Part shown: in pieces, positions 1 through 64,000 of the stretch
Position numbering within the stretch: position 1 is the first letter of the stretch
How the letters are laid out: the number at the start of each line of letters is the position of its first letter
NCBI RefSeq assembly: GCF_030936135.1
Contig: NC_082612.1
Span: forward strand, 19,043,475-19,107,474
Direction: 5' to 3'
DNA from: Gavia stellata
Taxonomy: Eukaryota > Chordata > Aves > Gaviiformes > Gaviidae
Length of the DNA: 64,000 nt
Translations under genes and position numbers: made by a program
Notes under the pieces: generated by a model
The model's input: only the letters and a program-made list of their open reading frames with translations
What the model was told of the DNA's origin: nothing
Database searches by the model: none

Positions 1-1335
1 AGCCCCGGCGTCCCCACGGCCAGCGTCGCGGCCGTGTTCGCCCGCCCTGTCGGCACCAGCCACGTAAGTAGGACCTTCGCTCCCCTCCTCTGCCCCATTC
101 TCATCGAAGGTGTCGTCCCCACTGTCGTCCTCCTCGTCCATGAGCCCGCCGGCATGGGAGGGAAGCCCGTTGACTCCAGTGCCATGGTGCTCTCTGTTGT
201 CATCATCGTCAGCGTCGCGTGCGTCCTCCTCCTATTGAGGTGACAAATGGAGAGGAATGCAAAAGCTTGCAGGTCACACGCGCTATCGGCACTGCTCACC
301 GCGCAGGCCAAGCGCTACCCTAACCGACAGCAGATTTGGGGCTAAACGCTCTTTCCTGGCAGAGCAAAACACCCCTCTCCACTCACTCACCAGGAAACCA
401 AGGCCATTCCCATCCCGGGCGCTCGTGTCCTCATGGTCCACCCAGTTCAGGTGCTGAGCCTCCCCAGCTCTGCCTCCCTTGTCTCGGCCATCGTGCTCGC
501 CCAGCTCCTCGCCCACGGCATTCCCACCCGCCGGGTCCTCGGCAAGGGCATTGTCCCCCCTCTCCGCACTGGCAGGAGGACGTCTGTCATCTCCACCACC
601 CGGGAGGTTGCCCAACTTGTTGATGTAATCTTCGCTTGCTGCGTCCTGGAGGCAAAACATGACATGGTGCTTTGGTTTATTAAACACCACCACACGTTTA
701 CTGCTACTGCTACTGCTGCGGGATGATGTCTCGCTCCTAAGCCATGCAAGCGGTCAAGCCTTTTTCGTGGCTCGCACCTCAACCCTTCAGTTGTTTCTGC
801 TGATGCAAAAAAAAAAAGTAGCCACCAACAAAAGGGCAACCCAGAAAAGCCCAAACAGTGACAGTTCAGAGCACAGAAACTCCTTTTTCAGGACCAACAC
901 AGCAGAACGCATCAGGTGAATTGGGAATGCACGCAGGGAGGCAAGGCGAAACGAGGTGGAACCACCCCAGCTTGAAAAGACTGAGTAGATGGGCAAAGCT
1001 CAAAGACCCGCAGAAGCGGTAGCTCTTTCCCCAGGTGCCTGGTCCGAGCGTGCCTGCCCGGGGCCGGCTCCCCATCCCAGACTTGCTCCGGGAGCGGCTG
1101 CCGCCTGTGGGACTGGGGCACCCCCCGGCTTACCTCCTGCTGGGCACCGCGGCGGGGCCGGGCAGGCTCGCGGCCGGGCACCTAAAGACATCCAGGAGAC
1201 ATCTGATCAGTGATGGGTGCGCCTTGGCTGGGCGAAACGGCCGGGGTTTGGGGGTTGAGTACCTGCCCGGTGGGTACTTACGGGGTGAGCGCAGGCTACG
1301 GCCCAGAGGAGCAGCACCAGCAACGCAGCCCTCAT
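1..1335 (-). CDS. DMP1: DMP1, dentin matrix acidic phosphoprotein 1 (5' part, partial)
   Basis: Secreted acidic phosphoprotein of bone matrix, SCPP family. Exons read on the minus strand: 1355-1282 (short 5' UTR, ATG at 1335, signal peptide MRAALLVLLLWAVACAHP, donor GTAAGT); 1181-1134 (48 nt, 16 residues starting VPGREPARP, as long as human exon 3); 645-391 (85 residues, starts DAASEDYINKLGN, donor GTGAGT); and 231 to beyond base 1 (large acidic exon with DADDDDNREHH and the DMP1 hallmark DEEDDSGDDTF). All junctions are phase 0, as expected of SCPP genes. SGDDTF, the signal-peptide exon layout and divergent placement next to SPARCL1 support DMP1 over IBSP, MEPE or SPP1. A small exon between 1134 and 645 may have been missed. 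The C-terminal part lies outside the window. The region is GC-rich and the protein has more Gly and Arg than mammalian DMP1. Confidence 0.85.
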
Positions 1336-2241
1336 GTCGGTTGAGATCCCCGCGGCTGCAACAGGGAGCAAAGTATTCGCAAACTAGAGCAAAGAATTTG
1401 CACATGCCCCTGGCTTTAACTCGGCCCTGCAAAGCCCTTCCCACGGCACCACGTGGGACGACGGCACCACGAGCCTTGCCGTCCCGGCACGTGGTGCTCA
1501 GCCTGGCGCGTCACCAAATGAGCCAAGGGTTTGTCCTCGTGCCACCTCCCGGCATCTCCTTTGCAGCAACTCCCCTTTAGTTTAGGCTTTGAAAAACCTG
1601 GCAATGTTCTTGCAGATTTTCTGCCTAAACATCATTAAAGAGCAGGAAACCTCTTCCGAATTCCCTGGTCCCACAGCAATGTCACCGGCCACCCAGCCGA
1701 GCTCGGTGGCCACGATGGGAGCCGGCACCGCAGATGGGCAGCGCCGTGAGAGCGCGGGCTGCAGAGCTGCGCCTCCCCCCCGGCGTGGGCCCCACTGCCC
1801 CGTAAAACCTCCCGCCACCCCAAAGCGGAGCACCCTGATAAGATAACCCCGCGGAGAGCTGCATCCCCAGCGGCCACTGGGTCGGTCTGGGGTCTGGGTC
1901 AGACTGGCATCCCAGCGGCACTGCTGCCTGCACAGGCAGGGAAAGCAGCCGGGGCTTTCCTCCAGCTCTGCTCTCGTTTTCCAAGTCCCTTAAGCAGCCC
2001 AGCACCGCATCCCCACGGGGCACGCTAACCACGCTGCGCCTCACCCTGCACCCGAAACGCGCTGGAGAAAAGAGCCGCGCTCCCAATTTCTTCCCTTACG
2101 GAGCAACGCCTGCATCCCAGCTTACAAGTCTCTCCTGCTTTCTACCAAAACTTGCAAGAAAATCTACAACCCCCGTCCCCGAACGTTGCCGTTTTCACTC
2201 CAGGCAACGCCAAAGCAACCCAAAGAAACCAAAAGCTTTAC

Positions 2242-2325
2242 CTCGAGGCGTGGCGCAAGCCGGCGTCTCCTCCGGTGCTCGGGATGGGGCGAGCTGGCTG
2301 CCTGTCTTGGGATGCCCTCGGCTGT
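2242..2325 (-). other. DMP1: Candidate noncoding exon 1 of DMP1
   Basis: On the minus strand a good donor (CTCGAG then GTAAAG) lies at 2242/2241, about 890 bases upstream of the signal-peptide exon. A TTAAAT element lies about 30 bases upstream of the proposed start. SCPP genes normally begin with one short noncoding exon, so this fits. The exact 5' end is an estimate. Confidence 0.4.
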
Positions 2326-2347
2326 GTGCCCCGGCGAGCCCGCGCGG

Positions 2348-2358
2348 GCATTTAACCG
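2348..2358 (-). promoter_or_regulatory. Candidate TATA-like element of DMP1
   Basis: The minus strand reads GGTTAAATGCC here, in an otherwise very GC-rich stretch. It sits at a TATA-box distance from the candidate first exon. This is inferred from position only. Confidence 0.35.
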
Positions 2359-2359
2359 C

Positions 2360-3780
2360 TGGCCGGTGCCGGCCCCGGGCAGGGGGCAGCCAATGGCACC
2401 GGCGGGCAGCGCTGCCGCGCGCGGAGGTGTCGCCGGGAACTGGCCTCCCACGCTTCCTCCGGCCTCCGCCGGGACGCCGGCCCTAAAAAAGCTCCTTGTG
2501 GTCGCAGGATGACGAGACGGGCTGGCAGTTAATGACCGACTGCGCCGGCCCTGTGTTTTGACTGCTAAATTTATTCCGTTCACACACTTCCCGCCGTGAC
2601 GCACACAGACAACTATGGCGTCGCCCACGCCGAGCACCGGACCCCGTCCCGGGGATCGCATCCTCCTAACGCGTGCGCTTAGGAGCGGCGTTTGCCCCGT
2701 GCCGTGGGCCAGGGTGCCGAACCGCACGTGGGACCATTCCCCCGCCGGGACTCAGCCGTCCCTGGGCCTCGGGGCAGGATCACAAAACGCCGTGCTAGAA
2801 AGAGAGGCTGTGCCTATTTCCATGCCCGCACACGCGCTCGTGCAAGGGAGAAAGGAAATACTAAAGAGAGGCGCGCAGGGAGGATCCCAACCCCTGCACG
2901 GAGGGAGTGTAGCATCCCCAGCGCTTCCTCCAGCGGCTGGGCAGGGGATGCAACCTCAGCTCTGGAAAACCCGGGCAACAACACGTGCACGTGTGTATGG
3001 GCACGTATACGTGCACGGGCGTGTACATGCACCTATATATACGAATACATATACACGCACCACGCGTACCCCAGGGTTTCTCGGTGCAGCGTGGATTACC
3101 TACGCCAAACAATGCGGCAGCGCCGGTAGCCCCTACTCGCTCACAGATAATAGGAGAGGGAGTTTGCAAACCTCCACGGGCGCGCAGACGCGCGCAGCCC
3201 GGGCGGGTTAGGACAGAACCAGCACGTCCCAGCCCCGCACTCGGCTCTTCCCTCTGCCCCAGCCTGGGCGGAAGGAAGGCGACTTCTTTGCCTGTATTTG
3301 GCCATTGCTAAATCCTCCGTGCCCGCGACACCCCTTCTCTGCTAATAAAAACACGCCGCAAGTGCAAACAGGTTGCTTTGAAGCAGGCAACGTGTCTCTG
3401 CTCTGCAAGCTGGGCTCTCCCCGCAGCCAAGCCGCAGATCAGGGGCACGGCTACGGGGCGAGGGGGCCGGGAAGAGGGGGCCTGCGGGTGTTTTATTGGG
3501 AAAGGAAGCGTAAATGACAGCATTGATGCTCTGCGAGGAGCGAGGAGCGTTTGCACGTCCTCCCGGGGTGGGAGGAGGTGTTTCTGCTGCCCTGGGTAGA
3601 AGAAAGAGGCCTTCAGACAGCAGAGCCCCGCTCCAGGGAGCCGCCGTGGCCGGGGAAAGCCGGGAAACACGGTTCGCCTTCAGCAGCAAACGGCTCCTTG
3701 CCTGCCCTGGCAAACCGCGGTCACCTGCCATGGTCCCTTGGTGCAGGGACCCGAATTCCTGGAGGTGGGGGCACAGCCCG
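2360..3780. other. GC-rich noncoding flank of DMP1
   Basis: No exon-like or conserved reading frame was recognised. The open frames here look like chance frames in CpG-rich DNA. The one structured element is the alternating purine-pyrimidine tract at 2981-3068, listed separately. Confidence 0.6.
2981..3068. repeat. Alternating purine-pyrimidine tract (CA/CG/TA steps)
   Basis: About 88 bases of mostly alternating purine and pyrimidine, with runs such as ACACGTGCACGTGTGT and CTATATATACG. It is a degenerate microsatellite of the type that can adopt left-handed DNA. No gene overlaps it. Confidence 0.75.
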
Positions 3781-4199
3781 GGGGCCACGAGGGCGGCAGC
3801 TGGGGCCTTCCTCCAACGGGGAGAGGAGGAAGGAGGGAAAAAGAAAAAAGAAAGATGCCGTCGCGCTCGGCACCCGCGTGGTCCTTGCACAGTCCTCAGC
3901 GGACAGGCACGCACGGTCCCCTGGCTGGTGATGATGGGGGGAAAAGGCAGGAGATTTTGGAGGAGGAAATAAAGGGATCTACAACAGCAGCCTGACAGCT
4001 GTTGTAGATCCCTTTATTTCCTCCTCCAAAATCTCCTGCCTTTTCCCCCCATCATCACCAGCCAGGGGACCGTGCGTGCCTGTCCGCTGAGGACTGTGCA
4101 AGGACCACGCGGGTGCCGAGCGCGACGGCATCTTTTTTTTTTTTTTCCCTCCTTCCTCCTCTCCCCCGTGGAGGAAGGCCCCAGTGCCGCCGTGGCCCC
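3781..4199. repeat. Large inverted repeat (near-perfect palindrome)
   Basis: The arm 3854-3988 (135 bases) is the exact reverse complement of 3998-4132, with a 9-base spacer at 3989-3997. With small differences the match extends outward to about 3781 and 4199. It passes through a purine-rich stretch on the left and the matching pyrimidine-rich stretch on the right, where AAAAAGAAAAAAGAAAG faces a pure T run. The protein frames on the two sides are therefore mirror copies and not genes. It is either a real fold-back duplication or an assembly artefact. Confidence 0.95.
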
Positions 4200-7100
4200 G
4201 CTGCTCTCCTCGCAGCCCCTCGGCCTCGAGACGGGCACCGTCAAGCCGCTCGCTCTCACGCAGGCGCACACCTTCGGCAGATGTTTTCCCTCTTCTTCCC
4301 TACCCGACCCCTGCCGCAGATACCGTGGGACGTATTTTCCTCTCGACCTGCAACAAAATTATACCCCTGGCCCCGGCCAGATATGAGTTCACGTTGCCAA
4401 CCTTTTTTAGGCACCTTCAACAATTACCGTGTTTTGTTTTGTTCTTATTTTTACGTCAAACCTGCATTTAACTCAGCCCCCGAAGACCTGGTGCTGCTTC
4501 GCGTCCAAGCGCCGCCGTGCGAGAAAGGGATAAACACCGAGCTGTGCGTACCCGGCTTTTTTATAACACAGGTCACTCGCCGCGCCGAGGTCACCTCCCT
4601 CCCCTCGGTGGCCCCGAAACGCTCGTGGCACCCATGCACCCAACAGCGCTCGCTGCCAGCACCCTGACCTGACCCCAAGTCCCTGCAACCACCAATAGCC
4701 CTGGGTTGAAAGACCAAGGTCTGTCCCCCAAATTCTTTCTAGAGACCATCCCATAGCATCACCCAGACCGCCCAAGCAGCTCTGCCTTTGTTTTGCAAGG
4801 AAAGGAAACCCCAGCCTGCACATTGTGACCTTAGAATAAGCCTTTAAAAAAAAAAAAACCCCACCAAAAACCCAAACCAATAATATTTAGGATTATTGCT
4901 GTCACACCAGAGGTGAGAAATGGACTGAGGGTGGGGGAAGCGGCTGTCTGACCGGTGTTTTAAATGCCACTGTGCATTTCCCTGAATCCTACTCTCCCGA
5001 GATGCTCGGTCCCTGGAGACGGCCGGGACGGGAAGCAGCGGGGCGAGGAAGACGGGGAAAACCTGGCCCGGCTAAAGCCTTCGCCCTCAGGCTGCCGGGG
5101 AGGAGGTGGCTGAGACAGAGACGAAAGCGCTGGTAGGGCTGGTAAAAAGATGCAGGAATATGACTTTTCTGTTTGACAAGTTGGACGGCGCGGTGTTTGT
5201 GAGGAGAGAGAAGAGATACGAGCACAGGCAGGATGGGAGACGCCAAAACCAAGATAGAAGTTGGCACTGCAGAGCGCAAGCTGAGGGTGGAAGCACCCAC
5301 CAGCTGCTCTCCTCCGCCAACGGAGCCATCGCAGCATCGAAAACTCAGGAAAACAGTATTCTTCCAAAAAACCACCGTCCCCCTCTTTTTGTTTTTTCAG
5401 TCCAAGGTATTTTCGTAGTATTTATGTCGCTGGTGCACTTCTCTCCTGATTATACCTCTGACAGCAGCATCAAAAGGAAAAGCATCAGTGAACAAACTGG
5501 AGCAGGGGAGACCAGGACTGAAGGCACACGTTTCCCAAACACCCAACACCAGCTCCTGCCTCACGCTCAGATCCGAATCCAAATCCCTTTACCGAGCGCT
5601 TACTGCTACAGCGCAGTGCTGCGTTTCCAGCTGGGAGCGGGCAGGAAAAACCTCGCCTCCTAAATACTCGTTTCCCCCGTACGCGCCACGTTAGCACCAG
5701 GAATTACCCAGCGCCCAATCCCAAGGGATTCATTGCCACGCTGCTCCTCTAAAGAAGGGTGCTCAGCCTCGCAAACCAGCCAGGTTCCCACGTCGCTACC
5801 TGCTTTGTGGGTGGACGGACCACAGCCGGCGGCTGCGGTGGGGAGAAGCAGCCTGGCTTTGGCTCCTCCGCACATGCAAGGGACCTGAGCCAAGGCATCG
5901 TGCCTGTTCCCGCAAGTCTGCGTTTCACACCATTAATGCGACACATAATGCGGTAGCTAACGATAACGTTTTAGGCGTTTGAAGAACAGCATTGATATTT
6001 CAACTCTTCCCGACAGCGAGTCTCAAAGTGACAAACGCTGTGATATACGGCAGATGGAAGTTACCGTCGTGTTTTTCACAGCGCGGAGGCGTGCACAAGT
6101 TCGGTTTATGCTAAACCTTTAAAATTTGCTATTTCTCTTCGCTGGAAAAAAACACATCATAGGAGCCCGAGTCCTGGAGCCCCAAATTAGACACACACAG
6201 GGCCCCCCGAATGCTAGACCCCTGCACGAGACCAACAGCCCTTTCCCCTTACCCCCCAACAGCAGATCATTAACCCACCCAAAGGTGTCTACCACGGAGT
6301 TTCCTTCACAGCCAGAGAAAACAAGCACTTTCAAGGCACCAACCATTTGTCCTATTTCAGGTACCTATTTCAGGCTTGAAACGCGTGGCGGGCTGTTTGA
6401 AATCTCCGTGCCACTGCCGAAGGAAGGCGACCAGCGTGCCGGTCTTGTCCTACCAACAAGATGCACCACGCTCTTTCCCAACACGTGTGCAAGGCAAATT
6501 CCCGAAAAGCCTCTCTCCCCCCCTCCCATGCCAGCCCCACACTCCCTCCACTCCCATTTTTATACCACCCTCCTCGGAGCAATGGGCTCCAGGCTCTTCG
6601 CAAATGTTTTAGCCCCAGAATAAAACCGCGACGCAGAGGCGCTTGTCAAAACTAGACCTGTGCGGTCGCCCTCGTCTCTCCCGTAGGAGAGTCAGGACCC
6701 AGCCCCGCCGGCCCGGCTCCGCGCAGAGAGAAGCGATTAACTCGCGAACTTTAAAACATCTATGGGAGTAACGACGTGATTACTTTTTCCAGATGCAAGA
6801 TGTGCTTCCCTAACAGGCGCCAGCTCCATTTCTTTTACGGGAGCCAAAAGTGCTACTTGTGAATAATTGGGAACGCTCCCATTGCCAGCTGCTGGTTTTC
6901 GGGCACACTCAACCATCACACGCAAAAGTCCTTTCCCAAATGCCTGCAGGAGCCGGGAAGTACAAACAGAGGCTGCTCAGCCTCTTGCACCTACGTTTTT
7001 GGGGACAGGTGTGTACGGAAGGGTTAAAAGATGGAATTTTGGTCCGTGGATGGACACTGGGTGAGAAGTAGATAGCTAAGAGAATCGCAACATTGGGTGA

Positions 7101-10100
7101 GAAGTAGATAGCTGAGAGAACCACAGTCAGCACAAGAAAACAGATGGTTTCTTGTGTAGTGTTTGAAATGCTGACCATAGAGATAAAGAGGCTGAGCAAT
7201 ACAGGGGGACGACAGGGAGGACGTGCAACGGTGAAAGAATACAAAGCACGGCTCATAATTTTGCTTGCCTTATAACATCTTGCTATCGGCTTGAGCACGG
7301 TTGATAGGTGACTGCTGGATTATGTTTATATGCCGCGTGTACAAAGCCTACGAACCAATAGATGGGATGGCTACGGCGTGTGCAGCGCGCCTGACCAGCG
7401 GGCACATGCGCCTTAGGCTCCCTATGCTGAGAGTCGGCAACTGAGGCGTGTTTCAGCACCCGCTGGGCACGTGTGTCAAAACCCGTTCCTCTGCAAATGT
7501 ATGAATAGGGGGATTTCCCGAAGAGCAGTGGGCCGGTGCACGGCGAGGTCACCGTTGCCTCCGTGGGGATGCCCGCGTAAAGCTGGCACCTACCGACTGC
7601 TGGGTTGAGCGTGCGGCGCAAGACGACACAAGAATGTACGGACAGTCCATCTTCCTCGTGGTCCCCGGGTCGGTAAGACAATTGCTTTGCAAGACACCCT
7701 TAGTGTAAAGCATGTCTGTAGTTAATAATAATGCTTGGGTTTTCCTTTTTTTACCTTGTAGTCTGTGTATATGTGTTTACCTTTCTCGGGAATCCTCGAA
7801 ACCACTCTAAAACAACAAGACGATGCTGGTCCCTCCGCAGCCCCCATCCCTCCTCACCACCATCTCCACACATACAGCTCCAGTCTCTTCTGGGCAGAGG
7901 AGCCGCAAAACCAGCACATCGCCTTTGACAGTCTGCTCGGACGGGGGCTCACAGGCCTTGTACCTGTTCCGCGCTGCTTTGCAGTTCAGGCTTCTACTTG
8001 TTGCCCGGGGCAGAAAGCCTGGAGCAATAATCTGTATTCGCGTTGTGCCCGCTGCAGCTGGAAGTCGTGGCTGGACAGGTACCTTGTGCCATCTCTGCCA
8101 GATGTGCGCGACCAGATTCTCAGGTCCTACAGATCCTTATTCACCAGCCAGCTTGGCCGAATTCATTAATTTGAGGCCATGACTTCATCAGCTGTGGACC
8201 AGGCACCTAGTTTCTGTCTGGCCACTAACACATCTTCCTGCAGCTTGCTGCCCTCGGTCAAAGTAAGGGCAGCGACAGACGCCCGGCTCTGCCCCGCATC
8301 GGCAACACCGGTATTGACACTGCTGGCACGGGCACCGGGCAGCCCCAGCGCGGCCGGGCTGTCAACAGCTCAGCGCTGACAGCAGTAATCATAGCGACAG
8401 TCAATGGGTAGTTACGGCTCTTAAAATTTCATTCAGAGTACAATGTCTTCTACAATCATTCCCTGCTCAGAAGTCAGTCCCTTGGGAGGTGGGAGCAATA
8501 AGTATTTGTCAATCACAAGCTGGAAATGGAACGATAACGGAGCCTTAACGTGAAAAGCCCTCTCCAGCCACCTCCCTGCGTTCGCCCCGGCTCCAACTGG
8601 AATTGCGGAGATCTGTGCCAGACGCTGGCAAAGCAGCGCGATGGCAGCGCTCTCGGGAAATTAAATACAGCAACGAGTTGGGACCGGCTTTGCCCTCGCG
8701 TCAGCTGGCAGCGTGGGGTGACCGCCTCCAAGTCGCGGGTTGGAAATACGGCCAGCTGCGCTGTGCGTGCCCATCAGACGTCTATAGATGTTTCACAGGA
8801 CCCTGACTTCTTGTTGGAGGGGAAAAAACCATCCGAAGGCAATGACTGATTGAAATGATCGCATGAAACAGGGACTGCACGAGTGCAAAGGGGCGATGCG
8901 GAGGCACAGGCTGCCCGGAGCGGGCAGAGAGGTCAGGATAGGGTTGGCAGCTCGAGGGATGAAGACATCTGTATGGAGAGCCAGACCCTCCTCCTGGAGG
9001 GCGGTCAGCCCTCCTCTGCGTCCTGTACTGTCATTATGGCTCACTTGGGCTAAATTTATCGCTGCTCGGTGTAGCTGTACAGGAAGCATTACCACAGTCC
9101 CCTGGGAGCCTGGAAAAGCTGGATAGACACCGTCAACGCAGCCCTGAGCAAGAGACCAGCAGCAATTTGGCTCATACCTCCAAAGGACACTACGAGCTTC
9201 ATCCCATGAAGATGCTGAGCAGCCGTGAGCTGGGGCAGCTCAGCCTTCGGCCGGCCTTCCGTGTGCGCAGAGCGCACAGCTCCATCAGAGAACAACAGGG
9301 AAAGATGGTCCCCATCGCTGACTGACCCTGGGGGCGGAAAGCCTGCCCCACAGTCAAAGCATCATCTGTCGTGACAAGGTCTGCACAGTCCTTGCAGATG
9401 TGTCCTGCGCCAGGCCCCATTGGAAAGAGGGTTACCAGACCCTTGGTCTGGCTTGGGATGATAAATCGTATCTCCAGATTTGTCCAGTTTGCAACGAGCT
9501 AAATTCCTGAAATACTTGAGCTGAGATGTTCTCCCCTAATGCTGACAACATGCTCTTCCTTAGCCTTACCCATCTTTTATTCAATCTTCAAAATGTTAAT
9601 AACTTTTTTTTAAAGCAAGACCTAAAAAGAACAAAAAACCCAACTACCAAAATCCAAACCACCCCAGAACCCCCCAAAACCAGTGAAGTCTCAACCAATA
9701 CAACCACAGAAAATAAAAGCAAGACAGAAAATATTAAATCTCATCTTAAAGAGATTTAAAAGAAGAGGAGAAGCACTTTCCAACAGTCAAGAAGACTTTT
9801 TTCTTTATATGCAAATTTCCTCCTGTGCTTACAAAGTCACTAAACCCTCGTTGTTCAAAACCCAACCCAACTGGAGGACCACATCACGCATTGGGTAAGC
9901 CTCCCTTGGAGCTGAGCTCATTCAGCACAGCACCCGCGCCGCCCGCAGCCGAACTGCTCATCCCAGGGCAGAGAAGGGAGTCAGACCTTCCGGGAAAAGA
10001 TGCTCAGGGCAGAAGAGGCAGGAGAACAGAAAGTCTGAAGTTGCCTGCTTCCTTGGAGCACAAAGGACGGAGGAGGAAAGAGGAAGGAGGACCCCCAGAT

Positions 10101-13100
10101 GCGTCCTTGCTTACCCACAAACACTCTAGGCAGGCGTGAAGCCAACAGCTTTGCAACACCTAAGGAGCCCCGTCGCTGCCCTTCCGCCCTCATAAGCCAG
10201 AAAGGCACAGGGTTTCTCCGATCTGATCCATCAGGAACAGTCTCATTTCCAATGCCAAAATGTTTAGCCAACCCTAAAGGCATTTCACAGCTGTTTTGGC
10301 AAATCCTCTTCCCTTAGCTGATAATCTAACTCTCTATTGTTCCATGAGTCCCGTAGCCACATCGTTCATGATATTCCATATTGTATATGGGTCTATACAA
10401 CAAAAATCCCATGGAAGTTATTCTACGTTATATAGGAATTCATGCGCTTACGTTAAACCACTTTCAGTAAGAAACAAGTATGAAATCCAATGAGATGTTT
10501 CTTGGTTTTCCTTAGTTCCTCAAAGAGTGTATAAATACTGGAGGGCAGGGAGGGGATGGGGGGGAAGCAGTGTTTTGAATGTCAGAGGGATAAAGGAAAA
10601 CCTGAACGATTAACTGGAACTTCTTTTCCTGAAACCAGCCCGCAGGGTTGTTGGTGACAAACCCATACCAGCGCTCGAGCAGCAGCCAAAGCGCTGGCGT
10701 GCATTGCCCGGGGGGGCTGCGCACCGCGCACGGCCAGCGCGCTAAAAGGCAGCTCGGGAACATCACCCCAGCACTTGAGAGCAGCCGTCCCCCATCCTGC
10801 GACAGGAATCTGCATTTCTGCTCCACATTCACAGGGACTGCAATAGGAATTGATTGAATCTTTCTGCTTTTAAGACCTAGATTTAGAAGATCATCTATTT
10901 ATTCACCCCAGGAATCAGTTTACCCGATTCAGATACTGGTTTTAGGGCTCGATCAACCGTTCACTCTCAACAACGTGATGACTTTAACACTCTTCCTCAT
11001 TTGATCTATTCATGAATAAAGCTTTTTTTTTTCCCTCCTAGTTGTTCTTTGTAATTCTGTACCAATCAACTTAAATGAGCACGCTGTAAATGATAGACTT
11101 AAGTTTTATACAACAGACTAATTCTGCTGGACAAGTATATTCACACTCTGTTAAACTTCCAGCTGAATTCAATGGTACACCTCAAAGGAGTTACGTACGT
11201 GTGACTGCACGTGCTAATCGCAACCTTTTGACTCAGGCTATTTCCTCTTCACTATTCCCGCTGGAAACCCCTCTTGTCACACGCTTTTTTTCTGCAAGCT
11301 GGATGCCTAGAACAATATTGCACGGGAGATAACACAAGCAGAAATCTTATAAAAAAAATGCTGGTAAGAAATGAATACTGGCTAAGCAATTACCCTCATG
11401 CACAGAACTCACACTTTTGCCTACCCAGCCACAAACAAAAAGATGCGGCGATACGTTTGATAACCAAGCGGGGAAGACTGATGCAAACGCACGCGGGCAA
11501 GGTGCCGGCTGGGGAAGCAGGGTCAAGAACCGCTGCCTGTTCCCAACCCGCACGGTCCCACAGCTGGAGCAGGTACAAAAAAGCTCCCCTGCAATTTTTC
11601 TTTTAGTAACTTCAGGGCTCAAGCCATTGACAAAAGCTTTTCCTCGAGAGTTTCTAGTATTTGTGCCTCTTGAAACGTCCCCAAGCTGCGGCACTGCCTG
11701 CCTTCTCAAAGCACGTATGCTAACCGTAAAGGTGCCTGCGCCGCGGGAGCAGCCCTGCTCGGCCCAGATGTAATTAGACGGTACGCTTCCCCGCTTGCTG
11801 CAAGGAAGTGGCGTCACCACCTCTGCCTTCCGCCGGGCACCTCTCCAGAAGCAGCCCAAATGGGAACGCAGAGCCGTGAAAGGACTTCCTCCGTCCGCCC
11901 AGCCGCGCGGGGCGGGAGCGGGAGGATCCCTGGGAGCATCGCCCCCAGCTTACGCACCAGGGCATTCTCTGCCTTCAGCAGCGCCTAGGCACTCCTCGCC
12001 GAAGAAATCAGGCCAGAATCACAAAAACTGATCCGTCTCACCCCGACTGCTCTCAGCATTGTGGGCTTAAGCACTTCGCTACCCTGCCCACGTTCACATC
12101 TTGCCCGTGCCCACGGCCGTCATCTCTTCACATGACTAATGTGCTCCAGCAGGTAAGCTCAAATCTTTCCATCCCCTCCAACGCCCAGTCACACAACTGA
12201 AAAAGAAATGGAATAAAGGGAGGTTTCGCTTTGGTTCTCCTCCCAGTTTTTTTTTCCTTTTAACGAAACCAAAACCCAAAACAAAGCCAGCGAGAGCTGG
12301 CCGCGCATTAATACAAACGGTACGCTCCAGCAGGCATCGTCAAGAAACACTCACTTTTGTGAACTTTTCAAGAAAACCCTTTTCCCAGCGCAGATCCGTT
12401 AGCAAAACCAGCCCATGCCGGCTGCGTGCTGTACCGGGGCAGCCCCGCAGCACGGCATCCATAAGCTTTCTGCTGAGCTAGGGACTGACGCCAGCCAAGC
12501 TCGCTCCGTCTGAGCTCTTCCTGACCCGCCTGCAGCGTGCTTTCGACTAGGTTTGGCTGTGACAGCCATTCCTCTAGCTGACCAGGTGCTTACGGCCACG
12601 ACTCCAGCGCAGCGATGCGGCGTAGGGAAACGCTGCCGTGGTTGCGGTGGGAGACGCAGCACGGAGGGGCAGGAGGTGGGCGCGTGCTGGGCACTGCGGA
12701 TCCCTCGGCTGTGCACAGCGCACCGAGGCTTGGGCCTGGAGCTTTTGGCCTTAGGGGTAACAAAGAAAGTAGCAAATATATAGTATTACTGGGAATTTTA
12801 CACGTAGAAATATTCTAAATTATGATTTTTTCTTTCCTTTTCTCTAACGATTAGATCCTGATGCGACGGCCGTGGAGATCTTGCTCTACAATATGTGCTG
12901 CTGCTGACAGGCTGTTTTTTTCTGGCTACGGACCTCAGGAGCTGAATTTCTGGGGGAAGGCAGGCGGCAGTCACAGCTCCCTGCAAGGCGGTGCCTCCGC
13001 ACAGCGCTCTGTTTGCTCCCGGTTTGGGTCCTGCTTCCCTCTGGGCACAGGGAGACAGGCACCCGTGCCCACGCAGGGAGAAGGTGCAGCATCCTTCTCC

Positions 13101-13677
13101 TTCCCACCGCCTCATCCCATGGTAAAACTATAATTTGATTCCTTTCCCCACAGCTATTTTTGGATTTTCAGCACTGAAATTAGTATAATTCCTTCAGACA
13201 GGACGTCATTGCTACAGCGCTAGAGCGGGGTACTTGGAAATGAATACTGGTCTTTCATTAAAAGATAGATGTCTAAACCCCTTGTAATAAAACATACCAA
13301 AAGAGACGTATAAAAGAAAAAGGCCTATCAAAAGAATGCTCTACTCCCTTACCCTTACTTCGTTTAGGCAAAAGGCGACGGAAACACTTTCGTAACACTA
13401 CTGTGTAATTTACCAAGGAGTTTCCGCAATGGCAAGGAGATGAGGGAACAAAGCTCTTGAAATAAAAGTAAGTAACAAGAAAATGAAATAAATAATAGAA
13501 ATCCAAGTTTTACTATGTGAGACACATCTTGGATGCCCAGAGTAAGCACAACCATCTGGAGTCATCCACGAAGCCTTCACTCAAAAAATAATTTAGAAGG
13601 CATACGAAAGAGGCGAGATGGATTTGGGTAAAAATCCAAGGAATTGACTGAAGACCAGTCAGACACACGTCTTCACA
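4200..13677. other. Intergenic DNA, no gene recognised
   Basis: About 9.5 kb between DMP1 and the first CR1 copy. Open frames are short, GC-driven and lack family resemblance or convincing splice context. The only structured element noted is a 36-base direct repeat at 7054-7125. No Ser-Asp repeat, as in DSPP, was seen on either strand. Confidence 0.55.
7054..7125. repeat. Two imperfect 36-base direct repeats
   Basis: 7054-7089 and 7090-7125 share the core TTGGGTGAGAAGTAGATAGC (C for the first T in copy one), followed by near-identical GAGAA-containing ends. This is a simple tandem duplication without a coding role that I can see. Confidence 0.8.
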
Positions 13678-14345
13678 GCATCACAGAATCACTAAGGTTG
13701 GAAAAGACCTGTAAGACCATCAAGTCCAACCATCAACCCAACCCCACCATGCCCACTAAACCATGTCCCGCAGTGCCACGTCCACACGTTCCTTGAACCC
13801 CTCCAGGGATGGGGACTCCACCACCTCCCTGGGCAGCCTGGTCCAGTGCTTCACCACTCTCTCAGGAAAGACATTTTTCCTAATATCCAGCCTGAACCTC
13901 CCCTGGCGCAACTGGAGGCCATTTCCTCTTGTCCTGTCACTTGTCCCTTGGGAGAAGAGACCAACACCCACCTCCCCACAACCCCCTTTCAGGGAGCTGG
14001 AGAGAGCGATGAGGTCTCCCCTCAGCCTCCTCTTCTCCAGACTGAACAACCCCAGCTCCCTCAGCCGCTCCTCATCAGACTTGTGCTCCAGACCCCTCAC
14101 CAGCTCCGTCGCCCTTCTCTGGACACGCTCCAGCACCTCAATGTCCTTCTTGGAGTGAGAGGCCCAAAACCCAACACAGCATTCGAGGTGCGGCCTCACC
14201 AGCGCCGAGTCCAGGGGCACGATCCCCTCCCTGCTCCTGCTGGCCACACTCTTTCTGATCCAGGCCAGGATGCCGTTGGCCTTCTTGGCCACCTGGGCAC
14301 ACTGCTGGCTCATACTCAGCCGGCTGTCGACCTGCACCCCCAGGT
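13678..14345 (-). mobile_element. CR1 LINE, 5'-truncated copy (A)
   Basis: On the minus strand this holds a CR1 3' end. An open frame (14337-13756, 193 codons) matches the C-terminal part of CR1 ORF2, with motifs such as [28 protein letters not shown] and [19 protein letters not shown]. It is followed by the 3' UTR with TTGGTTGGACTTGATGG-like sequence and the terminal ATTCTGTGA. It lacks the endonuclease and most of the reverse transcriptase, so it cannot move. The open frame suggests a fairly young insertion. Confidence 0.95.
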
Positions 14346-17240
14346 CCTTACCCAGCTTAACGTTAAACCAGCTCAGCTACACCACACCTTCACTAACCCC
14401 AAACCTCTGCCTAAAGGGGAAACGAGCCCATGAAAATGCCTTCTGCGCTTCGGGTGCTGGGGGAGCTAGAGACAAGAGTGTTTCTCTCTCCTCGCTCCTC
14501 CCTTCTCGCCAGAAGGTCCCCGTCACCCTGTGAGGAACAAGCCGCCTGCTTATTCCCCTCCCAGCTCACCCCATTGCCCCTTTGCTCCCCCCTCCCCGAT
14601 CCAAACCCGGCGGCCTGAGCTACCCCAAAGGGGCGTCGGGACCGCGAGGAAAACCACCAGCCCCTGTAACAGTGACGCTGCCCGAGTCCGCAAGATATTT
14701 CTCTCCTCTCAGCGCCCTGTTCCCTTCACGTTTAGTTAATGTTGTTTCGAAATAAACATCTCTTCAAATACCTTTCCCACCAGAGAACTAAAATGCGCCG
14801 GGCGCGGACTGCCTTCTAAAACCGCTCCCATCAGGTAATTCACAAGTGCTATTTTTAAACCCATCGCTCGCCGAACAGCAGACATTACACCCACCCACCC
14901 ACAGCCCCTTCTTCTTCATCTTGCAAGAGGCTGCAAGCAGCGAGCCATCACACACGCAGCTGGCAGGTTTGCCAGAAGCCCGACCTTCATGCCGTCACGA
15001 ATAACACGCGCTCCTCCGTATTTATTTCTATTTGAGGAAGAGGCAATTGCACGGAGTCGAGGATGCAGGCAGCAAGGGCAAAACCTGAGCGATGAAAGGA
15101 GCAGTCACCCAGGGCAGAAGCCGGGGGGACAATGCCACGGGGGATATACCAAAACCCTCCCATGCCCGGCCAACCCCTGAGAGCAGCTGCCCGCCCCTGG
15201 GCAATGCCGAGTTGCCCTCAGCCAAGCGAAACCGCCGCAAGAGCTGCCGTCCCGGAGCTCCCAGCAGCGAGGGAAGCTCCCCAAAAGCTCCCCCAAAAGC
15301 AGAGCAGGGCTTGTTTAGCTACACAAAACCACACATGGGTTTTGCCCATTCCTGAGCAAGAGGGAGCCGGCATTAGAGCTGAAATAAGCCACTTACGGGC
15401 TACACGCAGTATTAGCAGCAGACCCAGGACCATGACAGGAGATGTTGATACTCCAGGCTAAGGCCATGGTGTTCCTGAATCAACAAGGAACAGATTAAGT
15501 GCAATGTTGCACAATTTGTATGTCTCTTTACGGACAAAGGCTTTGCTGCTTGTCATCACCAAAGATCACAGCACTTATTAAATAAACAGCCTTGACAAAC
15601 TCCTTTGTGAGCCTTGACAAACTCCTTTGTGAGCCTTGACATGCTTTTTACATTAACTTCCCCATCACTAAGCGGATACAGCTTTTTTTCTCCACTTACA
15701 TTTGTTTTATGGTGTTCCCAAACAGCTGCAGAGCCGCTTCACATGGCAGTCAGGTTCAATACTGAATGAAATGGCATCTATCCGTAATATGAAACGTGTT
15801 TGGCCCCCCGCCCTGAGACTTAAATCCATCTACACAGGCAGTCTTAAGGTAAGGACTCAGTGGAACATCAAGCAACGAGGCAGAGGAGCCCCAACAACCT
15901 CCAACGCTATTCGGGCAGCAGCCTCCGCTGTGTATTTGTCTGCTTCTGCGTTACGCTTCCCCGAAAGCCTCTAACTGCACTGTGCATCTAAAATGATTAA
16001 ATGAAATAACCACCAGCTCTTGAGCCACATTTGGAGACAGCACGACTTGCGCAACACGAGTGCTTCCAGCAGAATTGCCCCTAAAATACCTGCGCTGCCC
16101 TCAATCTCCGCGTCTCATTATCCAGGCAAATGCAGGCTTGGATGATAGGGCAAGACGAAGCACATCTCCGCAGCCCCGAACTACAGATACAGCTAAGATC
16201 TTTTCAGTTTAGAGCCATGTCTACCTCTTGCTGGTTTAAGGACTTTTCCTGTTCTTTTTTTTTTCCCCTTCTTTTTAAGAATTTGGTCAACAAAATGTTT
16301 TGAACAATATAGACCATTAGCTGAGCCTGTCTGGCTGAAGGGCAAAAATAGCCATCCCTCAGCCTGAGCTTTAAAATAGCTCCTCCCCAACGGGAGTCAA
16401 ATGCTCCCCGGCCGGGAAAGATGTTTATTTCTCTCCCTCTTTTTTAAACATTTAATTTCAGCTTATGTAGGCAATGTGGTCAAACAGGACACAGCCCAGC
16501 GCAGCAACTCAGGGGAGACAGGATGAGAGTCTCTAATATGCCAACTGCATCACGCCTCGGAAGACGGAAGCCCGATATAGCAGCAGCACGCGGGCAGCCT
16601 CATCAGAGCCTCGGCCCGTTCTGGAGTCAGTTCCCGCACGTGCGAAGTGCGGCTCATGACTATACGTTTAGGTGACGAGAGTCCTGGCTGGGACTTGTTC
16701 TCTTCTCGGGCATCGTGAAAATCGTACACCCAAATACATTCAGTACGGCATTTAATAAAGATAGATCAAGAAATAAAGAGCAGCAGTATTTTTAAAAAAG
16801 CAATATATGATTTTGACAAATCGAGATTGCTGAAGGATTGGAAAACGCCACGTAATAAAGGAATTATAATGTGCAAGTAGACAGAACTGCTATACGGAAT
16901 AAAACACTGATGGGGGGGCGCTCCTGGACCAGGGCATAAGATAAACTGTGAAACTACGTAGACGTAGAGCTGACCCAGTAACAGGCTAAAAAGAACACAT
17001 AGGAGGACTTTTAACTTAATTGCTCTGATTTTTTTAAACGTTTTTAATGATATGCCACTGAAAAACCTCTGAGGAGATAGCTCAGTTTCAAGATACTCAT
17101 CATCAGCTCATATGCATTTATTATTGTGCTGCATCTTAAGAGATGCTTGTTAATCTCTAAAGGACTCAGGACGTTGCTGATTTCTAATTGAGAAGAGCAG
17201 TTTTTAGAGTCAAAAAAGCTGTGCTGAAATTGAATTTGTC
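14346..17240. other. Intergenic DNA between CR1 copies
   Basis: No gene recognised. It includes a 22-base tandem repeat at 15590-15643, and is followed by a TATA element at 17245 that may belong to SPARCL1. Confidence 0.5.
15590..15643. repeat. 22-base tandem repeat, about 2.4 copies
   Basis: Units at 15590-15611 and 15612-15633 are identical (CCTTGACAAACTCCTTTGTG plus AG). A partial third unit begins at 15634 with CCTTGACA. Confidence 0.9.
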
Positions 17241-17244
17241 AGAG

Positions 17245-17251
17245 TATAAAA
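17245..17251 (+). promoter_or_regulatory. TATA box, candidate upstream promoter of SPARCL1
   Basis: TATAAAA stands on the plus strand 5' of SPARCL1 exon 2. About 30 bases downstream begins a possible short noncoding exon (about 17275-17312), with a usable donor GAG then GTGAAA at 17313. SPARCL1 is known to have a noncoding first exon and a long first intron, so the position is reasonable. The assignment is weak and other TATA-like sites exist, for example TTATAAAAG near 26628. Confidence 0.28.
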
Positions 17252-17374
17252 ACTTCAGCCTGAATTCAGCACAAGGAGCCGTCAGAGGCAGTTGAGTTTT
17301 CTTTCTTTTGAGGTGAAATAGAAGGAAGGAGTAATATGCTGTTCCTTAGTCCAGAGGATGTAATATCTATGTGT

Positions 17375-17397
17375 ATACACACACACACATATATATG
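17375..17397. repeat. (CA)n(TA)n microsatellite
   Basis: Simple dinucleotide tract: ATACACACACACACAT followed by ATATAT. Confidence 0.9.
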
Positions 17398-17918
17398 ATA
17401 TAAACACTATAATTATCAGTGATTTATTTTCAGTAGATAAATTAATTTAGAAAGCCATGCATGCGAAAATACTTGGGCAAACTTCCTTATCAGAGTATCT
17501 CTGATAAGCTCATAAGAGCCACAACCGGCCATCCACTGACATATTTAGATAGTCTCCTGCCTCCTCGAGATAAGGCACAGAAAACCCCTCAGGGTATTCC
17601 TTTGGCGCAGCACAGCTGAACTGAGGTTGAGCAGAGCTGGTCAGAGGCACCAGCTCCCTCCTTTCCCCAACACTGTCTCCAACCATTTTTTCTACCCGGT
17701 TAACTCTCAAGAAAACTAAACTCCCCATGAAGTTCCTCTGTGGCCCACGCCAACCCAAGCAATCATTTCCAACAGGAAAGGACAAGCGGTACTTGCCAAC
17801 GCTTCCAACGGGAGTTACTACAGGCTGTGGTCTTTTGAGAATCTGAACTATTTATATAGGTGTCCTAAACGAAGGCCACTTCACAGGCTCACAAAAGGCT
17901 TCGGGTCACAAAGACTCA

Positions 17919-18372
17919 CACAATCGTTAAGGTTGGAAAAGACCAACCACCAACCCAACCCCACCATGCCCACTAAACCATGTCCCGCAGTGCCACGTCC
18001 ACACGTTCCTTGAACACCTCCAGGGATGGGGACTCCACCACCTCCCTGGGCAGCTTATTCCAGTGTCTGACAACCCTTTCAGTGAAGAAATTTTTCCTAA
18101 TAGCCAATCTAAACCTCCCCTGGCACAACTTGAGGCCATCTCCTCTTGTTCTACCGCTAGTTACATGGGAGAAGAGACCAGCACCCACCTCCCCACAACC
18201 CCCTTTCAGGTAATTGTGGAGAGCGATGAGGTCTCCCCTGAGCCTCCTCTTCTCCAGACTGAACAACCCCAGCTCCCTCAGCCGCTCCTCATCAGACTTG
18301 TGCTCCAGACCCCTCACCAGCTCCGTCGCCCTTCTCTGGACACGCTCCAGCACCTCAATGTCTTTCTTGTAG
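17919..18372 (-). mobile_element. CR1 LINE, 5'-truncated copy (B)
   Basis: The minus-strand frame 18380-17973 carries the same ORF2 C-terminal motifs ([35 protein letters not shown]) as copy A. It is truncated further in and has lost part of the 3' UTR: the stretch around the usual CTTACAGGTCTT is missing. Differences from copy A show an independent insertion. Confidence 0.95.
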
Positions 18373-21246
18373 GGTATCATTTGGTAGGAAGATGCACAGA
18401 GACTTCCCTTAATTTCCTGATCAGCTGTTAATTAATAACTAACAGGCAACCAGAGATCTGCTTAGAACCCTATCAACACCATCTGGCAGACTATGATCTG
18501 CAACAACCTGAGAAGCCATAGCACATGCATCGGCACCGCATGATCAGCTCCGGCCGTCATCAGATGCAAACTCTTCCACGTCGGTCTGTTGTTTTGTGGT
18601 TCTTTTTTTTCTTCCCCCTCCAGTAAGAAAGAGAAAAAGCAGGGACACACAAGCTAGGTACAATATCATGGATACAACAGCCAGCATATCTGCACAGTTT
18701 CTTTATCCACTCTAAAAACCCCACTTGAATTCCAATTTGCTTGCATTTTTTCTTTTCAGGGTAAAGCGTATTTAATGGAAAAGTCAAACTTTATTTGTGA
18801 ATCTCAACTAGCACCGAGGTTAAAACGTGCTTTACATTTAAAAAACCTGTAAATTGAACCCTCGTACCCGGTACGGAAGTGGATGGCTCAACACCACTCT
18901 CTTGTGGGCAGAGATCTGCGGGCCTGTGGCTGTACGAAGCATGCAGAGCTGCAGACAGCTCCAATGAAAACCAACGTCTTTTCAGTCTAACCCCCTCTCC
19001 CCCACAATCGATCACACCCACAGACCTTTTCTGCCAGGGAATACAATGTAAGACAGGCGTATTAATAAATGTAATGCAAACTTCTCTGAGCTTTTCCTCC
19101 TCTTCCTTTGTTTCAAGTGTCCGTTTAGCGGCAGGCTCATTGTGAGACACAGATAAATCCATTTTTTTCACCTCCCTGTACTCATTTGTCTTCTTTCTTC
19201 CGTGTTTAATCTTCCTTTATTGTTTGCTGCGTACTCTCCCTTTCATTTTCCTCTACGTGCAGGTTTTTTTTCCTTAACAGCCATACTCCTCTTCTCCTCA
19301 CTGCAGGTTAGACTTACTGAAGACCAGCACGTAATATTCACCAGTAAGCACTCGTTTTGCCTGAAAATACTCTTAAGGAGAACGCCGCATGCGTGGTTTC
19401 CCCACCCTCCTGCTGGATAACGCACAAATTCACCGTAACAGTGTAGGCTGCAATTAAAGAGCCGAAGTCTAAAATTAAATGGGGCATTTCACATAAGGTA
19501 CGTGAATAATCGCACAGTAGAGCGGACAACCAAAACGGGACCCACTGATGCTGCAGTCACAGCGATACATCAACGCTTCTCAAGCACCCGTTGATGGAAG
19601 CTGTCACGTTCACTGCTGTCTAATGGCCATGCATGGACCAGGCAATTTGGGGAATATCTGGTCTTAACTAATTAACCCGGGGCTTAGTCCAAAGTCTACT
19701 GAAATGAGAAAGCATCTCTCCGCGGACACGGCTGCTGAGATGCATCCCACATTTCTCTATCCAGCACACAGGCTACAAGCACAGCACTGAAACACAAATG
19801 GAAACCAAAGCAAAGATCAAGCCAGGATACCAAAAGCTCTGGCGTAACACTGGCATTAAATGAATTCACGCCCTTCTCTTGTTGAGCCAGAACTGACGCA
19901 GCCATATACTTCACGAAAAGGTCATCTAGCTGTCAAACACACTAGCGCTCAAGTCCTTCCTCCCGAGTAAAACAGAGGCTGGGACAGGGTATAATTATTC
20001 TGTTTCCAAATGAAATCACCTAATAAGTCACAACAATAATTTCTAGGTTGGGGGTTTCCAGCACAGCAACTACTTGGCTTCCCCCTCGCCCCCATACTTT
20101 AGCACAATGGTACAGCACCTCTTTCTGGCGAGAGAACTATTAATCCATCAATGAAAAGGCTTTCCAAAAATTACGCTACCTGACACAGTGGGACTGGCTA
20201 CAGACTTCCTCACCAGTTACTGATGGCTCTCAGAAAACAACCAGGGATCTTGTCTCGGCCAAAGCATTTTGTTGTAAGACACAGAACCAGAAATTTTGAT
20301 TTAATGAAACATTTTGCAAATATGTAACAGCTTTGATAAACAACGTATAATCCTTCAACATCCTCAAAACCAAAACATTTCCTCCCTCACTGCCCTGTAA
20401 GTCCCCAGAAAGCTGTTTAAACACAGAAACAGGTAAAGCTTAGCAATCATAACATGCATTTTCCAATAATAACCTTCAAACCCCTACAAATCTCAGCTTC
20501 AAGCTCCTGCACAGTTCTTAGTCTGGCACTTTTTTGTGAATTAACAATTTCAAGGCAATGTTAATAGCCATTACCTGAAAATCTTAGGAGAAAAAGAACT
20601 AAATACTTAGCTAGCGTAAGATTAGCGCTGGCGTATTTGTCCTAATTTCTGGGGAGCCACCTGAATATCTTTTTTTCTATTAGCTGAGGATCTGTCCATA
20701 TCTGGAATATTTAAAAATCACAGAGAAACACTTATCTTTGTACTATCAGATTAGCTTTATTGGGGGGTCAAAGAGGGATGCTCGTGGCACGCAGTGAAGT
20801 TTTGAACAGATAACACCAATCATCTCTTAGTAATGCGCAACAAAAGAAAAAAATAAATGGGAAGTTCTGAAATCTCACCTCTCCTTTCAGATGCTGACTG
20901 GCTGACAGACCAGCAGAATTTCAACTCCAATAGGCATGAATTACTTTCCAGGCAAAGAAGCAGAGACAAAAGGGGAAGGGATTTAAAAAATGTCTCATGG
21001 GGTTTTGTCAAAGTTTTGTTTTCTGCTTGGTCTACAGAGAGAGGGCTCAGCTGTGATTTCAGCCTCTCTCTTTTTTTTTATTTTATTAATAATAAACTTC
21101 ACAGTTGGCCACATAAAACAAGGTAAATTTTCATACATTTCTCCCTGTATCTTGTCTAATCACCTTCACAATGTCTATTACCTTTTGGGATGAACAGAGT
21201 AGAAGCTAGTAAAACTAACCGTGGAAAAAAAACATATGAAAACATT
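18373..21246. other. Intergenic DNA, no gene recognised
   Basis: AT-rich compared with the DMP1 side. Open frames are short and unremarkable, and no RNA gene was recognised. Confidence 0.5.
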
Positions 21247-21302
21247 ATGGTTGGACTTGATGATCTTACAGGTCTTTTCCAACCTTAGTGATTCTGTGAT
21301 TA
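21247..21302 (+). mobile_element. Solo CR1 3' terminus (C), about 55 bases
   Basis: Starts in TGGTTGGACTTGATGATCTT, continues through GGTCTTTTCCAACCTTAGTG and ends in ATTCTGTGATTAT. It is an extreme 5' truncation, keeping only the last part of the 3' UTR. Confidence 0.9.
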
Positions 21303-24300
21303 TCTAAAATGACTGAATTTTCAGCATTTGCGTTACAGTTCTTGCCATTCATACACTTTATTTCATTCTCCTTTGACCTCTCTTCCAATCACGCCAGCGC
21401 AATATGCAAAGCGTCCTCGTTAGTACAGGATGATATTGGCAGAAGGGGAAATTGGAAGCCTGACCTGCTGAATTTGCTGCGTACGCCACTGGAAGTGCCT
21501 CTGTTCTTACACTGGTGCAGCCGCTCCACTATTTCTGATCCAAGAACCTCCCAGAAAGTATTCCAGTTCAGGAGATGCGTTTTATGGAACAAGGGCATGA
21601 GAAGAAAAAAAAAAAAAGAAAGATTAAACTCATTAATACCGAATCATTACAAAACCAAAAGCATCTGTTGCAGGCAGGCACCACTTATCGAGGTTTTCAC
21701 GCTTACATCAGCTTGCTCTGTACCCTCGCTATCGAACAGACGGCACAGCCACGGCAACAGCTTCAAGATAGCAGATTCCTAAGAGTTATGCAAGACTCCC
21801 CAACCGATCCTGTTTTTTACATATTTAATCTAGAGCTTCGCTCTTGGCTCCTCTACCTTCTTCCTTTTTACAGGCTTAGACATGTACGATATATTGAAAC
21901 AACAGTGAAAAGTTTCGCAAGGACCGGCGTCCTCTGTGCTTCGCTTTCCCCCAGGCCCACAATGTGACTGCCCCGGCTGATCCCTTAATTCAGCCCTTCT
22001 GGGGCCAGCCAAATGCGGCAGAAGCCATTGCACCCGCTCCCCTTGGCTCCCCTCCCCACAGAAGACTAAATATGTCCTTCCCACGCAATGGCTGAGCTCC
22101 GCTGGCCCAGAGCCTGCGAACACTGAATGGTCTTTCCGATTCAATTAATTCAGCAGAATTACGCTAGCCCATTACCCGCCGCCTCATCCCATGGAAGCCT
22201 AGGACATTGTTTCCTTTTGGTTTACCAAGACCCATAGAGTATCATCTCCCTTCATTGAAGCTTACAGCAAAACACACTCGCTGAGAGAGTCCGTATCAGA
22301 CCCCAAAATATATCACAGGAAAAGCAGCAAGTTTACGCAAGGTTCAAGGATTTCCAGTTCATCAGTGGCTAACCAAGAAGGAGCACCTCTTCCACTGCTA
22401 TGGTACTGTTTCTTCTTTTTTTTTAATTAAAACTTTAGAATGCCTTGTATCTAACCCTCTGCAACTTTTTTTCCTACTTACTGCGAAATAGCTGAAGCTT
22501 TCCTAGAGTATTGTTGTTTGTTTTAAGGATAAATAATTTCAGATGTTTATGCTTAGAACAGAAAGAACTGTTCTTTATAAGAGAAAACACCATTGTTACT
22601 GCATTGAGGAAGATGATCTTTATCTTATCGCCGGGACCCTGTGATCCTGCAAAACAATAAAGCATTATGCGATGGCCAACAAGAGTCAAGCAAAATACAT
22701 ACCTCTTGCAGAAGCATACAATCATCCAGCTGAAAGCCACGGTGCAACCTGATTTCCCAACACTTGTCACAATCTCCTGTTGTATCAGTTCAGGAACCTT
22801 AATCCAATAGACAAGGCCACAAAAAGCAGATTCACCCTTCTCTTTTCCCGTAACGGAGAGGAGAGATAGAAACTGAGGCCGGTCTTGGAGGAACCTTTCA
22901 CAAAGGCATTGGCAGAACTGGTAAAAACCTGTAGCAAACAGGGCATCCACAAAGGAAAAGCAGATTCTGGGAGAGGACAAACAGCGCCAACTGATATAAA
23001 ATATAGAAAATAATTCTTGCTACTAAAGAGGTCTCATTTTGACCCTTCTCAAATTAAATCAAAGCAGCTCTTTGTAGCTTGAACTGGACTTAAACTACAC
23101 AGGGCTCTGAAAAAAACCAAAGAAACAAACAAACAACCCAACCCTAAAACCCCAGATCTCAACAACTAGAAAATAAAATCAACAAGTAGAAAATAAAATC
23201 AAATGGTAGAAGGGAAGCATAATAGATCAAACAATTACATTAAGTTAATGTGAATGGTTTGTTTAAAAACTGTTTTAGCATGTCCTGAAATACCGTTGGT
23301 TTGGGGGTTTTTTTCTGCATTCAGCCATCAAGGACTTACGGCCGATGGCTTTTGCAGCTGTAAAACCGGTAGCATCAGAGGGATAGATTCTCATTAGCAA
23401 CTATTTACTGGTACAGAAGGAGTGAAATAGTTTTATGCTTTGGTATTTATTTTCTTATTACAATCTCTTCTTTTACTCAGATCAGATCTCCACCTGTTAT
23501 TTTTATATAGGTGCACACATGAACCAGCTTGTACACGCATGTAACACGTATACACACACGCTCTCACAAAGGCTTTTGAAACAGACCTAGACGTAAAAAT
23601 GTGCTGTACCAGTTGCAATTTAAGAGCATCATGTGTACATCTTGGTTATAGAGAGAACAGACATCGCACGAAGAATTCTCCATTTCCACACTTATGAATT
23701 TCCTCTTGTACACTAATACTTGTACACAAAACTCCATCCACTCGGAGTATTAGTGCTACGATCAGCACCCGGCTACGAGGGCTACATCTTTACAGCATTT
23801 ATCAGTGAGGATGTGGGCATCAGCATTTCTGGCTAACAAGCTTGACAGAGCACCAAGCAGAGACCTTTTACAGTAATCACAAGACATCCAATTTTATTGC
23901 AGTCCAAACAAGCTTCAATGGGGTGTTTTTAAAAAAAATAAAATCGTATTACATGGTTTCTCAACCATACTTTGGGGATACGTGAATGAAAGCTCAATTC
24001 TGAAACTTCTCTATCAATTTTAGTAATTATGAAAATCATAGTGTCTTAAAACATTCCCCCCGACTCAAGGTTTTGCAAAAGCTCATTACCCAAGTCTCAT
24101 TCTCATGGAATGAGCATTCATGCCCATTCTACACCATGAGAAACTGAGCTCCAAAGTTGACCCCTTGTCTTCCAGATCTCTCTTCTAAATGCCAGACAAC
24201 ATCCACCCTCATTAGCAATGGCAGGGGATTGGGCAACTTCATCTTCTAGAGTTAAGTCTAATGACAAAAGCCTATGCAGAGTTTTCCGCCAACGCTAGAG

Positions 24301-25207
24301 CTGAAAGTAGGACAGTCTGCATGGTTTCTTTTGTTAAAGATGAGGTATTTGCCACCTTCAGCCATAGCCTTTGCTAATTAATCACGTCTGGGTGGCATTT
24401 TGAAAAGCAAGAGAACCTGCTAGGTCACAGCTGCATGAGGTTTGCTATTTCAGCAGCTGACAACAATGCTGAACCAGAAACAAAATAGAGAGACAGCAGG
24501 GACAACCTCACTTGGCATCTCCTCTATTCTTGAAATTCTCTCTAATTTTCCATTAAAGATGCAGACTTCTGGCTACGAGCAATGAGAAACAGTGAATCCT
24601 GGTAAATTCATGGGTGACTGAGCTGAACCGGGGTACAAAATGCATGCGGTACAGCATAGCTGAGAAGGACAGGCAAGACTAACGGACATGCCCGAGGCCA
24701 TTCCTTCAAGCCCTCTAGACAAAAATCATGTCATCGATCAGTATTTCAAGTGTCTGCTGACACACTGTTAGAACAGCAGCCCTGGTGCAGTCTTCCTGTC
24801 AGGGATAAGCTCACAAGTAGTCTCTCCGATCCCCAAGAGTGCATCGCTTGAGCTTCAAAGGTGCCAGCGACTGCTGAGCTACGAGGGGTGAAACCACCCA
24901 TCAGCGGCAGTTTACACAACTGAAGGACACGAGCAGCCATCACAGCTAAAACTTGAACTGTTGAGTTATAACCTTTGGGTTTCCAAACAGAAGACACACA
25001 ATCACGAATCTTTAAACGGCACTTCTTTTTTTTTAAATGCACTTAAGGATAAACTGACATTTAACTGTGACCCATTTTTCCAGCTCTCCTTACTGGAGGG
25101 GAAAGTGTTACTGTTTGCAACTTCAGCAAACCAAGCAGACGGATAAGCGTTCGATCTGCATAGGGTTTTGTCCTTAGACTTAACTCTAGAAGATTAATAT
25201 GAGCCCA
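21303..25207. other. Intergenic or SPARCL1 first-intron DNA
   Basis: No coding exon recognised. A 20-base tandem duplication occurs at 23161-23200. Confidence 0.5.
23161..23200. repeat. 20-base tandem duplication
   Basis: AACAACTAGAAAATAAAATC is followed directly by the same unit with one change (C to G at its seventh base). Confidence 0.9.
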
Positions 25208-25822
25208 GGTGGCCAAGGCGGCCAACGGCATCCTGGCCTGGATCAGAAAGAGTGTGGCCAGCAGGAGTAGGGAGGGGATCGTGCCCCTGGACTCGGCGCT
25301 GGTGAGGCCGCACCTCGAATGCTGTGTTGGGTTTTGGGCCCCTCACTGCAAGAAGGACATTGAGGTGCTGGAGCGTGTCCAGAGAAGGGCGACGGAGCTG
25401 GTGAGGGGTCTGGAGCACAAGTCTGATGAGGAGCGGCTGAGGGAGCTGGGGTTGTTCAGTCTGGAGAAGAGGAGGCTGAGGGGAGACCTCATCGCTCTCT
25501 ACAGCTCCCTGAAAGGGGGTTGTGGGGAGGTGGGTGCTGGTCTCTTCTCTCAGGTGACAAGCGACAGGACAAGAGGAAATGGCCTCCAGTTGCGCCAGGG
25601 GAGGTTCAGGCAGGATATTACGAAAAATGTCTTTCCTGAGAGAGTGGTGAAGCACTGGACCAGGCTGCCCAGGGAGGTGGTGGAGTCACCATCCCTGGAG
25701 GTGTTCAACATCTGGACGTGGCACTGCGGGACATGGCTTAATGGGCATGGTGGTGGTTTTTTGGTTGGTGGTTGGACTTGATGGTCTTACAGGTCTTTTC
25801 CAACCTTAGTGATTCTGTGATC
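25208..25822 (+). mobile_element. CR1 LINE, 5'-truncated copy (D)
   Basis: Plus-strand frame 25209-25781 (190 codons) with the ORF2 C-terminal motifs [16 protein letters not shown] and [13 protein letters not shown]. It is followed by a 3' UTR ending CCTTAGTGATTCTGTGATC. The frame is uninterrupted, but a short deletion near the end replaces the usual [12 protein letters not shown] tail. Confidence 0.95.
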
Positions 25823-27985
25823 TTTCAAAACCTACCGATGTATCAGAGGTTTCAGTTACCCCATCACACACTTCTGGAAGTCCCATCCCAGGCTAGGAGG
25901 GATGCTCACCGTGCTCAGCAGGCCCTCAGGTGCGTACTGAGATGACAAAGCAGGGCTGTGGCATGCAGCCCATGCTCAGAGAGGCAAATCCTCTTCACGA
26001 AGCAGCTCTGCTCAAGTCCTGGCAGAGGCTCTCGGGAGCTGGACGCGCTTCGCTGCGCGGCAGCCGCAGGATCCGACCTGGAGCTGTCTAACACAGCCCA
26101 CTGCACCTGTGTTCAGTAAGACTGAGGGCACCAAAGCCCCCTTAGCCCCATCTCAGCTCAGCCGCTGCGCACTGTCCTCTGGAACAGGGGCATTCAGGGG
26201 TTGTTTCCTCAGAGCGATGATCACAGCCACATCAAGAAAAGCAATTTTTTTTTTTTTTTTCCATTTTAAGCTGAGCTACATGTATCCTGCTGGAAACCCA
26301 CTGAGATGGAATAAATGATTTGGAGCTTTTGCCTCCAAGTTTCAGGCAAAACATATTCTTCTTCCCAAGCCTGAAAAAGGGGTGGAAGGCCTAGTTAGCA
26401 TTGCTTTCTCAATATCTTAAGCTGAAGTATTGTTAAAATCCTCATTTCTTGGTCAAAACCAGCCCCAACATACCCAAGAAATCTCATATTCATCTTTTGG
26501 CTAAGTTTTCCTACAGATTTTTCCGCAGAGTATAGCGACTACATTTCTCCAGGGGGATGTCTGCTTGTTTTTAAAATAGCTTCTTGTATAATAGTTCTTT
26601 ACTGACAGTTCTATTAATCTCACATGTTATAAAAGCTTGGGTTTAGAAATTCTGTTTTGTAGGACAAATTTGGAAATTCAAGCAAGAACAAAGTGTCTTC
26701 ACATTTAGATTTCAGTGTAAAAAAAAGTGAATGTCACAACGCAGGTCCTTGCATCATACAACAATTAGCTAGTGCTTAATTTCTTCCATCACCTTCATCT
26801 TAATTGCCATATATTACATATAACACAAGAGCTTTCTCATCTCTGCACCTGCTGAGGCTGGCTAGTCTTTTACTTCAGCAAAAATGACTTCTCCTTTCTA
26901 ACACCGGAAGATTAAATGAGCAAGTACAAAAGTCCCATTGCCAAGAGCCACAACCTTTGCAGCAAAAAGGACTGTAGGCTTGCAGGAAGAGTTTCTTGTG
27001 GTTTTTTCCCTCCTCGCTAAGAGCTTTACCCTTCAAGCTGCAAATCCCTTGGCTCCTGCTCCAGCAAACCACCTAAAACCCTTCACATGGATTACGGGTA
27101 GCAAGCAAAAAGGTTCTCCTGGATTCTGGCAAAAGGTCTTGGCATACTGCACAGCCAAGCCCCGGGAGCTTAACTGAACATGGAGCGACACCAACAGAAA
27201 CACTCCTTTCACCCCGGAGAACAGAAGGGACCACAGTCCATTGTACAAAGGTATTATTTTTCTCCCTGTTGAAGTGGCTGTTGTGATTGACTTTGCAGCT
27301 TTTGTAAGTCACCCCAACTTCCCCTGCTGCTCTCCCTTCGTGAGTACCCTCAGCACTGAAAAACAAGAAAATCTTTGCAACTACGGCGATTGAACTTGTC
27401 CGGCAGTTTCCAGCCACCAGTCACAGCGGCACAACGGGACTGGTATCGCAGCAAGGAGACACAGAATTACGTGGTTACCTCGGAGCAGTCAGGTCCAGCA
27501 CGAGGCACCCTCTAAACCCCAAAACTCCTTGCTCTGCAAACAGTGGGAGGAGACACTGATTGCACAGGAACTGGTATTGCTGCGACCTTCAGAAAGGCAA
27601 AAACCAGGAATTAAACACCAGCGATACTTGCACGTGCATTACAGTTTAAGAGTGTCTTTTGAAATGCTACTTAATGTTTGGGGCAGAGTATCCTACTGGG
27701 GAAAATATCATCAATTCTTGCAACTCACTTGAACTATTGTGACTAGAAAAGCAAAAAAAGATACTCAACTAGACGACGTTCCTATACTCCATTCCAGGTG
27801 GTCAGACTTCCCCAGTAATGCAAGACTTATGCTTCCTACAGGGCACTGTGGGCTAGTCGCTAAGAGAAAAATACAAAAGCCCTGTCCTGCCACCTTAACT
27901 CAGATTTATTCCAACCACTTTTTCGTTATTTGGACAAAGGCAGCAGAGGCAACTTTTACAGCCAGTGACAGAGCCAAATTCAAAA
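25823..27985. other. Intergenic or intronic DNA
   Basis: No gene recognised. A run of about 17 T lies near 26246. Confidence 0.5.
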
Positions 27986-28323
27986 ATGGTCATCACTCTC
28001 TACAACTACCTGAAAGGGGGTTGTGGGGAGGTGGGTGTTGGTCTCTTCTCCCAAGGGACAAGCGACAGGACAAGAGGAAATGGCCTGAAGCTGTGCCAGG
28101 GGAGGTTTAGGCTGGATATTAGGGAAAATCTCTTTCCTGAGAGAGTGGTGAAGCACTGGAAGAGGCTGCCCGGGGAGGTGGTGGAGTCCCCATCCCTGGA
28201 GGGGTTCAAGGAACATGTGGACATGGTACTGTGGGACACGGTTTAGTGGGCATGGTGGGGTTGGGTTGGTGGTCGGGCTTGATGGTCTTACGGGTCTTTT
28301 CCAACCTTAGTGATTCTGTGATT
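27986..28323 (+). mobile_element. CR1 LINE, 5'-truncated copy (E)
   Basis: Begins inside the ORF2 C-terminus ([20 protein letters not shown]) and runs through the 3' UTR to GATTCTGTGATTAT. It is shorter than copies A and D. Confidence 0.95.
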
Positions 28324-30227
28324 ATAAACAAGATACAACATGCAGAGCTTTTCATTTATAGCTCTCCCACTAGTCTACCAAAACAAATACGGCAAATGAG
28401 ATTTTTTTGGAAAAAGCAACTCAGTTAAGTGACATGCCCAGAGCTGTGTTGCTCACCAGGAGCAGAGAGTAACAGAAATCAAGGCTACCTAATTCAAATA
28501 TTTCTTTCCTCAGCCGCTTGCCAGGCCTTTAAAAGCACGGTACACAGTTTAGGGCTATACATGAAATTGGATTATGCCCCTGCATTTCTGGCAAGCCACC
28601 TGCATGGCCCTCAGTCTAACAAAACCTGCCTTGATCTGAAGTGACTGCCCATACGCAGTCCAGTGAGGCATTTCGCGTATGCTCATTAATGGCTTTTGTT
28701 GTATTCTGTCCTGCCCTCTGAAAAGCTCTTAAACAACTAACTCTGGATGGCAAAGAGACAATAGATAATTAGATAAGGGATCATTTGGGGACCAAATCAG
28801 CTAACTGCAAGAAAAATGGTTTGCATACTAGATAACGCCCCACTAATTAAGTATTTTGCTGTTCGTTAACTAAAAGATACTGACATTAAATAATGTATAA
28901 CACAGGGATCTTCCAAAGTGTACACTTCAGATCTAAGCACAGCAGTCACCAGGATGCTTTTGCAAGCTTCTGCACCAAAAAAAAAAAATCAATATAACGC
29001 TCAAAATCCTTGCTTCACCCTTCTGGCTCCCATAAACACAAGCTCCCCTAGAATTCTCCTTTTGGGGTTTTGGGTTCCTTCACCTCCCCAAGAAAAACCA
29101 TCTGGGTGAACACCATTTTAAAACCATCCACGGAGCCTCACGTGATTGAATACGGTTGACTTAACTGGCTGAAACCACTGCCAGTTTCTTTGTATGCCAG
29201 GGAGTTCAACCCGCAAAAGACACAATGTTCTTCAGCTAAGGACAGGGTGATATGTGTTTCATTAGGAAAGGGTGAAGCAATGAAAAAGGGCATGTGTTAG
29301 GTGGAAAGTGAAAATGTTTTTAAGGGCAAGACCAAGAAGACAATTTTCAAGGAAGAACAGCCAGTAGAATGAGAGCAGAAACAGAGTGAAAATCCTACTG
29401 ATTCTGTATGAATACAGAAAAAAGAACAGAAGAAGAAATCCAAAAGAATAAGAAAGCAATACAGTAAAAAAAAAGGGGAAACAAACAATACGAGTTGTGT
29501 ATTTTTGCTTCTCCCAGTAACACAGCTACAGCTATAGAAACTCCCAGTTCTTGTGCACTGCAAAAGTGAGAAAATTTTGCTGGTGACCCCCCGAGATAAA
29601 ATAAGTTGCCTGTCTTTCACCCACATGAGGCTATAAGCGTAGACTGAAGAAATTCCTAATGCATTGTGTGTTCTTCCAGCCATCTGTCTCGCACAGTACT
29701 GCGCAGCAGAGCTGGGTTTGTCACGTCTAAAGCAGGACTGCACCCGTCCGTCAAGCAGCCCGGAGAGCATTCCTGGGCTTTGACAGCTGCTGAGCAAAAC
29801 TTCACCACTTAATTCTTCCCACTACAGCCACAAAGGAGAGCAGCCAGAAGACACCCTGCCTGTAGAGATGCCACAAACAGGCACTGTCTCAGAACTACAT
29901 AGAAAGGGACATTTTTCCCGAAGTAGTATCTCAGAAGATTAGATAAAGGTTTACAGGGCTGAACCCATGTACCTTCCTAACTGTGCCTTTCAGCCACACC
30001 ACTAGAGTTTGTGAACACAGCTTAAGTCCTGTAAAAGAACTAAGATCCAAGTGTCCTCTCGATAAGCAGGTCTAACACCCGAGTCTACATACAACCGGAC
30101 CCTGCGTGGAAATTGCGTGGATCTTCAGACTAAGGAAGTTCCAGCAGCCACTACATTGCTTCCATCAGTCATTTCTAGACCGCTATACCCAAACGCTAAC
30201 TTTTATTTATTTTCATGTTGCTTGCAG
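28324..30227. other. DNA immediately 5' of SPARCL1 exon 2
   Basis: No coding exon recognised. It is most likely the 3' end of the SPARCL1 first intron if the promoter lies further upstream. Confidence 0.5.
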
Positions 30228-30291
30228 AAAGGAAACCTCTACACCCTACCGCTGTACCTTTAACTATTGTCCTCTGCAAGATCTGAAAAGC

Positions 30292-33200
30292 ATGAAGGCT
30301 GTAGCTCTCTTCATTTGTCTTGCAGGATCAGCTTTTGCTATTCCAGTAAGTCCTCATCATGCTGTTATTACTGAGCACTTAATTTCCCATTCTGTGAATA
30401 CTCTATGTTATCCCATTGACCCATACAAGATTTTTATCTACATGCAGATATTGAATATATTTGTCTATTCTAGACCCATCCCTTAAACAACAAACTCGGA
30501 ACCCGTGGACAGAAAACTCCAGAAAAGGTATTACTCTTGTTCTTTAAACATTAAGAGGCAACCTGTATTAGTCATCTCAAATATATAAAACACATTAGCA
30601 CATACGTAGTGGTTGGCAAATTGATTTAGGTTAAAAAAATAAAGGCATCCTCACTCCAAGAATTAGTACCAAGCATCTCATGCCTCGCATATTACATAGC
30701 TAGAAACACAACAGGACAAAACCTAAAGCTCCCAGCAGAAGTTCCACTTATTTGAAAAAATTACCTTAAATGAACCCCCACGTATAATCATCACACCCCT
30801 ATTCGTACAAACAATAAGCTCCACTGACAGTCGATTTTGTGGTTATCGCTGCTCCAGTAAACAAGGAGGATGCAATCCTCAATTTATCACACCAAGCGAT
30901 CATACACGGTCTCAAACATGTAAGAATTTTAGCTGCCATATGTTTCATTATTCACAATACAGAGCATCAGATACAGCTCATCTCGGGAAAAGCACACCGC
31001 GGCTGACAAGCCAGGTACGCAGCCCCGATGGTAACGAGACAGACGACTTCAGCAGCCCTGCGCCATACATGCAGGCTAACGACAGAGCTCGCAGTTTTGC
31101 ATTCACACTTGATGCAAATTAAAATTCCTTTTATATTGCACCATTCTGGTGAGTATTTGTGGTTCAGACACAACAGACCTTGGCTCCGAGCCAGCGAATG
31201 TTTTGGAACAACTCAATTCAGAGCACGCTCTGTAGGAAGAAATGCAAAATCCCAACTCTTATGCTAACCATTTTTTTAATACGAATGATATCCCACTCTG
31301 TGGGGCTTTCCAGATGCATTTCACGTCAATCCAGATGGTGCTCTGCATTATGAAAACCAAAAAATTAACTTTTCCTAATGAAGTGTCCAGCAGAACAAAT
31401 TATGGTACGAACACTAGTTTGCAGCCCACAGCTGTCTTCCAGCAACAACTCATACAGAAGGCACTTGCATCAAAACAAAACATTGCTATACCCAACAAAT
31501 CATCAGTTCCAAGTGAATACGCAACAACTATCAAAGGCCAACTGTCCCCTAACAGCAGCTAATTACAGCTACATTGACTGAAATCTGCCATCGTACTAAG
31601 AGACCCAAGTATATTCACAAGCAACCAAGTTCTAAAAGTTTATTTTATCCAGGGGACAAAGGTATAACAAAAAGCAGCAGTGGAAAGACACATCCCGGCA
31701 AACCTCTGCATCAAGTTGTGGTGCCTAACGAGGCTTCCTGTCAATTCACGAGCCACATCTTTCTCAAACTACTGCTTCAAATACAGGCAACCCATAATAG
31801 ATATTCTTAATGACTGTTCGGCCTTATATTTTCTAACCCTATAGAACTGGAAGCCCTTCACAGAAGACTGCTTTTTGCTTCAACTTAAAGACATAAAATA
31901 CGTTGTACACAGCAGTGCTCAAAAACACTATGTAAAAAAACAACCCTGTTCTTGAAACTTAATTTTCAAGTGTTTTAATGTCAGCTTGAGATGCTTAATA
32001 ACACATAGATCACTTTTTGTAAGGTCTTCAAGAAATGTGCATTTAATCTGGAAAAGCTCGCTAGATTTGAGCAAACATACAATCTTGCCCTGAAAAAGGT
32101 AGAGTTGGCAATGACATAGTGAATATATTGCCTATTCCTGCATCAGCAAGTACCCTAGGCAAAAGACAAGCTTTTAAAACATTCAGATACCACCTTGACG
32201 TGAGGAAATAGGATACAGGTGATCTGCCGAGCACCAAATTCATATTTCTAATCGTACCTTTTTTTTATTTTGTCTAAGTGTTTGTTAGTGGAGCAGTCAT
32301 GACTCTGCCCACCCTAAGGGAAATGCTATTCCAGCAACTTGGACACCGTGAAGGTCTCATCTTCATAAACAAACCCTCCAAAAGCTTTAAGGAAAATCAC
32401 CATCAGGTGCTGTATTGTAGCAAGCGACATGAACATCCATAGGTCTTGTTCAGAAATACGTCAGATGTTGCTGCTACTGGAAGTGCCTGTACTCACCCAG
32501 CAGCTGCTGCGACGCTAACAGCAGCAGAAAGGCAATTGCTGCGGCAAGAGCTAACAGCCATTTTAGTACCTGCTTTCTCCTCGAGCATTTGAACCTTCTC
32601 CACTGAAGTTACTAGTTTTGCTATTGGCTTGACAGCACGCAAAAAAAAGCCACTCGGCAAACACCTACGACTCCGGCTGGTGAGCTTCTGATACAGTAGC
32701 TGCCACCAAATGCGATAGTACCCGATGAATTCAGCTAGGAAGCAATCACGTATCAGACTCCAAGTAGATGCACAGGTTGATTATGAAATAGTTAAGATGC
32801 AGCGCACGCCTCGGGAATTACTACCACAACACCTTGTGAAAGGCGCTCGTTCTCCCCCTGCCCCTCTCTTCCCAGGCCTCCCATTTATCTGTGTAGGAAT
32901 ATGAGTATCACATCCCCTTCTCTGAAGTAAGTGATAATTACTGCAGCCTGCAAGTACCTGAAATTATGACACTAGACCACTAATGCAGCATTTTGAGATT
33001 TCACAAGACACCCATAGGCATCTGTCTTCTACAACACCTTAAACAGAGTGGCATAGACTTCTTGACAAACTCCAGCAATAAAAGGAGGGGCAGATAAACA
33101 AACTTGCTGATAAAAGGAAATTACATCAGCTGTGAAGCTAGCCCAGAGCATGAAATTCAGAGGAGCATTTACAAAGAAAACAAATAAAGTCAGTGTCATG

Positions 33201-36200
33201 CTTTGCAATACAAGGCAAAAATAACATCGCATTTGACTTCAAATAAATTCTAAGATTTATTAATCTACTTGTTTGTTTATTTTTAAGGCTGAACATACTC
33301 ATCCTGAAGCCCCAAAGGAAGAGAACACAGGGTATGTAAACGAGGGTGATTTGCTGCACAGTCACAAAAACCTAAAACCAGAGTTATCAGCACCAGACGC
33401 CGAGCACAGGGATGAGCCCCAGAAGACTAGAAAACAAGGAAGAACTGGTAGCGAGCATCAAGTGAAAAACAGCTTAAGAAGCATCAATTTCCTCTCGCTG
33501 CACAATAAACCAGGTTCAGCTTCTGATAACCAGGCCAGTGATTCTGGAAGCAGCAGCAGAGAACAGTCCAGCTCTGAGCATTACCAGTTCGGGAGGCACG
33601 AGAAACACAGCGATACGGCCAACCGACATGTTCTGGGCAACGTAGAAAATCCAGCGGATGCTCTCGGTCTCGATCATGAGCATAACACGTGGAAATATAA
33701 TAAAAATACAGTTGGCCTATCTGAAAAAAACAGTGAAAGCGATGAAGAAGGAGGTCTGGAAGAGGAGGATGAGGAATGGGGTGAAGAAACTGATTACAGA
33801 GATATGAAGCACAACGGCCACCAGACAAATCAAGGTAACCAATATGAAAGACAGCACAATGAAAACAGAATGCAATCTGATGAAATCCCGAGAGATTCCA
33901 GTCAACCAATCCGGATAACCAAGAGACATGGCGAGAAGTTTGACCTAGAGGAAGAGGAGCGGGAGAACAGCCAGAAGAAGCCCCATAAAGGAGAAATCCC
34001 ACTCTCTCAAAAAACCCATAAGGAAGATCAGGATGACAAACAGGAAAGCCAAGAGAGGAAAGACAATATTCAAGTAAACTATCAGAGTGATCACAACACA
34101 GGGGAGAAAATACAAGCTACGGAGGACAGTAACGTTGATGATGATGGTCACGACAGCGGTGATGATAACTGTGAGGAAGATGCCAGCAATACCTGGGAAG
34201 AAGCAGCCTATGAGGAAGAGGAGAGAATCCAGCGTAATGACCAGGAGAGCACTAGTACTGAGCACAAAGGGGAAGGAACCGCCGAAGGTGACACTGCAGT
34301 TTGTAGAGAGAGCGAGGATTACCAAGATGTCAAGATTAAAGACCTTATTCACACTGAACAAGATGATTACGATCGAGAGCCACCTAATTCTGACAGCGAG
34401 CAACAACTGGAAACGAGTAGCTCTGTTCAGAGCATGAATTCAATGGAAAGTGAAGATAAGGTAAATTCTCTTTAAAATAAAGTTGGAATACTAGGAAAAG
34501 GGGGGGAAACCAGTCCCAAATTCCAATTCGTGATGACTGAAAGGACATTTTGGAGAAAAACAGGTGTAATTATTTATTAATATGCAGAAGTCTCGTCTCC
34601 CCTTTTATTCACTAATCATCTGGTTCTTGCTGTGTCACTTCACATTTAACATTTAGATAAATTCTTCCAGAAAGAAAGCGAGCATAACTCATGCAAGAGC
34701 TCGAGCCCCTATGGGCTGTGTAATGAAACATACAAATAAATACGGATACATGGATACAAAACCCGGAACCCAGCCCCAAACTGACTAGGAAAGCCTGTTC
34801 GCTCCTCTCGCCCAGAGATTTTAAACACTACCATACAAGAGCGAACAGCTTGGAAAGGCAGGGCTAGAGTCCCCGGAATAATTGCCATCCTCGTGGCTAG
34901 GGCACTTTCAGACAAGATGAAGGCTGGGGGCTTTGGCCCTTCAGGCAAAGGAGGGTGTTGCACCCAGATCTCCCATACCCCGCTCAACCATTAAATAACC
35001 AGTCAACTATCAGGGGTGTTCTTCAAAAGAAAGGAGTGGGTTTTCCTATGGCTGTTAAATAAGGATCAGTAATATTAAAAAAAGATAGGAGGTATCCATT
35101 TGAAAGAGGGCAGGCACCTCTGCACAGCACCAAAGAAGGGTCAGAACCGAAGAGGCGTCCTTCCCTTCTCCTCCTGCTTCGTGTGTCTGGCCTGGCAGCT
35201 CACCATGCTGCTGCTCCCAGGCGCTATTGAGAGGCAGCTCACGCTCGCTGACCTGGAGGGCCCCGGTGCAAACTAAGACCTGAAGCACCAATTCTGCCAA
35301 CCTCGAGGCACCGTGCTGCCGTATGCCAAGTAGTGCAGAACCTCCAGGTGCTCAGGCCTTACAGAGCTCCTGTTTCTCTCTCCAACCCCTTTTTTTTCCC
35401 TAAATAACAGAGCGCCTTCATGCGCTTCTCACACATTTTGCATAGCAACCTCCTCCTGCTGCAAGCAGAGCAAACTGTGCTCAGCCAGTGCTAGATTTGT
35501 ACCTGAAAAAATTTTGTCCAACTATTCATTTTCCTTCCCAAGATTTAACACAACTTCTGCTTACGTCTCTGTGACTGCACAGGTCAAGACTACAGGCGGT
35601 TCCTACGGTGAGATGGAAAGTGCAAGCAACAGGAGCGAGAAGGCTCTCCCGGGTAAGCCACAAGCAAAGCCATCATGTCACTGCTAACTCTCTGCGGCTG
35701 GGGAATGTGCTGGTCTGCATGTCTTCTCTGCCTTTGGCAGCACACAATTTCACATGACTGAACGGTGCTTGTGCATAATCCTGCGTCGCAGTTATGTTCC
35801 CAGAGAATCCCTTCTATACACCCTTGGATTAATTCATTTGTTTGTGGAAAACATTCACAGACAGTGCACAAGTTTTTGTGTCAGTTATACAAGAATGGGA
35901 ATCACCTTGCAGCGAAACCATTCTGTTTCAGAACAGTAGCTTGAATTCAGCTAGGAGTGGGACAAGTGCCAGGGCTGGATTCAGCAAGGATAGATGAGCT
36001 ACATTTCACCAAAGGAAGCTAGAAGTGAATGTCAGTCCTTATAGAAGAAAGATTTTTCTAAGAAATTTCTTTCCCCATCCAACTCAAACCTGGGACTGCT
36101 AGAAGTCTCACAAAAATCCTCATTTAAAGTTTGGCTCGCTTTATTCAATCCAAGACCCAGCTGCGTTTTAACAAACTTCCAAAAATCACTTGACTTCTTG

Positions 36201-39200
36201 CTGAATACTGGGCCGTATTTTGCTTTGACTGTCAGTACTACCTGACAGAAACACTTGCCTTCGTCCCACCCCGTCTAACAGTCCCTCCTTTTTGCTATGA
36301 TCGCTAGACCCATGTAGGAACTTCCACTGCAAAAGAGGTAAAGTGTGTCATGCGGACGAAGAAGGGAAACCCAGCTGTATTTGCCAAGATCCTGCTGCCT
36401 GCCCTTCCACCAAAGGCTATGAGCATGTAAGTATTTCGTTCAGTGCGCAGCATGGGGGAAAAGGCAACTAAAACTCTTACAAGATAACACATTCCCCTGC
36501 TATTATTCAGAATAATTCTACCCCAAAAAGCATGCACGTGGGTTTGGGTGATTCCAGTAATTGTAAATGAAGTATAAAGTACCCAAACTCACCAACTATA
36601 GCTTGAGAATAGTATGAACACATGTTGCTATGTAGAACCTGAAGCGATTAGCTTCACTTAGTCTCTCAGGGATCATAGCTTTTCCCTGTCACTAGAAGTT
36701 CTATTAATCCATTTGACATTTTACAGCACATACTGAATATTAGTACGTATCTAGGGTAATAATCCTGGACCATCTCAGAAACTATATTACGACCACACAA
36801 AAATAAATTCAATTTATTACAACTGGGTGTGTAAGTCAAGACAACTAATCCTTATGTAGGAGCATAACAACTACAATTTTCAATACTTCTGATCACATGT
36901 ATTCCCTGCGGGCATTCACAACTGCTACACCATACGTTAACGATACTTCTATTATCATAATGCCTGTACGAGTGACAAGAATTTTTCTCAAGACAGTGGT
37001 GGTGGTGGGGTTGTTTTTCATTCCTCCTCTAGGTTTGTGGTACGGATAATAAGACTTACGATGGCACATGTCAACTCTTTGGCACCAAATGTCAACTTGA
37101 AGGGACAAAAAGGGGACGCCAGCTGCACCTAGACTATATGGGCTCCTGCAAACGTAAGGCTTGTTTTTCTATGAAGAATTCACCTAGGTATAAGAGCCAG
37201 TAGCCTTTAACCACCAGCCAGCCCTAAGTTATCTGCTTTCTTCCTGTGCTCTCCCCCTTCTGCATCAATTATCTGCTCATTAAGACCTTCAACCCCTAAA
37301 CATGTCTAAAAGTCACTTTTTCTATAATTGAGGGTATTAAGCACCTGAATCCTAAAGCCATCCCTCCCGCGCTTACACCAATTTGTTGTCAACCCTGTCT
37401 TTCCCCCCGCACTGTCTTACATGCTCCCATTGCTACAGCAACTGAAGATGGTTTTCTAATACCTTGACCGGAAAACCAGTATTTAACAGCCTGTTAATAA
37501 ATTAAAATGTCAAGTCCAAAAAACCCCCCCAAAGAGCTACTTAGATGCCAAATGCAGAAGTCAGGATCTGAAAGCCAGAACTATTTCCAAGCTCTTCAAT
37601 TGCTGCATACCCTGGGAGGAAAGCGCACTCTCAGACAGAATACTCCTTTGCTGTCGAGAGCTCTGCTTTCATGCACCTGACTGATAACAGTCTCACCGCA
37701 CAACTCTGCTCAGAAGCTGCACAGATATATAAAGGTTGTGGCTTCCACAACTGGTTAAGCATGTGCAGCAAAGAAGTGTAGATTTATAACTGAACCCATT
37801 AGTTGCAGGCCCAGTTTTATGTATTAACAGCTCCATCAATTTTAAGCTTAACTGGAAGTTTGCTAGTGAGAATCAAATCTACCTCGGCTCAGAAATGCTC
37901 GAACGGGGACCTAACAGATCACCTGTTAACAAAAGCTTTCCTGTTTGGCACAGACATCCCCCATTGCACTGATTATGAAGTGGATCAGTTCCCCCTCCGG
38001 ATGCGAGACTGGCTCAAAAACATCCTTATGCAATATTATGAACGTGATCTGGATACTTCTGGATTTCTAACCAAAAGGCAAAGGATTAAGGTCAGCCATC
38101 CTTTTCAAATAAGACCAATGCAGTTACATTGTTAGAGCTGGACTAACCATGTGAGAAACAAGTGATTTACATCTTATGAGTTCTCCCATTTCCTACGGGC
38201 ATTGCCTTTCTGCTTAAGGCAATTTAGACTCAATTAGATTCACAAGTTGCAAAATACATCTACCTGTCCCCTCGCACTCATTTAAGCCGAGACACATTTC
38301 TGCTACGAATGTTCCTTTTGTCCAAGCAAATGCAAGCCAAGTGTATTACTTTGAAGTCAGTGTCTACAGAGAAGAGGCAGAAAAGTCAGGATTAGTGCAC
38401 ACCAATAAAAACATCGTTCACTTGAGAAAACACGAAACAGCTTCTGTTCAGGGAAGTGCTTCGCGACAAACCCCTGGGAAAGATCAACTAATACGTAGTT
38501 AAGGATGACCCAATTCACACAGTCAATGCCATTTTCTAAAGGACTTGAGGAAACTAAGCAGCCGTAAGATGGAAGGTCTGGGTATGAATAACTAATTAAA
38601 AGACAGAATAAGAGGGAACAGCCAGCCAAGAGCTCACCTGTGGAGTCCCACGAGCTGAAAGGACTCGTGCTATTCAGCTTCTGTTAAGTGACCTGGAAGA
38701 GGAAGGTAGGGGAAAAAGTCTGCTGACAACGCATAGGTATGCAAAGGAAGGAAAGGTCTTGGACTCAGCATGAAGAAAACTGCTCAAGGACCTCCTGAGA
38801 CTGAGGGACTGGGCAGTCCCACAGCAGGATTCGAGACAGAATTACAACAGAGAGTTTAGGGGACCCCTGCCTTGGACGACCAAAAGTAGCTTCTCTTCTG
38901 TTCTTGAGACAGACCTTGTACTCGGCCATCAATACAAAAGTACCCGAATATGGACTCAGCAGTTAAGGGTATCGTTTGCACTTTTTAATCTAGCCACACA
39001 CACTGTCCATCTACACCATGCTATTCAAGGGCTATAAAATTACACAAGTCCAATGCTCAGTTTTAAGAGAAGAAAGCTGCTCTCTACCATCCAGTAGACC
39101 TGCAGCATCACACTACATGGGTTTAAAATGGAGTAAGCATCTATTACCATTGGGCCTTTTTTTTTAGAGAAGGATTTATGTCAAGTGAACTGGTGACAAT

Positions 39201-42200
39201 AGTTTGGTTTTGAAGATACAGATGCTATAAGCGCCTAAAAAGCCGTAACTGTTAGAAAATAGTTAAAAAGTTAAACCAAGACCTGAGCTGCTCTAACTCT
39301 GGAGTAGGAGTGCATGCAGTAGGTCACAGCAGGTTTATACAAAATATGCTTGAGCAACAGCAAAGACTACTTACACAGTTACCAAGAGGGACACTGACCT
39401 ACACCTAACATCTCATACTAAATAGTACAGATTAGATGATTCCTGAGATGGCTTATTTCATGCCAAAAGCTGAGTTGCTTGCCTCAGGACAAGACCAGCA
39501 AATGTGATAAAATTGGTTTCACCTCCCACCAACCTGAGGCTACTGCCCAGCTTAGCCGAGTCTGACAGTTAGGCCACAGGAATTTCACTTCCTTTTTAGT
39601 TACTACCAAAGTTGACATGGACAGCAACAAAAAAAAAAAATCAGCTGGACTACTTGAGGCAAGCTTTTCATGCTGTGTATGGCGACAAACACTAAAACCC
39701 ATATTTCCCCAGTGGTATTTTATCAAGTTTCATTTCTCCAAACCACCTCCTCACTGGATAGTTCTCTTCAGGACATCCCTAAACAAAAAAAAAGTCAATT
39801 TCTCTGTTGTGTTCAGGTCAAAAAAATCTACCAGAATGACAAGCGCCTCGTGGCTGGCGACCACGCAGTTGAGCTGCTCCTGCACGACTTTGAGAAAAAT
39901 TATCACATGTATGTGTATCCCGTGCACTGGCAGTTTCATCAGCTTGATCAGCACCCTGTTGACAGGTAAAAAAAATCTTCATGGGTTCAGTTCTGATTTG
40001 CTGTTTAAGCTCAGGCTGTTTTACTTTTCTAAACCACTCGAAGGGTTCTCTCCATACTATCCCCCTCTTTCCAAGGAGGCATTCGTCTCTAACACAGAAC
40101 TTCTCTCATCGTTTTGCTGGAGCCACATCTTAGGTCAGAACCTGCTATCCTTGCGCCCTTCATAATCATCACGTATTGCACCTTAAGCTCTGCAGTGTCT
40201 TAATAGCTCCTAATGCCCTGATTCTGGAAGAAAACAAGGCTCAGGAGATCCAGTTATTACTGAAGCTAAGAGCAACATGCTAAGCACAAAGGGCAGAGGC
40301 CTGTCAGCAATAATTCACTAGCGAGTTGCAAACCCACAGTTTTCAACTAACACTACAGAAGTCTCTGTTTAAGGAGCAGATACAGTAAGACAGCACCAGT
40401 GTCACGGTTCAGAGGAAGCCCCCCAACTTCTGAGGACGTGACTCAGATTCCAGGCTTTTGGTCATGACACTCGGCGGTGGGATCCATGTTTCAAGGCTGC
40501 AGGCCCTCGATACCTCGCGCCGATCACACCTATGTCTTAAAACATAGCTAAGCACCTTAGCAAGCTTCATCTCCTGAACATTAATGGCGAAACTCCACAA
40601 CCAATGAGTTGTGAACGAGCCACAGTAATACTTGTTCTAGAAAAAAATGTTAGTGAAAAAATAGCTGTTAAAACATTTAGTTCATCAGGCATTATGCATC
40701 ATCATAACGACCTGGGACAGATTCGCTACAGAAGCACAACAACAGAATCCACCGCAGCATCTCTGTCAAAGCCACTGTTGTCACCTTCTAGCACCTTAGA
40801 TAGTCTCTGATGATCCTGATGATTTATTAATGAAATGCAGCTCTAAAGACCTGCTCTTTCTTTCAGATTATTAACGCACTCGGAGCTCGCGCCTTTGAGA
40901 GCCTCCCTTGTTCCCATGGAACACTGCATAACTCGTTTCTTCCAAGAGTGCGATGGAGACGAAGACAAACTCATTGCTTTGAAGGAATGGTGCCACTGCT
41001 TTGGGATTAAGGAAGGTAAGCCCAAAAGAACAGGCAGAGGTACAGGACAAAATGTTCCTAGCAAGACTAGGCACGTTCTCAGACCACAACACATGGGAAA
41101 GAAATTGTAGCCAGAAGCTCATGGCTACTGTGCGCAGAGGCAAACGGAACAGTAACGACAAGACTGCAAAAGGTGCAAGGTTCTAAATTGTTTTATAAAG
41201 ATAGGAAAAAGTCATCTTTTCCATGAGAAAAATTTTGGGACGTAGTTTGTACTAAATATCAAATCATTCCTGTATTGTGTCTGAACCTGTATGTTCTGCA
41301 CATCTGTCTCTCAAGAAACATTCTATTTTATCCTTCAGCGCCAAAGGAAAGGCAAAGCGAGCTTGTACTTTTAAATCCGTGGTCAAAGCATATTGATTGA
41401 AAATGCATTTAAATATCTCAAGCCAAGTGGGGAAAACAACCGAGATCTCTCACATGATGAAGTAACTGTGCTCACCTCTAGATTACTACATACAACACAA
41501 ATGCTGTCATCACGCTGTAGCTGCAAGCCAAACCGCCTGTTTTACCTCATCTGTCAGATGCAACACACGCTCAGATGGTGCCCACCAGACTGCATGCATC
41601 CAGAGGCATGAGAGGCAGGGACAGTTTCTGAATCCTAAACAGGCTAGATGTACATTTGCTTCAGCTCAATCCACATCGAGACTTCTCTAGGACAGTGAAA
41701 AGCCAGGTGCTACTGTGCTGGTGATGTCTCTAGAATTAGGCAGGAGCTGAACAGAAGCTGTCGTGATAGCAGTTGGAGATTTACAAGGCTAACATTCAAC
41801 CCAAGACATTTTTTCTCACTCTTTCTACCTTCTTCTGATCTAGCCCTCAGTGACAGCTGAACAATACTGCCAGTCATCAAGCCAAGGTAGCAGTAGCGCA
41901 GGTTAATCCTAGAACAGTTGTGACAGAAGGCGTTTGGCTAAATGTGCAGACTGAAGAAACATGTTCAAAATCCTACTAGCAACCCCCTAATTTTAAGGGG
42001 AGGCTGATTCTGGTCGGAGGTCAGACATGCAGAGCCTTCACTCTTCCCAGAATTTTTCCAGCTCTTCCAATGACTATTTACCAGCCACAAACCACGCGTG
42101 GAAATAAGCTGCGAGGAGTTATCATAATACACATGTACTGCTGCCAATGATTGTTCATCCAAAGAGGGGTTTAGGGTCGGTCATTTGTGAAGAGGTGGGT

Positions 42201-42480
42201 GGAAGGGATTCTTGGCTCAAACAGATCAAGGAAACCTAACACTAGAAACAAGAAAGCACCTATCAAGAAGGGTCTAAATGAACAGCTCCCAAATATGATA
42301 GCAGCAACCATACATGGTTTTTTGTTAGGGATAGCATCCCCCTACATGAGCCTTCTGAACCTTTAGGGTATTGCTTTCTTGATAGTGATACAGCGTGAAA
42401 ATGTCTCTTTGGCACCAAATGTTAATAACACGTTCCTCTTCTTTGTTGCAGAAGACATAAGTGAAAATCTCCTGTTCTGA
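30292..42480 (+). CDS. SPARCL1: SPARCL1 (SC1/hevin), complete coding sequence
   Basis: Secreted matricellular glycoprotein of brain, vessels and bone; anti-adhesive and synaptogenic in mammals. Coding exons: 30292-30345 (exon starts 30228; signal peptide [16 protein letters not shown]), 30474-30527, 33288-34460, 35583-35652, 36308-36426, 37033-37153, 37954-38090, 39817-39965, 40867-41015, 42452-42480. The sum is 2055 nt, or 684 residues (human 664), and phases agree at every junction. The 391-residue exon is highly acidic, as in the family. Next come the follistatin-like/Kazal module ([34 protein letters not shown]) and the extracellular calcium-binding domain ([34 protein letters not shown]-hand [15 protein letters not shown]). 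It ends [10 protein letters not shown], nearly as in human. The gene is divergent from DMP1. All motifs are intact and nothing suggests decay. Confidence 0.98.
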
Positions 42481-42889
42481 GCCTGGCTGAACAGAATCCC
42501 AGTGCTGCACTACAACTGGTGAAATAAGTGAATCCTGTTTATTTCTGTAATTAACAGCTTCATAGTTTTCAAGACAAAGGTGGCATCAGGTTCACTGCAT
42601 TCTCATCGAACAACACAAGCGCAGAAAAGTTGTACACTCATTAACAGCAGAAAAATTTAACTACTCCAGGGGGTTCATAGCTGAACAACCACTGTTTTTC
42701 CCCCGCATGTATCCATGATCTCTCTGAACCAATAAATAGTACTAACCTGATGACTGAGCTGTTCACAAAACTCTTCAGTAGAATTATAGGTTGTGGATTT
42801 TACCATACACTGAAGAAAATTACCTTGGAATAGGACTTGTTTCCTTTATTTACTGTACTGTCAGCTTAACATTCTGCATAGAAGCCTCA

Positions 42890-42900
42890 AATAAAATAAA
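42890..42900 (+). terminator. Polyadenylation signals of SPARCL1
   Basis: Two overlapping AATAAA hexamers (AATAAAATAAA) lie about 410 bases after the stop codon. They are the first convincing signals in the 3' UTR. Confidence 0.75.
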
Positions 42901-45900
42901 AGTCTACTAGATATATGGGTTTTGTCATAACTTTGTCAAAGAATGTATCAAGGCAACGGTTCAATGGAAATTTCATTTTATATTTAAGGGAGGAGAAGAA
43001 ACTAGACCGTAGATCATCTATACCAGTCCTTAAACCATAATTCCTAAAATACATTAAAAAAAAAAATCAGCATTTTTCAGATACTTCTTCCCCCACCTCT
43101 TGAAACTCAACAGTAGTAGTACCAATGCCACACAGCAGAATTCCTGCTGACAAACTGTGCAATGAGCTAATTCTATGAGTCAGAGCTAATTCTATCAGTG
43201 AGTGTGGATGCATGTCAAAAGACTGATTACCAACAGGTCCACCATCACAAGGAGCAGAGGATATCACTGCTCCCACACCTCCTTATTCTCCTTAGCAGGC
43301 ACATTCTTCTTGCCTCCCACAGAAGCACCGACTACTGCTACTATTTGTCCTGAGAAAGAAATGCTACCCGTTTCTTTCACCATCTCCCAACTTTTGCTTG
43401 CCTGAAGACAGGCACAATTTAGGCGTAAAAGACAGGACAGAATGTGATTATTCCTGAATCCTATAAACTTTGTGATTTTAAGCCAAGCACTTCACCGAAA
43501 ACACTCCAGGCATGCTCTGCTGTAAGCGAGAAGCCCCAAATGCTATTCCTATAAGGGAAGATCAGAAGACGCTTTTCACCTGAACCACATCACCTTTCCA
43601 ATGAAAAGAAAATGGGATTCAGAAATGCTGTTTTGGTAGCTGAAATATTGGAAGTCCACTTGCCCCTCGCTAATTTGCTCTTGAACCAGCAAGGGCTGCT
43701 AATCCTAGTCCAACTCCAGCCTGATGCCCTGGGAGACAATGAATCAAGCTACGTTTATGTTCAACACAGGAACTTCTCACACAAACAAAAGATTATTTCC
43801 TACCAAAACGAGTTTCACTGACAGCGTCTCCCGTAAGCCTGATTTGTCGCCCACTTCACATTCTGTAACGTCATACAGCAGCGTATATAAGTCAACCTGG
43901 ATTGCATGTACAAAAAGCATATTCTCTGTGCCAATTCCATTTGAAAGAAATCCTTTCTCTGGGACTTCAAATGTCTCAGGGAAAAAGTAATTTTGACAGC
44001 ATTTTTTCTGCCTGACCGCAGCCTCTTGCTATTTGTTCTTTCTACAGCCAAGAGTCAGTCACCTTAGAACAATCAATCCAATACAGTTCACACAAAGACA
44101 ACTCACAAGGAACTGACCTATGCTCTCCACCGAGGCTAACACTCACCATTGCTCCGCTCAAACCACGTACTAGAAAAAGATACAATGAAATTGAATTTAT
44201 CAGGGCAAACAGGGAACATTTTCCTTTGAACAGTCCAAGTTCTGCGGGGCAAACAACGACCATCACCAAGATCATTAAGAGTAAGGATGACAAGTGAAAG
44301 CTAGTTTCCCCATCAGTGCTTTAACTATATTGTTACTATTCTAGCTTAACTCACTAATATTTTTATGTTCATTATTTCTTCATTTTGTAAAGTGGATAAA
44401 GTTAGTGATAATTTTATTGACCTTCTGTAGACTTGCTTGTTTCCATTTAGTTTTAATGAACCCAAACTAAACATCTGTTTAGTCACAAGTATTTTCCCTC
44501 TCTACAAGGGAGAATCAACAGCGAAACTGCAATCCTTCCAAGACTCAGGCACCCTTTGAGACACACATATTCACATATATACGCACATAGAGAGACCCCA
44601 CTCACAAATGCACTCAGTGCTCACACTTAAACCACGGCACTGCCTTATCCATTGCATGCAGCTGGTTATAACATGAACGGGACTAAAATTATCTGACCTG
44701 CTCACTTCCCCCTCTATTTCAGCTAAAACAGCAGGTCAACATTAAGTGAGAAGAAAAGCAGATGGGGATAGATGATTTTAGACAGGTTCATTAAGGGATA
44801 TCAAAGTTCAGAATGCAGCCGTAACTTCCAACCCTAACGGAAGACTGACAACACGTGGGATATTCCCTGAGAAACATCAACCTGCACTTCCTCTCTCCTT
44901 ATATTCCAAGCCAAAGCACCCACTGCTACAGACATAACACCCAACCAGACAACCCTTCCCTCTGATCCAGGACAACCACTGCTAAGGTCTCCGTAGGTCA
45001 AGTCTGTCCTCGGGACCTAGAACTGTACATGTCAGGGCCAGTGTCCTCGTCAACTACACACGCTAATCCTCACGACAATCAACTCCACAGGAATGGCCCG
45101 CTCTCATCCATTTAGGTCTCACTACGAGACCATCCATTTAGGTCTCTGCTATGAGGCAGAACATTCAGCTCTCAAGGCGAACATGAGCTCCTCCTCCATT
45201 AAATGTGGCCTCTTTGAGTCACTGCAAGTAGAGCTTTCAAAACAACACAAATAGGCTTAAAAACAGAAAAAAGTTCAGCTGTATTTTATTAGTTCAGGCC
45301 TAAGAACAGACAGAATGCCATAAATACCACAAGTGAGCAACACCACCTCTGTCCACCAACCAGCACCGAACAGCAGTTAACTCACAAACCATTTCCTCCA
45401 AAATTTAGTGAAATTGCTCAGTTAAGTGGATTCCCTCTGTGCAAAGAGGTGCAAGGATCTGATCCAACATTCACAAACCAGAAGGATACAGCTGCCAAAG
45501 GCAAGCTGGCTTATCTCTTCTCATTGACTTGGCCATCTGAATCACCTTTTCAAAGGAGATCAATCAGTGCTATACCGACACTAGATGTGTTTGCATTAAG
45601 TTTAATTGTCAGTCCTCCCGCACGGCCACCTGGAAGACTCCAAAAAGAAGGAAATAGAGGCGACCACCACCTCGCCTGTGGATTCTGGCTCAACAGTCCA
45701 TGCCAAGAGGTGCGAGGTCACAATTTTACGCTTCGCGGCAGAACACTGATCAGTCACTGTTAACAGTTATTTTCACTGAGGATGAGGACAATCTTTCCAG
45801 CTAGTCAACAAATAACTGCGCGAACACAAACATGCCAATGTAGAAAATCCCGTAAAAAGCATGTTTTCTTCTTTCCACTCTTTCATCCCCATGCTTTATG

Positions 45901-46727
45901 ACCAATATCTACTCTACTGCCTCCACAACAGGCAAATCGGATGCTTTGTAACAAATTTACAGTTCACTTCGCACCCTTATCAACCTGCAAGTGCATGTGT
46001 GATCCAACAAGCATGGATTATGCTTTACGCCCTCAGACATGTCCCCAGAAAAGAGCAGGGAGATGAGCTGTTGATGTCAATGGTCTCAAACAGATCCAAC
46101 ATGATGCCAGCTTCTGCTGAATTGCATCCTACAAGATTTTCCCCAGATACATGTATTAAACTCCTTATTTACCAGTTTAGACTTCTCAACTAAAATAATC
46201 ACCAAACAGAAGGACCGAGCAAACACCATAATTGAAAACTTATCATCAGGAGACATGTCTTTCAACAGCTTTTTGCTTAACCTGCATACAGTCAGCTGTC
46301 AGAAAGCACAGCTCTCAAACTGCAAGTACACTGCCGGTATACAGCTGGCCTCAAAAGGGAGCAGTGACTTTAATTCACAAGTTCCCATTTCTTCAGGGAA
46401 AAAGGAGGTCATTTTTGTATTTGTAACACTCCCTGTCAGTTAGCAGCTTCAGTACTCCAGGCATTATCACCCAATTATTGCTCCAGCATCACTAAAGCAC
46501 AGAACCCTACAGTCAGAGTATCTATATTGAAAAAATACACAACAAATATTCCTTTTATAACACACACTTCCATTGCCAAACCTGTCAATCCTCCATGGAT
46601 TAGTAGGGGTCATAAAAAAACTTGGCTTCTTTATCAGCTGAGAAGTAAACTAAACATCAAAAAGGTCTTAAGAAGGTATGATTCATGACATCTTGTGGTT
46701 TTCTGAGGTAAGCCACAGTACTCAAGA
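42901..46727. other. Intergenic DNA between SPARCL1 and the small SCPP-like gene
   Basis: No coding exon recognised. A TATATAA at 43884-43890 stands 11 bases after a CRE-like TAACGTCA (43866-43873), but no matching donor or signal-peptide exon was found downstream. Short direct repeats lie at about 43166-43201 (AGCTAATTCTAT twice) and 45109-45145 (CATCCATTTAGGTCTC twice). Confidence 0.5.
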
Positions 46728-46739
46728 CTATATATATAG
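46728..46739 (+). promoter_or_regulatory. TATA box of the small SCPP-like gene
   Basis: CTATATATATAG lies about 30 bases before the start of a proposed noncoding exon 1 (about 46760-46824) that ends at AAAG/GTAATA. TATA-driven, tissue-specific promoters with a short noncoding first exon are usual in SCPP genes. Confidence 0.6.
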
Positions 46740-46916
46740 ACACCAGCCATTCACACAACACTATCACCACAGCCAGCTGACTTCGTCTGATCGACTGACC
46801 AGCTGTTCAACATGCAATCCAAAGGTAATACAGCTGCTTTAATGTTACCTAGACTAAATTTCATAACAAAAAAATCACTTAGGGTATGGCTGTAGACTGT
46901 ATGACTGTAAATGTGA

Positions 46917-47117
46917 AGGAAAAAAACTTTTTCCACGGTGAGAGTGCTCAAGCACTGGCATAGGTTGCCCAGGGAGGCTGTGGATCCTCCATCCTGGGAG
47001 ATGCTCAAAACCTGGCTGGACAGTCCAACTTGCTCCAGCTGACGCTGTTTGAGCACGTCTGGGGAATGGACTAAATCTCCAGAGGTCCCTGCCAACCTCA
47101 ACCATTCTGTGAGTCTG
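46917..47117 (+). mobile_element. Old CR1 3' end (F)
   Basis: It resembles the CR1 3' part: GGTTGCCCAGGGAGGCTGTG, GAGATGCTCAAAACCTGGCT, CCAACCTCAACCATTCTGTG. It diverges clearly from copies A to E, so it belongs to a different, older subfamily. It lies in the first intron of the small SCPP-like gene. Confidence 0.85.
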
Positions 47118-47558
47118 AAAAAAGAGCATGTGACAAGAACCACTCAGAAATACCAATGCTCTGCTGCTATGCCTGTTGCTTCAAACAAAAAAATTGCATA
47201 AGGCTTCCATAAGCAGTGTTAGGAAAGAGTAAAATTAGGGCGAGGTAAAATCAAAAGGCAAAAATAATGAGAAGTAAAACGCTGACAGTATCTCAAAGCA
47301 CAGACAAGGCAGCCAGAAGCAGAGCAAGCTTTATTCTGTAATGACTTATCCTGACCACGTACGAGAGCAACTCAGATACAGAGATGACAGTTAAGGTCAC
47401 ACCACAAGCCATACTCAACTAGGAACAGCTCCTGCTGTCTGATTTCCCTTTCTCTCTACACGGCGGAGAGCCATACTCTCCCCAGGTCTTTCCTTTTGCC
47501 AAAACCAGGCCATCATAACTCTTTGTTTTCAATCTGCTTCACAGGACTCTCTCTCAAA

Positions 47559-48309
47559 ATGCAATTCCTGTTGCTTTCTTGTGTTCTGAGCATGGTTCTT
47601 GCTGTTGCGAACGCAGTAAGTACTGAAGAAGAAACTAAACAGGCATCCAATGCGGGAAATGTTAACATTGTAAACGGGAAATCCCATGCTTTTAAACATA
47701 GCAGCCTTAAAAATACTCCTGTTTGGAACAGGCCTAAACTTATGTTATTACCATGCTAGATTCTCAACTTATTATTGAGCCCTCCTTAAACTTCAAAGTA
47801 AAAAATAAATTGTAAGCACTACTGACAAGCTCATACCCAGCCCAACAACGGGGTCTGTATTTTCTCCATTAGCTATTTCAGCTGACAGCATTACAGACAT
47901 TGAAGATAAGTAAGTTCCCTTTGCAGAATTATCTTTGCTTTCTAACAGGAAAAGAAAAAAATCAAAACTGAAGTACTTGATTTTTTTTTTTTTAAAGAAA
48001 TACAAGCACCTTACTCTAAAAGAACACTCCTTTTTCTACAGGATAGTAGTAGTAGTAGCAGCAGCAGCAGCAGCGAGAGCTCCGGTTCGGACAGCACGGA
48101 GGACGTAAGTCTTCTCTTTGTAAATCAACAGCATCTCACTAGTTCTAACATTCATTTTTAACTGGGGATTTTGGTACTGAACAAGAACATACTGATACGA
48201 GATGACTTTCTTTTCACAGCGACCTCCTAACTTCATAAAAATTATTCGTCACTTCTTTCAATTCCCGGGCAGGAGGCCTGCTCGCGAGGCTTATCAAGCT
48301 CAAGTCTGA
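47559..48309 (+). CDS. Small SCPP-like secreted protein (unnamed, 69 residues)
   Basis: Proposed exons: about 46760-46824 (noncoding), 47545-47615 (14 nt of UTR, then signal peptide MQFLLLSCVLSMVLAVANA, donor GTAAGT), 48042-48104 (21 residues: D, ten Ser, then ESSGSDSTED; donor GTAAGT), 48220-48310 (29 residues beginning RPPNFIKIIRHFFQF and containing GRR; stop TGA at 48307) and 49468 to about 49705 (3' UTR with AATAAA). Both coding introns are phase 0. The signal peptide fits cleavage ANA/D exactly at the exon junction. The Ser tract holds S-x-E sites for the FAM20C secretory kinase. This is SCPP architecture, and the size resembles statherin. The tail is basic and amphipathic, unlike the acidic front. 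I do not recognise a named orthologue. An antimicrobial-peptide precursor is the main alternative. The splice model is inferred from signals only. Confidence 0.7.
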
Positions 48310-49467
48310 GGTAACTGACCTGCCCGGTAGCACCCACAATGCCGCAGAAGCTCTGGCTGGCCAGGGAGCACGCCACCGGGGATATTGAGAGAGCAGCTTC
48401 TGAATGACAAGCTGCCATAGAAGGGAGCTGGGGAGGGACTGCAATTTACCTGTGAAGCTCGAGGAGAGTAATCCACTTTGCTTTCTAATTAGCAGACATG
48501 CGTTCTATGGGGTTACTCATTCTTTTTAATACAAAAAACCCTCTATTTCTTCAGCTTAAAAGAGATTACAAACTTTCTCAAAACTCTGCTGCTGTTCCTT
48601 AGATATTCTTTGAGTATTTTTCTGGATATCCCAATCCCTGGGGATAGATGATCTCATATTTAAAGTAGTAGTTTAGGATAAGTTAGAGATACAAGTAGGG
48701 CTGAAAAATAACACCTTCCAACACATCTGACTTGCATTAATATACAAGCTAACATCACCCATATAAAGAAGCTGACCATTTTACAGAAGATTGGACAAAT
48801 GAAAAGAAATGCCACTACATTTGCTTTCTTATAAACTTTCAATATTGTAATTATGCAATAAATTTCAGGATGGAAGTAAGCATCAAAACCTGATTAGTAA
48901 GGTACTGAGAGGCACATAAAGTAATTGCATTCTGTACAGCCTACCGTCTAAGATGACACGCTCCAACTGGAAACTGTCTAACCAGAAAGCTTTCCTGGAA
49001 ATGTGACAATCAAAAAACATGCAGCCAAGTCCACTTAGCCTGTCAAAAAAAGGCTTTAACACAAGACTAGTGAGGACTGAAAAGATTCTTTACAGAAATT
49101 TTGCTTTCCAGGAATAACACAGTGGCTACAGAAAGAGTGCAGTTTTTCTATCTCATTGAGTATGGTACTTTCAAAATTGAAATTATTTCCTCCTGTTTTC
49201 ATCTTCAGTACCATACCTTATGTTAAACACTTTGTACGTAAACAGTAACATTCAAGAAAAATAACATGGTATTTTGATGCACCACAGCATAGGCACTGTT
49301 GTTCTCAGCCATGATGAGCTGCACATTCACCTCCCATGAACTTAAGCGGAACATGCTCCTGTGGTCATGCTTTCAAAACCCAACTACACTGCTAGGGGCC
49401 TGCTCTGCATAATTAAAGTAATTAACTGCCATCAATTCTAACCTGCCATTCTCTTCTTACTCTGCAG

Positions 49468-49705
49468 ATACCTGGAAAACTATGGATGTCTCCCACAAAA
49501 CACTGCTGCTTCTCGATAATCATCAACCTCCTACAGCTCCTTCCCATCTTTTGTCTCACCAGTGCACTAGAAACTGAGGATAAGTAACAACCAAGTCCTG
49601 TTTCACACACCCACCTCTGAAACCGGAGTGGGTTATAATGCACAACTCTCTCAAACCTTGTGTGATTACTTGTTAAGCTTGAATAAACGCTGTGCATCAA
49701 ATTTC
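49468..49705 (+). other. 3' UTR exon of the small SCPP-like gene
   Basis: A strong acceptor (pyrimidine-rich TTCTCTTCTTACTCTGCAG-like tract; AG at 49466-49467) opens an interval ending about 20 bases after AATAAA (49682-49687). The preceding exon ends TGAG/GTAACT, placing the stop codon in the penultimate exon, as in many SCPP genes. Confidence 0.55.
49682..49687 (+). terminator. Polyadenylation signal, small SCPP-like gene
   Basis: AATAAA, in the context TTGAATAAACGCTGTGCATC, closes the proposed terminal exon. Confidence 0.55.
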
Positions 49706-50904
49706 TTAGTTGTCTTCATCTTTTAAGAAAAAAAATATAGCCAAGTCATTTCAGTGACCCCGTTTCCAAAGACCAGGAGTAGAAAGGGAAAGGAACTCCT
49801 GAAGCTGGCTATGCCTTTTGTCCACTCCGAGTTTCACAGGTTCTCTCAGGTCTTGATCCGGCCCTATCAGATATTACGTGGTCTCCATACTATGCTGAGG
49901 ACAGATTAATCAAAATCGTTTCTGCCTAAGCAACCAGTAGATCTTACCTACGATTTGAAGAAAGACTTTTGCGTAAACCAAGTCCATAGAAGCTTCTATT
50001 GCAGCAGAAAGCACTGATCCTGTTTTAGTATGACCGCAGAAGAAATCAAATGTGCAGGAAGAGGTGAGCAAGGACTGAAAGAAAAATTAGTAACTCTCAG
50101 CATTACTTTTTTCTTTGAAAGGAACATACTAATAACACTACAAGATTCCCAGGGTTCCCCATATAAACACACAACTCCTCCAAATCTCATTAGCTAATTG
50201 GGAGGAAGGGGTGGTGTTCAAAAGGAAAAAGCCCTAAAATCATTCATTAGTTAAGCAGGATGCGGCCAACTGTCTCAACAATGCATGAACACGTCACAGT
50301 ACTGTTACAGAAGGTAATTCCAGACCGTGACATTTACCACCACCCTACTTCAACACAGGGCTCAAAATTCATTAAGACCCCCCTCCCCGGGTCTCAGCCA
50401 GAACTTTTAGCTGTTACTGCCACCAACTCTTGACACTATTACACAATTAACAGCAACTACCCCTTGATTAAAAACACAGGGAGAAACATCAGCAACTGCA
50501 GTGCAGCTCTCATTAGCAGCATAAATGCCACAGAAGGCCCACAACAGCCTCCTGACTGCAAGTTACTCACATTACCTAAACTGTAAAAAACCACCACAAT
50601 TTACAAGATCATACTTCACGGCTGCTCTTTCCAATGATCCTGTTTTACGGCACAGCCTCCCCAACAGCTGTACTGCCATAAGGAGCGGGAAGAGAGGAAC
50701 CTCGAAATCCAGCTCCCAAAATCTGTCAAGTTACATCCTGCAACAGTTGTCCTTTTAGACAGAAGCACTAACAGACATTCAGATGTGAATACCAGCCATA
50801 CTGTAAACTAGAAAGCAATTAAATGTGAAAACTAATCTCTCAAAATAGAAAAAAAATCACTGAGCAGACATGTTAAGTGAAATGACTCAGAAAAGAAATT
50901 TCAC
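49706..50904. other. Intergenic gap before the NUDT9 3' end
   Basis: About 1.2 kb separates two convergent genes. No exon or repeat was recognised. Confidence 0.5.
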
Positions 50905-50910
50905 TTTATT
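50905..50910 (-). terminator. Candidate polyadenylation signal of NUDT9
   Basis: TTTATT on the plus strand is AATAAA on the minus strand, about 430 bases after the NUDT9 stop codon. It would define a short 3' UTR. Confidence 0.5.
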
Positions 50911-51335
50911 ATGTAGCACTTAGGTCATTATTCAGGTTATAACCCTACAAGTCTCACATCCCTTAAGGATTCACACTCCTGGAAAGAAATCGGTGCAGAA
51001 ACACAGACCTAAAGTGAACAGCCTCTGAACTACAACCAGTCAGAATCGCAGTGTTGTCATGCAAATCTGCGGATATTATTAAACGGCTGCAAATAATGAA
51101 GACAAGAAAGCAAAACAAGGTAACAGTCCCACATTCATCTCATTTCACATTAGCTGAGAAATCAAAGGCATCCATCTCAAGTCTCTGGAAAAGCCTCTAT
51201 TTATCACTGCCAAGTGTTTTTGCCAGCCAAATTTCACGGAATTTTTGCTGAATTTCCACTGAAAAGGACAATGTCATCTGTTTCAAAGCTGGAAAAAGTA
51301 TTCTCCCCTCGGTGTCCATCAGTTCCTCATTTACA

Positions 51336-54300
51336 TCACTCACGGCACTCAGGACCAGGATCCTCACTCCAGTGGGCTCCCCGTTTCTCACTCACAAGCT
51401 TAATGAAGTAGCTATGACTTGCGTACAGCTTGAGCTTCTCACTGATGTCAACCCACTTCACTACTCCAGCGTCATCACCCGCTTCCAGAGGCAAATTATC
51501 CATTGTCTCACCTGTTCACAAAATAAGAATTAGGACATGCTATCGCATCTTCTTTCCTGCCTTTGCTTCTCACATCTGATCAGTTCTGCCCTTCCACGTG
51601 GCTCCTCCACAGGCAGCAACATTCAACAGATTCTCAGAGAGAAACCAATTAAGTTGCTCACTGATTCTGTGCCAGGAACCTTTTTATACTTGCACTATTT
51701 TAAGGCAAACCTCAGTGGCAGAGGTGATGTTAACTCCTTGTCACCACTCCTCGGGTACCATCAGCAGCATGACAAGTTACTAGAAATCATTATGACAACA
51801 CGTACTCACTGCTGCAAGTTTAGCCAGTCCCGCTGCCTTGATTTTTGTTCATTTGGCTAACACTTGACAGCTTCCTTTCTCAGGTACTATTCTACAGGAC
51901 AAACCGAATTCTGAAACTTGCATATGCTTATGGAAAACCAGAATAATTAAAATTTTACTGAAGTCCCCAAAAATCAAAAATAGTACTTAAGGAAGGATGC
52001 AGAAAGGCTTCTCCAAAGTTTCTTACTCTGTTTCCAGAAAGAGTCCCAGGACTTCACAGACAACAACCAAAGAAATGTTTTTAGAAGTATTACAAAATGT
52101 GTTAGAAACAAAGACCAAAGGAACAGTATCTTCACTGTTTGTGGGGGCTGATAAATCAAGGACCAGTAACATGTGAAACTCCACCACTGGTATCTACCAC
52201 CCAAAACACAGCGGAAATGTCACTATTTGAAGTCTCTGACTTGAGGAAGTCAGAAACACCTAACTAGATTGATTTATCTTAAAAGCTGAGAGATGAGAAT
52301 CCAAGATAACAGATCTGAGAACTAGCAGTGTATGCCCATTCCTACTGATTCATAGAAGTAAAATAAGGTCCAACAATTACTCTGGCAGAGTAACTGAGAT
52401 AAAAGGTCTCAGAGCAATTACAATGCCAAAGCAATAAATGCAGTGAAAATCTGCCAGCAGCCAGAGGCAACGGCTCCTGAAGCACACGCCAGCTACTAAA
52501 GGAAAAGTAAGAAAAGAAACAGACTATCCTTCCACCCCAGACTCATTAAAAAGGGAAATTAAACCAACTCAAGATAAATACAGTGACAAGATGTCCAGTG
52601 GTCAATCTCCATATGAAGGCACATGGTCCACAGCTTAGAACTAGCTACCAAATTAATAAATCATTTTCAGGCAAAGTCCGAACCTTCCTTATTTCAAGAC
52701 TGACAGAAACCAAATGGGAACAACAACTACCTGTCACAGCTGAACATCTTAGGAGACAAGAGACCCTCACACCCATTGATTTTAGTCTAATATTTTACAC
52801 CTGACTTGCATGCCCCCCCTTTTCATTGCCAATCTCAGCCCAACATACATCCCAATTTCAAACCAACACACAGTAAAAAGGCAACTAAGAGCACACGTGG
52901 AGACACCCACCGGTTTCGTCATGATAGTTCACCGCCTCCGTCTCCATCCAGGCATTATCAGTGTTACGAGGGTCATCCACATATCCTCTGTACACCTAAG
53001 GCCCCGAACAAACCGAAACAAGCTCAGAGTCCCAACAAACAAGGTGGAATCAAGAAGAAGATTCTTTTCTTTCCCTCCAATACATTTGCGCTTACAGAGT
53101 TTTTCACCAGTCCCTTCCACTTCCTACACCGTGACAAGCCAAGCGTCACAGTTTATTTTCATTTCAGCTACACTTTTTCAAGTTCCATACAGCCACGAGT
53201 TATATGCACAGCTCAAGAGGCTATCACAAGGGGGACAGAGCTCACCACAAAGTGTTCCTGGCTGAACAGCTTGTGGAGTTGCTTCTCCAGTTCTGCTTTC
53301 TCCTCAGGTGATTTTTGCAAGGAGTTCAAGGCTTCCTCCTCAAATTCCCGCTTCAGGGTAGCACTAATCTTCTCCCCTGGGTCCACCATCCCCTTAGAGG
53401 GGAGAAAGAAAAAAGGTGACTATCCCTCAGATTCCACTTGTTTTTACTCCCCTGTGGCTCTTAGTATGTATGTTACATCCATGCGCATCACACTCTGGAC
53501 AGCGGAGGAACTTTACACTTAGTTGTAAAGAGCAAGCACGCGCATCCTTCAAAACCTGCAAGGGATTACATCATGCCTGCACTAAGCAAAATACATGGTC
53601 AGAATTAAATACGAATACCGCCTTGCAATGCAGAAACAGCAGCAGGCATATCAGCTTGGGCAGAGCTAGTTTAAGGAGCATTTCTCCTCACCTCTGCAAT
53701 GCGAGGTCATTCAAAAAGCATGCTTATGTCATGCGCATGCCAGTTATCACCTCGTGGCCTTACCAGCAGGGAAACGTCTACTGTCTCCGGAGCTTTGCTC
53801 TTACCCCTGGAATGGCCCACTCCCCACAGTCTCTCCTCTTGATAGCTACGAACTGCAAGATGTTTTTGCCAGTAACTGGATGAGCAACTTTATTGCCACT
53901 TCCATCCCTCTTCCACCTGCAGCAAACGACAAAACAAGAACATGCTTTGCTGCTGCTTGACAGGAGGGCCTGGGAAAGGAACAGCAAGGCGCCCGTGCTG
54001 TCACCTGCGTGGGGGCAAAGTGGAGGAAGAATAGTCACGGGAAGGGGGGGAACAGATGGATGCCGCCCAGCAGATCGCAACCAAGAGCAAAACATTGAGT
54101 TTTTCCACACACCTCTACCAACCATGTTTTCCTCAGCCGAAAGGGCAGAAACCACCCAAGAGACCCATTTCAGTAGCCACGCTGATAGCAGCAGCTCCTT
54201 TGAGAGCTACGCCCAGCAAGTCCTATCAGCTGCAGTGCTCACCGAGCTGCACTTGTGCCTATCCCTAACGAGAGAATGAGTATGCCTTCTGCTAGAACAG

Positions 54301-57300
54301 AACATACATGCAGGCTGCAACACCTCCAAACCATCACCCAGCACAAGGCCACAAACACCCACCATTGCCTTCAGTAAAGAATTAAGAACTACTAACAGTT
54401 AAAGCAAAAAGCTATCTAAACAAAGACAAAATAAAAACAGCATTTCTTTTACTTTCAAGGAAACAACTCAGTAGCATTGGCAGCCTTCTGAAAAGGGGGA
54501 GAAGTAAAATGCATTAGGATGATTTTCACACTGGTTCTATCTTTAGTACGGCACTTCCTAGCTTGCACCTTTGTTAGCTACACAATCTTTTCTGAACTAT
54601 TTCTTTATGTAAAATAGTTAACACGTACACACAGATCCCACTGGCAAAAGCGACATTAAAACAGAGCATACGCTGACCAAAAAAAGAGCCTAACCCCACC
54701 TCCTCCTACAATATACTAAGCCAAGTTAGTATTTCTTACAGAGTAAAAGCAGGCACATTGCTTTTTGTTTGCAGTTGAGTCATTATGACAGAAAAACCTA
54801 TCCCCGCAATTTAACGTGCCTCATCTAAGGCCTTCTGGCATATTACATATACAGTATCGAAGTATCACGTAATCCTTTGTTTTTACATTCGTTACTGAGG
54901 ATTATTTGTATAATGTATTTCTATTGAATTACACTTCCTGGGTTATTTTTTTTTAAATTGACTTCCTCAGCATTTCAGAAGCGACTTCTTGTCAGTAGCA
55001 GTGAGTCCTTACTCTTTTCCAGAGGCAAAGACTAAAATATTATGAAATCCGTGTTCCACATGTCTATATAATCACTCCATTCAGATACCCGTATCTGAAT
55101 GGGCTTACACATAGAGGAACACACACAAAAGGCCCACAGAAAGTAATAGCCTGTCCAGAGATGCACAGAATAAGCAAAATGCATAGGGTTTTTTCCTCTA
55201 CTGGAAGGCACCTTTCAGTCACCTGTCCCTTACCTAGTTACAACAGGATCAGCAGCATGGTTTGGTCCCCAGCGCCCTAACAGTCCTCTGCCTGCGAGGC
55301 CAGTCCTTCCCACCGGATTTCTGAAATAAGCAGCACAGTACATGAAACATATTTACTTCCCCACATTGAAAATATGCTCCAAGTAGTCTAAAAAAGCAGC
55401 TTTAAAGAAGCTTAATTAACAACAAAAGAAGGGATAACAACGTACATGCAGTGCCACCATATGCTTTAAAGAGAAAGAGAGACAAAGCATGGTCTTCTCC
55501 TTCATCAACCTCTTTGTGTTTAATAGTACAGGGAAAGGAAATACAGAAAATGGCTTTGTCATTTCCCAAATCTTGTGCCCTGAGACACTCCTGATCAAGC
55601 ATCAGCCTCATTGTGCACACAACCTTGTCTGAAAATGGAATCTAGTTTCCAAGACTACAGATGCAAAGAGCATTCAATTACGTACAAACGGCAGAAAGAA
55701 AAGAAATTATTTTTAGGTGAGATTACCCATCTGTGCTATGCCAGGACTTGACAGTGGAAGGAAACACTCTTCCGCTCTGCCATAGCACACAAGTGGTACA
55801 AAAGCTTCAGAGTCCAACACCTGGTCAAACTGGGGAAACAATTAATTCAACAGACCCTACCATTAACAGTGTCAGACCTCCTCCGCCACCAGCATCACCA
55901 CAACCCTCTGTTGTGGTAGTACTGGCTAACCTTTTAGTGCCTCTCTGCCACAACCTTCTTCCAGAAAGAACTCTCTGGCCTTGAGGTATCATTTTTCCTG
56001 TCTCTAGGGGAGGCTATCTTGATTTTGTTCTAGCAGGTACAGGTCTGTCAGTTTTGATACATGGTAAGAGCTCTGAGATGACATGACTGAAATTAATGTG
56101 CAAACAAAAAAACCACTCACCGGGGCCTCCCATTTTCAACCACATATAAGCCATTCAGACTCTTCCTCTCCACTTCTCCATCTCTCTCATTGAATTTGGG
56201 AGAAAAACCTTTATCGCTAGGTGGAAAAGAACAATTTAATAGAGATAAGTTATAAAACGCAAAACACCCCTCTGCCCCACAAAAGCTTGAAGGCCAGCCA
56301 CCAGATCGGCAACACCCATTTGACCAATGAGCAGCTTTTACCAGAACTTAAGTTGCAGGCCCTCCCTTTTCTACAGGAGGCTATAAAGTCTCAACCTTTA
56401 CTGACAACAGTCTCCCGGCATTTAGTTCTGCAGACCTAAGTGCGCCCCTCTAAATTATTTAACATTGCGTCTCTCTAGATTTTCATTTAGACAAAGTGTT
56501 TCAAAGGCATTCTTGTTAAAGTTAGAGAACATAGAAGGACGTTATCCACTGATAAAATTAAAAAAGATGTTGCTAATTAAAAAAATTGAGCAGAAATTTA
56601 TGAGATATGATTTATCAGAGCTGCAAGCTAATAATCACCCATTTTCAACATTAGCTTAATACCAGTTTTCAGAGGTGCACATAGGAGACTGGCATCTGTC
56701 TACAAAAGTGTATTTCCTTTCCCAAAGCAATTCCTCTCAAGCCATCACAGGTTTCAAACTATTGATTAGCTTCTTCCACACATAATTCATTTGGGAATTT
56801 ACATTAATACCTAAAAAAACACCCTGCATTTTCAAGTACTACAACACCTACTAAAAGATTACCTGACACTTTCCCAACTCTGCCTTGGCACAACATCAGC
56901 AGCCCTACAGACTTTGAGGAGTAGCATGCCTTGCAATCAGCAGAATATTAAACCAAACTAAGAGCAAACAGAAGCACATGTTCACACAGCAATGGGAAAC
57001 AAGGCAAGTAAGGCTGAAACCTCCAATGCCATTATCTTCTCATCTTTCTACACAGATGTGCAGACACATGAATCACCATTTCACACTGTCACAAGTTAGA
57101 CTCGATGCATGCATCTAACCTTCTCGCCAAAAAGCATACAGCTTTCCCCGAGAGGAGAATATATTCACAGAATCAATAAAAATGAATACACATATTTACA
57201 AAAAAAGAATTACAGTCACGCATTCAACCTGTCACATTTCCTGAGTCAGAGCGCTCAACTCAATTCTACTTTAATTCTCTTCTCATCTTGCATTCAGGCC

Positions 57301-59588
57301 ATGAACAAACAAGCAAGTATACTAGGAAAATGTTCTCCCAAATTCTTAAGGAGAATTAGGAGATTTTTCACTTAGCTCACAACACTGAGAAGCAGCACTA
57401 CACAGCATCAACAGCTGTCCGTTATTCCAATTAACACTACTCTTACCTCAATCCCCCAGCTCAGTAAAATCATGTGTCAAAGACCTTCACAGCTAACCCA
57501 AACCATTCAGTTCTCTAACCACCATTTTTCTAGGTCTTGACTTTCACACACCCCTGTAGAATCATGTGTCACTTAAGCTGATGATCTTATTAACTCAGCT
57601 GATCCTGCTTCCATGTTCACAGGAGAAAAGAGCCACAATCTCCACTCACTTAATTTGGGGATCTGCCCAATTGGGTCCAGCCAAAACAGACATTGCAGTG
57701 TACTCCACAGGATTATAATCTTTCCACTCAATCTGCCAGCCCACTTTATCTTCAGGAACTTGGCTACGCTCAACATGTGATCCAGGATACGGGGAGGTGA
57801 GAGCTTTGCTGTGGTAGAACTTAACATGGTAACTGTTGAACATGTTAACAGGATGAAAACGGGACCAACAGTTTCCAGATGAGTTACTGAAAGAAAAAAA
57901 GAGAAAAAAGCACCTCATTCATTAGGCTTTAACCCTGTTACTTAATCCCAGATCTGCACAGTACATTACAGCAAGCGGAACAGACACACATGAAGATTTC
58001 ATAGCATGAGTGAGAAGCTGAGAACTCAAACTGCCATTCCGGACTGTGTGGAACGCTGACCAGTTATTAACCATACACAAGGAAGACCTCAAAGATACTT
58101 ACCATAAATGCAGCAGGAAGGCCTGCTTGAGCATTACATCTCCCTGTGGGCATTTCATCGACAAGCCAACCCAGCCTTACAAGAGTCCTGCTCTCACATC
58201 CAGTGGTAGACCAGGCAAGAGCAAGAACAGACTATCCAAAAGCCTGAGCAACACAGTTCTGAGTTACTGTGACCACCAAAATATCATTTTGTGCAACACC
58301 GAGTAGGGTAACGCATACCTTGTTTTTCAATTTCAAAGCAGGCTAGAGCTATCAAACTAGTTAAGTTAGAAGAAAAAAAAATACTTGAGACATCTAATGA
58401 TTTTACTTTGCATGGGTTTTCCGGAGCTGAAAGACCAGTCAACAATAAAATATTTCAGAGCAGATTGGGTTACAGTGCCTGATCACCAGCTCCTAAAAAC
58501 TCTACTGAGATGCAACACACAAAGCAGCCTTCCTGTCCTCAATTTTTTTTAAATTATTACAAAAATAAGGAGAATTACTCTAGACAAGAGGCTCAAAGCT
58601 CAGCAAGGGCCTAATAACCTACAAGAGTACTCTAAAAACAAGATATTTATTTAAAAGTTCTTAGGGTAAAGCTTTTTTCTAAAACAAAAAAGAATCACTT
58701 CCAGCATATAAGGAAATGTAACTCCTCTGCAAAAATGCATCCAGGTTTTAACAACACCTGAGCAAGGTGATGATGGGGCCAATGAGTTTCAGATGAAAAA
58801 GAAAAAAACAACTCATACATTAAGTATTAACCCTGCTATTTGAACCTAGATGTGAATTATAACTAGCAGAACAGGCCAGGCTTTTTCAAAAACAGCAGTC
58901 CCAGTTCTAAACCTCACTCATGCTATGAAATCTTCAGGTGCATCTAGGAGAGGAAGTTCTGCTTCACGCTGACGTTAAGAATGCATTGCTCGCAGTTACA
59001 GCGTGCGTGTGCTGCTGTGTTCACTGCTGAGAGGGTGTTCTCAAGAGCGCAATTCAGCTCACAAACCGCTCGAGGCTCATAAAATCTTTAACAGAGATGG
59101 GGAAAAGAGCATACTTCATAGGGTGCCAACCTCCACCTGCAGGTCAATGTTACATCACTTTTGTTTTTTTTAATAACTACATCAGTTTAAAAGCCAGCCT
59201 GATTTTTGTTTCCACCACACCCAAAAGGGACACCCTCAGCTACGCAGCACACCCCGTGCCAAGCTCCCCCTCAGCTGGCAGGGGACGGCACGGCAGCCCT
59301 GAGACCTCGGCCCAGCCATGAGGTAGCTGCTCCCCTGAGAACAGGGCACCACCTCAAGGCGACCAAACGCCCGCCGAGCCACCCAGGCGGGCAGGCTCCG
59401 AGACTGGGGAGCGCCGGCCCAGCCCGAGCCCCGACCAGCTTCGGTCCACGGTACCTGAGGGGCGGGCGGCGCTGGAGAACACAGCGGGCAGGCTGGCTGG
59501 ATAGCACGACAGCGAAAGAAAACACGGCGACCGCTCGAGCGAAACCGGGCACCGCCGCCGCACGCAGGGAGCCGGCGAGGAGGAGCAT
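51336..59588 (-). CDS. NUDT9: NUDT9, ADP-ribose pyrophosphatase (Nudix), complete coding sequence
   Basis: Hydrolyses ADP-ribose to AMP and ribose 5-phosphate; the mammalian enzyme is mainly mitochondrial. Exons on the minus strand: 59588-59455, 57886-57650, 56216-56121, 55320-55234, 53916-53805, 53392-53246, 52995-52911, 51511-51336. The sum is 1074 nt, 357 residues (human 350), with consistent phases. The start [20 protein letters not shown] is rich in Ala, Leu and Arg, as in a mitochondrial presequence. Strong family blocks: [77 protein letters not shown], the Nudix box from GMVDPGEK to REFEEEAL, and [20 protein letters not shown]. The C-terminus ([10 protein letters not shown]) differs from the human end. 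The catalytic REF-x-EE core is intact. The gene is head-to-head with HSD17B11. Confidence 0.98.
55077..55102. repeat. Perfect 12-base inverted repeat
   Basis: CCATTCAGATAC, two bases, then its exact reverse complement GTATCTGAATGG. It lies in the NUDT9 intron between exons 4 and 5 and could form a cruciform or be a protein-binding site. Confidence 0.9.
57855..58010. repeat. Diverged duplication, copy 1 (spans the NUDT9 exon 2 acceptor)
   Basis: A stretch around the exon 2 acceptor (GGGACCAACAGTTTCCAGAT, AAAGAGAAAAAAGC, CATTAGGCTTTAACCCTG) recurs in diverged form at 58770-58940. The order of the matching blocks is kept. Confidence 0.6.
58770..58940. repeat. Diverged duplication, copy 2 (NUDT9 intron 1)
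   Basis: Blocks GGGGCCAATGAGTTTCAGAT, AAAGAAAAAAACAACTCATA, TTAACCCTGCTATTTGAACC and CATGCTATGAAATCTTCAGG match copy 1 in order. It appears to be an ancient local duplication of an exon 2 acceptor region. Confidence 0.6.
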
Positions 59589-60444
59589 CGACGCCGCCAC
59601 CGACCTCACCTCGGCGGGAGCAATCCCCGCCTACAGCTCCACAGGGCTGGGCCCAGGCCTGAGATGCGGGCGCGGGCCCAGGCCTGAGATGCGGGCGCGG
59701 GCCCAGACCTGAGATGCGGGCGCTGGACCGGCTGGGCGAGGGAGCCCGCTCCGAGCTACCGCCCTCTCCCCGAGCCACGGGCACAGAGCCGCCGGGGCCC
59801 CCCAAACACCGTCCGCTACGGGCCGAGCCGGGCCGGGCCACCGCGCTACCGCTACCGCCCCACAGCCGCCGCTTGCCGCCCCGCCAAGGACCCTCTTTAG
59901 AAGCTCACCTCTCATTGGGCGAAGCGCCACCAATCGCCAGCGCCTCCGGCCCACAGGCTTTTCCCCGCCCAGGGACACGCCTGTCGCTCTCTGATTGGTT
60001 GATACGCCCCTGCGAGGTGGGGCCGGGCGCGCGGCCGGTCCCACCGTTAGCGGCCACCGCTCCTCGCGCCCCGATGGCGGCCCGGCCCCGGCGATCGCGG
60101 TCGCCGCGCTTCACGGAGCCCCGCGGGGCGAGGGGATCCTGGGGCCCGGCCGGGGCGGGCCGGGCGGGGCGCGGGGAGGGCCGCGGCCAGGGGGTGGCTC
60201 CTACCGGGGTAGAGGCCCGTGACTGACAGGACGAGCGGGGCGCGCTCCGCCGGGCCGCGGGCGCCCCCTGGCGGCGGTAGAGAGCAGCGCCCCCCGGCAG
60301 CCCCACCGCGCCCCGGCGAGAGCGGCGCTGAGCGGCATCAGCGCCCACAGCGGCCCGCCCCGCTCCCGCCCCGGGCCCGCTCTGCTGCGTCAGACGTAGC
60401 AGGGCCCAGCTCGGTTCGGCAATCAAAGGCCCTTCAGCAGAACA
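59589..60444. promoter_or_regulatory. GC-rich bidirectional promoter of NUDT9 and HSD17B11
   Basis: The two start codons face away from each other across 856 bases of CpG-rich DNA. CCAAT-type boxes are present in both orientations (CATTGGGC near 59916, CCAATC near 59930, GATTGGTTG near 59993), and TGCGTCAGACG lies near 60386. No TATA box was seen. This is typical of a shared housekeeping CpG-island promoter, and the same head-to-head pair exists in human. Confidence 0.8.
59649..59723. repeat. 25-base tandem repeat, three copies
   Basis: Units at 59649-59673, 59674-59698 and 59699-59723, each containing CCTGAGATGCGGGCGC. The third unit differs by one base (G to A). It lies just upstream of the NUDT9 start codon, probably in its 5' UTR or core promoter. 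Confidence 0.95.
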
Positions 60445-63400
60445 ATGAATCCGTTTCTAGATCTTCTCCTGTTTTTGGCTACGCTCCTCTACGCCTACTT
60501 AGAGGCTTTCGTGAAGCTCTTTGTCCCCGCGAAGAGAAAGTCTGTCAGCGGAGAGCTCGTTCTCATCACGGGTGCCGGCCACGGCGTAGGGAGAGCGACT
60601 GCCTTGGAGTTCGCCAAGCGTCAGAGCAGGCTGGTTCTCTGGGACATCAATAAGGTAACTGTGCAGTTCGTGGCTTGACTCGTTAATCTCCGAGGCCGCT
60701 CGGAGGGCTTTGAACAGCGTAAGCAGGGCCGTGTCCAGACTGCACCCACATCACCTCCTCCCGTGGCCGCTCCCCTCGGCTCCCTGACCGGGACGCTGAG
60801 CGCCAGTAAAGGCTTCGGCCCCACTCGCACCAGAGGACGCAGGTGTCTGGGGCCCGCGGTTACTCGCTGCTGGTCAGCGAGGTCGCGTGCGCAGCGCGTC
60901 AAAGAGTACCTGCGAGAGGGAGCGCAGGGGTCAGCAAGCTGCCGCTGGAACCGCTGCCTAGCTGGCAGAAAAAGGCACGCTCAGACCCGGAGCCTCTTTC
61001 TACAGAGAAGCAGCTTTACCTTCTGCTCGCTGTCTCTCTAGCCTCAGCTATTTTGCGTACGTTGCTGGAGGACGCGTCTCTCTTCACTCATATCGACGGG
61101 CATCACTGCGTTGAGCTGTGCGGGAGCCCTGCTGCCCTCTGGCACAGTTACACGTGTAGACGGCTGCTGCCGAGTAGAGCGTCGTCCACGTTCACTGGAA
61201 TGGGGGAAAAAGGAATAAACTTAGTAGCGAGTGAAACCTGGCTTTGGTGCTGGGAAACGTCATAAGGGTGGCTGTAAGCAGACACTGAAATACAGTAGCG
61301 GAAGAGGTCTTGGATCCCAAAGGTTTCAGGAGTATGCTTCCCCAATCCAACCGCCTTGACCAAGGCCTCGCTCCTGGGGGCTGTCAGCCTTAAGCAGCAG
61401 CTGGGGCTGAGTGGAGCTGCCCGGTCGCCCGTCCCAGGGACCTGCACAGCTCCTGTCAAGTGCTGAGCTGTCCCAGGCCATTTGTGAACTGGGTCTTTTC
61501 GCTGCCTGGGTCCCCATCGGCATGGCTTTCTGGCATCTGGGGACAAGGCTACAGCAAAGTCACTTCTGCCCTCACTTAGTGGGTTGATATAATCACTGTG
61601 GGGAGCTTCTGTTCTGTGCGTGCCATGCTGTTCTCGTCAGAAAGGTCTCTCTCTGCATCGTGCGCTTTAGAGCATGCCTCTCTTCTCACATCCACTCTGT
61701 GAATACAGAAACGCGCAGGGCCCCCATTTCATATCTCGGGGGTGTCAGCTGGGCCCGTGTCTTAAGAGCTCTGCTTACAGTCACAGTGTCTGCCTGCGGT
61801 GCTGTGAAAGTCACCAAGTGCCCCCTTTCTGCAGCCCAGCGAGGTGTGCTTTACTAAGGCAAACTCACTCTTGGTGCCACATTCCCTTTCCGGCAGTCCC
61901 TCTAAGCAGATCCGAAATTTAATTAATATGAGTCCTCCCACAGAGCCCGGCCAGAGCTCTTTCCCTGGGCAGCCATGAACTGTTCAGGGGCTGGGCAGCG
62001 CTTACACCCTCGAAAGACATCTTCAGCCTCCACCCGGGCTGCCGCGGTGCTTGAGCAGCAACATGCGGGCAGGGTAGAGTTGCGCACGCGTGCCTGTCTT
62101 TTCTGCCTCTTACAGCATGGCGTCGAGGAGACGGCAGCAGAATGCGAAAGGCTGGGAGCCACTGTCCAAGCCTTCGTGGTGGACTGCAGCAAAAGGGAGG
62201 AGATCTACAGCACCGCAGAGAAGGTAGGGGAGCAGGGGCATGTCCAAACGCTTCCACAAACGTGCTTGATTTTCAGAGGAAGTCAGGAAAACAAGAGGAG
62301 AGGTATTGTATGCAAATCATGCAAACCCTTGGGATCTCTCCACTTCTCGCTGCTTTCTGTACGGAGAGTGAAGTAGCATTTCTGAGACAGCAGCCAGTCC
62401 CATCCTCTTTTGTGAGGCTCTGGCGTATCGCGCCTCGTTGCCTACTTTAATTCTGCCTTTTAGTTTCCTGAAAAGCACACACAATCATTTTCTTGTAAAG
62501 GATATGGTCCAGCTGGCTCAAAACACTCTGTACGTCCATAGTCCCCACGGTGACTACACAGAGCACACTGTGTCTGTGGGCAACGTGTGGACGACTATAA
62601 ATGCCGGCAGTAATTAAGGGAGAAGCATCAGATCGAAAGCTGATTTCACGGTACTACTGCACAGTTCCTACCATGTCTGGAAAATTGGCGTGATCTTCCT
62701 AAAAGAAACGGCGTTAAGGATTAAATCAATTGTTGCTCATCTTCCACAGCCTTGCATTTTTTTTGTAACGATGACACACACCTTTCTGTTTTTTTTCTGT
62801 CCAAAAGGTGAAAAAGGACATTGGGGATGTCTCCATCCTGGTGAATAACGCTGGTGTGATTACCGCTGCCGACCTGCTCTCGACTCAGGACCACCAGATT
62901 GAAAGAATGTTTGAAGTCAACACTCTTGCTCACATCTGGGTAAGGGCCGCTACCATCTTCATACCAACATTTTTTGGGAGCATTGTTGAGGAGGTGTGTT
63001 TAGACTAAGAGTTGTTTTCAGCTACCAGTGAATTACAAAAGCGTCTTTCGGACGTCTGTAGCACAGGGGCACCCAGCCAGACTGACTGTTGGGAAACGTG
63101 ATGAACCTCTTGCTGATCTGAGCCTGGCCCGGCTTTTTCATGCTCTTTTCTCTGCGTGAGCTAGCCGGCGACGGCCTCGCCTGCAGCACGGGTGGGTCTC
63201 TGTCAGAGGGGTATTAGGGTTCCTCATCGCATCGGGTAGTTTGGGCACCCGCAGCTGAGTGCCAAGACCCTGCCAGTAGAAGATAACGCAGCTGAAAAAT
63301 ACAAAGGCATGTTTTTAGTGGCTGACCTGCACAAAAGGCGGCCGGCACGTGGCCCGAATGGCCAGGCAGGTGCAGGTCGGGCAGAGCAGGGGAGGGCTGG

Positions 63401-64000
63401 CCCCGCAGCTCCCAGCACAGCCCGGCCATGGGGCACAGCGAGGCCTGGCCCCTCCCTGACTGCAGCGACCAGCCCGGCCGATCTCCCTGGGCACTCTTGC
63501 CCTCGCTGTTTGGACCTCGCTGTGTCGCCGCCTTCCCTCTTGGCTCCTGCAGCCACTTCTGAGGCCGTCTCCCATCAGTCCTGCCTCTCCTTGTGATTTG
63601 TACCTCTCTCATCTCTCTGCTGACTTTCTCACAGCTTTCTCCCAGCAGTCAGAGTGGAGGTGACACAGCTGGGCCCCGTCCGAGCTGGGCCTTGGGTCCC
63701 TGGCACGTCCGCAGCTGACCCCTGGGCTAGGGCAGCTGCCAGCTGGGCTTACAGACTGGGAGGGGTTCAGCAGTTAAGGACTTGTTGGGTGTGGCAGAAG
63801 AAGAGAGATGCTGCAGACTGATGGGCGGTTTATTGTACATGCGATAGCATTAGTCACTTAATTAATGATAGTCAGGGTCAGTGTTGAATACACCTGAGAA
63901 AACATTGTTCTTTTCCTCCTTTCCCCCACCCCATTATGGCCTCTTGGTTTAAATGACTTTCAAGACCACAAGAGCTTTTCTGCCAGCCATGATGAACAAC
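60445..64000 (+). CDS. HSD17B11: HSD17B11, 17-beta-hydroxysteroid dehydrogenase 11 (5' part, partial)
   Basis: Short-chain dehydrogenase/reductase of lipid droplets and ER that oxidises steroids such as androstanediol. Coding exons: 60445-60654 (70 residues), 62116-62223 (36), 62808-62939 (44), and 63965 to beyond the window, where [12 protein letters not shown] begins; all junctions are phase 0. Visible features are a hydrophobic N-terminal membrane or droplet anchor ([20 protein letters not shown]), the cofactor motif TGAGHGVG, the acidic residue in [18 protein letters not shown], and the NNAG motif in SILVNNAGV. The catalytic Ser and YxxxK lie outside the window. HSD17B13 is the close alternative, but the head-to-head position with NUDT9 is that of HSD17B11. 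Confidence 0.92.

Follow-up and report, generated by a model that had tools for sequence, protein, structure and literature searches.

Gene model of the candidate

Does the interval between SPARCL1 and NUDT9 of Gavia stellata hold a small gene of the SCPP family, whose members are proteins of teeth, bone, and saliva? The earlier note had proposed a compact gene there, and we examined this proposal in the window, that is, the whole 64-kb stretch of DNA that was analysed. The candidate gene (46729-49702, + strand) consists of a TATATA sequence, five exons with canonical GT/AG sites, and an AATAAA sequence, in that order; the proposed splice junctions, TATA box, and AATAAA are all present in the sequence at the places given for them. 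The TATA box (46729..46738, +) has its TATATA at 46729, 28 nt upstream of the assumed start of exon 1. Exon 1 (46757..46824, +, 5' end assumed) ends in the donor AAG/GTAATA with a score of 6.9, which is equalled by about 3% of GT on the + strand. Exon 2 (47545..47615, +; acceptor 10.1, donor 6.2) carries a 14-nt leader, an ATG at 47559, and the signal peptide MQFLLLSCVLSMVLAVANA. Exon 3 (48042..48104, +; acceptor 9.5, donor 6.8), both ends of which are in phase 0, encodes the acidic polyserine segment DSSSSSSSSSSESSGSDSTED, and exon 4 (48220..48310, +; acceptor 6.8, donor 7.8) encodes the basic segment RPPNFIKIIRHFFQFPGRRPAREAYQAQV and the stop codon TGA at 48307-48309. Exon 5 (49468..49702, +, 3' end assumed) is a 3' UTR exon with AATAAA at 49682, and its acceptor score of 12.0 belongs to the top 0.3% of AG on the + strand. 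The polyserine/acidic exon, the short basic exon ending in a stop, and the separate 3' UTR exon were thereby confirmed.

The four introns run from GTAATA after 46824 to ACAG before 47545, from GTAAGT after 47615 to ACAG before 48042, from GTAAGT after 48104 to ACAG before 48220, and from GTAACT after 48310 to GCAG before 49468. Scored with a consensus matrix, their splice sites range from moderate to strong (6.2-7.8 for the donors and 6.8-12.0 for the acceptors). The stop codon ends 1 nt upstream of the last junction; a stop so near the last junction is not a trigger of nonsense-mediated decay, and hence such decay is not expected for the predicted transcript.

The description of exon 1 as noncoding and of the introns as phase 0 holds in part. 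The exon and its donor are present, and introns 2 and 3, which interrupt the coding sequence, are both in phase 0. Exon 1, however, contains a single ATG (46812), which the earlier note had missed. It shares the reading frame of the main ATG, and translation from it would yield a precursor of 78 aa (MQSKGLSLK plus the 69 residues described below). Exon 1 may therefore be coding, and if this ATG is used, intron 1 is in phase 1. An alternative, weaker acceptor at 47509 (8.4 versus 10.1) would extend the leader to 50 nt. Intron 1 also includes a repeat at 46940-47015, which we take to be CR1-like, with 78-82% identity to stretches at 13.8, 18.0, 25.6, and 28.1 kb.

Locus and neighbouring genes

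The candidate gene is located between SPARCL1 and NUDT9, on the same strand (+) as SPARCL1 and on its non-SIBLING side. SPARCL1 (30281..41000, +, end approximate), with a signal exon at 30292 and a calcium-binding domain exon near 40.9 kb, was identified by PF10591 (1.1e-16) and by SPARC-family chains in the PDB (5e-24). NUDT9 (50900..59630, -, limits approximate and taken from reading frames) lies tail-to-tail with the candidate gene and was identified by the match of its exon at 52909-52995 to PDB 1q33 (2.6e-15). These SPARC-domain and NUDT9 matches agree with the place originally assigned to the gene. A short-chain dehydrogenase gene begins on the + strand at 60.4 kb and is HSD17B11/13 by position (Pfam E 5e-5, below the cut-off). 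Three tandem copies of a 25-bp GC-rich sequence occupy 59649-59723, between the start regions of NUDT9 and HSD17B.

Four SIBLING signal exons are found to the left of SPARCL1, all on the - strand. IBSP (Pfam BSP_II, 2.6e-35), which has an RGD motif, is on the opposite side of SPARCL1 from the candidate gene; the names DMP1, MEPE, and SPP1 are presumed from gene order. The nearest SIBLING signal exon (1282..1355, -; MRAALLVLLLWAVACAHP) is DMP1 by position, a label inferred from the chicken gene order (PMC2542379). About 29 kb separate this exon from the SPARCL1 signal exon, and 10.9 kb are given for the distance between the 5' UTRs of DMP1 and SPARCL1 in chicken (PMC2542379). The gap from 1.4 to 30 kb is without any SCPP-type exon 2 under the fitted exon-2 definition described below, as expected if DSPP has been lost. 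Within this gap, a near-perfect inverted repeat at 3840-4146 comprises two 149-nt arms, 9 nt apart and 99% complementary, which we regard as either a palindrome of recent origin or a fold-back produced in assembly. To the left of the window, positions 560-1900 of L009 are purine-rich and of low complexity, with several frames open over several hundred codons.

The predicted protein

The spliced frame joins the three coding segments of exons 2, 3, and 4 into 69 residues, and both other frames of the spliced coding sequence contain stops; the reported length and 14-nt leader were thus reproduced on spliced translation. By the -3/-1 rule, applied by eye, the signal peptide may be cleaved after residue 17 (AVA/NA) or residue 19 (ANA/D). 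The serine run of exon 3 is encoded by an AGY repeat, which could be a microsatellite. Eight of the 14 serines of exon 3 fit S-x-E or hierarchical S-x-pS as predicted sites at the level of motif match, and these motifs are the Fam20C consensus (PMC10454625). The exon 4 segment has a calculated pI of 11.8.

The Pfam search assigned the candidate protein to no known family, and the PDB search gave no match. Four Pfam families appeared at E <= 10, the best of which, New_glue (E 0.009, below the cut-off), spans the signal peptide and the serine run. Statherin (PF03875) is absent from the families at E <= 10, a list from which the scan filters can lose weak matches. Because there is no Statherin profile match, we class the candidate as a protein that may work like statherin and not as a member of the Statherin family. 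A protein search of the same genome, in which five candidates were scored, returned the three exons of the candidate itself and a weak match on C12 (E 6.5, one internal stop), which was taken as a chance match rather than a relative.

Comparison with chance

A strict scan for the whole architecture was carried out on both strands of the 64 kb. With thresholds just under the candidate scores, and set, as in all scans, after the candidate had been seen, it found one protein in the real DNA, the candidate, and a complete model in 0 of 2000 dinucleotide shuffles, 77 of which contained at least one signal exon. At relaxed thresholds (4/4), complete models appeared in 29 of 400 shuffles, and in 5 of the 400 with a TATA box. 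The same thresholds applied to 164 kb of real DNA gave the candidate on the + strand and 20 models on the - strand, of which those listed use the IBSP signal exon; one of ten sampled 10-kb loci (L015) gave 16 models, all without TATA. At 2/2, many chance models were obtained, some of which join the signal exon of the candidate to other exons.

Exon 2 was also treated separately, using a definition (leader of 8-25 nt, coding part of 48-66 nt, phase 0, signal peptide, acceptor >= 3, donor >= 5) that was fitted to the local genes and chosen after their scores had been seen. So defined, six exons were detected on both strands of the 164 kb, namely, the candidate exon and those of SPARCL1 and the four SIBLINGs; samples from other parts of this genome, 100 kb in total, contained none. 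In 300 shuffles of the 164 kb there were 16 matches, distributed over 15 shuffles (0.05 per shuffle). The leader of 14 nt in the candidate is comparable to those of SPARCL1 (11), DMP1 (20), IBSP (11), MEPE (12), and SPP1 (13), and its coding part is 57 nt versus 54-60 nt in these five neighbours. The SCPP-like architecture claimed at the outset is borne out by this agreement of exon 2 with the local SPARCL1/SIBLING exons in leader, coding length, and phase. A pattern derived from exon 3 (at least 14 of S, D, E, G, and T) was found in exon 3 only in the 164 kb and was absent from all ten sampled loci, but we give it no weight because it was tailored to the candidate and misses the SIBLING genes.

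The CpG content provides an independent sign for the candidate gene. The observed/expected ratio is 0.81 in the coding exons versus 0.24 in the introns (Poisson P 0.0006). When the exon triple was slid through 29-58 kb, this CpG value was reached in 24 of 2108 placements (9 of 595 when GC-matched), and most of the 1-kb bins concerned lie inside the SPARCL1 and NUDT9 gene bodies. In the whole window, the value was reached in 481 of 4738 placements (GC-matched, 148 of 1652), a high rate explained by the greater CpG richness elsewhere in the window. The ratio is 0 in SPARCL1 exon 2 and 0.23 in one stretch taken as NUDT9, indicating that CpG retention is not universal among exons. Chance is a poor explanation of the candidate model, and the features of the sequence make it very probable that the candidate is a real gene.

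Probable membership in the SCPP family

SCPPs have their signal peptide in exon 2, whose 3' end, together with the exons that follow, encodes the mature protein (PMC4373244). The candidate likewise has its signal peptide in exon 2, the last two residues of which belong to the mature part or not depending on the cleavage site. It lies in the cluster around SPARCL1. Exon 1 is noncoding in SCPP genes; in the candidate it holds the in-frame ATG and may be coding. According to Kawasaki and Weiss, the introns between SCPP coding exons are reportedly in phase 0, as are introns 2 and 3 here, and the Fam20C-type S-x-E sites, at the motif level, stand near the N-terminus. Similarity to a named SCPP was not detected in Pfam or the PDB. 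Similarity is a poor guide to SCPP genes, whose detection calls for manual inspection of AG sites together with RNA-seq (PMC13367325), so missing similarity was not used as a defining test.

The mature peptide shows no clear P/Q richness: the 29-aa basic exon has four Pro and three Gln, and the serine exon has none of either. In gar and bichir, the P/Q-rich and the acidic genes reportedly flank sparcl1 on opposite sides. A single ancestral SCPP cluster around sparcl1 with both P/Q-rich and acidic genes has been described (PMC13367325). In sauropsids, the P/Q-rich and acidic clusters are on two different chromosomes (PMC4373244), and therefore a P/Q-class gene beside SPARCL1 would need explaining.

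Among the titles and abstract openings listed from the open literature on SCPPs, statherin, and birds, none describes such a gene, and a synteny legend giving NUDT9 and SPARCL1 as flanking genes mentions none between them (PMC8144736). An unnamed LOC gene may stand at this place in existing annotations. Judged from its sequence, the candidate looks like a previously unreported member of the known SCPP family, and a real gene of this family, TATA-driven and with five exons and a statherin/histatin-like product, is in our view probable.

Alternative explanations

The candidate could be a real gene of another kind, a charge-balanced precursor of an antimicrobial peptide or hormone in which the acidic serine exon supplies the propiece and the basic exon (RPPNFIKIIRHFFQFPGRR...) the active peptide, the adjacency to SPARCL1 being incidental. 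Opposite charges of the two halves are typical of antimicrobial precursors, and the calculated charges here are about -5 for the acidic half and about +5 for the basic half; the exon 4 segment is amphipathic, with a helical moment of up to 0.8, and a GRR amidation-like motif can be seen by eye. No dibasic processing site, however, was seen between the halves, which meet at ED/RPP, and GRR is directly followed by Pro, which is unfavourable for convertases. Because the exon-2 layout, the phase-0 introns, and the position all fit SCPPs, we regard such a precursor as unlikely. The histatins, which are SCPP members, show that SCPPs can also be antimicrobial, so that the SCPP and antimicrobial readings overlap.

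Losses among the enamel and dentin SCPP genes of birds raise the alternative of a recently silenced SCPP gene, whose exons look intact while its expression has been lost as in the avian enamel genes: AMTN is inactivated in duck (PMC4373244), and AMEL, AMBN, ENAM, and DSPP are lost or inactivated in chicken (PMC2542379). In the candidate, by contrast, the splice sites, frame, TATA box, and poly(A) signal are all intact and the coding exons have kept their CpG, whereas the AMTN pseudogene of duck is hardly recognisable (PMC4373244); silencing thus seems improbable. A chance assembly of splice-like motifs around a serine-coding microsatellite and a hydrophobic frame, with no gene at all, draws on the frequency of such motifs (per kb of the + strand, 0.8-1.6 donors and 0.2-3.7 acceptors score equally high) and on the models that arise at relaxed thresholds in shuffles and in one of the ten sampled loci. 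The absence of any complete model from the strictly scanned shuffles, the single exon that the exon-2 definition adds to five neighbouring genes, and the CpG retention all speak against it, and we give it the smallest chance of the three.

Comparison with known systems and proposed mechanism

The SCPP gene that we favour would have been derived from duplications of SPARCL1, its presumed ancestor. SPARCL1 shares with it the neighbourhood, the strand, and a signal peptide in exon 2 with phase 0, but encodes a large protein that includes a SPARC calcium-binding domain. The SIBLINGs (SPP1, MEPE, IBSP, and DMP1) share the locus, the exon-2 layout, and the phase-0 end of exon 2; they differ in lying on the other side of SPARCL1 and on the opposite strand and in encoding far longer proteins, and their genes have the stop in the last exon, unlike the candidate. 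The ASARM of MEPE/OC-116, compared here by description, is also an acidic serine-rich stretch with many phosphorylation sites, and in MEPE its phosphorylated, acidic Ser/Asp-rich form binds hydroxyapatite and inhibits mineralisation (PMC8144736). However, the ASARM is the C-terminus of a long protein, whereas the stretch in the candidate stands at the head of a very small protein, with a basic exon after it.

In its acidic head and basic tail, the candidate resembles statherin and histatin more closely than the long, acidic SCPPs of bone. Statherin (STATH) is a small secreted SCPP phosphopeptide of mammalian saliva with S-x-E sites (PMC10454625); its mature part starts with DSS, as in one cleavage choice of the candidate, and its acidic head is followed by basic residues (PMC5830524). 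It differs in that the human gene is at 4q13.3 and not between SPARCL1 and NUDT9 (PMC10454625), in having two phosphoserines versus eight potential sites, and in its long Tyr/Pro/Gln tail, which is absent from the candidate, as is a profile match. The histatins are likewise small cationic secreted peptides, but they are His-rich and without a polyserine head (histatin 3, PMC5830524). The phosphorylated head of statherin, DR9, is an inhibitor of hydroxyapatite growth, and a DR9-RR14 fusion of the acidic head with a basic histatin part inhibits less than DR9 itself (IC50 3.80 versus 2.82 uM; PMC5830524). The layout of this synthetic fusion is that of the candidate, where it occurs within one peptide.

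As an acidic, phosphoserine-type head with a basic part is the statherin layout, the candidate may work like statherin or histatin. The Golgi kinase Fam20C would phosphorylate the serine-rich head, and a peptide of roughly 50 residues, probably disordered, would be secreted. Its phosphorylated head would bind Ca2+ and calcium phosphate (or carbonate) and hold off unwanted precipitation, and its cationic tail would anchor the peptide to membranes, microbes, or acidic matrix in the manner of the salivary peptides statherin and histatin. The site of action might be the oral or oviduct epithelium or bone, which is a guess, as are the eggshell, oral, and bone roles suggested in the earlier note. 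Among the mechanisms considered, a statherin-like role appears the likeliest, although we hold it tentatively, at somewhat less than an even chance.

Implications

The loss of teeth in birds has been linked to inactivation of the enamel SCPP genes (PMC4373244), and SIBLINGs have been co-opted for the eggshell (PMC8144736). It is conceivable, though on balance doubtful, that toothless birds keep a functional, hitherto undescribed statherin-like SCPP beside SPARCL1 and away from the SIBLINGs, combining a hyperphosphorylated mineral-binding head and a cationic antimicrobial tail in one natural peptide for epithelial or eggshell calcium control. If so, this small surviving SCPP would reveal a further part of the mineral-protein cluster kept for non-tooth use. 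It would be a candidate for the control of calcium in the avian mucosa or eggshell, and would provide an example of statherin-type peptides arising outside mammals.
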